Below the pieces are notes generated by a model that had not been told where the DNA came from, searched no databases, and saw nothing but the letters and a program-made list of their open reading frames with translations. Positions 1 through 64,000 of a stretch of 64,000 nt of DNA are shown one piece after another. The stretch's first letter is position 1, and every line of letters starts with the position of its first letter. Both the position numbers and the translations under genes were made by a program. Source of the stretch: Pelagibacteraceae bacterium AG-470-E16 (GTDB lineage: Bacteria; Pseudomonadota; Alphaproteobacteria; Pelagibacterales; Pelagibacteraceae); contig QCSF01000002.1 in NCBI GenBank assembly GCA_003209195.1, positions 62,001 to 126,000 of the forward strand. Reading direction: 5' to 3'.

Positions 1-1466
1 ATCAAATATTCTTCTCTTTCTGGTTTTGACGTTATCATTTCCTCTATATTAGAAATAGCTATCGCTCTTTTATAAAGTATTTTTTGATTATCATTCAAAT
101 CAATATATGAATTTATATTTTTATCTAAGATAATATTTTTAAATATTGTTTCATTGAATAAAAGTTTATTTTGAGAGAGATAATAAGAATTATTTCTTAT
201 ATTGTCGTAATTGTTTATATTTCCATTAATTAATATATCACCATGAGTTGGCATATAAAAACCTAATGATAAATCAGCTATAGTTGATTTGCCAGAACCA
301 GAATCGCCTAAGAGTAAAACTTTATCCCCCCTATTAATTTCAAAATTTAATTTGTTTAAGAAAATATTTTTATTTGAATAACCGAAAGAAACGTTGTTAA
401 ATTTTATTTGCTTAAAACTCCAATTAACTGATTTGTTAAGATTAAAATTTGATAATATATTTTTATTTTGATACAAATCTTCAAATAATATATTTGTTGC
501 TATTACAGAATTGTTCATAATAGTTAGCGATCTAGACACTACTGATAATGAAGGTATTATTCTAAATGCCGCATATAAAAATGTCGAAATAATGTAAATA
601 ATATTTATGTCAGTATTTTTTAAAGTATTGAGATTAAAAAATATAAAACCAAAGAAAAATATCACAAAGAAACTTTCAATTAAATATCTTGGTGAAAAAG
701 TAATAATTTCACTAATTAGATTATTTTTTGCAAGATTTTTAGCTTTTTGAGAAACAAGACCTTCAAAATATTTTTGTTTTTTTGCAATTTTTATTTCTTT
801 GATACCCATCACCATATCTTTAATAGTTTGTATAAGACTTTTTGAGTCAATATTTATTTTTTTAGCAATATTTAAAATTTTATTTTTAAATAAAAGTTGA
901 TAAATCAAAACAATAAAAAATGAAATTAATAAAAAAGGAATTATTTTTAATCCAAAAATAATAATAAAATACAACATTATAGTAATAACTATTAATGACT
1001 CGGTTATCAGTCTTAATAATCCCAGTAAACCGTTTGAATAAATTGTAACCAAATTTGTAATATTGTGAATATAATATGATGTTTCTTTTGATATGAAATC
1101 AGAATGAGTTATGTGTTGATATTTTTTTAAAAGATCAATTCTTAACTTTGCTTGCAAGTTCACTTTTACCTCAACAATTTTTTTATAAATATAAATTGCA
1201 AAAAATGATTTTAATAAAAAAAATATTACAAATAATAATATAATTTGTTCACCATTAAATAAAATTTCTACAGAGTCTAATATTGGTAAATTAAAATTAT
1301 TTTGAGTTTTATCGCCGAGCACTACTCCTACTATCGGAATTATTAGGGCTAGGTTAACTATATCTATGAATGAAGCCAAAATTGTAAGAAACAAAAATAG
1401 AAAAAATCTATATTTTAGCTCTGAAATTATAAATATTTTTTTTAAATAAGTTGAAATGTTATTCAT
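1..1466 (-). CDS. ABC exporter, fused membrane and ATPase domains (partial)
   Basis: This gene runs off the left edge, so its C-terminus is missing. It starts at the ATG whose complement is at 1464-1466. The visible part has several hydrophobic membrane segments followed by an ATPase domain with a Walker A motif (GDSGSGKST, about 312-286) and a Q-loop region (SQNKLLFNETIF). The LSGGQ signature and Walker B lie outside the window. The order of membrane domain then ATPase is that of type I homodimeric exporters (MsbA, PglK and peptide exporters). It is the last visible gene of a minus-strand surface operon, 29 bases after the sulfatase-like gene. Export of a lipid-linked glycan or other surface molecule is an inference from context. 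Confidence 0.85.
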   Translation of the reverse strand, partial: MNNISTYLKKIFIISELKYRFFLFLFLTILASFIDIVNLALIIPIVGVVLGDKTQNNFNLPILDSVEILFNGEQIILLFVIFFLLKSFFAIYIYKKIVEVKVNLQAKLRIDLLKKYQHITHSDFISKETSYYIHNITNLVTIYSNGLLGLLRLITESLIVITIMLYFIIIFGLKIIPFLLISFFIVLIYQLLFKNKILNIAKKINIDSKSLIQTIKDMVMGIKEIKIAKKQKYFEGLVSQKAKNLAKNNLISEIITFSPRYLIESFFVIFFFGFIFFNLNTLKNTDINIIYIISTFLYAAFRIIPSLSVVSRSLTIMNNSVIATNILFEDLYQNKNILSNFNLNKSVNWSFKQIKFNNVSFGYSNKNIFLNKLNFEINRGDKVLLLGDSGSGKSTIADLSLGFYMPTHGDILINGNINNYDNIRNNSYYLSQNKLLFNETIFKNIILDKNINSYIDLNDNQKILYKRAIAISNIEEMITSKPEREEYL

Positions 1467-1495
1467 AAACTTTTTTAATTTTTAAAATAAAAAAA

Positions 1496-2821
1496 TTAAT
1501 TAAAGAAATTTAAATTGTAATTTTTCTTAAAATCACAATATATTTGGTAATCTTGATCAGGAACATCATTAATTAAATCTTTTTTTTGAATTAATTTTAA
1601 AGAATTAATATTATCAGATTTATTAACTTTTAAGTGAATTTCTTTATCGCGTTTTCTTATTACACATTCACCAAAATCAAATCTTGTATCGTTAATTTCT
1701 GAAATGACAAATTCATTTATAGCATTTTTGGAAAAAATAGTTTCATTTTCATAATTATATTTTTTTGGATTTATCAAATGAAGTATAGATTTATAAAAGT
1801 TTACATGTGAAGTATAATTTGTAATATTTTTATTATTATGAATAATTTTTTTTTTCAATTTTTCGTCAAATGAAATTACACTAAGTGGTATGTGAGTAGA
1901 ATTTTTAGATAATAATCCGTTTTTTTTCTTTATTTCAGGAGATATAATACCGTTATTTCCATGATCAGAAGATATAAAAATTAAAGTGTTATCGCTATGA
2001 TAGTCTTTAATTTCATTGATAATTTTTCCAACATGCTTATCTAAATAAGTCAATGTAACGAACATCATTTTTTTATATTCATTATAATAATTTTTATCCT
2101 CCCAAACCTTTTCATAAAACCATGAATATCTTTCGGGAGTTTTTATTGATCCGTAAGGATTTAAACACAACTTACTAATATACTTAAATTCATTATAAAC
2201 CTTGAATTTTTTTTTTAAATTTTTTAATGAAAAATAATTCCTATAAATTTTTCTTGGTATTCTAAATAAAATATTTGACAATCTGTAATGATATTTATGC
2301 AAAAGTGGATATTCTTTTTTACTTAAAATATTTTCAGGTGTCTCGTAAGGTTCATGACAATCTGTATAATGAAAAAAAGTTAATGAATTGTCTTTTAATT
2401 GAGTGAGTTTTGTCTTGAGAATGTTATTAAAATTTTCTGCAGGTATATAAAAATCTGACATTGACGGGCTAAGATATAAGCATTCATCAAAATCAAGCTT
2501 ATCTCCATGTTTCTCACCATGAGTGAGTGGCTGCGTACCAACGTAAGCACTTATAAAATTATTTTCATTTAATTCCTTTTGCAAACTTTTTAAACCACTA
2601 TCTCTAAAACTTTGTTTTCTTCCCATCACTCCCGTAATTGAAGACGAAGCTCCATATAACATCGCTGCTAAATTTCCTCTGGTGTTATGCGTTACTGAAT
2701 AATGATTATGAAAATTAATACCATTTTCAGTTATATTTTTTAGATTTGGCATGTAATTTTCATTTGATAGCCAGCTATGTTCATAGGAAATAGCGTCAAG
2801 TAATAAGTAAATGATTTTCAT
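1496..2821 (-). CDS. Sulfatase / alkaline-phosphatase-superfamily protein
   Basis: A 441-residue protein that opens directly with a metal-binding-type segment (LLLDAISYEHSW) and has a second one near residue 285 (SSDHGNNG). A Thr in HNTRGNLAAML, about residues 45-55, is in the place of the usual nucleophile. There is no signal peptide or membrane segment, so it is probably cytoplasmic or peripheral. That differs from EptA- or LtaS-like phosphotransferases, which carry membrane helices. Family members hydrolyse or transfer phosphate, sulfate or phosphonate esters; the substrate cannot be read from sequence. It sits between the epimerase (5 bases upstream) and the ABC exporter, so a role in modifying a surface glycan is plausible. 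Confidence 0.75.
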   Translation of the reverse strand: MKIIYLLLDAISYEHSWLSNENYMPNLKNITENGINFHNHYSVTHNTRGNLAAMLYGASSSITGVMGRKQSFRDSGLKSLQKELNENNFISAYVGTQPLTHGEKHGDKLDFDECLYLSPSMSDFYIPAENFNNILKTKLTQLKDNSLTFFHYTDCHEPYETPENILSKKEYPLLHKYHYRLSNILFRIPRKIYRNYFSLKNLKKKFKVYNEFKYISKLCLNPYGSIKTPERYSWFYEKVWEDKNYYNEYKKMMFVTLTYLDKHVGKIINEIKDYHSDNTLIFISSDHGNNGIISPEIKKKNGLLSKNSTHIPLSVISFDEKLKKKIIHNNKNITNYTSHVNFYKSILHLINPKKYNYENETIFSKNAINEFVISEINDTRFDFGECVIRKRDKEIHLKVNKSDNINSLKLIQKKDLINDVPDQDYQIYCDFKKNYNLNFFN

Positions 2822-2826
2822 AATAT

Positions 2827-3816
2827 CTATTTTTTATTGTGGTAATTTTTATACCAATCTACAAAATATTTTATTCCTAAATTTACATTTATTTTTGGTT
2901 TATAATTAATTTTTTTTTTAATATTTTTTATGCATGCATATGTTTTTTCAACATCACCGGGTTGACGTTCGACATATATTTTTTTCAAATTATTTTGTAA
3001 ATTTTTTTCTATCTCTTTTATGTAAACTTTTAATTTTTCAGGTTTACCTCTTGCAATATTTATCGTTTCGTATGGTAAAATTACGTTTTTCCTTGAGATA
3101 TAACTACTAAGCAAATCATATAAAGTATTAACTGTATCATCAATGTATGTAAAATCTCTTTGATGTTTTCCTTGATTAAAAACTTTAATAGATTTACCTT
3201 TATAATGATTTTTTATAAAACTATATGGGGTCATATCTGGCCTCCCATAAGGGCCGTAAACTGTAAAAAATCTTAAGCATACTATTTTTAGTTTATAAAT
3301 CTGTGCATACGAATAAGACATTATTTCATCACATTTTTTTGTTGCAGCATAAAAAGACATCGGTTTATCAGTGTTTGAATTTTCTTTTATTGGAAATGAA
3401 TTTTGATCGCCATATACAGAGCTTGATGAACCTAGAAAAATAAGTTTAGGTTTAAATATTTTGCATGCTTCTAAAAGATTAAAATATCCTGTAATATTTG
3501 AGTCAAAGTATTTCTGTGGATTTTCGATTGAATATCTCACTCCAGCTTGTGCAGCTAAGTGAAAAATATAGTTGTACTTATAACTTTTAACATTAGATAA
3601 TATTTTTTTTTTATCTTTTAAATCAAATTTAAAAAATTTAAAATTTTTATTTTTTAATAAAGATAGTCTCTTATATTTTAATTTAATGTCATAATAATTA
3701 TTTAAATTATCAATACCATAAACTACAAATTTATCATTTTTTAAAATTTTCTTGCAAAGATTATAACCTATAAAACCTGCGCACCCAGTAACTAAAATTT
3801 TTATTTTATTTTTCAT
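2827..3816 (-). CDS. UDP-glucuronate 4-epimerase-like NAD-dependent epimerase
   Basis: A 329-residue short-chain dehydrogenase/reductase of the extended type. It has an N-terminal Rossmann motif (TGCAGFIG, residues 10-17), the YxxxK catalytic motif (YAATKK, about residues 156-161) and the segment RFFTVYGPYGRPDM, characteristic of UDP-glucuronate 4-epimerases (CapI/GAE group). The reaction would give UDP-galacturonate, a precursor for acidic surface polysaccharides. Length fits the family. It lies in the minus-strand surface operon between the radical SAM gene and the sulfatase-like gene. UDP-glucose/galactose epimerization is the main alternative, but the RFFTVYGP-GRPDM segment argues for the glucuronate type. 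Confidence 0.87.
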   Translation of the reverse strand: MKNKIKILVTGCAGFIGYNLCKKILKNDKFVVYGIDNLNNYYDIKLKYKRLSLLKNKNFKFFKFDLKDKKKILSNVKSYKYNYIFHLAAQAGVRYSIENPQKYFDSNITGYFNLLEACKIFKPKLIFLGSSSSVYGDQNSFPIKENSNTDKPMSFYAATKKCDEIMSYSYAQIYKLKIVCLRFFTVYGPYGRPDMTPYSFIKNHYKGKSIKVFNQGKHQRDFTYIDDTVNTLYDLLSSYISRKNVILPYETINIARGKPEKLKVYIKEIEKNLQNNLKKIYVERQPGDVEKTYACIKNIKKKINYKPKINVNLGIKYFVDWYKNYHNKK

Positions 3817-3834
3817 AAATAATTAGTTAACAGA

Positions 3835-4821
3835 CTATAATTTTTGATAAAACTCACATCTTTTACAAAGAGATTTTTCACCCTTAATAAAATCATTGTT
3901 TTCGAAAAGTTTTTCATGCACATATAGGTTATCTAGTTTATCCAATATCAATGACCCAACATTATGCTCAATGGAGTAATCGTTACAACAAATTGCCATA
4001 TCTCCATTGGTAAGCAAAACACCTTTGTTTAATCTTCCATAACTACAATAATAAAGATCATTTGTTCTATGTTCTAAATCAATATCTATAATATTTCGTC
4101 TGAATCCCTCTTTATCATCTACTTGACCAGCTCTTGTAACAAGGTGCTTACGAACATAGATGTTGTCACCGGATATTATTTTTTCTGAAATAGAATTATT
4201 AATGACTTCTCTTATTTCAGGATGAAAATCTTCACCTATAACCATTATTTGAAAATTTTCTTTTTTTACTTTTTTTGATAAACTTTTGATTGCTCTAATT
4301 AAAAATTTTATATATTTTTCATCTACTTTTAACTTCATCAGGTTATTACAATCAGGTAAATGCAGCACTACAGTGTCAAAGTTACCCTCATTTAAAAAAA
4401 ATTCTTTTGAATTCTCACGACCAAAAAGAGTAGTAGAAATGTGTTGCTTATGTCCTTTTTTATCAACTAATGATGACATTTCTGGAAACTCTTTACAGTG
4501 AAGTGGTTCACTAAAACCAGTCCAGTGTATTTTAACTTCTTTATCAACATTATCCATAACCTTTTTAAAAACATCAAAAGACAAGACTCTCGGAAAAGAA
4601 GCGCCGCTTTTTTTATAATTAGTTTGAGGACAATACTCACACATCATTGCGCATCCTACAGTAGTGGTAACTTCGAGACTTTTGTTATAAATTTTAGATG
4701 ACCAATTTAATTTGGATAATTGTAAGGAAATTTTTTTGTCGTACTTTTTTGTGAAAACTCTTAACAGTTTAATTAAAAAAAATAATATTGACTTAATAAA
4801 TTTTTTAAAAAGAATTTCCAT
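3835..4821 (-). CDS. Radical SAM protein with SPASM-like C-terminus
   Basis: A 328-residue protein with the radical SAM cluster motif CAMMCEYC (C-x3-C-x2-C, about residues 57-64). A second cysteine set lies near the C-terminus (CC in the AICCNDYS segment, then CKRC), which suggests a SPASM-type auxiliary cluster. The N-terminus is basic and hydrophobic (residues 1-25), possibly membrane-associating. Members with this layout modify peptides or sugars; the substrate here is unknown. The gene is 13 bases downstream of the pyruvate-kinase-like gene and 18 bases before the epimerase gene, in one operon. No peptide substrate gene is visible nearby, so sugar or lipid chemistry is more likely, as inference. 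Confidence 0.82.
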   Translation of the reverse strand: MEILFKKFIKSILFFLIKLLRVFTKKYDKKISLQLSKLNWSSKIYNKSLEVTTTVGCAMMCEYCPQTNYKKSGASFPRVLSFDVFKKVMDNVDKEVKIHWTGFSEPLHCKEFPEMSSLVDKKGHKQHISTTLFGRENSKEFFLNEGNFDTVVLHLPDCNNLMKLKVDEKYIKFLIRAIKSLSKKVKKENFQIMVIGEDFHPEIREVINNSISEKIISGDNIYVRKHLVTRAGQVDDKEGFRRNIIDIDLEHRTNDLYYCSYGRLNKGVLLTNGDMAICCNDYSIEHNVGSLILDKLDNLYVHEKLFENNDFIKGEKSLCKRCEFYQKL

Positions 4822-4833
4822 TGAAATAAGTTT

Positions 4834-5829
4834 TTATATAAATTTTTTCTTGTATTTAAAAGAATAAATACATTTTTTTAAAAATCTAACACAATTGAGT
4901 GGGTCCTTGCCAATGGCTGTTTCGGCAGCTAAAACCATTCCTTTAGCGCCTTGTTTTAGTGAAGAATATATATCATGACTTTCAGCCCTTGTTGGCAAAT
5001 TTTCTTTTATCATTGTTTCTAATAGGTTGGTTGCAACATAAGCTGGCGTTTTATATTTTAGTGAGTGATTCAAAATATATTCTTGTGCGAATGGTATATC
5101 TTCTATAGGTATTTCTCTAGATAAATCACCCCTATCAATTAAAAGGGCATTTGAAACTTTAGATATATTTTTTAAATCTTTTATTGCATTTTTTGTCTCA
5201 ATTTTTGAAATTAAAAAAGAATGTTTGCCTATTAATTTTCTAACATGAGAAACGTCACTAGATTTATTTACAAAAGATATAGCTACAGTGTGTATTTTAT
5301 TTTTTTTCATTAATTTTAATGCATAAATATCTTTTTTTGTTAGTGGTGGTAAATCAATTTTAGCATCAATATGAACACCTTTATTTGATCCAAGAAAACC
5401 TGGCTTTGTTACCTTGCATATAAGAGATTTTTTGTCTTTTGATTTTTTTTGTACTTTTAAGGTTAAATTACTAAATCCAATATCTATAGTTGTATTTAAT
5501 TTTATTAAATTAAATTTAAATGTAGGATGAACACAAATTGTTTTCTCATTTGACTTATTTTCACTACAAAGAAATTTCACAGTATTATTTTTTTTTAAAA
5601 AAATTTCATTTTTTATATAGGACGTTCTTATTTGTGCTCCTTCAGTATCAATACAAATATTATTAACATTATTTCTTTTTAAAAAATTTATTTTTTTTTG
5701 GATAATTTTTGTATTTGTATGAGATAGATTTATTCTCATTAAATCTACTTTTTCTTTTTTAAGTTGAGTAATAATTTTTTTCTTTAATGAACTTGGACCT
5801 AGAGTACAAATTATCTTTATTTTATTCAT
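4834..5829 (-). CDS. Short pyruvate-kinase-like protein without the C-terminal domain
   Basis: A 331-residue protein clearly related to pyruvate kinase. It has RINLSH (R32, N34, S36, H37), a catalytic-type Lys in SKIET, the RGDLSREIP metal/substrate loop, PTRAES and AAETAIG. Normal enzymes are about 470 residues or longer; this one ends after the barrel, so the allosteric C-terminal domain is absent. Several near-invariant positions differ: DTKGPEIRT reads DTEGAQIRT and RGDLG reads RGDLS. It overlaps the nucleotidyltransferase gene by four bases (ATGA), so the two are translationally coupled. In a surface-glycan operon this is more likely a specialised phosphoenolpyruvate-using enzyme than the glycolytic one. 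That role is inference. Confidence 0.75.
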   Translation of the reverse strand: MNKIKIICTLGPSSLKKKIITQLKKEKVDLMRINLSHTNTKIIQKKINFLKRNNVNNICIDTEGAQIRTSYIKNEIFLKKNNTVKFLCSENKSNEKTICVHPTFKFNLIKLNTTIDIGFSNLTLKVQKKSKDKKSLICKVTKPGFLGSNKGVHIDAKIDLPPLTKKDIYALKLMKKNKIHTVAISFVNKSSDVSHVRKLIGKHSFLISKIETKNAIKDLKNISKVSNALLIDRGDLSREIPIEDIPFAQEYILNHSLKYKTPAYVATNLLETMIKENLPTRAESHDIYSSLKQGAKGMVLAAETAIGKDPLNCVRFLKKCIYSFKYKKKFI

Positions 5830-6185
5830 TTTATACCTTTTTTTCTTATCATTGTTGCAGAAATTTTTTCAATTTTTTTACTCATTTTTATTTTCCGTAA
5901 TTTATAGCCAACATTTCTTCCATAAACGACTTCCGATACAACTGGTATTTTTATTATGACATACCTATTTTTATATTTTTTTAAGGCTTCATTTATTTTG
6001 TTTTTTACAAAATTAAATTTAAATGGGTTTTTGTTATTGATCTTATAACTGTCCATTACAAGTATCGCCACCTGATTACTTGTTTTTAAAGCTCTTAAAA
6101 ATAATTCTTTATGACCCTGATGAAACGGCTGAAACCTTCCAATATAAATGGCTGTTTTTTTTTTCCAATTAAAATATTTTTTCAT
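5826..6185 (-). CDS. Small nucleotidyltransferase (HxGH superfamily)
   Basis: A compact 119-residue nucleotidyltransferase. It shows the nucleotide-binding segment IGRFQPFHQGH with the HxGH motif near residues 22-28, and near the C-terminus ISATMIRKKG, matching the ISSTxIR motif of the superfamily. The length is near that of glycerol-3-phosphate cytidylyltransferases, and the GRFQPFHxGH form resembles NadM-type adenylyltransferases, so the nucleotide (CTP or ATP) is uncertain. The stop overlaps the start of the pyruvate-kinase-like gene. Its likely role is activating a small phosphorylated building block for the surface polymer. Its start is preceded by a GC-rich element described separately. 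Confidence 0.75.
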   Translation of the reverse strand: MKKYFNWKKKTAIYIGRFQPFHQGHKELFLRALKTSNQVAILVMDSYKINNKNPFKFNFVKNKINEALKKYKNRYVIIKIPVVSEVVYGRNVGYKLRKIKMSKKIEKISATMIRKKGIK

Positions 6186-6190
6186 TTAGA

Positions 6191-6203
6191 CAACGCTCCG
6201 CAC
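6191..6203 (-). promoter_or_regulatory. Candidate ops-like element downstream of the NusG-paralogue gene
   Basis: Read on the minus strand this is GTGCGGAGCGTTG, a GC-rich island in an otherwise A/T-only gap. It aligns with the E. coli ops element (GGCGGTAGCGTG), which recruits RfaH, with one missing T and a mismatch at the first base. It lies just after the NusG/RfaH-like gene and just before the first enzyme gene of the polysaccharide operon. The GGAG inside it could instead act as a ribosome binding site, 10 bases before the ATG at 6185. Confidence 0.4.
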
Positions 6204-6226
6204 TTTGTAAAAAAAATTTTTACAAA
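6204..6226 (-). other. Inverted repeat in the leader before the nucleotidyltransferase gene
   Basis: A 23-base inverted repeat with arms TTTGTAAAAA and TTTTTACAAA forms a roughly 10 bp A/U hairpin in the minus-strand transcript, directly before the ops-like element. It may act as a pause or weak attenuation signal between the regulator genes and the biosynthetic genes. The role is inference. Confidence 0.4.
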
Positions 6227-6252
6227 TTTATCATTGATTATTAAATATTTTA

Positions 6253-6750
6253 TCAAATAGGACTAAATAAATAATCTTCTTTTGAAAATTTAGTATTTAA
6301 TTTACCTATCGATGCTTTTATATAAAACTTGTTTTCCTCTATAATTTTAAAAATGTTATTTGTGAAAGGTCCTGATAAAAATTTAAATTTTTTATTATTT
6401 TTGAAGTCGAAAAAACTCTGTTGTATAAAGCCTTGACTATCTTCATTCAACTTACATCTGTCAATAAATTCAATGATTTCTAATTGCGCTTTTGAAAAAC
6501 CATTCAGGAAATACTTAACACCCTTGCAATATCTAAGTGTATTAAAAATGTTTTTATTACTAAATCTTATGTGAAAACAAAGAATATAATCACCTAATAG
6601 TAAAACTTCTTTGTTGTTTAATTTTAATTTAGAATAATTTTGAATTTTTATTTTTGGAGAATAAAATATTGGTTTACTTCCAAGTTTCTTAAAAAACTCA
6701 TTTTTTAAAGATGTTAACTTTTTTTTGTCAAATTTTATTATAACCCACAT
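6253..6750 (-). CDS. NusG/RfaH-like transcription elongation factor
   Basis: A 165-residue protein with an N-terminal NGN-like domain: it opens MWVIIKFD, then FYSPKI and LLGDYILCFHIRF. A KOW-like C-terminus follows (FLSGPFTNNIFKI, then KASIGKLNTKF). The size matches NusG (about 180) and RfaH (about 160). Such paralogues bind RNA polymerase at a specific element and suppress termination in long surface-polysaccharide operons. The gene follows the MarR-like regulator by 5 bases and precedes the glycan genes, the position expected for an operon-specific antiterminator. Similarity is by motif and length only, so family assignment is likely but not certain. Confidence 0.75.
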   Translation of the reverse strand: MWVIIKFDKKKLTSLKNEFFKKLGSKPIFYSPKIKIQNYSKLKLNNKEVLLLGDYILCFHIRFSNKNIFNTLRYCKGVKYFLNGFSKAQLEIIEFIDRCKLNEDSQGFIQQSFFDFKNNKKFKFLSGPFTNNIFKIIEENKFYIKASIGKLNTKFSKEDYLFSPI

Positions 6751-6755
6751 GTAAA

Positions 6756-7058
6756 TTAATCCTGTTCGATTTCAGATTTTAATTCGTCGTATTCAACCAT
6801 TTTTCTTTTCATAAAATTTAAAGTAAGTTTTGTTTTTTCCGATAAACCTTTAGGAGTTAAAATGTAAGCATAACCAATTTTATTAGGATTTCTTCGAAAA
6901 TTTTTTATTTTAATTAGACCTTTTTCTTTAAGAGCCTTTAAACAATAATTCAACTTACCTAAACTAAAACCAAGCTCATTTGCCAACTCTCTTTGTGAAC
7001 TATTTGGCTTTGATTTAATTTTTCTAAGCACTTCAAAATGATCTAAATTATCGTTCAT
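6756..7058 (-). CDS. EPS-associated MarR-type winged-helix regulator
   Basis: A 100-residue winged-helix protein. The helix-turn-helix is visible at about residues 17-45 (SSQRELANELGFSLGKLNYCLKALKEKGLI), followed by a wing (IKNFRRNPNKIGYAYILTPKG) and a charged C-terminal helix that could dimerize. It matches the small 'MarR family EPS-associated transcriptional regulator' group found at the head of exopolysaccharide operons. Here it is the first gene of a minus-strand surface operon. Two inverted repeats at its start codon and in its promoter (described separately) suggest autoregulation. Confidence 0.82.
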   Translation of the reverse strand: MNDNLDHFEVLRKIKSKPNSSQRELANELGFSLGKLNYCLKALKEKGLIKIKNFRRNPNKIGYAYILTPKGLSEKTKLTLNFMKRKMVEYDELKSEIEQD

Positions 7059-7067
7059 ATATTGAAC
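7053..7067. promoter_or_regulatory. Operator-like inverted repeat, copy 1
   Basis: The sequence GTTCA-N5-TGAAC lies across the start codon (7056-7058) of the winged-helix regulator gene. An identical half-site arrangement occurs 22 bp away, about two helix turns, as expected for a dimeric repressor binding the same DNA face twice. Confidence 0.6.
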
Positions 7068-7095
7068 ATATACCGTTCATACTTTGAACAGTAAA
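7067..7095 (-). promoter_or_regulatory. Candidate sigma70 promoter of the surface operon
   Basis: On the minus strand a -35-like TTTACT (7095-7090) and a -10-like TATATG (7072-7067) are separated by 17 bp. The spacer contains operator copy 2. A start about 7 bp after the -10 would fall near 7060, only two bases before the ATG, so the mRNA would be essentially leaderless. No Shine-Dalgarno sequence is visible before that ATG, which agrees. Confidence 0.45.
7075..7089. promoter_or_regulatory. Operator-like inverted repeat, copy 2
   Basis: A second GTTCA-N5-TGAAC repeat sits entirely inside the spacer between the -35 and -10 of the candidate surface-operon promoter. A protein bound there would block RNA polymerase. 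The adjacent winged-helix regulator is the obvious candidate ligand, by inference. Confidence 0.6.
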
Positions 7096-7112
7096 GCTAA
7101 ATTTGTATTTTT

Positions 7113-7141
7113 TTGTAATTTTTTTCAAATAGTTATATATT
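7113..7141 (+). promoter_or_regulatory. Candidate promoter of the methyltransferase gene
   Basis: TTGTAA (7113-7118) and TATATT (7136-7141) are separated by 17 bp. A start near 7148 lies downstream of the possible TTG start at 7143, so it favours translation from the ATG at 7185. This promoter is divergent from that of the surface operon. Confidence 0.4.
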
Positions 7142-7184
7142 ATTGCTAATATTAAATTATCGTAGTGATAAGATATATTATGAA

Positions 7185-7910
7185 ATGCAAAAAAACTATT
7201 TAGAACGAAATATACATTTCTGGCAGCGAAAATTTAATTCTCCGAATGTAGAAAGCTTCATTTTTAGACTTAAACCGAAAATTCTTGATTTATACATTAG
7301 TCATAACAAAAAAATTAAAATTTTAGATTTTGGTTGTGGAGAAGGTGCTAACTTAAATTATTTTATAAAAAAATTTGGATACGATGGTTACGGCGTTGAT
7401 ATTTCTAAAGAGTCAATTATCGCAGCACGAAAAAGAATAGGAAAACAAAATAAAATAAAACTTATTAGTGGGGATGTAAAAAATACTGACGATTTTTTTA
7501 ATATAAAATTTGATTTAATTATGTCTATTCAAGTTTTATATTATTTTAGTAATAATGATTTAAGAAAAAGATTAATATCATTTAATAATATGCTAAAGCC
7601 AAATGGGCATGTTTTTTTTACAATGATGAGTAATCAGAATAAATATTACACTAGATTTTCAAATAAAAAAAAAAACAAAGATGGACTCACTTTTGTAAAT
7701 TTAAGCAAAGATCAAAAGTATTTCAAATTTTATAAACAACGCCATAAACAAGAAACATATAAACATTATATAAATTTTACAAAAGACGTTAATGATTTAA
7801 AAAAAAAATTTAAGATTTTTAAACCTTTAAATATTGGGTATTACGAAGGAAGTCTTGAATCTTTAAAAGATGGGGGCCTTCACTATACTTTTTTTGGTAA
7901 AAAAAAATAA
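7185..7910 (+). CDS. Class I SAM-dependent methyltransferase
   Basis: A methyltransferase of about 241 residues. The SAM-binding motif I is DFGCGEGAN (about residues 48-56 from the chosen start), followed by an acidic end of strand 2 (GVDIS) and a motif near MSIQVLYYF. The reading frame is open back to a TTG at 7143, but the candidate promoter would start transcription at about 7148, so I prefer the ATG at 7185. It resembles sugar or small-molecule methyltransferases; the substrate is unknown. It is transcribed away from the surface operon, towards the rRNA operon, within the likely hypervariable region. Confidence 0.8.
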   Translation: MQKNYLERNIHFWQRKFNSPNVESFIFRLKPKILDLYISHNKKIKILDFGCGEGANLNYFIKKFGYDGYGVDISKESIIAARKRIGKQNKIKLISGDVKNTDDFFNIKFDLIMSIQVLYYFSNNDLRKRLISFNNMLKPNGHVFFTMMSNQNKYYTRFSNKKKNKDGLTFVNLSKDQKYFKFYKQRHKQETYKHYINFTKDVNDLKKKFKIFKPLNIGYYEGSLESLKDGGLHYTFFGKKK

Positions 7911-7965
7911 TCAAGTATAATTTATATTTTTTAATAATATCAAAAACATTTAGTTATTAAAATTA

Positions 7966-8700
7966 GTGTTAGATTTTTATTCTCTTTATTTTGCTTTATT
8001 CTCGTTGGTTATTCTTCAATCAATAGTTGGTGTTGGAATACTAGTTATTGGCACGCCATTTTTATTAATTTTAAATTTTGAGATGATTGAAATCCTATCT
8101 ATTTTATTACCAGTTTCAATAATAACAAGTTTATTAAATTTGATTATTTTTAAAATTAAAAAAAAAGGAAAAAAATTTAAAATTGAAAGAAAAAGAAAAA
8201 TTTTATTTTACATTTTATGCATACCATCAATATTTTTGGGTCTATTAATATTAAAAAATTACAAAGATATTTTAAATTTTAAAATTTTCGTAGCTTTTGT
8301 AATTTTTTTTTCTTTTTTAATGACAAAAATAAAATTTTATTACTGGAAAAGACAAATTCTAATTGAAAGTTTTTTTTTATTTTTGATAGGCATTGTTCAT
8401 GGATTAACAAATTCGGGAGGATCAATTTTATCACTTTTTTTTTCAAACGAGCAAAATAAAGAAAGATCTAGATACACAATAACTTATTTTTACTTGTTTA
8501 TCGCTACAGTACAGTATCTAATATTTTTGACTATTTTTAAAAGTCTTAATTTTATTTTAAACATTAATGTTTTAATCGTAATTATTTTTATAGGTTGTTT
8601 AATCGCTAATTTTTTAAATAATTACTTAAATTATAATATGTTTAAGATAGTAGTAGTTGCCTTAAGTCTTCTCGCAGCAACTTTTTTAGTTATGATATAA
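7966..8700 (+). CDS. TSUP (TauE/SafE) family membrane permease
   Basis: A 244-residue integral membrane protein with about seven to eight hydrophobic segments and a GTG start. Its repeat-half signatures (VGVGILVIGTPFLLIL near residue 20, and GIVHGLTNSGGSILSLFF near residue 140) fit the TSUP/TauE-SafE family, which moves sulfite, sulfonates or other organic anions. The substrate is unknown. A second, unrelated-looking TSUP gene lies at 39242. It ends only 34 bases before the 3' end of the convergent 23S gene, with no 5S gene between them. Confidence 0.75.
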   Translation: MLDFYSLYFALFSLVILQSIVGVGILVIGTPFLLILNFEMIEILSILLPVSIITSLLNLIIFKIKKKGKKFKIERKRKILFYILCIPSIFLGLLILKNYKDILNFKIFVAFVIFFSFLMTKIKFYYWKRQILIESFFLFLIGIVHGLTNSGGSILSLFFSNEQNKERSRYTITYFYLFIATVQYLIFLTIFKSLNFILNINVLIVIIFIGCLIANFLNNYLNYNMFKIVVVALSLLAATFLVMI

Positions 8701-8720
8701 TTTCAAAATTCTTTTTTAAA

Positions 8721-8733
8721 TTTTTTTCAGTGC

Positions 8734-8744
<11 letters not shown>
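8721..8744 (-). other. 23S processing stem, 3' arm
   Basis: This arm is the complement of 11477-11500: 22 of 24 positions match, the mismatches being A/T differences. It brings the two ends of pre-23S together as an RNase III-type processing stem. It also marks the precursor 3' end, about 20 bases from the stop of the convergent permease gene. Confidence 0.75.
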
Positions 8745-11476
<2,732 letters not shown>

Positions 11477-11484
<8 letters not shown>

Positions 11485-11500
11485 TATGCACAGAAAAAAA
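11477..11500 (-). other. 23S processing stem, 5' arm
   Basis: Partner of 8721-8744. The paired region includes the mature ends (GCTTGAT against ATCAAGC) and extends into the flanking T/A-rich sequence. Confidence 0.75.
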
Positions 11501-11616
11501 TTTTTCTGTTCATTGAATTTTTGAAAAAATTATTTTTTTAGAAAATTAAATTTCTAAAAAGGATAAAAAAATTAAGATTATTCTATTTTACAATTTTTAA
11601 AGAATTTCTCAAGTTT

Positions 11617-11692
11617 TGGTGGAGGATAGCGGGATCGAACCGCTGACCTCCTGAATGCAAATCAGGCGCTCTCCCAGCTGAGCTAATCCCCC
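11617..11692 (-). tRNA. alaT: tRNA-Ala (anticodon TGC)
   Basis: A 76-base cloverleaf including an encoded CCA (11617-11619). The anticodon arm is CTGATTTGCATTCAG with anticodon TGC. The acceptor stem GGGGGAT pairs with ATCCTCC and contains the G3:U70 wobble that identifies alanine tRNA. It lies in the 16S-23S spacer, 6 bases after tRNA-Ile, the usual bacterial arrangement. Confidence 0.96.
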
Positions 11693-11698
11693 AGAAAA

Positions 11699-11775
11699 TG
11701 GTGGGCCGAGAAAGACTTGAACTTTCGACCCCACCCTTATCAAGGGTGTGCTCTAACCAACTGAGCTACCGGCCC
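11699..11775 (-). tRNA. ileT: tRNA-Ile (anticodon GAT)
   Basis: A 77-base cloverleaf with encoded CCA (11699-11701). The anticodon loop is TTGATAA with anticodon GAT. The acceptor stem GGGCCGG pairs with TCGGCCC, closing on a G-U pair. It is first in the 16S-23S spacer, co-transcribed with both rRNAs. Confidence 0.96.
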
Positions 11776-11805
11776 TAATTTTTGAGCTCTAAACAAATAC
11801 TTGAG

Positions 11806-11836
11806 TTAGAAGAGAAACGAGGACGGCAAATTTATT
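11806..11836 (-). other. 16S processing stem, 3' arm
   Basis: This segment downstream of 16S is the near-perfect complement of 13464-13495 upstream of 16S: about 31 paired positions with one or two mismatches, one bulge and a few G-U pairs. Together they loop out the whole 16S for RNase III-type cleavage. Confidence 0.8.
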
Positions 11837-11880
11837 AATGTTAAGTGAGAACTTAAAAATGTTATTTAAGTTTTCCTTAG

Positions 11881-13365
<1,485 letters not shown>

Positions 13366-13433
13366 TAATAACGGCGTACACAAGCTTTGTGTATTAAATA
13401 CACAACTTGTACAAATTACTATTTGTATAAGTT

Positions 13434-13445
13434 TTATTAAAGCGT
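13434..13445 (-). promoter_or_regulatory. Candidate boxA antitermination element in the rRNA leader
   Basis: On the minus strand this reads ACGCTTTAATAA, matching 9 of 12 positions of the E. coli rrn boxA core (GCTCTTTAACAA). It lies between the 16S processing arm and the mature 16S 5' end. The boxA element binds NusB/NusE (S10) to prevent premature termination. The match is short, so this is tentative. Confidence 0.35.
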
Positions 13446-13463
13446 GTACGACAAATTTTTTTG

Positions 13464-13495
13464 AATAAATTGTACCGTCCACGCTTCTCTTCTAA
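13464..13495 (-). other. 16S processing stem, 5' arm
   Basis: Pairs with 11806-11836 across the whole 16S gene. It can alternatively pair with the nearby segment 13440-13458 to make a local hairpin (AAGCGTG with CACGCTT, then further pairs). The two structures exclude each other. Confidence 0.75.
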
Positions 13496-13520
13496 TATTT
13501 ACAATTTTTATGAGCTCAAT

Positions 13521-13566
13521 AAAACTGTTAAAAATCTTAATGACACCTAAGATTTTTGCCAGTTTT
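13521..13566 (-). other. Strong hairpin in the early rRNA leader
   Basis: An inverted repeat with a 10 bp inner stem (AAAAATCTTA/TAAGATTTTT), a 2x2 internal loop and a 7 bp outer stem (AAAACTG/CAGTTTT) around an 8-base loop. It lies about 50 bases after the inferred transcription start. Only a few T residues follow in the minus-strand direction, so it could be a weak attenuator or a protective 5' structure. Confidence 0.55.
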
Positions 13567-13624
13567 ACTTAATAAAAAAGCTATACACCTGAATAATTTA
13601 AATTAATCGGTGCTAGAAATGTGG

Positions 13625-13652
13625 GTAATATATTAAAACCTAACTAAGTCAA
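13625..13652 (-). promoter_or_regulatory. Candidate rRNA operon promoter
   Basis: On the minus strand TTGACT (13652-13647, five of six bases of the -35 consensus) and TATTAC (13630-13625) are 16 bp apart. The predicted start near 13618 gives a leader of about 250 bases before 16S. A/T-rich sequence lies upstream of the -35. Confidence 0.5.
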
Positions 13653-13763
13653 GAGATGAAAAAGGTCCAAAAAACCCTTGTATTTCCTAGGTTTTTTTTA
13701 GATTTTTAACTATAAAATCAACTCAGAGTAGTTAAATATATTGTCATAATTAATATAAAAAAA

Positions 13764-15035
13764 ATGATAAAAAAATTACGAAATAAAAATCTAAAATTTT
13801 TTTTAACCGGGTTTATTTTTTTTCTAATATCAACTTTTGTTTTTTTAAATCAAAAATTTTATAAAAAAAATAATTCTTTAAAAAATTACAATGTATTTAA
13901 AAATGAGATGCAAAATATTCATTCACTTTTTGCGAATCAAATTCAAAATCAATATAAAAAGAAAAAAATAAATATTAATAAAGGCGAGAGCTTAAACATA
14001 ACTTTATTAAATAATGGTGTTTCTCAAAAGGAAGTTTATGAAGTGTCAAAAATTCTCAGAAAATATATTAGCCTAAAAAAAATTAATACCAATCAATTTT
14101 TCGAAGTATTGATAAATAATACGAGCAAAAAGATTATAAGGTTAACAATAAATTTAGATAATATTACTTCTTTACATATATTTAAAAAAAACGATAGATT
14201 TATAGCAAATAAGATCGAAAAAGTTCTTTTTAAAAAAACAACCCTAGCTGAAGGTTTAATTAAATCTAGTTTATTTCAAGCTGCTAAAAAAGAGAAAATT
14301 GATCCTGAAGTTATTATTGATTTTGCTAGAATATTTGGATTTGAAATTGATTTTCAAAGAGACATTCGAAAAAATGATATTTTTCAAATTGTTTATGATA
14401 AATACGTAGATGATGATGGTGAACTGCAAAAAAATGGTGAGATTATTTATGCTTACATGAAAAATAAAGAAAGGGAAATTGCACTTTACCGTTTTCAAGA
14501 TAAAAGAGGAATTGTTGGATATTATCGTACAAATGGTAAAAGTATCGAGAAAGCACTGATGAAAACCCCAATAAACGGTGCAAGACTATCCTCAAGGTTC
14601 GGTATGAGAAAGCATCCAATTCTAGGATATAATAAAATGCATCGTGGTACTGATTTTGCGGCCCCAAAAGGAACTCCTATTATGGCATCTGGTTCTGGAA
14701 TCATTGAAGCTGCAAGATGGAACGGAGCTTATGGAAAATATATAAGGATACGTCATAACTCTAAATATAAAACTGCATACGCACACTTAAATAGTTATGC
14801 AAGGGGAGTAAAGAGAGGAGCGAAAGTAAGACAGGGACAAATAATTGGATATGTAGGTAATACAGGAAGATCAACAGGTCCGCATCTACATTATGAAGTT
14901 ATAGTTAATGGAAAAAGAAAAAATTCACAACGTTTAAAACTCCCTTCTGGACGAACGCTTAGAGGATCTGATAGAGAAAAATTTGAAATGTCAAGAATAA
15001 GAATTGATGTAATGAGATCTAATTTAATTAATTAA
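13764..15035 (+). CDS. M23 family murein endopeptidase (MepM-like)
   Basis: A 423-residue cell-wall hydrolase. A single N-terminal membrane segment (about residues 12-28) anchors it in the inner membrane facing the periplasm. Residues about 60-250 form the accessory region with an OapA/LysM-like segment. The zinc LytM domain covers about residues 275-395, with H293 and D297 in MHRGTDFA and H374-x-H376 in PHLHYE. It would cut peptidoglycan cross-links during growth. It has its own unit, divergent from the rRNA operon. Its stop overlaps that of cysNC by eight bases in the palindrome TTAATTAA. Confidence 0.9.
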   Translation: MIKKLRNKNLKFFLTGFIFFLISTFVFLNQKFYKKNNSLKNYNVFKNEMQNIHSLFANQIQNQYKKKKININKGESLNITLLNNGVSQKEVYEVSKILRKYISLKKINTNQFFEVLINNTSKKIIRLTINLDNITSLHIFKKNDRFIANKIEKVLFKKTTLAEGLIKSSLFQAAKKEKIDPEVIIDFARIFGFEIDFQRDIRKNDIFQIVYDKYVDDDGELQKNGEIIYAYMKNKEREIALYRFQDKRGIVGYYRTNGKSIEKALMKTPINGARLSSRFGMRKHPILGYNKMHRGTDFAAPKGTPIMASGSGIIEAARWNGAYGKYIRIRHNSKYKTAYAHLNSYARGVKRGAKVRQGQIIGYVGNTGRSTGPHLHYEVIVNGKRKNSQRLKLPSGRTLRGSDREKFEMSRIRIDVMRSNLIN

Positions 15036-16845
15036 ATATAGATTTAAATATTTTTCTTACAGAAGTATTTACCGTTTCTCGTGATGTATCAATCTTTAAA
15101 TGAGGTTTTAATGGTTGCTCATAACCACTAGTTAAACCTATTGGGTTAAAATTTTTAATACTCTTGACTTTTTTATATAATTTCTTTGGATCTCTTTTCA
15201 TGCAAATTGTTAAGGGTGTACTAATGTATACCTCATAAAACTCATCTTTATCAAATAATGACTTTGCAAAATCTCTATCTTTTCTGAATGGAGAAATTGT
15301 AGAAACAATTACTATCAAACCCGCGTCTACCATTAATTTTGATATTTCTGCCACCCTTCTAATATTTTCAGTTCGGTCAGTTGAGGTAAAACCTAAATCT
15401 TTATTAATTCCTAACCTTAAGTTATCACCGTCTAGATTGTAAGTATGTAACGATTTTGAAACTAATTCTTTTTCTAACTGCTGTGCAATTGTTGATTTGC
15501 CTGATCCGGACAAACCAGTAAACCAAATACATTTTGGTTTATGTCTTTTAATATTTGATCTAATTTTTTTTGATACTTTGCCTTCTGTTTTAAATAAATT
15601 ACCAGATCTTCTTAGTGCAAAATTTATCTTACCTGCAGCTACAACACTCAAAGTTACTTCATCAACTAATATAAATCTCGATAATGCAGGATAGTCCACA
15701 AAATTTGCGTATGGAACTAAATCATTACATGTTATTTCAATCTCACCAATATCGTTTAGCTTCAACTCATTTTTATTAATATTAGAATTTAATATAAAAT
15801 CGTAAACTCCTTTAATCTTAGTAACAGTTGTCTTAATAACTTTATTGTGTAATCTCAATAAATACTGCCTACCTGCAATTAAATTATCTTTTGAGGTTAT
15901 TACAACCTCTGCATTAAAAACATTGCCTACTAATATTTTATCATTTTTACAATCAATAATTACGTCTCCTTTTGTTACATCTAATTGCCCCTGTAAATCA
16001 ATTGCTATTGGATTGTCTTTAATTTTTTTAACTTTTTTTAAATTTGAAAATATATTTTTAATATTTGTAACATTGTTACTTGGTAAAATTTTTACTTTTT
16101 GATTTTCTATTAATTGACCTTTTAAATTTCCTAAATAATGACGAGTAGTTTTATTTGTACGATGAACATGCTGAACTGTAAAATATGATTTTGTTTTTTT
16201 ATTATTTTTAAGTTTAAAAGAAATAATTGTATCTAATATACTTTTACCATTATACCATTTTATGTTTTTAGATTTAGCTATAACATTATCCCCATTTAAG
16301 GCTGATATTGGAATAAATGATATTTTTATTTTTTTTTCATTGGAAATTAAAAATTTTAAATTTTTTTCAATCTTAAGAAATTTTTTTTTATTAAATTTTA
16401 TTAAATCAATTTTATTGATCGCAAATATAATATATTTAAAGTCCAAAAATTTTAATATTTTTAAATGTCTTTTTGTTTGTTCAAGAACTCCTTTTTTTAC
16501 ATCAATCAATAGAATTGCAATGTCACATCCAGAAGCAGCTGTAACGACATTTCTGGTATATTGATTATGTCCAGGACTATCATGAAATACCAATCTGTTA
16601 TTCTTAAAATTAATATATCTGTGAGCAACATCGATTGTGATACCTTGTTCTCTTTCATCTTGAAGACCATCCAATAACAACGAAAAATCTATTTCATTTC
16701 CTGTGGAACCATATCTTGAAGAAAGTTTTTTTAATTTGATTGACTGATCAGTTAATATATTATTTGTTTCAAAAACAATTCTTCCAATTAATGTCGATTT
16801 ACCATCATCGACGCTCCCACAGGTAACAACTTTTATTAGTTCCAC
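15028..16845 (-). CDS. cysNC: Bifunctional sulfate adenylyltransferase subunit 1 / APS kinase
   Basis: A 605-residue fusion. The N-terminal GTPase half (CysN/NodQ) has GSVDDGKSTLIGR (residues 10-22), DSPGHNQY, and NKIDLIKF, followed by EF-Tu-like beta-barrel domains. The APS kinase half (CysC) starts near residue 435 with the P-loop GLSGSGKST and contains the phosphate-acceptor segment ISPFRKDRD. With CysD it turns sulfate into APS and then PAPS. It starts on the last base of the cysD stop region, so the two are co-transcribed. No PAPS or APS reductase or sulfite reductase gene is in the window. Confidence 0.93.
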   Translation of the reverse strand: MELIKVVTCGSVDDGKSTLIGRIVFETNNILTDQSIKLKKLSSRYGSTGNEIDFSLLLDGLQDEREQGITIDVAHRYINFKNNRLVFHDSPGHNQYTRNVVTAASGCDIAILLIDVKKGVLEQTKRHLKILKFLDFKYIIFAINKIDLIKFNKKKFLKIEKNLKFLISNEKKIKISFIPISALNGDNVIAKSKNIKWYNGKSILDTIISFKLKNNKKTKSYFTVQHVHRTNKTTRHYLGNLKGQLIENQKVKILPSNNVTNIKNIFSNLKKVKKIKDNPIAIDLQGQLDVTKGDVIIDCKNDKILVGNVFNAEVVITSKDNLIAGRQYLLRLHNKVIKTTVTKIKGVYDFILNSNINKNELKLNDIGEIEITCNDLVPYANFVDYPALSRFILVDEVTLSVVAAGKINFALRRSGNLFKTEGKVSKKIRSNIKRHKPKCIWFTGLSGSGKSTIAQQLEKELVSKSLHTYNLDGDNLRLGINKDLGFTSTDRTENIRRVAEISKLMVDAGLIVIVSTISPFRKDRDFAKSLFDKDEFYEVYISTPLTICMKRDPKKLYKKVKSIKNFNPIGLTSGYEQPLKPHLKIDTSRETVNTSVRKIFKSIFN

Positions 16846-17735
16846 TAAAAATATCCCTCACGTTTTTTTAATTCCATACTACTAATTTTATCTGTATCAA
16901 TAAGTCGCCCAGATCTTTCCGAATTTTTTTCTTTTATTGTTTCATCAATTATTGAATTTATAGATCTTGCATTACTTTTAATTCCAGCTGTCAATGGATA
17001 ACAACCTAATGTCCTAAATCTTATAAATTCTTGAATTACTTTCTCACCTTTTTTGAGTTGAAATCTCTTATCATCAATCATAAAATAAGATTGTTTTCGT
17101 CTAACACAGTTTCTTTTTTTTGAAAAATATAAATCTACAATTTGAATTTGTTCTTTTTTTATATACCTCCAAATATCAATTTCTGTCCAATTTGATAATG
17201 GAAATACTCTAATAGTTTGATCTTCATTTTTTTCGAAGTTATAGAGATTCCATAATTCTGGTCTTTGGTTTTTTGGGTTCCATAAATGTCCTTTGTTTCT
17301 AATAGAAACAACTCTTTCTTTTGATCTGCTTTCTTCCTCATCTCTCCTTGCGCCTCCTAATATTACATCAAATTTATAATTATCTAGTGCATCTTTCAAA
17401 GCTTTCGTTTTCATCACATCAGTATAATTTTTATCTTTTTGTGGATTAAGTTTTAGACCAGATTGATTTGTATAAACTATTAAGTTTATTTTATATTTTT
17501 TTTTTATTTTACTCCTAAAATTAATCATTTCTTTAAATTTCCACTTCGTATCAATATGTAATAGCGGTAAGGGTATATGTGATGGGTAGAAAGCTTTTCT
17601 TACGAGATGTAATAAAACAGATGAGTCTTTTCCAATAGAATACATCATAACTGGATTAGCCGATCTTGCATAAGAATCTCTGATGACAGAAATTGCCTCA
17701 GCTTCCAACTCTTGAATAAGTTTTTTCGAACTCAC
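16845..17735 (-). CDS. cysD: Sulfate adenylyltransferase subunit 2
   Basis: A 296-residue PAPS-reductase-fold protein. It has the PP-loop SIGKDSSVLLH (about residues 33-43), the GGARRDEEESRSKER segment and the FPLSNWTEIDIWRYI segment typical of CysD. It forms a heterodimer with CysN and adenylates sulfate, driven by GTP hydrolysis. The length is normal. It overlaps cysNC by one base and starts 20 bases after the DUF4167 gene ends, so it may be transcribed from further upstream. Confidence 0.94.
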   Translation of the reverse strand: MSSKKLIQELEAEAISVIRDSYARSANPVMMYSIGKDSSVLLHLVRKAFYPSHIPLPLLHIDTKWKFKEMINFRSKIKKKYKINLIVYTNQSGLKLNPQKDKNYTDVMKTKALKDALDNYKFDVILGGARRDEEESRSKERVVSIRNKGHLWNPKNQRPELWNLYNFEKNEDQTIRVFPLSNWTEIDIWRYIKKEQIQIVDLYFSKKRNCVRRKQSYFMIDDKRFQLKKGEKVIQEFIRFRTLGCYPLTAGIKSNARSINSIIDETIKEKNSERSGRLIDTDKISSMELKKREGYF

Positions 17736-17755
17736 CTTTTTTTTAATTTTAGATA

Positions 17756-18181
17756 TTAATTTTCTATTGAACCCTTAGCAACAACAGTATTTTCGTCTTC
17801 AGAATCTTGCTTGTTATCTCTTGATTGCCCCGATGATGTTCCCTCTTCAGAATTTTGGTTGTCAACATCATCAATTTCTTTTGTTTCTGATTGCTGGACA
17901 TTGTCTTCAACATGATTCGGTAGCATTCTTGCAAAATGATCTGCATGCTGAAAATAACTCTCTGCTAAAATCTTATCACCAATAGATAACGCCTCTGAGG
18001 CAAGCTTTTTATATTTATCAAATAGTTTAGTTGCATTTCCATTAAATTTATTTCTTAAACTATTGAAAGATCTTCCCGAGTCATTCAATTTAATTACTTG
18101 AGTATTCCTCGCCCCATAATTTCTTCGGCTATTTCTTCTGCTATTATTTCGTCCACGTGGACGTCTATCAAAATTTGTCAT
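17756..18181 (-). CDS. DUF4167 protein
   Basis: A 141-residue protein with an Arg/Asn-rich basic N-terminus (residues 5-27) and a conserved alpha-helical core (SLRNKFNGNATKLFDKYKKL and AESYFQHADHFARM). An acidic, low-complexity tail follows. This is the DUF4167 family, found in alphaproteobacteria downstream of prfA-prmC exactly as here. The basic N-terminus suggests RNA binding, as inference. The exact function is unknown. Confidence 0.88.
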   Translation of the reverse strand: MTNFDRRPRGRNNSRRNSRRNYGARNTQVIKLNDSGRSFNSLRNKFNGNATKLFDKYKKLASEALSIGDKILAESYFQHADHFARMLPNHVEDNVQQSETKEIDDVDNQNSEEGTSSGQSRDNKQDSEDENTVVAKGSIEN

Positions 18182-18257
18182 TTTTTGGTTAAGTAATATT
18201 ATTTTTTTTCTTAATATTTAATTTATTATAGATATCTGTAAAGAGCATAAATATTAA

Positions 18258-19121
18258 TTATTGTAAAGTGTAATTTTGAATTTTTTTTGCCAACAAACAT
18301 CTAATTTGACGATTTATTAACTCATATTTAGCTTCAATTTTAAATCCGTTTAAAGTTAGTATTTTACTTAATTTATTAAATTGATTATCACCTATCTCAA
18401 AAGCTACATAACCATTAAGCTTAAGGTTAACTTTTAATTTCAAAATTATATTTTCAAAAAAAATAGTGCCATCTTTATTGTCAGCAATCAAGGCTGTTTT
18501 AGGCTCATATATCTTAATAGAACGATCTATATTTGTATATTCAGAAAGTCTCAAATACGGAGGGTTGGAAATTATTAAATCAAATTTTTCTTTATTTTTA
18601 TATTTAAAAATATTTTTTTGAATAATTTTTGCTCTATTTATAAAGTTATATTTTTTGAGATTAATTTTAGTATTTATAATTGCTTCTTTAGAAATATCTA
18701 ATGACACACAATTTGTCCCCTTGAAGATGTCTAATAATGAAACGCTAATACAGCCAGTGCCACATCCGATATCAAAAAATTTAAATTTCTTTTTATTTTT
18801 AAATTTATTACATACCATATCCACTAATATTTCTGTTTCTGGACGTGGTATTAATGTTTTTTTTGATACATCTATATCGAAGTTCCAAAATGATTGTTTG
18901 TTTATTATTTTTGATATTGGTTTAAGTTTTTCCCTTTGTCTGATTTTCTTAAAAAATAAATAAATTTCCTCGTTGCTCAATACTTTATTTTTATTAATTA
19001 ACAATTCTATTCTGTTTTTTTTTAAAACATTTGCTAATAAAATTTCACTATCAAGTTTATAAGTTTTGGACTTATTAATTAAAATATCGTAAGATTTATG
19101 TAAAGCACTTGAGATATTCAT
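18258..19121 (-). CDS. prmC: Release factor glutamine methyltransferase
   Basis: A 287-residue PrmC/HemK protein. It has an N-terminal helical domain (residues 1-90), SAM motif I (FDIGCGTGCISVSLL), and the catalytic NPPYL motif that places the target glutamine. It methylates the GGQ glutamine of release factors. The start overlaps the prfA stop by four bases, coupling it to its substrate gene. Confidence 0.94.
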   Translation of the reverse strand: MNISSALHKSYDILINKSKTYKLDSEILLANVLKKNRIELLINKNKVLSNEEIYLFFKKIRQREKLKPISKIINKQSFWNFDIDVSKKTLIPRPETEILVDMVCNKFKNKKKFKFFDIGCGTGCISVSLLDIFKGTNCVSLDISKEAIINTKINLKKYNFINRAKIIQKNIFKYKNKEKFDLIISNPPYLRLSEYTNIDRSIKIYEPKTALIADNKDGTIFFENIILKLKVNLKLNGYVAFEIGDNQFNKLSKILTLNGFKIEAKYELINRQIRCLLAKKIQNYTLQ

Positions 19122-20188
19122 TTATTTTCTAATAATTGTTCTTGATATTGAATTTGTAAAGCATCTGAAATCTCTGAAAATACATTTCCTGATAAAAAAT
19201 CTGATAACTTGTGTAATGTTAAATTAATCCTATGATCAGTTACTCTCCCTTGAGGAAAATTATAAGTTCTAATTCTTTCAGATCTATCACCTGACCCTAT
19301 TTGAGATTTTCTCTCAGTCGATCTTTCTTGTTCTAACTTGTTTCTTTCCATTTCATATAATTTTGATCTTAAAATTTTTAATGCTTTAGCCTTATTTTTA
19401 TGCTGAGATTTTTCATCTTGTTGTGAGACAACTATACCACTTGGAATATGACTTATTCTAACTGCGCTATCAGTAGTGTTCACTGATTGACCTCCAGGAC
19501 CACTTGATCTAAAAACATCAATCCTTAAATCATTTTCATCAATTTTAATATCAACATCTTCGGCTTCTGGTAAAACAGCAACAGTAGCAGCTGACGTATG
19601 AACTCTACCTTGAGTTTCTGTCTTAGGTACTCTTTGAACTCTGTGTACGCCGGACTCAAACTTTAACTTTGAAAAAACATTTTTTCCAGTAACTGAGAAA
19701 ACTACTTCTTTATATCCACCAGCATCACTGTCAGAAATACTTATTATGTCCGTTTTCCAACCGTAATTCGTTGCAACTTTTTGATACATTTCAAATAAAT
19801 CAGCAGCAAATAATGAAGCCTCTAATCCACCTGTACCAGCTCTTATTTCAATTATAGCATTTTTTTCATCTGCTTCATCTCTTGGTAACATAAAAATTTT
19901 TATTTTGGTTTCTAAATTATCTATTTCTATTTTTATTTCTTCTAATTCTTGCTCTGCCATATTCCTTAGATCCTTGTCAGATGTTTTATCCTCAAGAATT
20001 TTTTCAGATTCTTCTTTATCTGACATCAATTTTATATAAATCTTAACGTCACTAATAATATCTCCGATTAAAGAATACTCTTTAGAATTTTTTACATAAG
20101 TATTTTTATCGATATCAGTTTGGGATAGGGTTTTTTCGAGTGTTTCATATCTAGAAATAATCTCTTTTACTTTACTAATCGGAAGCAT
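19118..20188 (-). CDS. prfA: Peptide chain release factor 1
   Basis: A 356-residue class I release factor of normal length. The GGQ motif is in SSGPGGQSVNTTDSAVR and the RF1 core HTSAATVAVLPEAEDV is present. The segment RVPKTETQGRVHTS precedes the core. It reads UAA and UAG stops. It directly follows ispG and overlaps prmC by four bases in a core minus-strand operon. Confidence 0.95.
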   Translation of the reverse strand: MLPISKVKEIISRYETLEKTLSQTDIDKNTYVKNSKEYSLIGDIISDVKIYIKLMSDKEESEKILEDKTSDKDLRNMAEQELEEIKIEIDNLETKIKIFMLPRDEADEKNAIIEIRAGTGGLEASLFAADLFEMYQKVATNYGWKTDIISISDSDAGGYKEVVFSVTGKNVFSKLKFESGVHRVQRVPKTETQGRVHTSAATVAVLPEAEDVDIKIDENDLRIDVFRSSGPGGQSVNTTDSAVRISHIPSGIVVSQQDEKSQHKNKAKALKILRSKLYEMERNKLEQERSTERKSQIGSGDRSERIRTYNFPQGRVTDHRINLTLHKLSDFLSGNVFSEISDALQIQYQEQLLENK

Positions 20189-21289
20189 TTATGATTGTCT
20201 GATTTCTTTAGCTTTTTTTTCTACTAGCTCAACAATATGATCTACAATTTTGTCACTGGGTATTTTGTGGTTTTGTAAACCTGATAAATATATCATATTA
20301 TTACCTTTACCCCCACCAGTTAAACCGATATCGGTTTGTGCGGCTTCACCGGGACCATTTACAACGCAACCAATAATTGACAAAGTTAAAGGTTCTTTAA
20401 TATGCTCAAGTTTTTTTTCAAGAATTTCAACAGTTTTTATAACTTCAAACGCTTGTCTTGCGCATGATGGACATGAAATAATTTTTACTCCTCTTTTTTT
20501 TAAACCTAAACTTTTTAATATTTCTAGTCCAGCTTTAACTTCCTCCACTGGGTCTGCTGATAATGAAACTCTAATAGTATCACCGATACCCTCTAACAAT
20601 AATATTCCTAGTCCTATTGATGATCTAACTGTACCTGAAAATAATCCACCGGCTTCAGTGATTCCCAGGTGAAGAGGATAATCGCATTCATTTGCTAATA
20701 ATCTATATGATCCAATTGCTAGAAATATATCAGATGCTTTAACACTTATTTTAAAGTTGAAAAAATCATTATCCTCTAGAAGTTGAATATTTTTTTTTGC
20801 ACTTTCTACTAAAGCTTCTGGGCATGGTTCTCTGAATTTTTCTAATATTTCTCTTTCCAATGACCCACCGTTTACTCCAATTCTAATAGAACAATTATAA
20901 TCTTTTGCTGCTTTGACTACTTCAGCTACTCTATCTTTTGATCCAATATTGCCTGGATTAATTCTTAGACAACTGGCTCCTGCTTGTGCAGCTTCAATTG
21001 CTCTCTGATAATGAAAATGAATATCAGCTACTATTGGTACGCTAACATTTTGAATAATTTCTTTTAACGCAAATGTTGACTCTTTGTCTGGGCAAGAAAC
21101 ACGTATTATATCCGCGCCTGCTTCATGAATTATATTAACTTGTTCAATAGTTTTTTTTACATCAGTAGTGAGGGTGTTAGTCATTGATTGAACTGAAATG
21201 GAGTTTGATCCACCAATTTTAATGCCGCCAACATAAATTTCCCTTGTTTTCCTCCTGGTGATATTTCTGAATGGTCTGATAGAAGTCAT
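20189..21289 (-). CDS. ispG: 4-hydroxy-3-methylbut-2-enyl diphosphate synthase
   Basis: A 366-residue GcpE/IspG enzyme of the non-mevalonate isoprenoid pathway. It converts MEcPP to HMBPP using a 4Fe-4S cluster. The cluster cysteines appear in [11 protein letters not shown] (about residue 270) and CVVNGPGEA (about residue 307). The N-terminal barrel motifs (VQSMTNT, RVSCPD and LRINPGNIG) are present. It ends directly before prfA and begins 9 bases after lysC. Confidence 0.95.
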
Positions 21290-21298
21290 TGTTATTAT

Positions 21299-22516
21299 TT
21301 AAGCCAATTCAAACACATTATGTAGTGTTTTAACAGCTAACTCTGCATTTTTTTCCTCAATTAAAACTGATATCCTAATTTCAGAAGTTGATATAACTAA
21401 AATATTAATATTTTTTAAAGCCAAAGAGTTAAACATTTTATATGCAATACCTGGATGTGTAATCATTCCTGCACCAACTATTGAGATTTTAGATACATTT
21501 TTATCTGTTATTAATTTTTTGTACCCTAATTCAGATTTTAGCCTATTCAACAATTTTTCTGTTTGATTCATGTCATTACTTTTCACTGTGAATGTTACAT
21601 CTGTTTCATTACTTTCAGCAGATACATTTTGAACAATCATATCAACTATAATATTTTGATCATTTAATGGTTTAAAAATTGCAGATGCAACACCTGGTTT
21701 ATCCTTTACACCTATAATTGTTACTTTTGCATCATCTATTGAATATGCCACACCGGTTATAACTTTATCATAAGATATTTTATTCTCAGATAATATATGC
21801 GTTCCAACTTTTTTCGGATAAAATGTAGATTTAACAAATATTTCAACTTCGTTTAACATTGCTTTTTGAATAGATGTACTTTGCATAACTTTTGCGCCTG
21901 ATGAGGACATCTCTAACATTTCATCGTATGAAATTTTATCAATTTTTTTTGCTTCCCTACATATGTCAGGGTTTGTTGTAAAAACTCCCTGAACATCGGT
22001 ATATATTTCACATCTATCTGCCTTCAATGCTTTTGCAACCGCAACTGCAGAGGCGTCTGAGCCACCTCTACCAATCGTAGATATTCTCAATTTTTCAGAG
22101 ATACCTTGAAAACCTGGAATAACAACAACATAATTTTGATCTAAATATCGATTTATTGACTTGGAATTGATGGATATAATTCTACTATTTTTATGTTGAC
22201 CCACTGTGACTATAGGAACCTGCCAAGCAAGTAAAGATCGAGCTTTTATACCCTTATCTATCAAGCATGCGGATAATAAAGCTGAGGTTACTTGCTCACC
22301 AGATGAAACGAGGACATCATATTCTTCATCAGAAAAATTCGTAGATATCTCTTGCGATTTTTTTATCAGATCATTTGTTACTCCAGACATTGCAGAAACA
22401 ATGACTACTATTCTTTGCTTTTTATTTGCCTTATCTATTATAATATTAGCAACTTCTTTAATTCTGCTGATATTTCCAACAGAAGTACCTCCAAATTTTA
22501 TTACTTTTGTGATCAT
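21299..22516 (-). CDS. lysC: Aspartate kinase
   Basis: A 405-residue monofunctional aspartokinase. The kinase domain opens with KFGGTSVGN (residues 7-15) and has GRGGSDASAVA near residue 150. Two C-terminal ACT domains (about 265-400) would bind lysine and/or threonine for feedback control. It makes aspartyl phosphate for lysine, threonine and methionine synthesis. It is the first gene of the minus-strand lysC-ispG-prfA-prmC group, divergent from ubiG. Confidence 0.95.
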   Translation of the reverse strand: MITKVIKFGGTSVGNISRIKEVANIIIDKANKKQRIVVIVSAMSGVTNDLIKKSQEISTNFSDEEYDVLVSSGEQVTSALLSACLIDKGIKARSLLAWQVPIVTVGQHKNSRIISINSKSINRYLDQNYVVVIPGFQGISEKLRISTIGRGGSDASAVAVAKALKADRCEIYTDVQGVFTTNPDICREAKKIDKISYDEMLEMSSSGAKVMQSTSIQKAMLNEVEIFVKSTFYPKKVGTHILSENKISYDKVITGVAYSIDDAKVTIIGVKDKPGVASAIFKPLNDQNIIVDMIVQNVSAESNETDVTFTVKSNDMNQTEKLLNRLKSELGYKKLITDKNVSKISIVGAGMITHPGIAYKMFNSLALKNINILVISTSEIRISVLIEEKNAELAVKTLHNVFELA

Positions 22517-22584
22517 TTTATAAATTAAAATTTGTACTTAAATACTCTTCAGATATAAATTAAACAATACCCACGTTAAAAAAT

Positions 22585-23316
22585 ATGCAAATAAAAAATA
22601 CAGTAAATAACGAAGAAATTGCAAAGTTTGAGAAGCTTGCTGAAGAATGGTGGAACCCAAAAGGGAAATTTGCACCATTGCATAAATTTAACCCTATAAG
22701 ACAGGAATATTTAATAAATAAAATTGCATATCAATATAGTTTAAATCTCGATGTGGAGAAACCATTCAAAAATCTCGATATAATTGACATTGGCTGTGGT
22801 GGAGGACTTTTGTGCGAGCCTCTAAGTAGATTAGGAGCAAATGTGACAGGTATCGATGCGGCTAAAACAAATATTGAGGTTGCTAAAATACATATGGAAG
22901 AAAATGGTTTAAAAATCAAATATCTAAATACAAAGCCAGAGAACATTGAAAATCTTAAGTTCGATGTTGTACTATGTATGGAAATTATTGAACATGTTGA
23001 TGATGTTAACTATTTTATTAAAAGTTGTACAGATTTGCTAAAGCAAAATGGAATAATTTTCTTTGCGACTTTAAATAAAACTTTTAAATCATTTGCTTTA
23101 GCTATAGTTGGTGCTGAATATTTACTAAGATGGCTTCCTATAGGTACACATGATTGGAATAAATTTATTGCACCAAATGATATTATCAATAAAATCTCGA
23201 AACATTATCTCACACATATTGAAACTAAAGGTGTAATATTTAATCCTTTCAAAAATAAATGGAAAATCAGTAATGATACTGATGTAAACTATATGTGTTA
23301 CTTTAAAAAAAATTAA
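22585..23316 (+). CDS. ubiG: Ubiquinone biosynthesis O-methyltransferase
   Basis: A 243-residue class I methyltransferase. It carries the UbiG hallmark N-terminus ([29 protein letters not shown]-like, residues 15-45), motif [14 protein letters not shown] and the motif MEIIEHVDD. It performs both O-methylations in ubiquinone synthesis. It is a single plus-strand gene between divergent lysC and convergent DUF1178, whose stops overlap in TTAA (23313-23316). Confidence 0.95.
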   Translation: [243 protein letters not shown]

Positions 23317-23738
23317 CTATTAGTTTTTTTAATCCATGGAATAGTATTCACATCAATACCTTCATCCAAAAGCTCCGCTGTCTGCTCTGGTGTAGCTTTG
23401 CCATAAATATTACGGATATTTTTTTTATCATAATGTATTGACCTTGCTTCAGAAATGAAATTATCACCAACATATTCTGCATTTTTTTCAACATAATTCC
23501 TCAATTCTCTTAATTTTTTATTTACAGTTTTGTAAAATGCTTCCTGTTTAGATTTATGATTTATAAACTCTTTTTTCGAAGATATTTGAGGAGACATTAG
23601 TTGTTTATAAATTTTGTTGGATTTACCGCATTGGCAAGAAAGCATATTTTTTTTATCTAAACGATCGTATTCTTCTGAGCTAGAAAACCAGCTTTCAAAT
23701 TTTATTCCACATTTGCATTTCAGATGATATTTTATCAT
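23313..23738 (-). CDS. DUF1178 protein
   Basis: A 141-residue protein with an N-terminal zinc-ribbon-like segment (KCKCGIKFESWF near residue 8 and SCQCGKSNKI near residue 35). A conserved C-terminal region follows (YVGDNFISEARSIHYD and then IYGKATPEQTAELLDEGI). This is the DUF1178 family common in alphaproteobacteria. The function is unknown. Confidence 0.9.
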   Translation of the reverse strand: MIKYHLKCKCGIKFESWFSSSEEYDRLDKKNMLSCQCGKSNKIYKQLMSPQISSKKEFINHKSKQEAFYKTVNKKLRELRNYVEKNAEYVGDNFISEARSIHYDKKNIRNIYGKATPEQTAELLDEGIDVNTIPWIKKTNS

Positions 23739-23780
23739 GATAAAAAAATAATACCGTTTTTTTCTTTTTCAATACCAAAT

Positions 23781-24308
23781 TTATTTTTTTTCGAAAAAAA
23801 GAATAACTCTACCTAAAGTAATACCAAATTTTTTCACTTTAGCTATGTTTACCAAATAGTCATCGTCTTGTAAAAACATCCAGTCATCAAATTTTACATT
23901 AACTCTACTATCACCAATTTTTAATCTAAAAGCATATTTCCAATTAAAAGCATTGCCGCTGACGTATCCGCTCGCTATTCCAATCACTCCATCAGCGTAA
24001 CCTGTGTAATAATTAGGATTTTTCTTATCTTTAGTTAATTTCCATTCTCTATAATCCTTAGTACCATCATCGTAAATGAAATCCTCTTTTAAAATTAAAA
24101 TTTCTCCATTCCATGATCCATCAATAAATACTTTAAAACTTTTTTTAATATTTCCAAACCTGTCTTCAAAAACACCTCTTGCGATCGTTTTGCCATTAAA
24201 ATATTCCTCCAGCTTCAAAACTGGTTTTTTATCTTTATAATCTTCTAGTTTCATATTTGAACACCCATTAATTAAAAAAAAAAAAATAATAATTAAAATA
24301 TTTTTCAT
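23781..24308 (-). CDS. DUF3833-like outer-membrane-type lipoprotein
   Basis: A 175-residue protein with a lipoprotein signal: a hydrophobic stretch then LINGC, with the lipid-modified Cys at residue 16. The mature part, beginning LEEYFNGKTIARGVFEDRFG, matches the DUF3833 family, a beta-rich lipoprotein often found with redox or lipid genes. The function is unknown. It overlaps the Nudix gene by four bases. Confidence 0.85.
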   Translation of the reverse strand: MKNILIIIFFFLINGCSNMKLEDYKDKKPVLKLEEYFNGKTIARGVFEDRFGNIKKSFKVFIDGSWNGEILILKEDFIYDDGTKDYREWKLTKDKKNPNYYTGYADGVIGIASGYVSGNAFNWKYAFRLKIGDSRVNVKFDDWMFLQDDDYLVNIAKVKKFGITLGRVILFFEKK

Positions 24309-24712
24309 ATTCTATAATATCCACTTTTTAGTCGTTTTAAAATCATTAACCCGCCCTCTAAAAATTTTTTTGGATATGGACCATTTTTGTTTATCCAGCT
24401 AAAATCCTGTATATCAATATATTTTAAATTACCAGTCCATTTTTTTAAACAAAAAACATTTAAAACAATAAAGTTTTTATTATCATATGTATGATTTATC
24501 AAATCTAGGTGTGACAAATTTTGCTCATTAATATGAATGCCAAGTTCCTCAAAAAGTTCACGTTTTATTGCATCCTCAAATGTTTCATTTCTTTTTAGTT
24601 TTCCGCCTGGAAATTCCCAGTATCCACCAAAATATTTTTTAAAAGGTCTTTTGCAGAAAAGAATTTTATTTTTTTTTTTTAAAAGACAAATAGATACGAA
24701 AATAAAATTCAT
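24305..24712 (-). CDS. mutT: Nudix hydrolase, MutT-like
   Basis: A 135-residue Nudix protein. The Nudix box is complete (GGKLKRNETFEDAIKRELFEELGI spans about residues 36-59, with G, E, REL-EE and G all in place). Size and the preceding FPGG-type context fit 8-oxo-dGTP diphosphatase, which cleans the nucleotide pool. It starts one base before the end of argJ, an arrangement (argJ-mutT) common in alphaproteobacteria. Confidence 0.85.
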   Translation of the reverse strand: MNFIFVSICLLKKKNKILFCKRPFKKYFGGYWEFPGGKLKRNETFEDAIKRELFEELGIHINEQNLSHLDLINHTYDNKNFIVLNVFCLKKWTGNLKYIDIQDFSWINKNGPYPKKFLEGGLMILKRLKSGYYRI

Positions 24713-25975
24713 TTAATTTCTATAATCTGAGTTTATTTTAATATAATCATGTGTTAAATCACATGAATAAGCTTTGAAATTTGAATTACCACTTCCAAGT
24801 GTAACTAAAATCTTAATTTCGCAACTTTTCATATATTTAGCAGCTAATTTTTCTTTATAACTTTTTAGTATCTCTCCTTTTTTAAAAACAAACTGATTCC
24901 CAAATTTTAAACTAATTTTTTCAATGTTTACATTTACATTCGACTTTCCAATAGCCATAATGATTCTACCCCAATTTGGATCTTCTCCAGCTATGGCAGT
25001 TTTAAATAGTTGAGAATTTGCTATTGAAAAGGCAACCTGTTTTGCGTCTTTTTGAGTTTTTGCCTCAGTAACAGAAATCTCAATAAACTTCTTAGCACCT
25101 TCTCCATCAATCGTTATTTGCTTTGCTAAAGATAGCATTACTTGAAAAAGTTTTTTACTAAAAATCTTAAAATACTCAGATTTTTCATTTACTATTAATT
25201 TATTATTTGCTTTACCAGTTGAAAAAATAAGAACCATATCATTAGTTGAAGTATCGCCGTCGACAGTAATTGAATTAAATGTTCTTTCTAAATTTTTTTT
25301 TAATGCTAGCTTTAAAAGTTTATTTGAAATATTTAAATCAGTAAAAATGAAACCTAACATTGTGGCCATATTAGGATAAATCATTCCTGAACCTTTACCA
25401 ATAGCTGCAATATTTATTTTTTTGTTATTTAATACAAAATTTTCAGAGGATAATTTTGCAATTGTATCTGTTGTCATAATCGCTTTTGCTGCTTTAATCC
25501 AATTAACAGATGATGAATGTTTAATTTGCTTAATTAGATCAGGTAACTTATTTAAAATTTTTGCAATAGGAAACTTTTCACCTATTACACCTGTTGATGC
25601 AAAATAAAATTCTTTTTTTTTTATTTTAAGTTTGTCGAAAATTTTTTTTTGAATTAATTTTAATGAATTAAAACCATGTTTCCCAGTCAAAGCATTTGCG
25701 TTTTTAGTATTGACAAATAATGCTTTTACTTTTTTTGACTTATTAAGCTTATTCCACTTTATACACTCAGCCTGAACTCGAGATTTTGTGTATACTCCAG
25801 CATGATTAGCTCCATCTTTAAAGTAAAATATGGAAATATCATTCCTATCTAATCTTTTATATAAATTAGCATTGCAAGAGGACATGCTTAATCCACTAAT
25901 TTTAGGTAAATCAATAAAATGCCCGTTTTTTTTTAAAAAAAGCGATTTAAATAAATTTTTAATTTTTAAATTCAT
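24713..25975 (-). CDS. argJ: Bifunctional ornithine acetyltransferase / N-acetylglutamate synthase
   Basis: A 420-residue ArgJ. The self-cleavage site lies in PNMATMLGF (about residues 200-208), where the Thr becomes the N-terminal nucleophile of the beta chain. DGDTSTNDM, GAKKFIEI and GEDPNWGR, also typical of the family, are present. It recycles the acetyl group from acetylornithine to glutamate. argD and argF are elsewhere in this window. Confidence 0.95.
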   Translation of the reverse strand: MNLKIKNLFKSLFLKKNGHFIDLPKISGLSMSSCNANLYKRLDRNDISIFYFKDGANHAGVYTKSRVQAECIKWNKLNKSKKVKALFVNTKNANALTGKHGFNSLKLIQKKIFDKLKIKKKEFYFASTGVIGEKFPIAKILNKLPDLIKQIKHSSSVNWIKAAKAIMTTDTIAKLSSENFVLNNKKINIAAIGKGSGMIYPNMATMLGFIFTDLNISNKLLKLALKKNLERTFNSITVDGDTSTNDMVLIFSTGKANNKLIVNEKSEYFKIFSKKLFQVMLSLAKQITIDGEGAKKFIEISVTEAKTQKDAKQVAFSIANSQLFKTAIAGEDPNWGRIIMAIGKSNVNVNIEKISLKFGNQFVFKKGEILKSYKEKLAAKYMKSCEIKILVTLGSGNSNFKAYSCDLTHDYIKINSDYRN

Positions 25976-26050
25976 ATTTTTAAAAGTTGATATTTTAAGG
26001 GTTTATAAGATACATAAACACAATTTGCTATTAATAAAAAGTACAGAATT

Positions 26051-28642
26051 ATGAAGCTTAATTTTTTAAATAAATTATTTGGATCATCTAATGAAAGAAA
26101 AATAAATGCAATAAAACCTATTGTGCAGCAAATTAATAATCTCGAATTAGAGATAGAGAAACTACCAGATAATGAATTAAGAAACAAAACTACAAAACTT
26201 AAGAATATGGTTAATCAAAATAAAAATCTGGACGCAGTATTGCCTGAAGCTTTCGCGTTAGTAAGAGAGGCGAGCAAAAGAACCATTGGTCAGAGACATT
26301 ACGATGTTCAATTAATGGGTGGTGTTGTTTTACATCAAGGTAAAATTTCGGAGATGAAAACAGGAGAGGGTAAAACTCTTGTAGCTACACTACCAGCATT
26401 TTTGAATTCTTTAAATTCAAAAGGAGTTCATATTGTTACCGTGAACGACTATTTAGCCAAGAGAGATTCTGAGTGGATGGGTCAAATATATAAATTTTTA
26501 GGTTTATCTGTGGGCTGTCTAACAAATGAAACTTTGGATGAAGATAGAAAAAAAATTTACGCCAGTGATATAATTTATGGAACTAATAACGAATTCGCTT
26601 TTGACTATCTTAGAGATAATATGAAACTTTCAATTGATGAAATGGTTCAACGCAGTTTTGAGTATTGTATTGTTGACGAAGTTGATAGTATTTTAATTGA
26701 TGAGGCAAGAACACCTCTCATAATTTCTGGTCCGACTGAAGATACTTCGACCGAATATTACTTGTGTAATAAAATAGTAAATGAATTAGGCGAAAAATCA
26801 TACCATAAAGATGAAAAAGATAAAAATGCAACTTTGAGTGATCTTGGCGTTGATCAAGTAGAAAAAAAATTGAAAAAAGTAAACTTATTGCAAGGTGACA
26901 ATTTTTATGATCCGAGAAACATATCTTTAGTTCATCATATTAATCAATCATTAAAAGCAAATAAACTTTTCTATAAAGATAAAGATTATATTATTAAAGA
27001 TAATACTATTCAAATTATAGATGAATTCACAGGACGTGTTTTAGAAGGAAGAAGATACTCTGATGGTTTACATCAAGCCATAGAAGCAAAAGAGGGTGTA
27101 CCGATACAAAACGAAAACCAAACTTTTGCGTCAACTACTTATCAAAACTATTTTCGTCTTTATAAAAAATTATCAGGTATGACAGGTACAGCAATAACTG
27201 AGTCTCAAGAGTTTTTTGATATTTATAAACTTGATGTTGTTGATATGCCAACTAATATGCCAATTAAAAGATTAGATTTAAATGACCAAATTTATAGAAC
27301 TGAGAAAGAGAAAAATGAAGCAATTTTAGCTAACATTAAAGAAGCAAATCTTAAAGGTCAGCCAGTTTTAGTTGGAACAACAAGTATTGAAAAATCAGAG
27401 GTACTGTCAGATTATCTTACAAAGAATAATCTAAAACATAATGTATTAAATGCAAAGCATCATGAAAAGGAAGCTTCAATTATAGCCCAAGCAGGAAGAT
27501 ACGGTTCTGTTACAATTGCAACAAATATGGCTGGACGCGGTACGGATATCCAGCTTGGAGGAAACCTTGAAATAAGAATTCTAGAGTCTAGAGACACTGA
27601 TGAGGAAGATAAGTATAAAAAAGAAAAAAAAAGAGTTACTGACTCAGGGGGATTGTTCGTAATTGGAACTGAAAGACATGAAAGTAGAAGAATTGACAAC
27701 CAGTTAAGAGGTAGATCTGGACGACAAGGTGATAATGGAAAATCAATTTTCTTTCTAAGTCTCGAGGATGATTTAATGAGAATTTTCGGCTCAGAAAGAA
27801 TAGACACTATGCTACAAAAACTAGGCTTTAAAGAAGGAGAGTGCATTGACCATCCATGGATAAATAAGGCGTTGGAAAAAGCACAACAAAAAGTTGAGTC
27901 CAGAAATTTCGATATAAGAAAATCCTTGCTGCAATTTGATGATGTAATGAGCGATCAGAGAAAAGTAATATATGAGCAAAGATTGGAAATATTAAAAACA
28001 AAAAATATATATGTAATAACTAATAATTTTTTTAACGATGTAGCTTTTGATATAATTAACTATTCAAAATTATCTCAAGAGCAAATGGATAAAAATATTT
28101 TAAAATCAAGAATTGAACGAATTTTAGGATCTAAAGTAGAAGACCAAGATATAAAAAAATTCATAAATTTAAGTCAAGATAACAAAAAAAATAAGTTGAA
28201 ATCAAAGTTTGAAGAAAAAAGAAAAAGAAGAATTGCGCAAGTCGGAGATGAAATTAATAAAGATATAGAAAAAAAAATATTCTTACAAAACCTAGATTTT
28301 GAATGGAGAAATCATTTACAATATTTAGAGCAACTTAGACAGGTAATTGGTTTGAGGGGTTATGGACAAAAGAATCCTATTGATGAGTATAAAAGAGAAA
28401 GTTTTAACCTTTTTCAAAACTTATTAGAGAAAATTAAGGAAAATATTGTCATTTTTTTATCAAACATGGAGATTACAATTACGGATCAGATGCAAAAGGA
28501 ATTATCTAAAGATATCATCAAAACTGAGAGGATTGACGGTTGTCTATTAAATGATAATGAAAATAATAAAATTTCTCGAAATGAAAGGTGTCCCGCCACT
28601 GGAAAAAAATTTAAATCTTGTTGTGGATCTTTAATTAAATAG
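26051..28642 (+). CDS. secA: Preprotein translocase ATPase SecA
   Basis: An 863-residue SecA. The Walker A motif is MKTGEGKT (residues 102-109); the DEVDSILIDEARTPL segment follows near residue 210; TNMAGRGTDI and the RGRSGRQGD helicase motif are present. It drives export through SecYEG. The C-terminal metal site is unusual: CPATGKKFKSCC (C847, C857, C858) is one residue shorter than the usual CPCGSGKKxxxCH and lacks the second cysteine. It converges on accA with a 12-base overlap. Confidence 0.96.
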   Translation: MKLNFLNKLFGSSNERKINAIKPIVQQINNLELEIEKLPDNELRNKTTKLKNMVNQNKNLDAVLPEAFALVREASKRTIGQRHYDVQLMGGVVLHQGKISEMKTGEGKTLVATLPAFLNSLNSKGVHIVTVNDYLAKRDSEWMGQIYKFLGLSVGCLTNETLDEDRKKIYASDIIYGTNNEFAFDYLRDNMKLSIDEMVQRSFEYCIVDEVDSILIDEARTPLIISGPTEDTSTEYYLCNKIVNELGEKSYHKDEKDKNATLSDLGVDQVEKKLKKVNLLQGDNFYDPRNISLVHHINQSLKANKLFYKDKDYIIKDNTIQIIDEFTGRVLEGRRYSDGLHQAIEAKEGVPIQNENQTFASTTYQNYFRLYKKLSGMTGTAITESQEFFDIYKLDVVDMPTNMPIKRLDLNDQIYRTEKEKNEAILANIKEANLKGQPVLVGTTSIEKSEVLSDYLTKNNLKHNVLNAKHHEKEASIIAQAGRYGSVTIATNMAGRGTDIQLGGNLEIRILESRDTDEEDKYKKEKKRVTDSGGLFVIGTERHESRRIDNQLRGRSGRQGDNGKSIFFLSLEDDLMRIFGSERIDTMLQKLGFKEGECIDHPWINKALEKAQQKVESRNFDIRKSLLQFDDVMSDQRKVIYEQRLEILKTKNIYVITNNFFNDVAFDIINYSKLSQEQMDKNILKSRIERILGSKVEDQDIKKFINLSQDNKKNKLKSKFEEKRKRRIAQVGDEINKDIEKKIFLQNLDFEWRNHLQYLEQLRQVIGLRGYGQKNPIDEYKRESFNLFQNLLEKIKENIVIFLSNMEITITDQMQKELSKDIIKTERIDGCLLNDNENNKISRNERCPATGKKFKSCCGSLIK

Positions 28643-29719
28643 ATATGATAATATTACAAAAATCAAACTGAAAATTACTAAGCCTGCAATAATTTTTTTG
28701 TTTTTAAAAACACTATCTTTTATCTGTATTTTACCTATTCCCTTCAAAGAACCAATTTCGGATGGTAAATTATATCCAACATTTTTAAATTTCTCTTCTC
28801 TTTCAAACAAAATATCTTCTGGTGATTTTGAATTGTAATAACTTATATATTTTAAAATTTCTTCTTTAATTTTGTGAGATATTTGTTCAGGACTTCTATG
28901 TGCGCCTCCTAAAGGCTCTTTTAATACAGAGTCTATTATTTGATATTTTTGAAGGTCTTGGGCTGTTAAATGCATTGCTTCTGCTGCTTCTTTAGATTTA
29001 GTTGCATCCTTCCATAATATGGAAGCGCAACCTTCTGGTGAAATAACAGAATAAATTGAGTGTTCTAACATTAATATCTTGTTGGATGTAGCTAAAGCTA
29101 TAGCCCCACCAGATCCACCCTCGCCTATTACGATTGATATAATCGGAACTGTTAGGCTTAAACAACAATCAATTGATTGAGCGATTGCTTCTGCTTGTCC
29201 TCTTTCTTCAGCTCCCTTCCCAGGATATGCTCCTGGTGTATCAATTAATGTTATTATGGGTATTCTATAATTTTCCGCCAGTTTCATTAAACGAATACAT
29301 TTTCTATACCCTTCTGGTCTCATCATACCAAAGTTTCTTTTTATTCTTGATTGAGTATCATTTCCTTTTTCCTGACCAATAACTAAAACAGATTTACCAT
29401 TAATTTTTGCAAAACCAGATAATACTGATTCATCATCACCAAAATTTCTATCACCAGCTAACAGTTGAAAATCACTAAATATTGAGGAAATATAAAATTC
29501 TGCCTTTGGTCTATTTTCATGCCTAGCTATCTTAGTTTTTTTCCAACCATCTAAATTTGAATAAATATCGTGAATTTTTGATTTTATTTTATTCTCTAAT
29601 TCGTTTATTTGTGAATTATTTATTGTAGATAAACCATCTTCTTTGTTAAATGGATTTTTTAACTTGTCAAGATTTTTGTCTAATTGTTCAAGCTCTTTTT
29701 CAAAATCTAGATAATACAT
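28631..29719 (-). CDS. accA: Acetyl-CoA carboxylase carboxyltransferase subunit alpha
   Basis: A 362-residue AccA. The core is clear (RPKAEFYISSIF, GGAHRSPEQ, GEGGSGGAIALA and EGCASILWKD). It pairs with AccD to carboxylate acetyl-CoA in fatty acid synthesis. The usual length is about 320 residues; here an extra C-terminal tail follows, with a linker and then a hydrophobic helix (about residues 341-360) that looks like a membrane anchor. The tail is encoded partly opposite the end of secA. Confidence 0.94.
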   Translation of the reverse strand: MYYLDFEKELEQLDKNLDKLKNPFNKEDGLSTINNSQINELENKIKSKIHDIYSNLDGWKKTKIARHENRPKAEFYISSIFSDFQLLAGDRNFGDDESVLSGFAKINGKSVLVIGQEKGNDTQSRIKRNFGMMRPEGYRKCIRLMKLAENYRIPIITLIDTPGAYPGKGAEERGQAEAIAQSIDCCLSLTVPIISIVIGEGGSGGAIALATSNKILMLEHSIYSVISPEGCASILWKDATKSKEAAEAMHLTAQDLQKYQIIDSVLKEPLGGAHRSPEQISHKIKEEILKYISYYNSKSPEDILFEREEKFKNVGYNLPSEIGSLKGIGKIQIKDSVFKNKKIIAGLVIFSLIFVILSYLFN

Positions 29720-29726
29720 CTAAGCC

Positions 29727-31538
29727 TCATAAAGAAAATTCGCTTTCAATAAAAGTTAATTTTAAAGCTTCTAAATTAATATTATCAAAAATCTTTACGA
29801 TTGCTAAAATATTTCTAGTATAATTATTTTGATCGTTACCCAAATTATTAATATACAAAAGAGTTTTTACTAACGCTTCATTATTACGTTTTTTTTCAAT
29901 TGAATTAAATATCTCATTAGGGATATATATTTTTTTTTCATAAAAGGACTGCGTCATAGATTTAGGTAAATTAACTTTCTCTAATTTAAGCAAATTGATA
30001 AAAGCAATGTCTTTTTTACTAAGTTTATATTGTTTTTTTTTAATTTTTTTGTCAAAAGAGTTTAGTATTTTTTGTATTTTCTTTTTATTTTTTTTATCTA
30101 TATCTTTATAAAATATCTTCTTTAATTCTGACGAATATATGTAATTATTATTATATTTATTTGATTTTGTAAGTGTACTTTCTTTAAAAATCTTTATCTG
30201 ATTATAAAGTTTACGATCTATTAATTTGGGTTTAGTTTTATATATTTTATCTAGCTCTAAGTAATAAACGGGTTCAGCAATTTTTCGCAAACCACTTAAT
30301 GTAAGTTGATCTTTAAATTTTTTTATAACTTGCAACTTAATTTCAGGTTTTTGAGCCAACAAAATTGCTTGATACAATATTGCATGTAACTCAGGGCGTT
30401 TTAAATTTCCTACAGCATTTTCGAAATTTAATAATTGATCAAACGAAAAATTATATTTTTTATAAATTTCTAAAATTTTTTTATAATCATAAAGATCTTC
30501 GTTAGCTGATTTTTCTAAAAAAATTACAAAATTATTTAAGTTTTCGTTAGTGTCATCAAGGTTTCTATTCATAGCCTTAACTAAGAGTTTATCAACAATG
30601 CCACTATTAAAAAAATAATTTTTTAATTCCATTGTCTTTGTAAAATTTTCATATTTAATATTAATTTCGTCATGAGTAAGGATTGATAAATGAGCATTAA
30701 AAACATTATCGTAATTTGGTGTGCCTTTTTTATCACTTATCTCGGTTAAAAAATATATCTTATCCAAAAAAAAATTATTTATTTCAAATGTTTCACGTAT
30801 TAATTCTAATTGCGATTGAGCCTGTTTAGTTTTGTTATTTTTAACTAAACAATAGATTTTAAATTTATCCAACTCTTTATTCTGAACTTCTGTAGTCATT
30901 AAATCTGTGTAAGCGCATGCTCTGTTTATTTGACCTTGAGACACATAATAGTTAACGAGAAAATTTAATAATTCAGGGTTTTTATTAATTATTTTATTTT
31001 TATTGATAACCTCATCAATTAAATTTATTTTTTTGTTCATAATTAACCATTCACTTATAAATTTTAAATGTTGATCTCCTTTGTCCTCAAAAGTGCTTAT
31101 ATTAGATTTTGTTAAAAATATTTTTTGTGAAAGATTAATTAAACTTTTTCTATTTTTATCTGAATAAATTTTTAATAAATTTTCATAAAGTTCTTTATCA
31201 ATACCTGCCCAAAAATTAATGTCTATTTTCGTATCACTAGGTTCGTATAGTCCAAAAATTACCTCATCCTCAATTTTTAAGGATTGGTCAATTTTATTAA
31301 TTCCTAAATTTATTTTATTCTTGTCAAAAATTGTTTTTGGTAGATCTTTTTTCGATTCTTTATTTTTCTTTATTTTTGTTGACACATTTTTATTATTCTT
31401 TAAATTATCTTCTTTGTTTACTTTTATCTCTTTCGACTTTTTCCAAATATCTTTGCTATCACTAAAAACTTTTGTAGATATTAAAATCAAAACAATAAAT
31501 AAAAATATATTTTTACTTAATTGGTACAGCAATTTCAT
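29727..31538 (-). CDS. Exported helical-repeat protein of unknown function
   Basis: A 603-residue protein that I do not recognise beyond its layout. A signal peptide (about residues 1-26, ending near KVFSDS) suggests export to the periplasm. A Lys/Asn-rich linker follows, then a long alpha-helical region (residues 100-600) with repeated Leu/Tyr-spaced helices resembling degenerate TPR or Sel1-like repeats. It starts within the end of a small membrane protein gene and ends 7 bases before accA. A TPR-like scaffold in the envelope is the most I can infer. Confidence 0.7.
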   Translation of the reverse strand: MKLLYQLSKNIFLFIVLILISTKVFSDSKDIWKKSKEIKVNKEDNLKNNKNVSTKIKKNKESKKDLPKTIFDKNKINLGINKIDQSLKIEDEVIFGLYEPSDTKIDINFWAGIDKELYENLLKIYSDKNRKSLINLSQKIFLTKSNISTFEDKGDQHLKFISEWLIMNKKINLIDEVINKNKIINKNPELLNFLVNYYVSQGQINRACAYTDLMTTEVQNKELDKFKIYCLVKNNKTKQAQSQLELIRETFEINNFFLDKIYFLTEISDKKGTPNYDNVFNAHLSILTHDEINIKYENFTKTMELKNYFFNSGIVDKLLVKAMNRNLDDTNENLNNFVIFLEKSANEDLYDYKKILEIYKKYNFSFDQLLNFENAVGNLKRPELHAILYQAILLAQKPEIKLQVIKKFKDQLTLSGLRKIAEPVYYLELDKIYKTKPKLIDRKLYNQIKIFKESTLTKSNKYNNNYIYSSELKKIFYKDIDKKNKKKIQKILNSFDKKIKKKQYKLSKKDIAFINLLKLEKVNLPKSMTQSFYEKKIYIPNEIFNSIEKKRNNEALVKTLLYINNLGNDQNNYTRNILAIVKIFDNINLEALKLTFIESEFSL

Positions 31539-31662
31539 TTGGTATAACTTTTTTACTTGCGTTTGGTTTCGGAGATATATCTAAATAATTTACAAGATAT
31601 ATAATACCAAAAACAAATATGGCAAATGGGAGAATTTTTTTTAATATAATGTTTTTAATCAT
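31513..31662 (-). CDS. Small membrane protein upstream of the helical-repeat gene
   Basis: A 49-residue reading frame starting MIKNIILKKILPFAIF with one clear transmembrane segment (about residues 9-26) and a short polar tail (ending NEIAVPIK). It overlaps the next gene by 26 bases in another frame, as is usual for coupled genes. It fills an otherwise empty 190-base gap between divergent genes. No database support can be given here, so it is a probable but unproven gene. Confidence 0.55.
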   Translation of the reverse strand: MIKNIILKKILPFAIFVFGIIYLVNYLDISPKPNASKKVIPNEIAVPIK

Positions 31663-31727
31663 TTGCATTTAGTTTTATAAACATTTTAGTCAAAAATATG
31701 ATATTAAATTAAATTATTCATCAAATA

Positions 31728-32231
31728 ATGTTAAAAACACTTGTTTTAGTTGGAATGATGGGGTCTGGAAAAACCTCTGTAGGTAAAGAATTGGCAAAAT
31801 ATTTAAACATTCTTTTTTTTGATAGCGATAAAGTGATAGAAGAAAAATGTAGTAAAAAAATATCTGAAATATTTCATCTAAAAGGTGAGGAATATTTTAG
31901 AATAATAGAAGAAAAAGTATGCTGTAAATTAATAGATGGTGAGCCGAAAGTATTATCTTTAGGTGGCGGCGCCTTTTTAAACAAAAATGTAAGAAAAAAA
32001 ACTAAGAAATATGGAACATCAATATGGATTAAGCCAAGCTTAAATACAATTTTTCAAAGGTTAGAGACTTCAAAAAAAAGAAGGCCTAAATTAGATTACC
32101 GAAATCTCAAAAATTCTATAAAAGAAATTTATGAAAATAGAAAAAAAATTTATAAAAAAGCTGATTATACAATTATTATAAAATCTGATAACAAAAAACA
32201 GATTATTAAAAAAATATTAAAAAAAATATGA
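31728..32231 (+). CDS. aroK: Shikimate kinase
   Basis: A 167-residue P-loop kinase: GMMGSGKTSVGKELA (residues 8-22), a DSDKVIE segment binding shikimate, and LGGGAF. It phosphorylates shikimate in aromatic amino acid synthesis. It overlaps aroB by four bases. Confidence 0.94.
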   Translation: MLKTLVLVGMMGSGKTSVGKELAKYLNILFFDSDKVIEEKCSKKISEIFHLKGEEYFRIIEEKVCCKLIDGEPKVLSLGGGAFLNKNVRKKTKKYGTSIWIKPSLNTIFQRLETSKKRRPKLDYRNLKNSIKEIYENRKKIYKKADYTIIIKSDNKKQIIKKILKKI

Positions 32232-33340
32232 AAAGATTGATTGTTAATACAAAATCAAAAAAATATCCAATTTTTATCGGACAAGATATTTTGTGTAAGT
32301 TTAATCATTTTAAAAAAAAATACGCAAAAAACTCAAAAAAAATATTAGTAATTAGCTCTAACAGGATTCCAAAAAAATATTTAACTAACTTAAGAACAAA
32401 TTTAAAAGATTCAAAATGTTATAATATTATTTTACCAGATGGAGAACAAATTAAGCAAAGTGTATATATTATTAAAATAACGAACTTATTATCAAAATAT
32501 AACTTTAATAGAAATGACTGTATAGTAGCATTAGGCGGTGGTGTTATTGGTGATCTAGCTGGTTTTGCTAGTAGCATTTTTAAACGTGGGATAAATTTTG
32601 TTCAGGTGCCCACTACTTTACTCTCACAAGTCGACTCTTCTGTAGGTGGTAAAACAGGTATTAATAATAAATTTGGAAAAAATGTAATTGGATCATTTTA
32701 TCAACCAAATTTTGTTTTGATCGACATCAATACTCTTTATTCATTACCACAAAGAGAAATGGTTGCTGGATTTGCTGAAATATTGAAATATTCAATGATA
32801 TTAGATAAGAAATTTTTTAATTGGCTATTCAAAAATGGGAAAAAAATAATAGAGCAAAAAAATCAAAGATTAATTTCGACAGCAATTTATAAAAGTTGTA
32901 AATACAAATCTTTCGTTGTTAGCAAAGATGAAAGAGAAAATGATTATAGAGCTATCTTGAATTTTGGTCACACATTTGCTCACGCAATTGAAACTATTAC
33001 TCACTACTCAAAAAAAATTATCCATGGCGAAGCTGTTTTAATTGGTATGATCTTAGCCTCAAGATTGTCTTGTAAATTGGGATATTTAAAAAAAAAAGAA
33101 CTAGGAGATATAATTAAACTATTCAAAAAATTTAACTTTAATTATAGCTACAAAAAATTTGTCAATAAGCAAAATGCTAATAATATTTTTAAAATCATGA
33201 ATAATGACAAAAAATCTGATGGTAAAAAAATTAAAATTGTTATACTAAAAAAAATTGGAAAATCACTAGTAATAAAAACTACGTTAAATAAAACCTTCAT
33301 ACCTTTGATAAAAGAAGATCTAAAAAATGGAAAATATTGA
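32228..33340 (+). CDS. aroB: 3-dehydroquinate synthase
   Basis: A 370-residue AroB with the NAD-binding ALGGGVIGDLAGFAS segment (about residues 98-112), QVPTTLLSQVDSSVGGKTGIN and the metal-binding NFGHTFAHAIE and HGEAV. It cyclises DAHP to dehydroquinate. The aroK-aroB order and four-base overlap show a conserved operon. Confidence 0.95.
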   Translation: MKRLIVNTKSKKYPIFIGQDILCKFNHFKKKYAKNSKKILVISSNRIPKKYLTNLRTNLKDSKCYNIILPDGEQIKQSVYIIKITNLLSKYNFNRNDCIVALGGGVIGDLAGFASSIFKRGINFVQVPTTLLSQVDSSVGGKTGINNKFGKNVIGSFYQPNFVLIDINTLYSLPQREMVAGFAEILKYSMILDKKFFNWLFKNGKKIIEQKNQRLISTAIYKSCKYKSFVVSKDERENDYRAILNFGHTFAHAIETITHYSKKIIHGEAVLIGMILASRLSCKLGYLKKKELGDIIKLFKKFNFNYSYKKFVNKQNANNIFKIMNNDKKSDGKKIKIVILKKIGKSLVIKTTLNKTFIPLIKEDLKNGKY

Positions 33341-34592
33341 TTTTTTACCTATTTTTTACATCCTAATTTTAATAATAATTTCTGGAATGCTATCAGGCTC
33401 CGAAACATCTATAACATCAGTAAATAAAAGTAAAATTTATAAGCTTGCCAACAAAGGTGATAGAAAAGCAAAAAGATTATTACATCTTATAAAAAATAAA
33501 AATGATCTTATAGGGTCAATACTCGTTGGAAACAATATTGTTAATATTTTAGCATCTGTATTGGCGACTGCAATTTTAATTAATTATTTCGGTAGTGAGG
33601 GCATCATTTATTCTACGATTGTAATGACGTGTTTAATAGTTATTTTTGCTGAGGTTTTGCCAAAAAATATTGCTTTAATTAAGGCTGACAGATTTGCACT
33701 ATTTTTTTCTGGTCCTCTTATAATTTTTCTAAAAATCTTATATCCGATCAATTTAATATTGAAATTTTTAAATTCTATTGTTTATAAAATCTTTAGCATT
33801 AGTCAGAAAGATAATGATCAATCTGTTACAGAAGATATAAGAAATATAATTGACATGCATGAAGATGAGGGTGGGCTTCACAAGGATGAAGGAAATATGA
33901 TCAACGCTATACTTGATTTAAAAGAAATTACTGTTGAAAAAATTATGACTCATAGAAAAAATATTTTTTCACTAAATATTAATGAAACAAAACTTTTTTA
34001 CTCAACAATTGCTAAAAGTTCTTTTAGCCGTATTCCAATATGGGAAAATGATCCTAACAATATCCTGGGTATCATACATGCTAAAAATATTTTAAGTTAT
34101 TTAGATAGCAAAGGTAAAATTGAAATTCAAAAAATTAAACAAAGCATTCTACAACCGTGGTTTATTCCCGAAACAACTAAAGTAAAAGATCAATTAAATG
34201 AGTTTATTAAGAGAAAAGAAAAACTCGCTTTTGTAATTGATGAATACGGTGAACTCATGGGTTTAATTTCGTTGGAGGACATTATTGAAGAAATAGTTGG
34301 AAACATTTTTGATGAAAAAGACTTTTCAACTATTGGTATTAGAAGAATATGTAAAAACCAATACAGAATTAGAGGTGACGTTAATTTAAGGGATATTAAT
34401 AGAGAGTTAGATTTAAATTTACCGGATAATGATGCATCGACTTTAGCAGGTTACATTATTTTTAAGACAGAGGCTTTACCAGAAGTGGGCCAAACTTTTA
34501 GATTTGATAAAATAATTTATGAAATTTTAAATAAAAACAAAAACCAAATTACACAAATCAAGGTTATTTTAGATAAATCTTTTAAGAGTTAG
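33327..34592 (+). CDS. CNNM/CorC-type transporter with CBS domains
   Basis: A 421-residue protein. The N-terminal DUF21/CNNM membrane domain opens with IISGMLSGSETSITSVNKSKI, and the polar motifs around it and VGNNIVNILAS fit Mg2+-handling CNNM proteins. Two CBS domains (about residues 195-330; IMTHRKNIF and EYGELMGLISLEDIIEEIVG) and a C-terminal CorC_HlyC domain (RIRGDVNLRDINREL) follow. The likely role is Mg/Co efflux or a related ion function. The frame begins 14 bases inside aroB. Confidence 0.9.
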   Translation: MENIDFLPIFYILILIIISGMLSGSETSITSVNKSKIYKLANKGDRKAKRLLHLIKNKNDLIGSILVGNNIVNILASVLATAILINYFGSEGIIYSTIVMTCLIVIFAEVLPKNIALIKADRFALFFSGPLIIFLKILYPINLILKFLNSIVYKIFSISQKDNDQSVTEDIRNIIDMHEDEGGLHKDEGNMINAILDLKEITVEKIMTHRKNIFSLNINETKLFYSTIAKSSFSRIPIWENDPNNILGIIHAKNILSYLDSKGKIEIQKIKQSILQPWFIPETTKVKDQLNEFIKRKEKLAFVIDEYGELMGLISLEDIIEEIVGNIFDEKDFSTIGIRRICKNQYRIRGDVNLRDINRELDLNLPDNDASTLAGYIIFKTEALPEVGQTFRFDKIIYEILNKNKNQITQIKVILDKSFKS

Positions 34593-34842
34593 TAATTTCG
34601 ATTTCAAGCGCATGAATATAATCTTTCATTTCACCAGAAAGACATGAATATATTTTTTTATGTGACTCAATTTTAGAAATTTTATTAAAATCGGTATCTT
34701 TAATTATTATTTTAAAATGACTGTTACCATTTTTAGGAGATTGTCTGTGTTTTTGATGTAAATAAGAATTATTAATAACACTTACACTTTTAATTCCTAA
34801 ATTATTTAATAATTTTTTTTTAATTTTTGTTTCAGCATTCAT
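34582..34842 (-). CDS. BolA family protein
   Basis: An 86-residue BolA-like protein with the class II KH-like fold segment SHFKIIIKDTDFNKISKIESHKKIYSCL and a conserved His. BolA proteins work with monothiol glutaredoxins in iron-sulfur handling. It is divergent from the J-domain gene, the normal alphaproteobacterial neighbourhood of cobS/cobT. Confidence 0.9.
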   Translation of the reverse strand: MNAETKIKKKLLNNLGIKSVSVINNSYLHQKHRQSPKNGNSHFKIIIKDTDFNKISKIESHKKIYSCLSGEMKDYIHALEIEITNS

Positions 34843-34867
34843 TTTTTTTTTATATTATACACTGTTT

Positions 34868-35518
34868 ATGAAAAAAAGTTGTGAAAATTTAAATTGTTAT
34901 GAACGAGGTTTTAAAGAAGTTCTTATAAGAGATAAAAAAAATAAAGAGTATAAAATATTATGCAAACAACACTATGAACAATATATTAAAAATCAAGATT
35001 TAAATTGTAGTTGGGCGTCTTGTAATAGACTTGGTGAGTTCAAAGCTCCTGCTAAAGATCAAAAAAAATATGTTTGGTTTTGTGAAGAACATATTAAGGT
35101 GTATAATAAAAAGTGGGATTTTTTTGAAGGTATGACGCAAGCTCAAATTGAAGAATTTATATTTAAAGACATTATTGGTCACAGAAAAACCAAAAAATTT
35201 GGATCAATGGATAATTTTTTTAACGATTTATGGAATAATGCTATCGAGGATGAGTTATTAAATATTTCAAAATTTAAAAGTTCACTTGATATTAAAAACC
35301 AAAAATATACAGAAAAACAACTGGCGGCTATAAAAAAAATGGAATTAAAACCAAACATCACTTGGATAATGATAAAAGAACAATTCAAAAAACTTGTGAA
35401 AAAATATCACCCTGATATGAATGCTGGCGATAAAAAATACGAAGAAAAACTAAAAGAAATTACAATTGCATATTCTTATTTAAAATCATCGCTAAGCGAT
35501 AAACAAAAGGTGGCTTAA
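34868..35518 (+). CDS. J-domain (DnaJ-like) protein
   Basis: A 216-residue protein with a C-terminal J domain (about residues 150-210). It contains the HPD motif in VKKYHPDMNAG, which activates DnaK-type chaperones. The N-terminal half is a cysteine-containing segment (CENLNCYERG and CSWASCNRLG), possibly a zinc-binding region. It is 5 bases upstream of cobS, and this pair is conserved in alphaproteobacteria. Confidence 0.88.
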   Translation: MKKSCENLNCYERGFKEVLIRDKKNKEYKILCKQHYEQYIKNQDLNCSWASCNRLGEFKAPAKDQKKYVWFCEEHIKVYNKKWDFFEGMTQAQIEEFIFKDIIGHRKTKKFGSMDNFFNDLWNNAIEDELLNISKFKSSLDIKNQKYTEKQLAAIKKMELKPNITWIMIKEQFKKLVKKYHPDMNAGDKKYEEKLKEITIAYSYLKSSLSDKQKVA

Positions 35519-35523
35519 AAAAA

Positions 35524-36486
35524 ATGATAACTGATCATCATCCAGACTTAAAGATTTCAGTTAAACAAACTTTCAACATTGATAGCGATTTAGAAGTACC
35601 AGCTTTCTCTAAAAAAAACGATTATGTGCCAGAAATTGATAACACTTATATATTTGATAAAGACACAACCTTAGCAATTTTAGCTGGTTTCTCTAATAAC
35701 AAAAGAGTAATGGTACAGGGTTATCACGGAACAGGAAAATCAACTCACATAGAACAAATTGCTGCAAGACTAAATTGGCCTTGCGTTAGAGTAAATCTGG
35801 ACAGTCATATAAGTCGTATTGACCTTATAGGTAAGGATGCGATTGTTATAAAAGACGGAAAACAAATCACTGAATTTAAAGAAGGTATATTGCCTTGGTC
35901 TTTACAAAATCCTGTAGCATTGGTTTTTGATGAGTATGATGCTGGTCGGCCTGATGTAATGTTTGTTATACAAAGAGTATTAGAAAGTGAAGGTAAATTT
36001 ACACTTTTAGACAAAAACAAAGTAATAAAACCTAACAACTCATTTAGATTATTTGCAACTGCCAATACAATTGGTCTAGGAGATACTAGTGGCCTTTATC
36101 ACGGAACTCAACAAATTAACCAAGGTCAAATGGACAGGTGGAATATTGTGACTACACTTAATTACCTTGATCAATTAAAAGAAGAAGAAATTATTTTGGC
36201 AAAATGTGAATTTCTTAAAAATAATGAAGGAAAAAACATAATTAAGAATATGGTACAATTGGCTAATTTATCACGTAATGGGTTTGCCAATGGTGATATT
36301 TCAACAGTTATGAGTCCAAGAACAGTTTTAACGTGGGCAGACAATTTTAGAATTTTTTCTGATTTAAGTCATGCTTTTAAAGTTTCTTTTTTAAATAAAT
36401 GTGATGAGCTTGAGAAGCCAATAATATCTGAATATTACCAAAGATGTTTTGGAGAAGATATTACAGCTATAAAAAATAAATTGTGA
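35524..36486 (+). CDS. cobS: Cobaltochelatase-type AAA+ subunit CobS
   Basis: A 320-residue AAA+ ATPase. The Walker A motif is [18 protein letters not shown] (about residues 66-83), the Walker B region is [15 protein letters not shown], and the sensor segment is [12 protein letters not shown]. In cobalamin-producing bacteria CobS and CobT form the motor of aerobic cobaltochelatase with CobN. No cobN or other cobalamin gene is visible here. It overlaps cobT by four bases. Confidence 0.92.
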
Positions 36487-38276
36487 AATTAATGGCTGAT
36501 AATTCAGAACTTGAGATATATAAAATAGCTATACATTCGGCAGCCAAAGCAATTGCAAGAAAAAGTTTTAAAGAAAAAAGAGAAAAATTTGATAAGATAA
36601 CTAAACCAAAAATTTTATCAATTAAAAATAAAGAGGAAATACTTGAGGCTAGAGTTGTATCCGATAGCGAAGCTTTAAAAATTAAATATAGCAACGAAAC
36701 TCTTTTTAATAAAAATCAACCAAATGGAACGATTAGTAGAGCAATCTATAATATTGCAGAAAAAATTAGATATGAAAAAATTGGTTCCGATCAATATAAA
36801 GGAATAAAAAATAATATTAATCAATTTTACAATAAAAAAATTTCTGAAAGTAACGTGCATTCTCAAAATTTTGTAGCAGATGCTTTTGAAGCATATTTAA
36901 GAAATAAAGTAATGAATTTTGATATTCCAAAAAATAAAAAAGAAGATTTTAAAAGATGGAATGAAATATTTGATAATAAAGTTTCGAAAAAAATAGCTTC
37001 TTTAACGCAAAGTTTAGATAATCAACATGAATATAGCACAAAGATTAAATCTATTATTGATGATTTAGAATTTCAAGATCAAAATCAAAATCCTAAGAAT
37101 ACACAAAATGAAGATGATAATGAGGAAGATAAAAAAGAACAAGATAATGAAAAGCAACAATTACAAGACCAAGAGAATAACCAATCAAAAAATCCAGAGT
37201 TTGATATGGAAAATTTAGTTCCAGAAATAGATTTTGATCCAAGCTTAAATGATCAAGAAATTTCCTTAGAGGATACCGATAATGAGGATATTAAAACATC
37301 AAGAGTACAAAAAAAAATATCCAAAAGTAATAATAAGTATAAAATTTTTACTAATCAATTTGACAAAATCTTAGAAGCGAGCGACCTGATCACTGATGAA
37401 GAAATTTTAAAACTAAGGAATAATTTAGACGTTCAACTTTCTTCACTACAATCATTTATTGCAAGATTAGCAAATAAGTTACAGAGAAAACTACTTGCAA
37501 AACAAAATCGATCTTGGAATTTTGATCTGGAAGAAGGTTTGTTAGATGCTTCTAAATTGCCTCGAATAATAATAGATCCATTTAATTCATTATCTTACAA
37601 AAAAGAAAAAGATATTGATTTTAAAGATACTATTGTAACTTTATTAATTGATAATTCTGGATCGATGCGTGGAAGACCAATTACAATTGCTGCTATTTGT
37701 GCTGATATCTTGTCTAGAACTTTGGAACGATGCTCTGTAAAAGTTGAAATATTAGGATTCACAACCATGAACTGGAAAGGAGGAAAAAGCAGAGAGCTAT
37801 GGATGAAACATAAAAAAGAGAGTCCAGGCAGATTGAATGATTTATGTCATATAATTTATAAAGCAGCAGATACCCCCTGGAGAAGATCAAAAAATAATTT
37901 AGGATTAATGTTAAAAGAAGGAATATTAAAAGAAAATATCGATGGAGAAGCAATTCTTTGGGCTTATAACAGGCTAAAAAAAAGAAAAGAGGAGAGAAAA
38001 ATTATCATGGTAATTTCTGATGGAGCCCCCGTTGATGATTCTACCTTATCCGTTAATCAACCTAGTTATTTAGAACTTCATTTAAAAAAAGTAGTAAATT
38101 GGATTGAAAAAAATTCTGAAATTGAAATTAATGCTATTGGTATAGGTCATGATGTAACAAATTATTATGAAAAAGCCATTAAAATTGCTGACGTTCAAGA
38201 ATTAGGAGATGCAATGGTTGATCAACTTGTAGACCTTTTTATAAACTCACCAAATAAAAAAAGGGTCTTAAACTGA
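36483..38276 (+). CDS. cobT: Cobaltochelatase-type VWA subunit CobT
   Basis: A 597-residue protein. The N-terminal helical part has an acidic, Glu/Asp/Gln-rich linker (about residues 200-240). A C-terminal von Willebrand A domain carries the MIDAS motif DNSGS (D390, S392, S394), with [13 protein letters not shown] further on. It is the partner of CobS in a hexameric metal-inserting machine. The stop overlaps the convergent YhhQ-like gene by nine bases. Confidence 0.92.
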
Positions 38277-38822
38277 AATTAATTTTTTTACAAAAATTCT
38301 AAAAGGTATCAGCATCAACATAGCAATTAAGATTTTAACAATAAAATCTCCTAAAGCAAGTGTTACCCACGGTGTATCTGTTCCATAAAATGCAATTGAA
38401 AAAAATAAAACTGTATCTACAGCTGAAGAGATTATTGATGACAAAAATGGAGGAATAAACCAATGTTTATTTTTTCTCAATTGATTAAAAATTTTAGCAT
38501 CTAGTAATTGAGCAACTAAAAAAGCAGTTCCAGAACCAATTACTATTCTAAAAGAAATAAAGTTAAAATCGCTGATTGAAAAAAATAAAGACACTCCTAT
38601 ACCCCAAAAAAAACCTATGTGGATTACCTTTTTTGTAAAATTTATTCCATGAACTCTATTAGCTAGGTCAGTAACCAAAAAGGCTATAGGGTAAGTAAAA
38701 GCACCCCAAGTAAGAATATTTTGAAGATTTAAAATTTTGAAAGGTATCTGAACAAGGTAATTTGATGCCAAAACAATTAGCATCATAAATAAAACATAAG
38801 GTGTTAATTTTTTAAAATTCAA
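38268..38822 (-). CDS. Queuosine precursor transporter (YhhQ/VUT family)
   Basis: A 184-residue membrane protein with five to six hydrophobic segments. [21 protein letters not shown] and [16 protein letters not shown] are typical of the VUT/YhhQ family, which imports preQ0/preQ1 or queuine for tRNA modification. It overlaps rpmB by four bases on the minus strand. Confidence 0.87.
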
Positions 38823-39118
38823 CTAACTTTTGTTTTTACTTTTGTTTTTACCATCAAGTCTTTTTTGATTTTTTTTATTCTCGGAGCTAATTTTTTATTT
38901 TTTGCTCGAATTAAAAATTGATCTAAGCCACCTCTAAAATCAATTGCTTTCAAAGCTCGAGTAGATATTTTTAGACTAATGTTTTTTTTTAATATTTCAC
39001 TTTTTAACGAAACTTTCTTCAAATTAGGATAAAACTTTCTCTTAGTTTTGTTATTTGAATGGGATACTTTATGACCGCTCATTGGTTTTTTACCAGTTAA
39101 TTCACAAACATTTGCCAT
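38819..39118 (-). CDS. rpmB: 50S ribosomal protein L28
   Basis: A 99-residue L28 with the invariant start MANVCELTGKKPMSGHKVSHSNNKTKR. The first Cys pair found in some L28 proteins is reduced to a single Cys. It is a basic protein of the large subunit. The next gene, at 39242, is divergent, so the 123-base gap probably holds both promoters. Confidence 0.95.
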   Translation of the reverse strand: MANVCELTGKKPMSGHKVSHSNNKTKRKFYPNLKKVSLKSEILKKNISLKISTRALKAIDFRGGLDQFLIRAKNKKLAPRIKKIKKDLMVKTKVKTKVS

Positions 39119-39241
39119 AAGTAAAAAGGATATATTTCTTTAAAATGTTTTGGTCAAGAAGTTTTTAAGAATTCACATTGTGATTGAATTTGACAATTTG
39201 AATTTACAAGCATATTTATTAACTATTATCTTCAACGACTA

Positions 39242-40300
39242 ATGCTTGATATATATTTACCAATTGCACAAGTTTATATTAATGTTCCATTATTATTAAT
39301 TATTAGTGCAACTGTTGGTTTTTTAACAGGATTGCTCGGCATAGGTGGTGGCTTTTTGATGACACCTATATTAATATTTTTAGGCATACCTCCAATTTAT
39401 GCTGTAGCAAACGGAGCAAATAATATTCTTGCAGCTTCGGTTTCTGGATCTCTTGCTCATTATTTTAAAAACCACATTGATGTAAAAATGGGAATACTAA
39501 TTTTAATTGGTGGACTTATTGGTTCTATTATTGGGGTTGAAATATTTATTTATTTTTTAAAAACGGGTTCAATAAATATTTTAATATCATCATCGTATTT
39601 TTTTCTTTTGAGTACAATCGGTATGTTAATGTTTTATGAAAGTTTAAGCGAAATGAGGAGAATTAGAAATAATAAATTTATAAAAAGACGTCTTCATAGA
39701 CATTATTGGATCCACAATTTACCTTTTAAGGTAAGAATTCAGGCATCTAAACTTTATATTAGCGCAATCGGGCCAATTTTTTTTGGTATAGTTATTGGTC
39801 TTATCTCATCGTTACTCGGCGTAGGAGGTGGTTTTATTTTAGTACCAATACTAATTTATATATTAGGTATGCCAGCAAAACTTGTTCCTGGGACTTCTTT
39901 GTTTGCAATGATTTTTGTTATGATTATCGTAACTTTGTTGCATGCAATTGCAAATAAAACTATTGATCTTTACCTTGTAATAATATTAGCTTTTGGTTCA
40001 GTTATTGGTGCACAAATTGGCTCCGTTATAAGTAGTAAATTAGCAGGAGAAGAACTTAGAGGCCTTTTATCAATTTTAATTCTAACTTTTGGTTTTAAAT
40101 TTGGTTATGACCTCTTTTTTTCAAAAATATTACCTTCTCTAAATATTACAAATACTCTTACTCCTGAATTTAATAATTTTACAAAGTTTATAATTAATAT
40201 TTCTGATAACCACCCAATTATTTACGGTATAACTTCCGTATCCATTGCAATAGGTATTGGTATTACAGTAGCGTATTCTGTGAAAAAAATTACTAAATGA
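39242..40300 (+). CDS. TSUP (TauE/SafE) family transporter
   Basis: A 352-residue membrane protein with two homologous halves. Each has the family signature: GFLTGLLGIGGGFLMTPIL near residue 27, and GLISSLLGVGGGFILVPIL near residue 186. Multiple membrane segments surround them. The family exports sulfite or takes up sulfonates or related anions; the substrate here is unknown. It overlaps the DUF3429 gene by four bases. Confidence 0.9.
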   Translation: MLDIYLPIAQVYINVPLLLIISATVGFLTGLLGIGGGFLMTPILIFLGIPPIYAVANGANNILAASVSGSLAHYFKNHIDVKMGILILIGGLIGSIIGVEIFIYFLKTGSINILISSSYFFLLSTIGMLMFYESLSEMRRIRNNKFIKRRLHRHYWIHNLPFKVRIQASKLYISAIGPIFFGIVIGLISSLLGVGGGFILVPILIYILGMPAKLVPGTSLFAMIFVMIIVTLLHAIANKTIDLYLVIILAFGSVIGAQIGSVISSKLAGEELRGLLSILILTFGFKFGYDLFFSKILPSLNITNTLTPEFNNFTKFIINISDNHPIIYGITSVSIAIGIGITVAYSVKKITK

Positions 40301-40725
40301 AAAATTTTAAATTAATAAAAAATCTTTGTTATAGCGGTTTAATACCTTTTTATTTTTTATCGATAACAAATCTTTATCACTATAATTTTATTATCGTAGA
40401 TTTATTTTCATTATACTCACTTGTAATTCTAAGTTTTTTATTTGGTTCTGCATGGCTTAACTTATTAATAACACCCAAAAAAAAAGCTGATAAGATATTA
40501 CTAATAATTGTTATATTAAGTCCAATATTCTTATTAATGAACGAAATATTATCAAATATAAAACTAAAGTTCTTTATTTATGGATTATTTTACTTAATAA
40601 TTTTTTATATTGATAAAGAATTCATTCAAAACAAAGAATATTTAAAAGTTAGAAAAAATTTAACTATTAATGTAAGTATTACATATCTTATTTTTTTATT
40701 TAGCATTTACTCCAATAGCATCTGA
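40297..40725 (+). CDS. DUF3429 membrane protein
   Basis: A 142-residue protein with four to five membrane segments. It contains LIPFYFLSIT, then a FGSAWLNLL segment after helix 2, which fits the DUF3429 family of unknown function. It follows the TSUP gene and overlaps convergent pyrD by 30 bases, the longest tail overlap in the window. Confidence 0.8.
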   Translation: MKNFKLIKNLCYSGLIPFYFLSITNLYHYNFIIVDLFSLYSLVILSFLFGSAWLNLLITPKKKADKILLIIVILSPIFLLMNEILSNIKLKFFIYGLFYLIIFYIDKEFIQNKEYLKVRKNLTINVSITYLIFLFSIYSNSI

Positions 40726-41748
40726 AATATTTTTTAAACCATCTTTTTTTAACAAACAAACAAGTTCTCTATTAATTTTTGACGCAACATAAGGTCCCCT
40801 AAATACCATTGCGGTATAAAGTTGAAGTAAATTTGCGCCACATTTTATTTTCTCATATGCAGTTTTTCCATCATGAACACCGCCAACTCCGACAATTGGT
40901 ATTTTACCCCTCAAGTTTTTATAAAAACTCTGTATTACAATATTTGAATGTAAAGATAATGGTTTTCCCGAAAGACCTCCTTCCTCATTTTTATTTTTAT
41001 CTAATAGATGTTCCTTTCCTGTAATCGTAGTATTAGTTAATATTATACCATCAATTTTTTTTTCTAAAAAAATATCTGATAATCTATCTATTTCGTTATT
41101 ATTCAAATTAGGAGATAATTTAAAAATTATAGGTTTTGCTATCTGTTGACTACTTTTATAAATTTGAAGAATTTTTATTAAATCAGTTATTTTTTTAATC
41201 TCATGTTGCTTTCGTAAATTTGGTGTATTTGGTGATGATATATTAATTGCTATATAATCAACTCGATTGTAAAATTTTTTCATACATTTTAAATAGTCAA
41301 TTTGATCAGTTGCATTTTCTTTATTCGGACCAATATTTACACCTAATATTCCAAGTTTAGGATTTTCATTAATTCTTTCGTATATTTTTTCCATTCCCTC
41401 ATTTGGAAAACCTAAACGGTTAATAATTGCTTCATCATCATTAAGTCTGAAGACCCTTGGTTTTGCATTTCCATTTTGTGATTTCGGTGTTACAGTACCG
41501 ACCTCCACAAAGCTGAAACCGAGACTGTACATAGTATTATAAACTTCCGCGTTTTTATCAAAACCTGCTGCTAATCCTATAGGATTTTCAAAATTAATTC
41601 CGAAAACTTTGATTTTTAATGATTGTTCTTTTTTGCATTTAAAAAAATTAAATGGAATATTTTTTTGCTTGAAAAATTTAATAGCTAGTTTATGTGCTGA
41701 CTCGGGATCAAAGAATCTAGCGAAATAGTTAAATATATTATTTAACAT
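40696..41748 (-). CDS. pyrD: Dihydroorotate dehydrogenase (quinone), class 2
   Basis: A 350-residue class 2 enzyme. It has the membrane-associating N-terminal helices (residues 1-35, FARFFDPESAHKLAI), GLAAGFDKNAEV binding FMN, and ISSPNTPNLRK with the catalytic Ser region. GVGGVHDGKTAYEKI is near the C-terminus. It oxidizes dihydroorotate, passing electrons to ubiquinone. It follows lysS by one base. Confidence 0.95.
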   Translation of the reverse strand: MLNNIFNYFARFFDPESAHKLAIKFFKQKNIPFNFFKCKKEQSLKIKVFGINFENPIGLAAGFDKNAEVYNTMYSLGFSFVEVGTVTPKSQNGNAKPRVFRLNDDEAIINRLGFPNEGMEKIYERINENPKLGILGVNIGPNKENATDQIDYLKCMKKFYNRVDYIAINISSPNTPNLRKQHEIKKITDLIKILQIYKSSQQIAKPIIFKLSPNLNNNEIDRLSDIFLEKKIDGIILTNTTITGKEHLLDKNKNEEGGLSGKPLSLHSNIVIQSFYKNLRGKIPIVGVGGVHDGKTAYEKIKCGANLLQLYTAMVFRGPYVASKINRELVCLLKKDGLKNISDAIGVNAK

Positions 41749-41749
41749 C

Positions 41750-43309
41750 TTATCTATTTAAACTATCTTTTAATAATTTAATTGTTTCCTTTCTTCCAAA
41801 AAAACTGATGAATGACCCCATTCTTGGACCTTGCTGATCTCCAAAAACGATTTCATATATTGCTTTAAACCAATCTCTAAGTTTGTCTTTTGAATAATAT
41901 TTTTTTCCGACAGTAAATACTTCAGTTTGAAATTCTGATGAGTCGCTATGGTCTGGTAATTTTTTCAGTACTTCAATGAGCTCTAATAATGCTAGTTGTT
42001 CATTTTCATTTGGTTTTCTAAATTTTTTTAAAGGTTTTACAACATCATTAAAATATTGGATCGTATTTTTAATTAATTTTTGTAGTATTGGATGATCTTC
42101 TTGGATTATTTTTGGATTATAGTTTTTTATAAACTTCCATAAAACTTCTTCACTTTCTGCATTACTTGCACTTACTAAATTTAATAATACTCCATAAGAT
42201 ATAACATTTTTTTCTTTTGGTGGATTACCGTTATGAACATGCCATACCGGATTACCTAGTTTCTCTTTAATTTCTTGTACTTGATATTTTTCTAAAAAAG
42301 ATAAATATTCATCTACAGCCCTTGGTATTACTTGGGGATATAGTTTTTTAGCACGTTTTGGATTTTGATACATATACAAAGCTAAACTCTCTTTTGATGC
42401 ATATTTTAGCCACTCTTCAATAGTAATTCCATTGCCTTTAGATTTTGAAATCTTTTCGCCCCTTTCATCTAAAAATAATTCATATGCAAAACTATTTGGT
42501 GGAGCAGTCCCTAATATGTTGCAGATTTTTCCTGAAAGCTCAGCACTAGGTATCAAATCTTTACCGTACATTTCAAAATCTACTTTGAATGCTGACCAAC
42601 GCATAGCCCAGTCAACTTTCCATTGCAATTTACAATTACCATCAGTTACTTTTGTGTTTAATTTTTCTCCATAATTGTCAAATGTAACCTCATTCTTTTT
42701 TTCATCTATTTCTATAATTGGAATTTCTAAAACTTTGCCTGACCTTGGGCAAATTGGCAAAAAAGGACTATATGTTTTTTTTCTTTCATGCCCTAATGTG
42801 GGTATTACAACATTCATAATACTTTCATAATTTTTTAAAACATTAATTAATTCATTATTAAAAAAGCCACTTTTATACATTTCAGTTGAGCTTTTAAAAT
42901 CATACAAAAAATTAAATTTGTCCAAAAAAGATCTTAACATCATATTATTATATTCACCAAAGCTAGAAAATTTTTTAAAGGGATCTGGTATCGAAGTTAA
43001 TGGTCTATTTAAATTATTTTTTAATAATTCATTGTTTGGTATATTTTCAGGAACTTTTCTTAAACCATCCATATCATCTGAAAACGTAAACAACTTTACA
43101 GGAATATCTGATATTTTTTTAAAAGCCTGTATTACCATGGTTGTGCGACATACCTCTCCGAACGTTCCGATGTGAGGTAATCCGCTTGGACCATATCCCG
43201 TTTGAAATAAAGCATAACCTTTTTTCTCTAAAGCTTTGCCTCTTTTTTTTATAATTTCTCTTGCTTCAATAAATGGCCATGCAGCGGAGCTCAAATATTC
43301 AGAATTCAT
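41750..43309 (-). CDS. lysS: Class I lysyl-tRNA synthetase
   Basis: A 519-residue class I LysRS (archaeal type, usual in alphaproteobacteria). The HIGH-like motif is GPSGLPHIGTFGE (about residues 40-52), and the KMSKS-like motif is KISKSKGNG (about residues 289-297). It attaches lysine to tRNA-Lys. It is the first gene of the lysS-pyrD pair, divergent from trkH. Confidence 0.95.
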   Translation of the reverse strand: MNSEYLSSAAWPFIEAREIIKKRGKALEKKGYALFQTGYGPSGLPHIGTFGEVCRTTMVIQAFKKISDIPVKLFTFSDDMDGLRKVPENIPNNELLKNNLNRPLTSIPDPFKKFSSFGEYNNMMLRSFLDKFNFLYDFKSSTEMYKSGFFNNELINVLKNYESIMNVVIPTLGHERKKTYSPFLPICPRSGKVLEIPIIEIDEKKNEVTFDNYGEKLNTKVTDGNCKLQWKVDWAMRWSAFKVDFEMYGKDLIPSAELSGKICNILGTAPPNSFAYELFLDERGEKISKSKGNGITIEEWLKYASKESLALYMYQNPKRAKKLYPQVIPRAVDEYLSFLEKYQVQEIKEKLGNPVWHVHNGNPPKEKNVISYGVLLNLVSASNAESEEVLWKFIKNYNPKIIQEDHPILQKLIKNTIQYFNDVVKPLKKFRKPNENEQLALLELIEVLKKLPDHSDSSEFQTEVFTVGKKYYSKDKLRDWFKAIYEIVFGDQQGPRMGSFISFFGRKETIKLLKDSLNR

Positions 43310-43412
43310 AGATTATTCGTTTATAGGCTAAAATGAATTTTTTTCAAATTACAAACATTTGCAATATTGTCTAAAAAAAAAATTAATATACTTTCGATCT
43401 AACTTTTTTAAA

Positions 43413-44858
43413 ATGAATTCTGGATTAAAAACTACTTTTCTAATAATTGGCTATTTAATTATTATATTATCAATATTTATGATCATTCCGCACATCATTG
43501 AAATTACTATTGGTGATAAATCTCAACATTTTTTAGTTACTGCAATATTGTCCGCATTTATTGGAACTTTATTAGTTTTAATTAGTCAAACAAAAAATAG
43601 GTCATTGAATGTCCAGCAAGCTTTTCTAATGACTAATCTTGCTTGGTTATCAATCTGTTTTTTTGGGGCCCTTCCATTGTATTTTTCCTCATTAGATCTT
43701 ACTTTTGTTGATGCATTTTTTGAAAGTGTATCTGGAATAACTACTACTGGCTCAACTATTTTACCTGAAGTTGAAAGAGCTTCAAAAGGTATTCTAGTTT
43801 GGAGATCTTTATTGCAATGGCTTGGAGGAATAGGAATAATTGTAATGGCAATAACCATCCTACCCTTATTAAATATAGGAGGAATGCAATTATTTAGGTC
43901 AGAAGGAATGGAAGTTGAAAAAGTTGTTCCAAAGGCTACAGAAATTGCATTATCTATAACAAAAATTTATATAATAATAACGATCGCTTGTATTATTGCC
44001 TATTGGTTTTCAGGTATGAGTTTTTTTGATGCAATCAATCATTCTTTAACAACTGTTTCAACTGGTGGATATTCAACATATAGTCAATCTATAGGTCATT
44101 TTAATAGTGCAAAAATAGAGATAGTTGCAATTATATTCATAATAACAGGAAGTATTCCGTTTTTAGCATATATAAAATTTACAAGAGGCGATTTGTTAGT
44201 TTTTTTTAAAGACAAACAAATAACAGGGTTTATTATAATTTTGGTTATATCTATAATAATTATCTTTTTTCATTCATTAATAAATACAGAAGAAGATTTA
44301 GCAAACGCTATAAGGAATTCTGCTTTCAATGTAACTTCAATTATAACAGGCACAGGTTACACAACACAGGACTATAGCGCATGGGGTAACTTTGCTGTTT
44401 TTTTCTTTTTAGTATTAATGTTTATCGGAGGCTGCTCTGCTTCCACTACTTGTGGTATTAAAGTTTTTCGTTTCCAAATAATATTATCATTTATAGATAG
44501 ACAAATTAAACAAATTTTTTATCCTAATGGTATATTTCCAATAAAATATAATAATCAAAATATAAATGACAGATTTTTAACATCTGTTTTGGCATTTGTA
44601 TGTTTGTATATATTTATTTTTTTTACCTTGACTCTTTGTCTATCATTAACTGGTTTAGATTTGATTACATCAGTATCAGCAGCAGCAACTTCAATATCTA
44701 ATGTTGGGCCGGGTCTTGGTCCTATGATAGGTCCAGATGGAAATTTTTTTACTTTATCCGATAATGCTAAATGGTTACTTAGTCTTGGAATGTTATTAGG
44801 ACGATTAGAGCTGCTTACAGTATTAGTTTTGTTTCTTCCTTCGTTCTGGAGAAATTAA
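43413..44858 (+). CDS. trkH: Potassium uptake protein TrkH
   Basis: A 481-residue membrane protein with the four pore regions of Trk/Ktr channels: SGITTTGSTI, TTVSTGGYST, SIITGTGYTT and TSISNVGPGLG, each with a filter glycine. A longer frame opens at a TTG (43359), but the ATG at 43413 gives the normal length and a better first membrane segment, so I use it. It needs a TrkA regulator, not in this window. It overlaps convergent argF in TTAA. Confidence 0.93.
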   Translation: MNSGLKTTFLIIGYLIIILSIFMIIPHIIEITIGDKSQHFLVTAILSAFIGTLLVLISQTKNRSLNVQQAFLMTNLAWLSICFFGALPLYFSSLDLTFVDAFFESVSGITTTGSTILPEVERASKGILVWRSLLQWLGGIGIIVMAITILPLLNIGGMQLFRSEGMEVEKVVPKATEIALSITKIYIIITIACIIAYWFSGMSFFDAINHSLTTVSTGGYSTYSQSIGHFNSAKIEIVAIIFIITGSIPFLAYIKFTRGDLLVFFKDKQITGFIIILVISIIIIFFHSLINTEEDLANAIRNSAFNVTSIITGTGYTTQDYSAWGNFAVFFFLVLMFIGGCSASTTCGIKVFRFQIILSFIDRQIKQIFYPNGIFPIKYNNQNINDRFLTSVLAFVCLYIFIFFTLTLCLSLTGLDLITSVSAAATSISNVGPGLGPMIGPDGNFFTLSDNAKWLLSLGMLLGRLELLTVLVLFLPSFWRN

Positions 44859-45781
44859 TTTGACAAGCACCAATCAATAATTGCTTTTTGCCCATGTAAC
44901 CTATTTTCGGCTTGATCCCATACAACTGAATTGTTTCCATCCATAACTTTATCAGTTACTTCATCTCCTCTGGCAGCAGGTAATACGTGCATGAACAAAC
45001 AATCACTTTTAGCATATTGGATTAAATTATCATTAATTTGAAATTTTTTTAAATTTTTCTTTTTTTTATTCTTATCAACTTTATCACCCATTGAAATCCA
45101 TTTATCTGTCATTATGCAGTCAACATCTTTAACTCCTTTCTTTGGGTCATTAAAGATTTCTATTTTACCTTTTCTTGATTTTGCCCAATTTAAAATTTTT
45201 TTTGATGGCATATAATTTTTGGGAACACATAAATTTAAAGAAAAGTTAAATTGAACTGCGGCTTCTATAGCAGAATTTGAAACGTTGTTACCATCACCAA
45301 CCCAAGCAAGTTTAGCTCCGTCGATAGATCCTTTTTTTTCTTCAAATGTTAATACGTCACTTAGTAATTGACATGGATGACTATGATTTGTTAGACCGTT
45401 AATCAGTGGAACCTGTATAAGCTTTGATAATTTAACTAAAGTTTGATGCTTAAAAGTTCTTAACATTACTACGTCGGAAAAACCTGATATAACTTTTGCT
45501 GTATCCTCTATAGTTTCTTCTCCTTTGCCTAAATGCATATCTGTTGAATTTATTACTATAGTTTGTCCACCTAACTGCCTCATGGCCAAATCAAAAGATA
45601 ACCTGGTTCTAGTTGACGGTTTTTCAAAAATCATTAATAATAATTTATCTCTAGCATTTGAGGACTTCGAAACATAAACTTTTTTATCTTGCATATAATT
45701 TTTTTTCATTTTTTTAGCATTATTTAAAATATTCTTTAATTCAACTTTATCTACCTGCGAAAGATCCAGAAAATGTCTCAT
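44855..45781 (-). CDS. argF: Ornithine carbamoyltransferase
   Basis: A 308-residue OTCase with the carbamoyl-phosphate motif EKPSTRTRLSFD (about residues 54-65), the ornithine site region (HPCQLLSD), and HVLPAARGDEVTD. It makes citrulline. It overlaps argD by four bases, so the two are co-translated. Confidence 0.96.
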   Translation of the reverse strand: MRHFLDLSQVDKVELKNILNNAKKMKKNYMQDKKVYVSKSSNARDKLLLMIFEKPSTRTRLSFDLAMRQLGGQTIVINSTDMHLGKGEETIEDTAKVISGFSDVVMLRTFKHQTLVKLSKLIQVPLINGLTNHSHPCQLLSDVLTFEEKKGSIDGAKLAWVGDGNNVSNSAIEAAVQFNFSLNLCVPKNYMPSKKILNWAKSRKGKIEIFNDPKKGVKDVDCIMTDKWISMGDKVDKNKKKKNLKKFQINDNLIQYAKSDCLFMHVLPAARGDEVTDKVMDGNNSVVWDQAENRLHGQKAIIDWCLSN

Positions 45782-46956
45782 TGAAAATCACCTAGAGTTT
45801 TATCCAAAATCTTAATAGCTTCTTTGATTTCATTTTTTTTAATTATTAAAGGTGGTAATAATCTTACAACATTATCGGCGGCCTTCACTCCTAACAATTT
45901 ATTTTTGAACATATGGTTTAAAAATTTAATATTATCGACAGATAATTTTATTCCGATCATCAAACCTTTTCCTCTAACTTCCAAAACTTTATTACTATGT
46001 TTGTCTTTTAATTTTACTAATTCATCTTTAAAAAATTTCCCATTTTTCTCGACGTTTTGTAAAAAACCTTTTTTTAAAATAACATCTAATACAGAGTTTC
46101 CTACTGACATTGCTAAAGGGTTTCCTCCAAAAGTACTTCCATGAGTCCCTGGTGTCATGCCTATAGAGGCTTTTTTATTAACAAGACAAGCTCCAATTGG
46201 GAAACCCCCTCCAATGCCCTTAGCTATTGGAACAATATCTGGTTTAACGTTTGCGTATTGAAAAGCAAATAACTTTCCTGATCTACCTATACCACACTGT
46301 ACCTCATCAAGTATTAGTAATATTTTTTTTTCATCACATATTTTTCTTAAATATCTTAGACACTTGTTAGGAATACATTTAATACCACCCTCTCCTAAAA
46401 CAGTTTCTACCATTATTGCAGCTGTATTTTTTTTTATTTTTTTTCTTAAATTTAAAAATCTAGGTATAGAATTTCTAAATTCAATATGATCAAAACCAGG
46501 GACTTTAGGTCCAAATCCTTCAATCATTTTTTTTGAACCACTCGCATGAATTGCGGCAATTGTTCTTCCATGAAAAGAATTTTTTATACAAAGTATTCTA
46601 TTTTTATATGATTTTCCAATAGAGAAAAAATATCTTCTAGCAATTTTAATTGCTGCTTCAGTAGCTTCTGCTCCTGAATTAACAAACACTACATAATCAG
46701 CAAAAGAATTGTTTGTAAGTCTTCTTGCTAATTTTTCTTGCTCTGGTATCTCAAAAGCATTAGATACATGTATTAGTTTTTTTGATTGTCTTTGTATAGT
46801 CTGTACCATATGATTGTGACAATGACCTAATGAATTAACAGCAATACCAGATACAAAATCTAAATATTTATTTCCATTGTGAGCATACAAATATACTCCT
46901 TTCCCTTTTTTAAAAGATACTTTTCTTCTAGTGTATGTTCCTAATATTGCGCTCAT
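45778..46956 (-). CDS. argD: Acetylornithine aminotransferase
   Basis: A 392-residue PLP aminotransferase (class III). The internal aldimine segment is IAKGIGGGFPIGA with its Lys near residue 239, and FHGRTIAAIHASG and LDEVQCGIGRSG are present. It forms N-acetylornithine; argF follows it. It begins directly at the end of the ABC-2 permease gene. Confidence 0.95.
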   Translation of the reverse strand: MSAILGTYTRRKVSFKKGKGVYLYAHNGNKYLDFVSGIAVNSLGHCHNHMVQTIQRQSKKLIHVSNAFEIPEQEKLARRLTNNSFADYVVFVNSGAEATEAAIKIARRYFFSIGKSYKNRILCIKNSFHGRTIAAIHASGSKKMIEGFGPKVPGFDHIEFRNSIPRFLNLRKKIKKNTAAIMVETVLGEGGIKCIPNKCLRYLRKICDEKKILLILDEVQCGIGRSGKLFAFQYANVKPDIVPIAKGIGGGFPIGACLVNKKASIGMTPGTHGSTFGGNPLAMSVGNSVLDVILKKGFLQNVEKNGKFFKDELVKLKDKHSNKVLEVRGKGLMIGIKLSVDNIKFLNHMFKNKLLGVKAADNVVRLLPPLIIKKNEIKEAIKILDKTLGDFQ

Positions 46957-47769
46957 TTAAAATTTAATTTTATAACCCTTCTTAAAAAGAAGGTAACATA
47001 ATGTAATTAGAATTGCGTTACAAATTAACAAAATTATAAGTCCATGAACAACATTAGAGTCTGACTGACCTAAAAAACCATACCTAAAACCGTCAATTAT
47101 ATAAAAAAAGGGATTGAACTGACTTATCATATATATTGGACCATCTAATCTATTAATAGAAAAAAAAGTCCCCGATAAAAATGATAATGGCACTATTACA
47201 AAATTTGTTACAACGGCCATATTATCAAATTTTTCTGACCATAGCCCAGTAATAAAACCCAATGATGATAAAAAGCATGATCCAAGAACAGCAAAAATGA
47301 CTAGGTAAGATATTTGGTTAAATGGGACATTTATAAATAAAACTGAAACTGATACTGCAAAAAAACCAACTATCAACCCTCTTGTTATGCCACCTAAAAT
47401 AAATGCTATGGTTACCTCCCCTGGAGACAATGGAGGAAACAAAATATCGACAATATTGCCTTGCACTTTCGAAATCATCAAAGATGATGACGTGTTTGCA
47501 AATGCATTTTGCATAATTTGCATTGCGATTAAGCCGGGTACTAGGAACGTAGTAAATTTATGCCCCAACACATTTGCTCTATCTACTCCGATAGCTAAAC
47601 TAAAAACCGACAAAAAAAGAAGCATTGTAACAATTGGAGATACAATTGTTTGTAACCAAACATTAAAAAATCTTTGTACCTCTTTAAGGTATAAAGTGTA
47701 AAAACCTATCCAGTTGATCATACCAAATCTTCTCACTCCAACTTTATATTTGTGCTGTATTGTGCTCAT
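46957..47769 (-). CDS. ABC-2 type transporter permease
   Basis: A 270-residue protein with six membrane segments. FYTLYLKEVQRFFNVWLQTIVSPIVTMLLFLSVF spans the first part, and the VPLSFLSGTFFSI segment is typical of ABC-2 permeases. Its ATPase is not adjacent and may be elsewhere. It is transcribed towards argD with no gap, so argD and argF may share its promoter. The substrate is unknown. Confidence 0.85.
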   Translation of the reverse strand: MSTIQHKYKVGVRRFGMINWIGFYTLYLKEVQRFFNVWLQTIVSPIVTMLLFLSVFSLAIGVDRANVLGHKFTTFLVPGLIAMQIMQNAFANTSSSLMISKVQGNIVDILFPPLSPGEVTIAFILGGITRGLIVGFFAVSVSVLFINVPFNQISYLVIFAVLGSCFLSSLGFITGLWSEKFDNMAVVTNFVIVPLSFLSGTFFSINRLDGPIYMISQFNPFFYIIDGFRYGFLGQSDSNVVHGLIILLICNAILITLCYLLFKKGYKIKF

Positions 47770-47920
47770 AAATTTTTCATTATCAGTATATTTAAAAAAA
47801 GGGGAAAAAATGTGGATATTTAATTAACTTTTCAAAAATACTTTATTTTGCTACTTTTTTTAATCAACATGTAGTATTCAATTAAATTGTATATCCTACA
47901 TATGGATTGTACAAAAGGTA

Positions 47921-48430
47921 ATGGCTTGGACAAATGATAAAACAGAACAACTTAAAAAATTGTGGGCAGAGGGTCATACCGCAAGTCAAATCTCTAGGAT
48001 GCTAGGTGATGATATTTCACGTAACGCTGTTATAGGAAAGGCTCACAGACTAAATCTAGCAGGCAGAACTCAATCAAGAATGATCTCTTCTCCAAGAATT
48101 AATAACAATCAACATCAAAACAAAAAAGATAAATATCAAAATAAGGTGCGAAGACCAAGAGGTCTAAGGGCTATAGTTATAGAGAAAAACTTTGAGCCTG
48201 AAAATCCAACATCATTGGAAAATTTAACGGATAAAACATGTAGGTGGCCAATTGGACATCCAGATGAAAAAGGTTTTTATTTTTGTGGTAGAACACCAAT
48301 GGATGAGAGAGTATATTGCAAACTCCATGTACTTCATGCCTATCAACCGCGTGGTCAAAAAAATGAGGAACCTCATAGAAACATCGATCAAGCTCAAAAT
48401 TTTACACAAAAGAATATTAAACGCGCTTAA
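47921..48430 (+). CDS. gcrA: GcrA family cell cycle regulator
   Basis: A 169-residue GcrA. The N-terminal helix-turn-helix opens MAWTNDKTEQLKKLWAEG and continues SASQI-like (TASQISRML) to RNAVIGKAHRLNL. A conserved C-terminal region (CRWPIGHPDEKGFYFCGR) binds the sigma70 region. GcrA activates promoters with N6-methylated adenine sites in alphaproteobacteria. It overlaps the convergent SET-domain gene by 14 bases. Confidence 0.93.
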   Translation: MAWTNDKTEQLKKLWAEGHTASQISRMLGDDISRNAVIGKAHRLNLAGRTQSRMISSPRINNNQHQNKKDKYQNKVRRPRGLRAIVIEKNFEPENPTSLENLTDKTCRWPIGHPDEKGFYFCGRTPMDERVYCKLHVLHAYQPRGQKNEEPHRNIDQAQNFTQKNIKRA

Positions 48431-48896
48431 GCCTAGCTTTTTTTGTTTTAGCAAATTTGCGGTTGATTCTCCAACGTTGATCATCTCTTACAATGAAACC
48501 GCAACAATTCTTTGAACCACATTTACAACGAAACTGTTTATAGTCCTCATCGAACCCAAAACCATAATCGTAAGAAAGCTCGTCACCTTTTTTAATATCT
48601 TGGATAGCTAAAATCCAAATCTTACCTTTGATGATATCAACTTCGCAATTTGGATTACACGAATGGTTAATGTATTTTGCAGTATTTGATTTTATATCAC
48701 CATCAAGAACAATTTTTTTATTTAGAGTAAATAAATAAATTGCTTTGGAATTATCAAACCGATCATCTTCTTCAACCTGCTTATGAGTGTACGGCTTGCC
48801 TTTATATTCAATTACCTTATCACCTTTGTTAAAATTTTCTCCTGCAAATAAACCCCAATTATTAATTCCAGATTTTTTTCTATAAAATTTAGACAT
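48417..48896 (-). CDS. SET-domain lysine methyltransferase-like protein
   Basis: A 159-residue SET protein. Key segments are all visible: GLFAGENFNKGDKVIEY at the start, YINHSCNPNCEV (the catalytic NHSCxPN), DELSYDYGF, and a post-SET-like cysteine cluster (CKCGSKNCCGFI). These are features of eukaryotic histone methyltransferases, found sporadically in bacteria. It would methylate a protein lysine; the target is unknown. It shares one base with the EamA gene, so it ends the phosphonate operon. Confidence 0.88.
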   Translation of the reverse strand: MSKFYRKKSGINNWGLFAGENFNKGDKVIEYKGKPYTHKQVEEDDRFDNSKAIYLFTLNKKIVLDGDIKSNTAKYINHSCNPNCEVDIIKGKIWILAIQDIKKGDELSYDYGFGFDEDYKQFRCKCGSKNCCGFIVRDDQRWRINRKFAKTKKARLKRV

Positions 48897-49744
48897 TATT
48901 GGAAAATCTTAATAGCAACGCATCCTGATAAAATCAATATCGCAGAAATTAAAGCTAAAAAACCACCCTTCTCTTTGAGAATAAATAATCCATAAATTGA
49001 TGCAAACAAAATACTCACTTCTCGTAAAGCAGCAATAACCGCGATTTTACCTACAGTAAAACCATATACCGCTGGTATATAAGAATAGATACTGCATGAG
49101 GCAGCAGCAAAAATACTTATAAAATTTTTTTTAAAATAAATAAAATTAAGATTATGTTTTTTAAAAGTGAAATAAGAAATTAAATTAAAAATAAAGCCAT
49201 CCAATGCAAAGTAATAAATCAAATAAATAAAAGCATTAGATAGTCTTGCTCCTTTTGCGTCTATTGTAGAATATGCAACAATAATCGCAGCAACTAGTAA
49301 ACTATATATTAAGCCTTTAATATTAATTTTTTTCAAATTTCCTTCAGAAAAAACTAGTAACAATATACCTAAGGAAATTAGAATTATAGATAGCTGATTA
49401 GATAAAGTAAGATTTTCATCAAATAATATTGGTGTTAATGCTAATAAAATTAATGAAGGTAATCCACGTGCTATGGGGTATCCATAGGACAGACCAGAAT
49501 AATCATAAACTCTACATAAAAATATTTTATAAAATACGTGAATAAAAATTGTCATCAAAAAAAAAGGCCAAGCTATTTTTGGAAGAGGCTCGATAAAGAA
49601 TAACAAAGGAAACATTATGAAACTTCCAAGAAGAGTGAAGGCTCTAGTAAACTTTATTTTATCATTGGATTTTTTTAAAAGAATGTTCCATGAAACATGT
49701 CCCAAGGCACCCGTAAGAATGGCTAAAAATAGAATATTATCCAA
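48896..49744 (-). CDS. EamA/DMT-superfamily transporter
   Basis: A 282-residue protein with about ten hydrophobic helices and two internal repeats (SYGYPIARGLPSLILL in one, VGKIAVIAALREVSILFA in the other). It belongs to the drug/metabolite transporter superfamily. It starts one base after the iron alcohol dehydrogenase gene ends. It might move a phosphonate or its product, but the substrate is unknown. Confidence 0.85.
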   Translation of the reverse strand: MDNILFLAILTGALGHVSWNILLKKSNDKIKFTRAFTLLGSFIMFPLLFFIEPLPKIAWPFFLMTIFIHVFYKIFLCRVYDYSGLSYGYPIARGLPSLILLALTPILFDENLTLSNQLSIILISLGILLLVFSEGNLKKINIKGLIYSLLVAAIIVAYSTIDAKGARLSNAFIYLIYYFALDGFIFNLISYFTFKKHNLNFIYFKKNFISIFAAASCSIYSYIPAVYGFTVGKIAVIAALREVSILFASIYGLFILKEKGGFLALISAILILSGCVAIKIFQ

Positions 49745-49745
49745 C

Positions 49746-50861
49746 CTAATATCCTAAGAACTCTTGTGCTTCTAAAACTTTTTTATAATTACCAATAAAA
49801 TTTTTTCCTCTTTCACCACCAAAAGCATCTTTAACAATCAAATCCCAGTCATTGGCATTTCCAATGTAATCTTTAAAATTAGTCGAAACCTCTAAACTTT
49901 TAAAAAAATTTTCGAGTTCTTTTGGTGCATTCTCAAAATTCGGAAATAGTGCTTTTAAATTTCTGTCACAGGTTTGATCTAGACCTTGAACTGATTTAAG
50001 AATGATTGGTAAAGTAAATGAGCAAGCTATGCCATGAGGCACTTTATATTTTAAAGTTATTGGATATGAAATAGAGTGAGATATCGCTGTTTTAGTGTTT
50101 GAGAACGCCAAACCCGCAAACATAGATGCTCTCATAATTTCTTCTCTTAAATGAATATCACTTAAGTTGTTAATTAACTTTGGTAAATTTTTTAAAATTA
50201 TATTTATAGAATTAATTGCATGAATATTTGAAATAGGATTAGAGTTTATATTCCATATGCTCTCGAAAGAATGGGACATTGCGTCTAAAGATGTTTCGAT
50301 CGTTATTTTTTTTGGTAATGACAATGTCAATTTGCTATCAAAAATTGAGAGTTTTGAAAAAAGGCTCGTGTGTATGAGGGAATGTTTTCTTTGATTTTCT
50401 TCATCCCAAATTGTAGCCCAACATGTTAATTCACTACCAGTGCCTGCAGTTGTAGGTATTGAAATTAAATCAATATCAGTTGAAACAAAATCTTTTGTTT
50501 TCTTTTCTAAATAATCAACAGTTCTCTGAAAATTACCTTTTCCTAAAACCAAAAATTTTGCTGTGTCGATTACAGATCCTCCTCCTAACGCAATAGCGAA
50601 TTTTATATCTTTGCATTTTTCTGTGAACGATTTACATATATCTTTAAAATTCTTGTAGTCTGGATTAGGTAAAATATTATTAACAATTAATTTTGGCTCG
50701 CCTAATGCTTTGATTATCTGATTTGTGTACTGCTTAAATACGTCATCAGAGTAGGTAAAAATACAATACTCACCAACTCCAATAAGATTCTTTAATTTTT
50801 TATGATTTTCTAAAATTCCGGTCTCGAAAATTATATTTGAAGGATTTTGATATTTAAACAC
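49746..50861 (-). CDS. Iron-type alcohol dehydrogenase, probable phosphonoacetaldehyde/HEP dehydrogenase
   Basis: A 371-residue group III alcohol dehydrogenase. It has the NAD-binding GGGSVIDTAK (about residues 91-100) and metal ligands in TSLDAMSHSFES (Asp and His), TAISHSISYP (His) and VPHGIACSF (His). The features resemble the PhpC/phosphonoacetaldehyde reductase group of phosphonate biosynthesis, which interconverts phosphonoacetaldehyde and 2-hydroxyethylphosphonate. Here it follows phnY with no gap, in a degradative operon. I therefore propose it oxidizes 2-hydroxyethylphosphonate; a general alcohol dehydrogenase remains possible. Confidence 0.8.
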   Translation of the reverse strand: MFKYQNPSNIIFETGILENHKKLKNLIGVGEYCIFTYSDDVFKQYTNQIIKALGEPKLIVNNILPNPDYKNFKDICKSFTEKCKDIKFAIALGGGSVIDTAKFLVLGKGNFQRTVDYLEKKTKDFVSTDIDLISIPTTAGTGSELTCWATIWDEENQRKHSLIHTSLFSKLSIFDSKLTLSLPKKITIETSLDAMSHSFESIWNINSNPISNIHAINSINIILKNLPKLINNLSDIHLREEIMRASMFAGLAFSNTKTAISHSISYPITLKYKVPHGIACSFTLPIILKSVQGLDQTCDRNLKALFPNFENAPKELENFFKSLEVSTNFKDYIGNANDWDLIVKDAFGGERGKNFIGNYKKVLEAQEFLGY

Positions 50862-52304
50862 TTAATGCCATTTCATGTTAATATTTTTTAGGCGAGCATA
50901 ACCTTTCATCTCATCAAAACATTCTTCAACACCAATACCACTTAATTTCCATCCACCATAAGGAGCACCAGAGTAGCGTCCAGCAGTATTAACCCACACG
51001 TATCCAACTTCTGCATCCTCAGCAGTTTTCATAGCGTTGGATAATGAATTTGTTACAATCATAGTGGTCAATCCATACTGTGTAGAATTAGCAATCTTTA
51101 CCATCTCATTATAATTATCCCAATCAATGACAGAAATTACTGGACCAAAAATTTCTTCTTTGGCAATTTTCATATCAGGCTTTACATCACAGAAAATAGT
51201 TGGATTAATAAAAAATCCATTTTTTAAATCTTCAGACTTATTTTGATTTCCACCTATTAGTAATTTGGCGCCTTCATCAATACCGGATTTAATATAACTC
51301 ATCACACCTTCAAATTGTTTTTTTGATACAATTGGGCCTATTTCATTTGTTTCAATCCAAGGCAACCCAATAGGAATGGTCTTTGCTTTCTCTACTAATG
51401 ATTTTAAAAACTTATCTTTTACCTTTTTATTGACTAAAACTCGCGATGTAGAGCTACAAGACTGACCTTGTCTACTGAGGTTCATTCCTTTGATTGCTAG
51501 CCCAGCTGCAAAATCAGGATCTGCATCATCAAAAATGATAATAGGATTTTTACCTCCTAGTTCTAAGGATACATTTTTAAGCAATGGAGCAGCGCCTTTA
51601 GCTATAGCAATCCCGGTACCAACTGAACCAATTACTGCTATTCTTTTAATATCTGGATGTTCGACTAAATACTTTCCATTTTCGGGTCCGCCAGTGACTA
51701 CATTTATAAGGCCTTTAGGGAATATACCCTCAAGAAGTTCACAGAATCTTAAAGAGGAAATTGGAGCTTGCTCAGAATTTTTTATAATTAAAGAATTACC
51801 CATTAATAATGGAGCTGCTATTTTTTCAACACAAAATCTAAATGGATGATTAAAAGGATTAATTTTTAGAACAACACCGTAGGGTTGATACCTAGTAAAA
51901 TTTAAATGATTTTTTTCCATGGTAAATGTTTCTCCTTTTACTTCCCTAACTAAACCACAAAAATATCTAATATTATTTACAGTTTCTTTAACATCTTTTC
52001 TCATTCCAGTTAAAGCATTTCCAGAGTCATAAGAGTCAATCAGAGCAAATTCTTCCTCTTTCTCCAAAATTTTCTTAGCAAGTTTTTCTAAAGCTGCTGC
52101 TCTTTCGATTAGAGAAGTTTTTGCCCAAATTAATTGTGCTTTCTTTGCAGACTCAACTGCTAATTCTAATTCTTTACTATCTGATATAGGAACATCAGAT
52201 AGTTTTTCTCCATTGGCAGGATTAAATACATCGTAACGATTTTTTGAATTAAACCATTCTCCATTCACAAAGGTACCTTTAACTTTAAAAATATTCTTAT
52301 CCAT
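50862..52304 (-). CDS. phnY: Phosphonoacetaldehyde dehydrogenase-like ALDH
   Basis: A 480-residue aldehyde dehydrogenase. LELGGKNPII and the catalytic Cys in GQSCSSTSRV are present, as is the N in INPFNHPF. Length and fold fit PhnY, which oxidizes phosphonoacetaldehyde to phosphonoacetate. The name rests mainly on its position: it overlaps the phosphonoacetate hydrolase gene by eight bases and lies in the phn operon. The ALDH superfamily is broad, so the substrate is an inference from neighbours. Confidence 0.85.
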   Translation of the reverse strand: MDKNIFKVKGTFVNGEWFNSKNRYDVFNPANGEKLSDVPISDSKELELAVESAKKAQLIWAKTSLIERAAALEKLAKKILEKEEEFALIDSYDSGNALTGMRKDVKETVNNIRYFCGLVREVKGETFTMEKNHLNFTRYQPYGVVLKINPFNHPFRFCVEKIAAPLLMGNSLIIKNSEQAPISSLRFCELLEGIFPKGLINVVTGGPENGKYLVEHPDIKRIAVIGSVGTGIAIAKGAAPLLKNVSLELGGKNPIIIFDDADPDFAAGLAIKGMNLSRQGQSCSSTSRVLVNKKVKDKFLKSLVEKAKTIPIGLPWIETNEIGPIVSKKQFEGVMSYIKSGIDEGAKLLIGGNQNKSEDLKNGFFINPTIFCDVKPDMKIAKEEIFGPVISVIDWDNYNEMVKIANSTQYGLTTMIVTNSLSNAMKTAEDAEVGYVWVNTAGRYSGAPYGGWKLSGIGVEECFDEMKGYARLKNINMKWH

Positions 52305-53541
52305 AATTTAAGGCTAAATCAAAGATATCATAATTTTTTAATTCACCCTTTGATTTATAATTTCCATTTAATTTTTTTGAAATGAATATCGGTATATCGC
52401 TTTCACCCCGACCACCATGAGTTCTAAGTGGTTCTTTTAATTTAGTTAAATCATGGTCAGTTTTCTTTTTTCCAATTGCAAATTTTTCATTTGACGTAAA
52501 AACAATATCACCAATACGATCTTCTGGTTGATGTAACTTTTCAACACTATCTTTATGATTTAAAACTAAATCAACACCGTTAATTGTTTTTAAAAAAACC
52601 ATGACTTCATTTATTTTCGATTTATCTTTACAGTAAATGGTTACAAAAGATCCAAAGGCACCATGATGAACAACATATGGATCTGTAATTGTACAAACTA
52701 CATTGCATGCATCTTTTCCAAATTTACTATCCAGCTCATCTTGGAGGTAGATAACATTCAATGAACCGTCTTCATTTGTTTTACCTTTCATTCCATGATC
52801 AGCAGTAAAAGATATTTCGCACCCTAAGTCATATAGCTGTTTTAAATATCCATCTATCATATGATAAAACTTGTTAGCTATTTCACTACCTGGTGCACAT
52901 TTATGCTGGATATAATCGGTAGTTGATAAATACATGATATCAATTTTTTTTTTTTTAATAATCTCAACACCCGCTGCAAAAATAAATTCAGACAAATCTG
53001 AGCTATAAACTTCAGGTAGCGGTTTTTTCACAAGATCTAGAACATTTTCAATTCTGTTATCTTTCATATTAGCGCTATCAGCTTTTTCTGATGAAAAACA
53101 AATCGCTTTTTTTAAATTTTTTCCAAGCAGTTTTCTTAATTTATCTTTAGCCGTTATGACTGCAACTTTTGCACCAGCTCTCTCAAAAGCCTCAAAAATC
53201 GTATTTGTTCTAAGAAATGAGTCATCATTCATTAGTGTTTCTGTTCCAAGTTCAGGATCTAAAAAAAAGTTACCACATATGCCATGAACATCAGGTGTTG
53301 AACCCGTTACAATTGACATATTGTTTACATTTGTAAAACTTGGCATTGCACATTTGCCGACTTCATAAGTAGATTTTGAAATCATTGATTTCATAAAAGG
53401 CATCAAGCCCATTTGAATTGCTGTATCTATATAGCCCTTTGGACCTGGCTCACTACCATCTAAACAAATGATAATGCTAGTTTTTTTTGGCCAATTATAA
53501 GTTTTTCCATTTACTGAAATTGTTTGATTTAATGATGTCAT
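52297..53541 (-). CDS. phnA: Phosphonoacetate hydrolase
   Basis: A 414-residue alkaline-phosphatase-superfamily enzyme. The nucleophile Thr is in PSFTNVNNMSIVTG (about T70), with zinc ligands in ICLDGSEPG (D28), STTDYIQH, FTADHGMKG and LRTHGGRGE. HGICGNFFLDP also matches PhnA of the PhnWAY pathway. It splits phosphonoacetate into acetate and phosphate. It is unrelated to the E. coli PhnA zinc-ribbon protein. It follows the PiT gene by 37 bases. Confidence 0.9.
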   Translation of the reverse strand: MTSLNQTISVNGKTYNWPKKTSIIICLDGSEPGPKGYIDTAIQMGLMPFMKSMISKSTYEVGKCAMPSFTNVNNMSIVTGSTPDVHGICGNFFLDPELGTETLMNDDSFLRTNTIFEAFERAGAKVAVITAKDKLRKLLGKNLKKAICFSSEKADSANMKDNRIENVLDLVKKPLPEVYSSDLSEFIFAAGVEIIKKKKIDIMYLSTTDYIQHKCAPGSEIANKFYHMIDGYLKQLYDLGCEISFTADHGMKGKTNEDGSLNVIYLQDELDSKFGKDACNVVCTITDPYVVHHGAFGSFVTIYCKDKSKINEVMVFLKTINGVDLVLNHKDSVEKLHQPEDRIGDIVFTSNEKFAIGKKKTDHDLTKLKEPLRTHGGRGESDIPIFISKKLNGNYKSKGELKNYDIFDLALNYG

Positions 53542-53578
53542 GTATTTTTTATTGCACTCCTATAATCAATATTTAACA

Positions 53579-54589
53579 TTATATTTTAATTATACCAAAT
53601 AAATAACTTGTAAAGAAAACAGATATTGGGATTAAAAACCAAGATAAAATAATTTTGATTGTATGAGTGCGCTTCACTTCTCTAAATTTATTAAAAGATG
53701 CAATTCCAATGATGCTGGCAAAAGTAATATGGGATGCTGATAGCGGCATGGCAAGCATATTAAACGGTAAAATAGAATTTAAAAGATTAATAACCATTTG
53801 AGAAGAAAAACAAATCAAAATTATGATTTGTGTAATTAATATTGATAAAGCTGCAACCGGTTTTATTTTTGATATTTGAGAACCGACACTTTGAGCAATT
53901 TTTTCTGAAAATAATAAAGCACCAATTCCAATAAACAATGATCCAAAAAAATATAATTTTTCTTCTGAGATAATAAATAACAAGTCGAGAAATTTAATAT
54001 TTAAATCTAAATATGGCGAGTAAATTCCAACAATAGATGCGGTAAGGTTAGAGCCTAAAGCAAAAGCTGCTAAACAACCAAATAAGACTAAACTAATTCT
54101 AATTTGGTAATCAATTTGAAATAAGTTTAATTTAAAAAAATTAATTATTACATTTATTAAATAACAAAATAATATTGATAGCAAAAATGCCAAGATTGGC
54201 GTTGCAATCCAGAAGTAAATTAATTTTTTTAATAAATCTAAATCAAAATTAACATTATTCACTATTGCAAAACCAAAAATAGAAAAAATTAATGATTGTG
54301 AGATTGAACTTGGTATTTGAAATTTCAAAGATATTATTGTGATAATTATCACAGGCAATAATATCTTAAAAATATCTTTAATGTTTGGATATTCGATTAA
54401 TAGTTTGGAATAAACAGCAGATGGATATTTAGCATTTATAATTGCCCCTAAAATTATAAAAATAAAAAAGAAAATAATCGCATATTTAAATTTTAACATT
54501 TTTGAACCAATAGCTGACCCAAAAACATTTGCACCGTCATTTGCGCCTACAATAATAGCTAGTATCACAATCAGTAATATTTCAAACAT
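53579..54589 (-). CDS. PiT family phosphate transporter
   Basis: A 336-residue inner-membrane protein with about ten helices. It has the two PiT signature repeats: GANDGANVFGSAIGSK (about residues 14-30), and near the C-terminus LAMPLSASHITFASIIG. The N-terminal DGANV matches the GANDxAN motif. PiT proteins are reversible metal-phosphate or proton symporters. It lies 3 bases after a PhoU-like gene, its usual partner, inside a phosphonate operon. Confidence 0.9.
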   Translation of the reverse strand: MFEILLIVILAIIVGANDGANVFGSAIGSKMLKFKYAIIFFFIFIILGAIINAKYPSAVYSKLLIEYPNIKDIFKILLPVIIITIISLKFQIPSSISQSLIFSIFGFAIVNNVNFDLDLLKKLIYFWIATPILAFLLSILFCYLINVIINFFKLNLFQIDYQIRISLVLFGCLAAFALGSNLTASIVGIYSPYLDLNIKFLDLLFIISEEKLYFFGSLFIGIGALLFSEKIAQSVGSQISKIKPVAALSILITQIIILICFSSQMVINLLNSILPFNMLAMPLSASHITFASIIGIASFNKFREVKRTHTIKIILSWFLIPISVFFTSYLFGIIKI

Positions 54590-54592
54590 AAT

Positions 54593-55228
54593 CTAATTTT
54601 TTGAAGAGGATATGATTAGTCTATCAGCTACGTCCTCAGAAAGATTTGCAACTTCGTCCATAATTTCCACAAAATACCTTAAATGAACTTTCGTTGCTAA
54701 ACCATTTTCTTTATTAGAAAAAATAATATTTTTTAAATCTGTACTAATCTTATCTGCTTTACTTTCAACTTTTGAAACCTGTAAGCATTTTTCAATCGTA
54801 ATTTTTTTGTCTACAAAAAAACTTCTGGACCCTTCTATTAACAACGATATGCACTCTGATGCAAAATCACAAAGTTTTAAAAAATTAGAATTTAATTCTA
54901 CACTTACATTTGGCTTTTCAGTATTAAAACTATGGGCATTTGCTTGAATTTGACCTGGTATCTTATCTAAATTTTCAAGCATTCCTAATACATCTCCACG
55001 TAGATCTGGAATTAATGTTTCTTGATAAATTTTTCTTTCAACATTTCTTCTAATTTTATCACATTCACTCTCAAGATCAGAAATTTCGTTCGTAATTTTA
55101 TTTACCTCTTGGAATTTTTTTTGGAAATAATTCTCTAATAATGTTTTAAATAGTATGTTTATTTTTAAAATATTATCTAAAAAAATGTTGATGGACTCTA
55201 TAAGTTCTTTTTGATGATTTTTTAACAT
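54593..55228 (-). CDS. PhoU-like (DUF47) protein, PiT accessory
   Basis: A 211-residue helical protein with the DUF47/PhoU-like pattern. ISDLESECDKIRRNVERKIYQETLIPDLRGDVLGMLENLDKI is near residues 47-90, and a second helical repeat follows. DUF47 proteins accompany PiT transporters and probably regulate phosphate flow. It overlaps phnE2 by one base and precedes the PiT gene. Confidence 0.88.
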   Translation of the reverse strand: MLKNHQKELIESINIFLDNILKINILFKTLLENYFQKKFQEVNKITNEISDLESECDKIRRNVERKIYQETLIPDLRGDVLGMLENLDKIPGQIQANAHSFNTEKPNVSVELNSNFLKLCDFASECISLLIEGSRSFFVDKKITIEKCLQVSKVESKADKISTDLKNIIFSNKENGLATKVHLRYFVEIMDEVANLSEDVADRLIISSSKN

Positions 55229-56025
55229 TACTGAGTTTCCTTATAAATCTTATCTCTCATGTAAGCAGATAAAGCCTCTGAAAAAATGACAAGAACAATA
55301 ATTGATACTATGATTGCAGAAGTTCTTGCATATTCTAATTGTAATACATTTCTTTTTAAATACCATCCCATGCCACCAGCACCAAAAAATCCAATAATTG
55401 TAGATGCTCTAAAACATACATCCCATGTATAAATTAAAATACCTGTAAAAGCTGTTTTTACTTGTGGCCAAACACCATAAGCAAATACTTGCATCTCGTT
55501 TGCGCCATTTGATCTAATTGTTTCAACTAATTTCATATCTACATTTTCTAATTCTTCTGAAAATAATTTTCCAAAAAAACCAATACAGTACATTGTCAGG
55601 GCCATTGTACCTGCTAACATACCAAAACCTACAATAGTGACAAACAGAATAGTCCAAATTGTTTCATGGATTGACCTTGAAAAAATAATAAAAAATTTAC
55701 CAATGACATAACCAACTCTCTTACTTGGTGTGATATTGGATGCAGCAAAGTATGCTAATATTGATGCAATAATAACGCCAATAATTAAACCTAGATATCC
55801 CATTTGAACGCTGTCAAGTATTGAAGCAAGATAACCTGGTTCTAATGCATAGGGTATATCAACTGGGTAATAACGGGTAGCTATTAAATTTCCAAAACGG
55901 CCTAGCGCTGAAAAAAATCTTTGAAAATCTATTCCAAGATACAGAAAGCATAAATAGATCACAAAGAAAAATAAACTTATATAAATAAAGTTTTTCGCAT
56001 TATTTCTTTTATAAATATCGTTCAT
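55228..56025 (-). CDS. phnE: Phosphonate ABC transporter permease, second copy
   Basis: A 265-residue permease with five to six membrane segments. SRSIHETIWTILFVTIVGFG and the EAA-type loop (ANEMQVFAYGVWPQV) match PhnE. It follows the first phnE by one base; the two likely form a heterodimeric channel with PhnC. Confidence 0.92.
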   Translation of the reverse strand: MNDIYKRNNAKNFIYISLFFFVIYLCFLYLGIDFQRFFSALGRFGNLIATRYYPVDIPYALEPGYLASILDSVQMGYLGLIIGVIIASILAYFAASNITPSKRVGYVIGKFFIIFSRSIHETIWTILFVTIVGFGMLAGTMALTMYCIGFFGKLFSEELENVDMKLVETIRSNGANEMQVFAYGVWPQVKTAFTGILIYTWDVCFRASTIIGFFGAGGMGWYLKRNVLQLEYARTSAIIVSIIVLVIFSEALSAYMRDKIYKETQ

Positions 56026-56026
56026 A

Positions 56027-56839
56027 TTAAATTATTCTCTTTCTCAAATAATGTGATAAAATTTCACCAATTACTATTAAGCCAACAATAAATAATATAA
56101 CAGTTGTAACTCCTGGATAATTAGACATATGCATTTGTCTAAAAAAAGCCAAACCTAATCCGCCGGCTCCTACTAAGCCCATTACTGCTGATCGTCTTAT
56201 ATTAATGTCCCATTCAAAAATTATAGTACCAATCACGGTAGGTAATATCTGTGGTATAATACCATAATACATTACATCAAAACCTGATCCACCTGCAGCT
56301 TTTATAGCCTCGATTGGTTTTTTATCAGCACCCTCAATACTCTCAGCTATAATTTTTGATATAAAACCGACTGATCTAAATGCGAGTGCGAGAATTCCTG
56401 GTAAAGCACCTAACCCTACTGCGCCAACAAAAATTAATGCCCAAATAATTTCATGAACAGAACGGCTAATAGTCATTAAAAATCTTGCAATACTAAAAGT
56501 AAACATACCGAGTGGTGTAACATTTTTAGCCCCAAGCCAAGCAACCGGTAAAGATAATAATAATCCTAGCATTGTCCCAAGACATGCCATTAGAAAAGTT
56601 TCAAATGCTGGTAATATTAGAAGTGGCATTATACTCACATCTAAACCTATGAAATAAGACAATTGCTCTAAGATTGCTTGTCCTGAACCAATACGATGCC
56701 AGTCAGTATCTAAAATAATTATAAAATATACACTTAAAAAAATTATGGATATTAAAGATGTATAAAAAATTATCTTTTTATAAATTTTAGAAGAATTTTG
56801 TTTTGAATAATCTTCTATACTTAGTTGATATCCACTCAT
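56027..56839 (-). CDS. phnE: Phosphonate ABC transporter permease, first copy
   Basis: A 270-residue PhnE-type permease. SRSVHEIIWALIFVGAVGLGALPG and the EAA-type loop GSGFDVMYYGIIPQILP are visible. Membrane segments begin near residue 20. It starts 9 bases after phnC. Confidence 0.92.
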   Translation of the reverse strand: MSGYQLSIEDYSKQNSSKIYKKIIFYTSLISIIFLSVYFIIILDTDWHRIGSGQAILEQLSYFIGLDVSIMPLLILPAFETFLMACLGTMLGLLLSLPVAWLGAKNVTPLGMFTFSIARFLMTISRSVHEIIWALIFVGAVGLGALPGILALAFRSVGFISKIIAESIEGADKKPIEAIKAAGGSGFDVMYYGIIPQILPTVIGTIIFEWDINIRRSAVMGLVGAGGLGLAFFRQMHMSNYPGVTTVILFIVGLIVIGEILSHYLRKRII

Positions 56840-56848
56840 ATTAATATT

Positions 56849-57607
56849 TTATAAAACCTCAAATTTGTAAAGATCTTGCAAAACACCATTGGTTAATTTA
56901 GCTGTAACATCATCAAATTTTTTCTTTCCATCTTGAAGACCCAGTATCTTATTGGCAAATTGCTTAGCAAGTTCGATATTATGAATATTACATAAAACAG
57001 GTATGTTAAGTTCATTGGCAATACCTTTAATTAGTTCCATCATTTCACCTGCAATTTTTGGATCTAAACTTGAGGTTGGCTCATCAACTAAAAGCATCTC
57101 TGGCTCCTGCATCAATGCTCTAGCAATACCAACACGCTGCCTTTGTCCACCACTTAACTGGTCTACTCTTTTATTCGCAAAATCTTTAAGCCCAACCTTT
57201 TCAATAAATTCTATAGATCGACCTACATCTTTTTTACTGAACATTCTAAACAAGCTGGTAAAAGTATTCATATAACCAAGTCGCCCAGTTAAAACGTTAT
57301 CTATAACTGACATTCGATCAATTAAATTAAATTCTTGAAAAATCATTCCAATTCTTCTTCTTACATTTCTAAGTTTTTGCCCTTTAAGATTTAACAATTG
57401 TTCACCTTTGAAGTTTACTTCTCCACTATTGGGGTTAGCTAATTTATTAATACATCTAATCAATGAAGATTTTCCAGCTCCACTTGGGCCAATAATTGCA
57501 TAAAAATCATCTTTCATTACTTGAAACGAAATATCAAATAAGACCTGCGGTCCCCCTTTGGTGTATGTTAAATTTAAATTTTGTACCTCTAAAACTTTTT
57601 CACTCAT
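56849..57607 (-). CDS. phnC: Phosphonate ABC transporter ATPase
   Basis: A 252-residue ABC ATPase: Walker A GPSGAGKSSLIR (about residues 39-50), signature QLSGGQRQRVGIARAL, Walker B LLVDEPTSSLDP. Match to PhnC is strengthened by its neighbours. It starts 76 bases downstream of phnD, beyond a stable hairpin. Confidence 0.94.
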   Translation of the reverse strand: MSEKVLEVQNLNLTYTKGGPQVLFDISFQVMKDDFYAIIGPSGAGKSSLIRCINKLANPNSGEVNFKGEQLLNLKGQKLRNVRRRIGMIFQEFNLIDRMSVIDNVLTGRLGYMNTFTSLFRMFSKKDVGRSIEFIEKVGLKDFANKRVDQLSGGQRQRVGIARALMQEPEMLLVDEPTSSLDPKIAGEMMELIKGIANELNIPVLCNIHNIELAKQFANKILGLQDGKKKFDDVTAKLTNGVLQDLYKFEVL

Positions 57608-57628
57608 AAATTTTTTTTACCTTTAATA

Positions 57629-57680
57629 TCCCCTGTGCGCTCATAAAATTTATAAGCGCACAAGATTGAATTTTTGGGGA
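57629..57680 (-). other. Stable hairpin between phnD and phnC
   Basis: An 8 bp G/C-containing stem (TGTGCGCT/AGCGCACA, 57634-57662) continues inward with A/T pairs, and outer TCCCC/GGGGA pairs (57629-57633 with 57676-57680) lengthen it. No T-run follows on the minus strand, so it is not a classical terminator. It probably stabilises phnD mRNA and lowers the downstream genes, giving excess binding protein. Confidence 0.6.
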
Positions 57681-57683
57681 CTA

Positions 57684-58589
57684 TTATTTTTTGTTTTTCT
57701 TCTTAAATTCTGCCTTAGCTTTCGCTAAAGTTCTAATCACATCATAATCTTTGTCTGACATAGCAACAAATTTAGATGATTTTAGATTATCTAAGAACTT
57801 CTTAGCTCCAGGGTCGTTACCCAGATCTAAGAAAGTTGATCTGATAGCTTTTTTAATCGGATCACATAATTTTCCACTGTAAACAAACGGATCTTGTGGA
57901 ACTGCTGGTGATCTCCATAAAATATTAAAGTCAGATAACTTAACTTTGCCTTTTGAAACAACGTTATCAAATCGGTGACTAGCGACAAAGCCAGCATCAA
58001 TTTTACCACTATGAACAGCTAAAGTTGTTAAATCATGACCACCTGTGTAAACAATTCTTTTCCAGAATTTATCTGCATCAGTTTTCATACTTGGAGCCCA
58101 AACAACTCTTGGAATTAAATCTCCAGAAGTGCTTCCAGGGTCAGCGTGACCAACCGTTGCACCTTTTAAAGATTTTTGAGTTGTGAACTTAGATCCTTTT
58201 TTTGTAATCAACACTGATTCATATCCAGGACCTTCTTTTTGCATGAAGCCTTTTTTCTTCGCGTATGTTGCGAAAACTTCAATTGATTTGTCTTTTTTCT
58301 TTGCCGTGATGTATCCATATGGACCTAAAACTGCAACGTCAACAAATCCACCAATTAATGCTTCAGCAACTGAAGCGTATGAAGTTGGCATATAGAACTC
58401 GATTTTTTTTCCAGTATTTGCTTTTAATTTTTTTAATACTGGTCTGTATAAATCAAGCTCAAATGACGACTCCTCTGTTGGTATAATTGAGAATCTTAAT
58501 TGCTTGGGATCCTTACACTTTGCATATGCAAAGTTTGTCCCAAGAAAAAGAGCCACAAACAATACCAATACTTTTCTTACTATTTGCAT
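57684..58589 (-). CDS. phnD: Phosphonate-binding periplasmic protein
   Basis: A 301-residue substrate-binding protein with a signal peptide (about residues 1-24, cleavage after FAYA). KQLRFSIIPTEES is the typical start of PhnD/PhnS-like proteins; GPYGYITAKKK and ATVGHADPGSTSGDLIPR form the ligand site region. It is the first gene of the phn operon. A strong ribosome binding site (AAAGGGGA) lies 5 bases before its ATG, unusual in this window and fitting high expression. Confidence 0.93.
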   Translation of the reverse strand: MQIVRKVLVLFVALFLGTNFAYAKCKDPKQLRFSIIPTEESSFELDLYRPVLKKLKANTGKKIEFYMPTSYASVAEALIGGFVDVAVLGPYGYITAKKKDKSIEVFATYAKKKGFMQKEGPGYESVLITKKGSKFTTQKSLKGATVGHADPGSTSGDLIPRVVWAPSMKTDADKFWKRIVYTGGHDLTTLAVHSGKIDAGFVASHRFDNVVSKGKVKLSDFNILWRSPAVPQDPFVYSGKLCDPIKKAIRSTFLDLGNDPGAKKFLDNLKSSKFVAMSDKDYDVIRTLAKAKAEFKKKNKK

Positions 58590-58628
58590 ATTTTCCCCTT
58601 TTTGAGTTTCACTTAAGTGTTAATTAAA

Positions 58629-58658
58629 GTATATGATAAAAATACCAATCAAAACAAG
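58629..58658 (-). promoter_or_regulatory. Candidate promoter of the phn operon
   Basis: On the minus strand a -10-like TATACT (58634-58629, five of six bases) lies 18 bp from a weak TTGTTT -35 (58658-58653). I see no Pho-box-like repeat near it, which suggests control other than by phosphate. The -35 match is weak. Confidence 0.4.
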
Positions 58659-58718
58659 ATAAAAGTATCTTTAAGAATTAAAGATTGATTATAAAAATAT
58701 ACCCTAGGTTGTATCAAA

Positions 58719-59480
58719 ATGGTAAAAGAATTTGTTAGAATACTTGGCTGCGGCAGCTCTCAAGGTGTTCCTAAGATGGATGGGAGTTGGGGAGATTGTA
58801 AAAAGCATAAAAAAAATATTAGGACAAGATGTTCAATATTTGTAAAAATCAACAAATCTAAATTTATAATTGATACTTCTCCAGATATCAGATCACAATT
58901 TTTGAAAAACAAAATTTACGATATTGATTTCGCACTTTTCACTCATGCTCATGCAGATCATATACTAGGGATAAATGAGCTAAGGACTTTTTATTTAAAA
59001 TATAAAGAGAAATTTAATATTTACCTCACTAAACATACTGAAAAGAGTTTAAAAAAGATGTTCAAATACCTTTTTATAAATCAAAAAAACTACCCTGCAG
59101 TTTTAAAAGCTAATATTTTAAAGAAAAAAAATAAAATTAAAAATATAAAAATAGAAACAATTAAAGTTAGTCATGGGACCATGCAGACTATAGGCTTTAA
59201 AATAAACAAATTTGCTTATATTCCTGATTTTAAAAAAATAGAAAAAACTGAATTAAAAAAATTAAAAAGTCTTGATGTATTAATTATAGATTGTTTTAGA
59301 TACAGATCCCATAACACACATGTTAATTTTACTGAATGCTTAGAATATATTAAACTAATCAATCCAAAAAGAGCATATTTAACAAATATGTATCACGATG
59401 TAGACTATTTTAAATTAAAAACAAAAATTAAAAATAACAAGATTTTTCCTTGTTACGATGGTTTAAATATAAAATTATAA
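58719..59480 (+). CDS. MBL-fold metallo-hydrolase, PhnP-like
   Basis: A 253-residue metallo-beta-lactamase-fold protein. The metal motif is THAHADHILGI (about residues 75-85), with further ligands in VSHGTMQ and the C-terminal NMYHDVDY. The N-terminus (GCGSSQGVPKMDGSWGDC) is typical of the PhnP-related family. E. coli PhnP acts on 5-phosphoribosyl cyclic phosphate from C-P lyase, but many alphaproteobacteria carry such a gene outside phn clusters. It is divergent from phnD; no C-P lyase genes are in the window. Confidence 0.85.
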   Translation: MVKEFVRILGCGSSQGVPKMDGSWGDCKKHKKNIRTRCSIFVKINKSKFIIDTSPDIRSQFLKNKIYDIDFALFTHAHADHILGINELRTFYLKYKEKFNIYLTKHTEKSLKKMFKYLFINQKNYPAVLKANILKKKNKIKNIKIETIKVSHGTMQTIGFKINKFAYIPDFKKIEKTELKKLKSLDVLIIDCFRYRSHNTHVNFTECLEYIKLINPKRAYLTNMYHDVDYFKLKTKIKNNKIFPCYDGLNIKL

Positions 59481-59510
59481 ATTTCTTATATTTATGTTTA
59501 TTTAATAAAA

Positions 59511-59529
59511 CTGTAACAGAACCGTAATA
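59511..59529 (+). promoter_or_regulatory. Pho-box-like direct repeat upstream of arsC
   Basis: TGTAACA (59512-59518) and CGTAATA (59523-59529) are spaced exactly 11 bp apart, the 7+4+7 layout of PhoB sites. The repeat ends only 11 bases before the arsC ATG, close for an activator site, so a repressor or leaderless arrangement is possible. Confidence 0.4.
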
Positions 59530-59539
59530 GTTTGAAGCT

Positions 59540-59953
59540 ATGAAAAAAATATTATTTATTTGTACAGGAAATTCTGCAAGGTCTATTATATCTGAATGCC
59601 TTTTAAATCAATTGGGAGTAAATAGATATCAAGCATATAGCGCTGGATCAAAACCAACGGGTGAGGTCAATCCCTATTCAATAAAAGTTTTAGAAAAAAA
59701 TAATATATATTATGAAAAAGTTTCAAGTAAAAGTTGGGATAATTTTTCAGATACGAAGTTTAATACTATTGTTACAGTTTGTAACAATGCAGCAAACGAA
59801 ACATGCCCTGTTTATCCTGGATCGCCAAATAAATTACATTGGGATCTAGAGGATCCTGATGCTTTTAATGGAAATGATGAAGAGAAATTAAATGAATTTC
59901 AAAGAATATTTGATCAAATTCATGAACGTATTAAAAAGGAATTCATAAATTAA
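59540..59953 (+). CDS. arsC: Arsenate reductase, LMW-phosphatase type
   Basis: A 137-residue protein with the P-loop CTGNSARS (residues 8-15, Cys nucleophile) and the segment VCNNAANETCPVYPG holding the further Cys residues of thioredoxin-coupled arsenate reductases. It reduces arsenate to arsenite. It overlaps the aquaporin gene by one base; the arsC-aqpS pairing occurs in rhizobia as an arsenite-exit channel. Confidence 0.88.
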   Translation: MKKILFICTGNSARSIISECLLNQLGVNRYQAYSAGSKPTGEVNPYSIKVLEKNNIYYEKVSSKSWDNFSDTKFNTIVTVCNNAANETCPVYPGSPNKLHWDLEDPDAFNGNDEEKLNEFQRIFDQIHERIKKEFIN

Positions 59954-60603
59954 TGAACAAAAATATAAAAAAATATTTTTTAGAATTTCTTGGAACTTTT
60001 ATATTACTTTTATCCATTGTTGGTTCAGGAATAATGGGTGCTAACCTTTCAAATAATGAAAGTGTAACATTAATAGCTAATGCAATCTCGATTGGTCTAA
60101 TTCTTTTCGTATTAATTTCATCTTTTAGATCCATATCAGGCGCTCACTTTAATCCAGCAGTAACCATAATGTTAGTACTTATGAAAAAAATGAAATCCCA
60201 AGAAGGAATTTTTTATATTTTTTTACAAATAACTGGAGCTTGCTTAGGGGTAATTTTCGCAAATTATCTTTTTGGTCTAGATGCAATTCAACAGGCAGCT
60301 AAAATTCGAAGTGGGGAAAGCATATTTATATCAGAAATTTTTGCGACATTTGGTTTATTATTTCTTATACTTTTGAATGGAAGAAAAAGCGACTTTGCCA
60401 TTGGTGCAGTTATTGGTTCATATATTACATCTGCAATTTGGTTTACCTCCTCTACCTCTTTTGCCAACCCAGCTGTTTCAATAGCTAGAAGTCTTACAGA
60501 TACTTTTACTGGTATACATTTTTCTAATGTACCAATGTTTATTATCGCACAATTAATATCAATTGGTTTAGTTCTTATTGTATTTAAAAAAATTTTTAAA
60601 TAA
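59953..60603 (+). CDS. aqpS: Aquaglyceroporin, AqpS-like
   Basis: A 216-residue MIP channel with six helices. The first NPA motif is in SGAHFNPAVTIM (about residues 57-68) and the second in SFANPAVSIARSL. Placement directly after arsC suggests it lets arsenite or a methylarsenical leave the cell, as described for AqpS. Glycerol transport is the alternative. Confidence 0.88.
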   Translation: MNKNIKKYFLEFLGTFILLLSIVGSGIMGANLSNNESVTLIANAISIGLILFVLISSFRSISGAHFNPAVTIMLVLMKKMKSQEGIFYIFLQITGACLGVIFANYLFGLDAIQQAAKIRSGESIFISEIFATFGLLFLILLNGRKSDFAIGAVIGSYITSAIWFTSSTSFANPAVSIARSLTDTFTGIHFSNVPMFIIAQLISIGLVLIVFKKIFK

Positions 60604-60617
60604 CCTACAAAGTGACT

Positions 60618-60863
60618 ATGGAGTTTTTATATTTATTAGCAGGTTTTATAATTGCCTACGTAATTATAAAAATATTTTCTAAAATAAAAGATTCTAAATC
60701 GTCTCTAAAAATTGAAGAAGATGAAGATGAAAGTAAATATTTAACCTGGACCAAAGCATTAAATTTAATTCAAGATCAGATTCTTTTACTTAATAAAAAT
60801 AAGATTGTTATTTTGTTTAATTCGCTGCTTATAAATTTCACTGGTAAAACATATGTTACATAA
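60618..60863 (+). CDS. Small membrane protein after aqpS
   Basis: An 81-residue protein with one membrane segment (about residues 3-18) and an acidic stretch (EEDEDES). I use the ATG at 60618; a GTG at 60612 in the same frame is possible. It follows aqpS by 14 bases. I do not recognise a family, and the function is unknown. Confidence 0.5.
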   Translation: MEFLYLLAGFIIAYVIIKIFSKIKDSKSSLKIEEDEDESKYLTWTKALNLIQDQILLLNKNKIVILFNSLLINFTGKTYVT

Positions 60864-60882
60864 ATGTTACATTTTTGTTACA
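60854..60882. repeat. Three tandem 11-bp TGTTACA repeats
   Basis: TGTTACA occurs at 60854, 60865 and 60876, exactly 11 bp apart, with A/T-rich 4-base spacers. On the minus strand the unit reads TGTAACA, the same 7-mer as the Pho-box-like site before arsC. The array starts inside the stop region of the small membrane protein gene. Confidence 0.7.
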
Positions 60883-60905
60883 TACACAAACTAAATAGTT
60901 GTATT

Positions 60906-61004
60906 TTAGACAAACATTGCAATTATTACCAAAATCAAAGCAATTAAGATCAGCAAAATAGGTACAGCTTTGTTTAAAGGTAAATTTGATAGACTCATTT
61001 TCAT
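60906..61004 (-). CDS. Small hydrophobic membrane peptide
   Basis: A 32-residue frame: a short polar start (MKMSLSNLPLNKAV) then an almost fully hydrophobic helix ending MFV. It lies in the 203-base gap between the small membrane protein and the DoxX gene. It resembles small single-pass membrane proteins, but such frames also arise by chance in A/T-rich DNA, so this is tentative. Confidence 0.4.
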   Translation of the reverse strand: MKMSLSNLPLNKAVPILLILIALILVIIAMFV

Positions 61005-61066
61005 TAGCAAATTATCATCAATAGCTAGCTTTTCAATTGCTTAAACAGATATCAAATCTATAAAAA

Positions 61067-61528
61067 CTAAAATTCTTTTGGCAGTTGGTTATCTATAGAT
61101 AATTTACCACCACCTCTAAACGTAACTGCTATCATAATTATCATCCACATTAGTGGATACTCATAACCACCCTTGATCCATAAAAACCCGTTATTAAAGT
61201 GAACTATAAAAGTTGCAACAAATAATATACCGACTAACTGTATAGAAAATAACCGTGTTAAAAAACCTATTGCTACACAAATGCCTCCAACAAATTCTAT
61301 AATTCCAACATACCATGCAAAAAATACAGATGGTTCTATTGATATTGATGAAAAAAATTTAGCTGTTCTTTCGATACCACTCTCATTAAATAGTTTCCCA
61401 TAACCATGGGGTATCATCATTATTCCTACAACAAGTCTAATTATTGGATAAGTTAATGGAGAAAATTTTTCATAAATAGGATCTAATTTTTTAAATATAT
61501 GTCGTGACGTTCTACTTACCTGTATCAT
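61067..61528 (-). CDS. DoxX family membrane protein
   Basis: A 153-residue protein with four membrane segments and the DoxX motifs RLVVGIMMIPHGYGKLF and EFVGGICVAIGFLTRL. DoxX proteins sit in the inner membrane, often with redox or thiol-stress functions. An exported MsrB is encoded just upstream on the same strand. Confidence 0.88.
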   Translation of the reverse strand: MIQVSRTSRHIFKKLDPIYEKFSPLTYPIIRLVVGIMMIPHGYGKLFNESGIERTAKFFSSISIEPSVFFAWYVGIIEFVGGICVAIGFLTRLFSIQLVGILFVATFIVHFNNGFLWIKGGYEYPLMWMIIMIAVTFRGGGKLSIDNQLPKEF

Positions 61529-61621
61529 ACTTCCAAATTATATTAAAAAAACAATTTGGTCGATAATTTTTATTAAAAACTTCGATTTTAGTGAATATTT
61601 TTAATAATTAATTACGTTTTA

Positions 61622-62092
61622 TCAAGTTGGTATAAACTTTAATGCAGCTCCATTATTACAATATCTCTTGTATGTTGGCTCTGGTCCATCATTGAAAACA
61701 TGGCCATGATGCCCCATACACGTGATACAGTGATATTCTGTTCGAGGATAAATAAGTCTATAATCTAGTTTCGTACCTAATTTTCCTTTATATGCATCAA
61801 AAAAAGAAGGCCATCCAGTCCCAGAGTCAAACTTCATTGATGAATGAAAAATTTTTGTATTACAGGCAATACACACGTATTCTCCATCTCGTTTTTCAAA
61901 ATTGAGTACACTAGAATAAGGTTTCTCAGTGCCTTCTTTTCTTAAAATGTAATACTGTTTAGAAGATAAAATTTTTTTCCATTCAGCGTCCTTCCTTATA
62001 ATCTTCCTTTGAGCAGCTAAAGTATTAGTTGGACGAAATAAATTAATAAAAAGTAATTTTAAAATAATTTTTAAAAATGATCTTTTGTTCAT
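61622..62092 (-). CDS. msrB: Exported methionine-R-sulfoxide reductase
   Basis: A 156-residue MsrB. FDSGTGWPSFFDA and the catalytic Cys in RYCNNGAALKF are visible; zinc cysteines are in CIAC and CITC. The N-terminus (MNKRSFLKIILKLLFINLF, then a cleavage-like NTLAAQ) is a signal peptide, so it acts in the periplasm. It directly follows the glycosyltransferase gene by no gap. Confidence 0.92.
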   Translation of the reverse strand: MNKRSFLKIILKLLFINLFRPTNTLAAQRKIIRKDAEWKKILSSKQYYILRKEGTEKPYSSVLNFEKRDGEYVCIACNTKIFHSSMKFDSGTGWPSFFDAYKGKLGTKLDYRLIYPRTEYHCITCMGHHGHVFNDGPEPTYKRYCNNGAALKFIPT

Positions 62093-63421
62093 TTATGAGT
62101 ATTTTCTTTTGTCAATAAAATCAATTAAACCTTTTTGTTCTTTTGATAATAATGTTTTGGATTTTAAAACATCATACATTTTCTGCAGATTACTTAACGT
62201 ATCAACGTCAATAAGTGCAAAATTACTTTTTTTTGTATTGTATAAGTATTTGGTAAAATCATTTAAAACATGATCTGTTGTATAATCGACACGTGAAAAG
62301 CAACCCTCTAAATTTTTTAATTTTGTTGAAAAGCAACAATAACCCCCATCTATTGTAGGCATAATATAATTATCATAATTTTTTAAAAAATTTACAGATT
62401 CAATTAAATGTTCAGCTGTTAATTCTGGTATATCAGATCCAGACATAATTATGTTTTTTGTAAATGGTGCGCATATGTCATATACATCCTGCATTGATCT
62501 TCCAATATTTTCATTTTCTATTTTTAAAATACTATACTTTTCTAAACCAAATGACTTTAGATAATCATTTGATTTACTATTATTTACAATTACAATTTTA
62601 TTTTCATCTTGCTCTAAAGATAAAATATTAGACTTAAGAATTTTTAAGCAATGTAAATTAAACTGATCAACCAAAGCATCATCTTTCAACGTATCTCTTA
62701 ATCTTGATTTGGAGTCTTTTGAATTTGGATCTTTTACAAAAAAGCAGAAAATATTTTTAATTTTTTTTTTTTTAAATTTTTTTACCTGTGTAAAAGTTTT
62801 AAAAATATTTCTAAAAGTTTGAAATATAGACTTTTCTTGATATTTTCTAGCAGACGTAATAATTTCTCTTTTAATTTCTTTTATCTCAACACCTAGTGCT
62901 TTTGCATCCCAAACAAATTTGTGATCTTCACCTTCTCTAATATCCTCATCAAAACACCCAATTAAATTAAACAAGTTCTTATGAATTAAAAAAGATTGAT
63001 CACCAAACGGTAGATCAAATTTATTTGATCTGAAATTTGCACCAGATGCATTAATTTTATTTCTGTCATTATCAAATTTGAGTTTAAAATAACCCAATTG
63101 TTTTTTTTGTAGTCTATCTAAATCATCTCTTTCAATTTTATTAATTTGACTGTCAATATGTAAAAACCACAAATAGTCATTTTCAGCTTTCAAGGCTCCA
63201 GCATTTAATGATTTTCCTCTAGTTGATTCAGAAACTTTTATGAGTTTATTAATATTTAAATTTATTTCATTTAGCGTGTCTAATGAAAGCTCAATTTTAT
63301 CATCTAGCACTAAAATAATTTCATGCCCATAAAATTTATCCTTAAGCGCTCTTAATAATGAGAACTGTTTTTCCTCTCTAGAGGCAATAACAACTATTGA
63401 AAATTTTTTTCGAAGTGACAT
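62093..63421 (-). CDS. Two-domain glycosyltransferase (GT2 plus DUF2064), arsenosugar-type
   Basis: A 442-residue fusion. The N-terminal domain (about 1-215) is a GT2 glycosyltransferase (SIVVIASREE start, RGKSLNAGAL, FLHIDS and FGDQSFLIHK) of the TIGR04283 type. The C-terminal domain (about 225-420; FCFFVKDPNSKDSKSRL, SGSDIPELTAEHL and PTIDGGYCC) is a DUF2064/TIGR04282 type. From memory, reference annotation names both families as arsenosugar-biosynthesis glycosyltransferases. The fusion joins two proteins that are usually separate. Confidence 0.82.
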   Translation of the reverse strand: MSLRKKFSIVVIASREEKQFSLLRALKDKFYGHEIILVLDDKIELSLDTLNEINLNINKLIKVSESTRGKSLNAGALKAENDYLWFLHIDSQINKIERDDLDRLQKKQLGYFKLKFDNDRNKINASGANFRSNKFDLPFGDQSFLIHKNLFNLIGCFDEDIREGEDHKFVWDAKALGVEIKEIKREIITSARKYQEKSIFQTFRNIFKTFTQVKKFKKKKIKNIFCFFVKDPNSKDSKSRLRDTLKDDALVDQFNLHCLKILKSNILSLEQDENKIVIVNNSKSNDYLKSFGLEKYSILKIENENIGRSMQDVYDICAPFTKNIIMSGSDIPELTAEHLIESVNFLKNYDNYIMPTIDGGYCCFSTKLKNLEGCFSRVDYTTDHVLNDFTKYLYNTKKSNFALIDVDTLSNLQKMYDVLKSKTLLSKEQKGLIDFIDKRKYS

Positions 63422-64000
63422 TTAATTTATTCTTTCAAAAAACCAATATATACCAATCACTGAAATTATTAGTGATAATGGATTTGTAAAGAATTTTTTA
63501 TACCATTGCTTAGATTTAATCCAATAAGCTACCCCAAAATAACTTATTAAAATAATGAATAACTGTCCAAGTTCAACGCCTAGATTAAACGACACAAGGC
63601 TTAACAAAAAATTCGTTTGTGATAAGCCAATTTCGGTTATTACCCCAGCAAAGCCTAATCCGTGTAATAAACCGAAAAAGAAAACTACTAGTGGTCTCCA
63701 CAGTGAAATCTTTTTTAAGAATATATTTTCAATTGCTATGTAGGATATTGATAAAGCAATAATTGGTTCAACCATATTTTGTGGAATTTTTAGTATATTA
63801 AGCGTACCTAAAAATATTGTTAAAGTATGAGCTAATGTAAACATCGATATTTGAATTATAAGAGGTCTAAAGTTTGGTGAAAATAAAAATAAACCAATTA
63901 TAAAAAGTATGTGATCTAATCCTTTTGGTATAATATGCTCAAAACCAATTATTAAGTAATCAAATGTTGCTGAAAAAAAATTATTTTTTTTATAATAATT
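63422..64000 (-). CDS. HupE/UreJ-like membrane protein (partial)
   Basis: The frame stays open to the right edge, so the N-terminus is missing; an internal ATG at 63844 gives only 140 residues. The visible part includes EHIIPKGLDHILFIIGL and FGLLHGLGFAGV, which match HupE/UreJ-2 family proteins, possible metal-ion permeases. Several membrane helices are visible. It precedes the glycosyltransferase gene by no gap. Confidence 0.8.
   Translation of the reverse strand, partial: NYYKKNNFFSATFDYLIIGFEHIIPKGLDHILFIIGLFLFSPNFRPLIIQISMFTLAHTLTIFLGTLNILKIPQNMVEPIIALSISYIAIENIFLKKISLWRPLVVFFFGLLHGLGFAGVITEIGLSQTNFLLSLVSFNLGVELGQLFIILISYFGVAYWIKSKQWYKKFFTNPLSLIISVIGIYWFFERIN

Follow-up and report, generated by a model that had tools for sequence, protein, structure and literature searches.

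An operon in a SAR11 genome raises the question of which phosphonate a cell could degrade with a phosphonate transporter, a phosphonoacetate hydrolase (PhnA), an aldehyde dehydrogenase (ALDH) and an iron-type alcohol dehydrogenase (ADH). The operon lies in the window, that is, the whole 64,000-nucleotide stretch analyzed here, from a metagenome-assembled genome (MAG) of the Pelagibacteraceae that belongs to the genus of HIMB114. A first-pass annotation had proposed a route from an alcohol, 2-hydroxyethylphosphonate (HEP), through the aldehyde and phosphonoacetate to acetate and phosphate. We found this to be the best reading, favored by the contexts of psrA-type ADH genes, the tail-pocket residues of PhnD, the residues of the ALDH and a parallel locus with a nonhomologous ADH. 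We place the probability that the operon mineralizes HEP via phosphonoacetaldehyde and phosphonoacetate, independently of C-P lyase, at about 80%. The labels PhnY for the ALDH and PhpC for the ADH did not hold.

A ten-gene operon for phosphonate uptake and cleavage

All ten genes, from phnD to the EamA gene, are on the minus strand, in the order phnD-C-E-E, DUF47, Pit, phnA, ALDH, Fe-ADH and EamA (Table 1). Successive gaps from phnD onward are 76, 9, 1, -1, 3, 37, -8, 0 and 1 bases. Between 49746 and 58589, every reading frame annotated at the first pass was open and correctly placed. The DUF47/PhoU_div and Pit genes inside the operon had been overlooked, as had the EamA gene 1 base past the ADH gene. 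DUF47 proteins are the usual partners of Pit transporters. PhnC, both PhnE permeases and PhnA kept their assignments, each scoring above its NCBIfam cut-off, and PhnD passed the broader family TIGR01098 but not TIGR03431. By its profile score, PhnA is a member of the phosphonoacetate hydrolase family TIGR02335, and it matched the solved structure 3szy over nearly its full length (441 bits). The EamA protein fell below the cut-off of TIGR03340, a family named "phosphonate utilization associated." Promoter and terminator scans showed no enrichment over shuffled sequence; the promoter-like site upstream of phnD is one of 43 in the scan, fewer than the shuffle mean of 56.7.

Table 1. Features of the phosphonate operon in the window
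Feature	Coordinates	Strand	Evidence
Promoter-like site 5' of phnD	58688..58717	-	11/12 positions match
PhnD-type periplasmic binding protein	57684..58589	-	TIGR03431 215.4 bits (cut-off 261.1); TIGR01098 193.5 bits (cut-off 112.05)
PhnC, ABC ATPase	56849..57607	-	TIGR02315 303 bits (cut-off 266.1)
PhnE permease 1	56027..56839	-	TIGR01097 237.9 bits (cut-off 216.7)
PhnE permease 2	55228..56025	-	TIGR01097 229.2 bits (cut-off 216.7)
DUF47/PhoU_div protein	54593..55228	-	PF01865 77.7 bits
Pit/PHO4-type transporter	53579..54589	-	PF01384 127.5 bits
Phosphonoacetate hydrolase PhnA	52297..53541	-	TIGR02335 492.7 bits (cut-off 407.55)
ALDH, betaine-aldehyde-dehydrogenase-like, proposed phosphonoacetaldehyde dehydrogenase	50862..52304	-	Profiles, alignments
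Iron-type ADH, PsrA/Phn_Fe-ADH group, GTG start, proposed HEP dehydrogenase	49746..50861	-	TIGR03405 363.6 bits
EamA-type membrane protein, TIGR03340-like, TTG start	48896..49744	-	106.8 bits (cut-off 288.15)

Conservation among SAR11 relatives

Four other genomes show the whole operon in the same order, interrupted in two of them by a divergent LysR gene, and three further genomes carry part of this order on contigs that end inside the operon. This recurrence of gene order indicates that the arrangement is more than chance. A LysR gene stands between phnA and pit in 5/7 other SAR11-family loci read and is absent from the window operon. The EamA gene adjoins the ADH gene in all four other SAR11 genomes whose contig covers that side. 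Close to the start of the ALDH gene in one relative, G040, a frameshift or a sequencing error disrupts the reading frame, which counts against the HEP reading.

The first-pass annotation had called for a survey of co-occurrence. A psrA-like ADH is present in 6/247 family genomes, always above 360 bits (next-best score, 185.5), and phnA accompanies it in 6/6, in the same operon. Two more family genomes have phnA (8/247); in both, G012 and G055, the contig stops within the ALDH gene.

The alcohol dehydrogenase groups with PsrA

The ADH scored above the Pfam cut-offs of PF00465 and PF25137. Its best family was TIGR03405 ("PsrA"/Phn_Fe-ADH), with the next at 152.2 bits; it falls under the curated TIGR03405 cut-off of 423.7 bits, as do five SAR11 relatives (364.7 to 387.7 bits), and this shortfall counts against the HEP reading. 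The tree places the ADH with the PsrA/Phn_Fe-ADH group. It fell into a 21-row clade that includes above-cut-off members and proteins from psrA contexts, with an SH-aLRT of 99 by a quick method that warned of long branches. At the metal-ligand positions of FucO-type enzymes, the window protein has Asp-His-His-His (D193, H197, H262 and H276), as do 21/21 core psrA rows. We propose that the ADH is an HEP dehydrogenase producing phosphonoacetaldehyde.

The earlier "PhpC type" label was contradicted by the tree, in which the ADH did not group with the PhpC-like ADHs encoded beside pepM in SAR11. These enzymes of phosphonate synthesis belong to the same superfamily and presumably act on the same two compounds in the reverse direction. 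They formed a separate clade (SH-aLRT, 100), and we rejected the identification of the window ADH as a pepM-linked biosynthetic reductase. Where the window has the metal ligand His197, Gln is found in 18/18 pepM-linked ADHs taken. Moreover, pepM exceeded its cut-off in none of the six family genomes with psrA, compared with 31/247 overall.

The aldehyde dehydrogenase is not PhnY

The ALDH had been described as PhnY-like. Its TIGR03250 score was 244 bits against a cut-off of 635.65, its identity to PhnYs was 26 to 31%, and it lay outside the PhnY clade. We rejected orthology to PhnY on these grounds; profiles and alignments identify the protein as betaine-aldehyde-dehydrogenase-like. A loop Arg located five positions ahead of the P-[FY]-G-G motif (R443 in the window) is present in 6/6 phnA-linked ALDHs of the window type (five from SAR11 and one from the alphaproteobacterium G549), in 6/6 PhnYs and in 0/5 other relatives. 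The placement of R443 depends on gaps, as it aligned with the PhnY Arg in two alignments and not in a third. Residues confined to the six phnA-linked ALDHs include R102, R120, R156 and E160. All these residues were chosen post hoc from 17 sequences, with those of PhnY read from alignments. Two features of the ALDH count against the HEP reading: it lacks the Arg that precedes the catalytic Cys in PhnY (GQSC versus GQRC), and where the aligned PhnYs share a further Arg, it has Glu.

The PhnD pocket has lost an amine contact

Glu177 and Asp205 (E. coli mature numbering, used throughout) contact the amine of 2-aminoethylphosphonate (2AEP), and an Arg/Thr pair in GpxB binds substrate hydroxyls, according to passages of PMC5700983 and PMC12718374. 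The window PhnD keeps the phosphonate-head residues and Asp205 and has His in place of Glu177; the 4/4 SAR11 relatives aligned also have His177/Asp205. The window protein lacks the complete pair of tail contacts of a 2AEP-binding PhnD. Among 13 PhnDs encoded next to psrA, the head residues remain and Glu177 is absent from every one (7 His, 6 Arg), with Asp205 also replaced, by Ser, in 6/13. A wider survey of 46 chosen genomes gave 41 PhnD matches, of which 30 loci were covered. Seven of these loci had Glu177/Asp205, and the stretch read around them never included psrA; the seven psrA-linked PhnDs had His/Asp (three) or Arg/Ser (four).

This variation in tail residues between psrA loci means that their ligands may differ, and the same chemistry could act on another hydroxylated phosphonate or an HEP ester. 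Passages of PMC5649143 describe HEP in the sea as polysaccharide esters. Profile searches gave no esterase-family match among the ten genes, and we regard such a substrate as very improbable. To our knowledge, among the phosphonates considered, HEP alone yields the substrate of PhnA through two oxidations of one carbon.

Gene contexts of psrA outside SAR11

We read 16 psrA loci of the core clade outside SAR11, comprising 8/9 plasmid matches and 8/10 class-survey matches. Their neighbors were phnA-phnY (six loci), phnX (two), phnDCE only (five, two of them on contigs that end close to psrA) or none of these (three). Acetaldehyde arises only with phnX, and phosphonoacetaldehyde is common to the phnA-phnY and phnX settings. 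Together, these contexts favor phosphonoacetaldehyde as the shared compound. Counting against the HEP reading, 8/16 loci have no C-P-cleaving gene within the stretch read. In G561, the gene for an outgroup ADH shares bases with one for a phosphonopyruvate decarboxylase, which scored 449.7 bits against a cut-off of 312.5; judged by gene content, this is a biosynthetic setting for phosphonoacetaldehyde reduction.

In G549, LysR, phnA, a zinc ADH, phnD (Arg/Asn), E, C and E occur with an ALDH 54% identical to that of the window. The zinc ADH scored 309.9 bits (cut-off, 328.1) with TIGR03366, named "putative phosphonate catabolism associated alcohol dehydrogenase." In G276, a TIGR03364 FAD enzyme lies between phnY and an EamA gene, suggesting that the position is occupied by an entry enzyme.

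These contexts bear on a further alternative, in which phosphonoacetate is imported and cleaved by PhnA while both dehydrogenases serve an unrelated alcohol. PhnA by itself suffices for phosphonoacetate, and a basic residue at PhnD position 177 could bind a carboxylate. However, every family genome with the ADH also has phnA, psrA elsewhere also accompanies phnX, which has no action on phosphonoacetate, and in the G549 locus phnA is again found together with both an ADH and an ALDH. We consider this alternative very unlikely.

Absence of the aminotransferase PhnW

The absence of phnW claimed at the first pass was borne out: the best TIGR02326 match in the source MAG, which is 76% complete, scored 92.8 bits against a cut-off of 400.8. 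PhnW exceeded this cut-off in 0/10 genomes profiled, including the single-contig operon-bearing relatives G022 (HIMB114; 99% complete) and G040 (100%).

The operon could nonetheless serve 2AEP if an aminotransferase were encoded elsewhere, with the ADH in a secondary role, for example the reduction of excess phosphonoacetaldehyde. The retained Asp205 is compatible with an aminated ligand, the 92.8-bit match is a distant aminotransferase in the same genome, and 33/44 class genomes with phnA have phnW (E <= 1e-70). Against this stand the lack of phnW in the two single-contig genomes, the loss of Glu177 from all 13 psrA-linked PhnDs and the FAD enzyme, rather than phnW, in the G276 slot. On balance, a 2AEP operon is very unlikely.

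Eleven of the 44 phnA class genomes have no phnW. Three of these carry psrA (the window genome, G022 and G580), G475 has a phnW fragment at a contig edge, and seven (G261, G276, G312, G431, G525, G555 and G609) have neither gene at this threshold, so that psrA accounts for only part of phnW-less phnA. In G431, a distant Fe-ADH (30% identical to Leisingera PsrA) is encoded about 5 kb from phnA. We rejected the idea that psrA genomes generally lack phnW, as 8/12 psrA-positive class genomes have the gene (E <= 1e-70), in each case on a different contig or at a distance of over 10 kb from psrA; phnW in the class-locus stretches was matched against reference rows L109 and L110.

Proposed pathway and comparison with known systems

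We propose that HEP would be imported by PhnDCEE and oxidized to phosphonoacetaldehyde by the PsrA-type ADH, and that the betaine-aldehyde-dehydrogenase-like ALDH, in PhnY's stead, may convert the aldehyde to phosphonoacetate. PhnA would then hydrolyze the C-P bond to give acetate and phosphate, a step strongly indicated by its family membership. Because HEP has two carbons per phosphorus, phosphate would be in excess when HEP serves for carbon, and the surplus may be released through Pit/DUF47, presumably working outward.

A passage of PMC8931226 names HEP among the most abundant phosphonates in marine high-molecular-weight dissolved organic phosphorus, and the degradation route shown in passages of PMC5649143 is that of C-P lyase, yielding ethylene. 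The dehydrogenase route, if true, would release acetate, NADH and phosphate with no hydrocarbon gas, and HEP would be usable by tiny SAR11 genomes without the C-P lyase set. In passages of PMC6589437, HIMB114 was reported to draw on part of the dissolved organic phosphorus when phosphate was also supplied, and its phosphonate genes were called "unique and sparse." The operon makes this use directly testable in a cultured strain. We are evenly divided on a broader proposal, in which a phosphate-insensitive, C-P-lyase-free HEP pathway in SAR11 and other proteobacteria would have been assembled more than once with nonhomologous ADHs (iron PsrA, zinc HpnZ) and different ALDHs (PhnY, betaine-aldehyde-dehydrogenase-like), the PhnD amine contact being replaced each time, and would explain the organic-phosphorus use of HIMB114 with phosphate present.

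The accessible literature searched contained no published test of an HEP dehydrogenase and no origin of the name "PsrA"; passages of PMC12366243 made a hypothetical mention only, and the terms sought for either did not occur in the review PMC10574752. The earlier statement that no characterized operon has this exact composition was too strong, since near-identical, annotated operons exist. The psrA-phnDCEE-phnA-phnY operons of Leisingera plasmid pBMJM1_1 and of G620 share with the window a psrA-type ADH, a phosphonate ABC transporter, phnA, an ALDH, a PhnD with His177/Asp205 and a transporter of the phosphate type, which is Na/Pi in Leisingera and DUF47-Pit in G620. They have a true PhnY and a divergent LysR, whereas the window has the betaine-aldehyde-dehydrogenase-like ALDH, an extra EamA and no LysR in the operon. 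The G549 locus shares phnA, the transporter and the ALDH type, and its HpnZ-like ADH comes from an unrelated superfamily. The PhnW-PhnY-PhnA route for 2AEP has phosphonoacetaldehyde, phosphonoacetate and PhnA in common with the proposed pathway, which, in contrast, would be entered by oxidation of an alcohol, with neither PhnW nor PhnY.

Operon and its iron alcohol dehydrogenase

The window (bases 62001-126000 of contig 2) belongs to a 969-kb genome in 39 contigs that is 76% complete. It carries ten tightly spaced minus-strand genes in the order phnD, phnC, phnE, phnE, DUF47, pit, phnA, aldehyde dehydrogenase (ALDH), iron alcohol dehydrogenase (ADH), and EamA, with intergenic distances of 76, 9, 1, -1, 3, 37, -8, 0, and 1 bases. 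PhnC, both PhnE proteins, and PhnA exceeded their NCBIfam cut-offs, PhnD exceeded only that of a broader subfamily model, and PhnA matched solved phosphonoacetate hydrolases over nearly its full length. This bore out the phnD-C-E-E and phnA assignments of the first-pass annotation, which had overlooked DUF47/PhoU_div, Pit, and EamA/TIGR03340. The nearest operons were found in Pelagibacteraceae MAGs and in Alpha proteobacterium HIMB114.

The best-scoring family for the ADH was TIGR03405, named "iron-containing alcohol dehydrogenase PsrA"; the score of 363.6 bits lies below the cut-off of 423.7, and the runner-up family reached 152.2. Across 247 family genomes, six ADHs scored 363 to 388 bits, followed by a drop to 185.5. 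In a 65-row tree, built by a quick method whose program warned of long branches, the window ADH fell inside a 21-row psrA clade (SH-aLRT 99), and all four metal ligands were kept in 21/21 core psrA rows. Eighteen Fe-ADHs from beside pepM in SAR11 formed a separate clade (SH-aLRT 100), and 24 other SAR11 Fe-ADHs formed a third (SH-aLRT 97). The dehydrogenase had initially been likened to the PhpC type, a likeness that these groupings contradict. In all 18 pepM-adjacent enzymes (L187-L204), Gln replaces a metal-ligand His, so these enzymes may bind another metal or none at all. Two further ADHs, from genomes G561 (331 bits) and G441 (279 bits), lay outside the core psrA clade; that of G561 is probably biosynthetic, since its gene overlaps a phosphonopyruvate decarboxylase gene.

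phnA was found in 8/247 family genomes, six of which also had the ADH; in the other two (G012 and G055), the contigs stop within the ALDH gene. Neither gene was detected in the other four same-genus genomes searched. pepM exceeded its cut-off in 0/6 psrA genomes, compared with 31/247 family genomes overall. In five SAR11-family loci (L032, L033, L034, L054, and L055; family confirmed for the L033 copy), phnA and pit are separated by a divergent LysR-type gene that the window, L035, and L036 lack, so a regulator was gained or lost. The SET-domain gene beside the window operon has a similar counterpart close to the operons of L033 and L035, and none was seen in L032 or L036. An arsC-like gene, an aquaporin-family gene, and a nearby gene for a glycosyltransferase-like protein (positions below) point to a possible arsenic-handling cluster adjoining the phosphonate operon.

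Positions of features in the window and in two compared stretches
Feature	Stretch	Position	Observation
Operon, phnD to EamA	window	58589-48896	minus strand
Iron ADH	window	49746-50861	minus strand
Small SET-domain protein gene	window	48417-48896	1-base overlap with EamA gene end
MBL-fold hydrolase gene	window	58719-59480	divergent from phnD; PhnP weak, 65.7 bits (cut-off 272.25); general MBL family nearer, 213.5 bits (cut-off 360)
arsC-like gene, then directly aquaporin-family gene	window	59540-60603	arsC-like: TIGR02691, 98.6 bits (cut-off 174.3)
Protein similar to arsenosugar-biosynthesis glycosyltransferase families	window	62093-63421	one protein; TIGR04283, 120.6 bits, and TIGR04282, 68.6 bits, both sub-cut-off
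ALDH N-terminal part in another frame	L032 (single-contig genome G040)	~12001-12420	frameshift or sequencing error
psrA preceded by SBP_bac_1/8 binding protein and MetE catalytic-domain protein (Meth_synt_2)	L139 (genome G580)	11166-14672	within phnA-phnY locus

Aldehyde dehydrogenase and binding protein

Contrary to the first-pass annotation, the ALDH is not PhnY-like: its TIGR03250 score was far under the cut-off, and its nearest solved relatives were betaine aldehyde dehydrogenases. Its nearest non-SAR11 relative found (54.3%) is in genome G549, at a locus with LysR, phnA, a zinc ADH near TIGR03366, and phnD-E-C-E. We compared 17 ALDH sequences. An Arg five residues before P-[FY]-G-G was present in 6/6 phnA-linked ALDHs of the window type (window R443) and in 6/6 PhnYs; five other relatives had His (four) or Tyr (one) there. 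R443 aligned with the PhnY Arg in two gapped alignments and not in a third. R102, R120, R156, and E160 were among the residues common to the six phnA-linked ALDHs only. In these 17 sequences the pattern fits an anionic substrate, although the window ALDH lacks two Arg that are conserved in the PhnYs.

In E. coli PhnD, D205 and E177 are described as hydrogen-bond acceptors for the amine of 2-aminoethylphosphonate (AEP) (PMC5700983, PMC12718374); GpxB has an Arg/Thr pair in their place, which binds glycerol phosphate hydroxyls (PMC12718374). Among psrA-linked PhnDs, Y47, Y93, S127, S129, and H157 were kept in 13/13 and T128 in 12/13. Position 177 was His in seven, all with Asp205, and Arg in six, all with Ser205. 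A second comparison took in 30 PhnD loci, drawn from 41 matches across 46 selected genomes. Glu177/Asp205 occurred in seven, and in none of these did the stretch read contain psrA; His/Asp (three) and Arg/Ser (four) were all psrA-linked. Arg/Asn occurred once, at the zinc-ADH locus of G549, Lys177 twice (L218 and L231, no psrA in the stretch read), and other pairs in the remaining 13. Because psrA-linked PhnDs lack the Glu177 amine contact and the Glu/Asp pair occurred only away from psrA in the stretches read, the residues argue for an amine-free ligand and fit one with a hydroxyl tail. The His/Asp pair of the window is a less clear sign of this than Arg/Ser.

psrA loci outside SAR11

In a survey of 385 genomes of the class (presence called at E <= 1e-70), psrA-like genes were found in 12, phnA in 44, and phnW in 80. 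The first reading had proposed a survey for co-occurrence of the dehydrogenase with phnY-phnA and for absence of phnW: phnA was present in 10/12 psrA genomes, and absence of phnW was not general, as 8/12 had it. The 16 core psrA loci outside SAR11 (8/9 plasmid and 8/10 non-SAR11 class matches, G441 and G561 falling outside the core) were classified by neighboring genes, using existing annotations for some and blastp of open frames for the rest.

Genes adjoining psrA at core loci outside SAR11
Adjoining genes	Loci	Members
phnA-phnY	6/16	Leisingera, Ensifer, two Variovorax, G580, G620
phnX	2/16	Agrobacterium, Comamonas
phnDCE only	5/16	Vibrio, G302, G333, G524, G601 (contig end close to psrA in G302 and G333)
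None of these	3/16	G427, G247, Burkholderia

Genome G276 has DUF47-Pit-phnA-phnY, then an FAD enzyme (TIGR03364, 338.5 bits; cut-off 285.1), then an EamA protein 45.6% identical to that of the window. This FAD enzyme occupies the place held by psrA in SAR11 loci. In comparable clusters, the FAD enzymes PbfB, C, and D form phosphonoacetaldehyde by oxidizing N-methyl-AEP (PMC10590968). The interval between the ALDH and EamA genes therefore seems to be a slot that takes an entry enzyme.

Proposed pathway and known systems

We propose that the cell would import 2-hydroxyethylphosphonate (HEP) and oxidize it to phosphonoacetaldehyde and then to phosphonoacetate, both oxidations being supported predictions. 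Hydrolysis of phosphonoacetate to acetate and phosphate is strongly predicted at the family level. Pit-DUF47 may dispose of surplus phosphate, a role suggested by its presence here, by its recurrence in G620 and G276, and by a Na/Pi transporter in Leisingera.

PMC6589437 calls the phosphonate gene set of HIMB114 "unique and sparse" and reports that this strain seemed to draw on undetermined dissolved organic phosphorus even when phosphate was supplied. HEP oxidation to phosphonoacetaldehyde is named, in sections of PMC12366243, only as a less likely role of another enzyme, and a figure legend of PMC8931226 names a proposed "HpnWXZ" pathway. We found no test of this dehydrogenase chemistry in the literature that could be searched. 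The G620 locus (LysR, psrA, phnD-C-E-E, phnA, phnY, DUF47, Pit) has every component of the window operon apart from EamA and the window's type of ALDH. Since curators had already linked TIGR03405 (Phn_Fe-ADH), TIGR03366, and TIGR03340 to phosphonates, this kind of operon is already known by annotation; the version in SAR11, where another ALDH stands in for PhnY, is a new variation on it.
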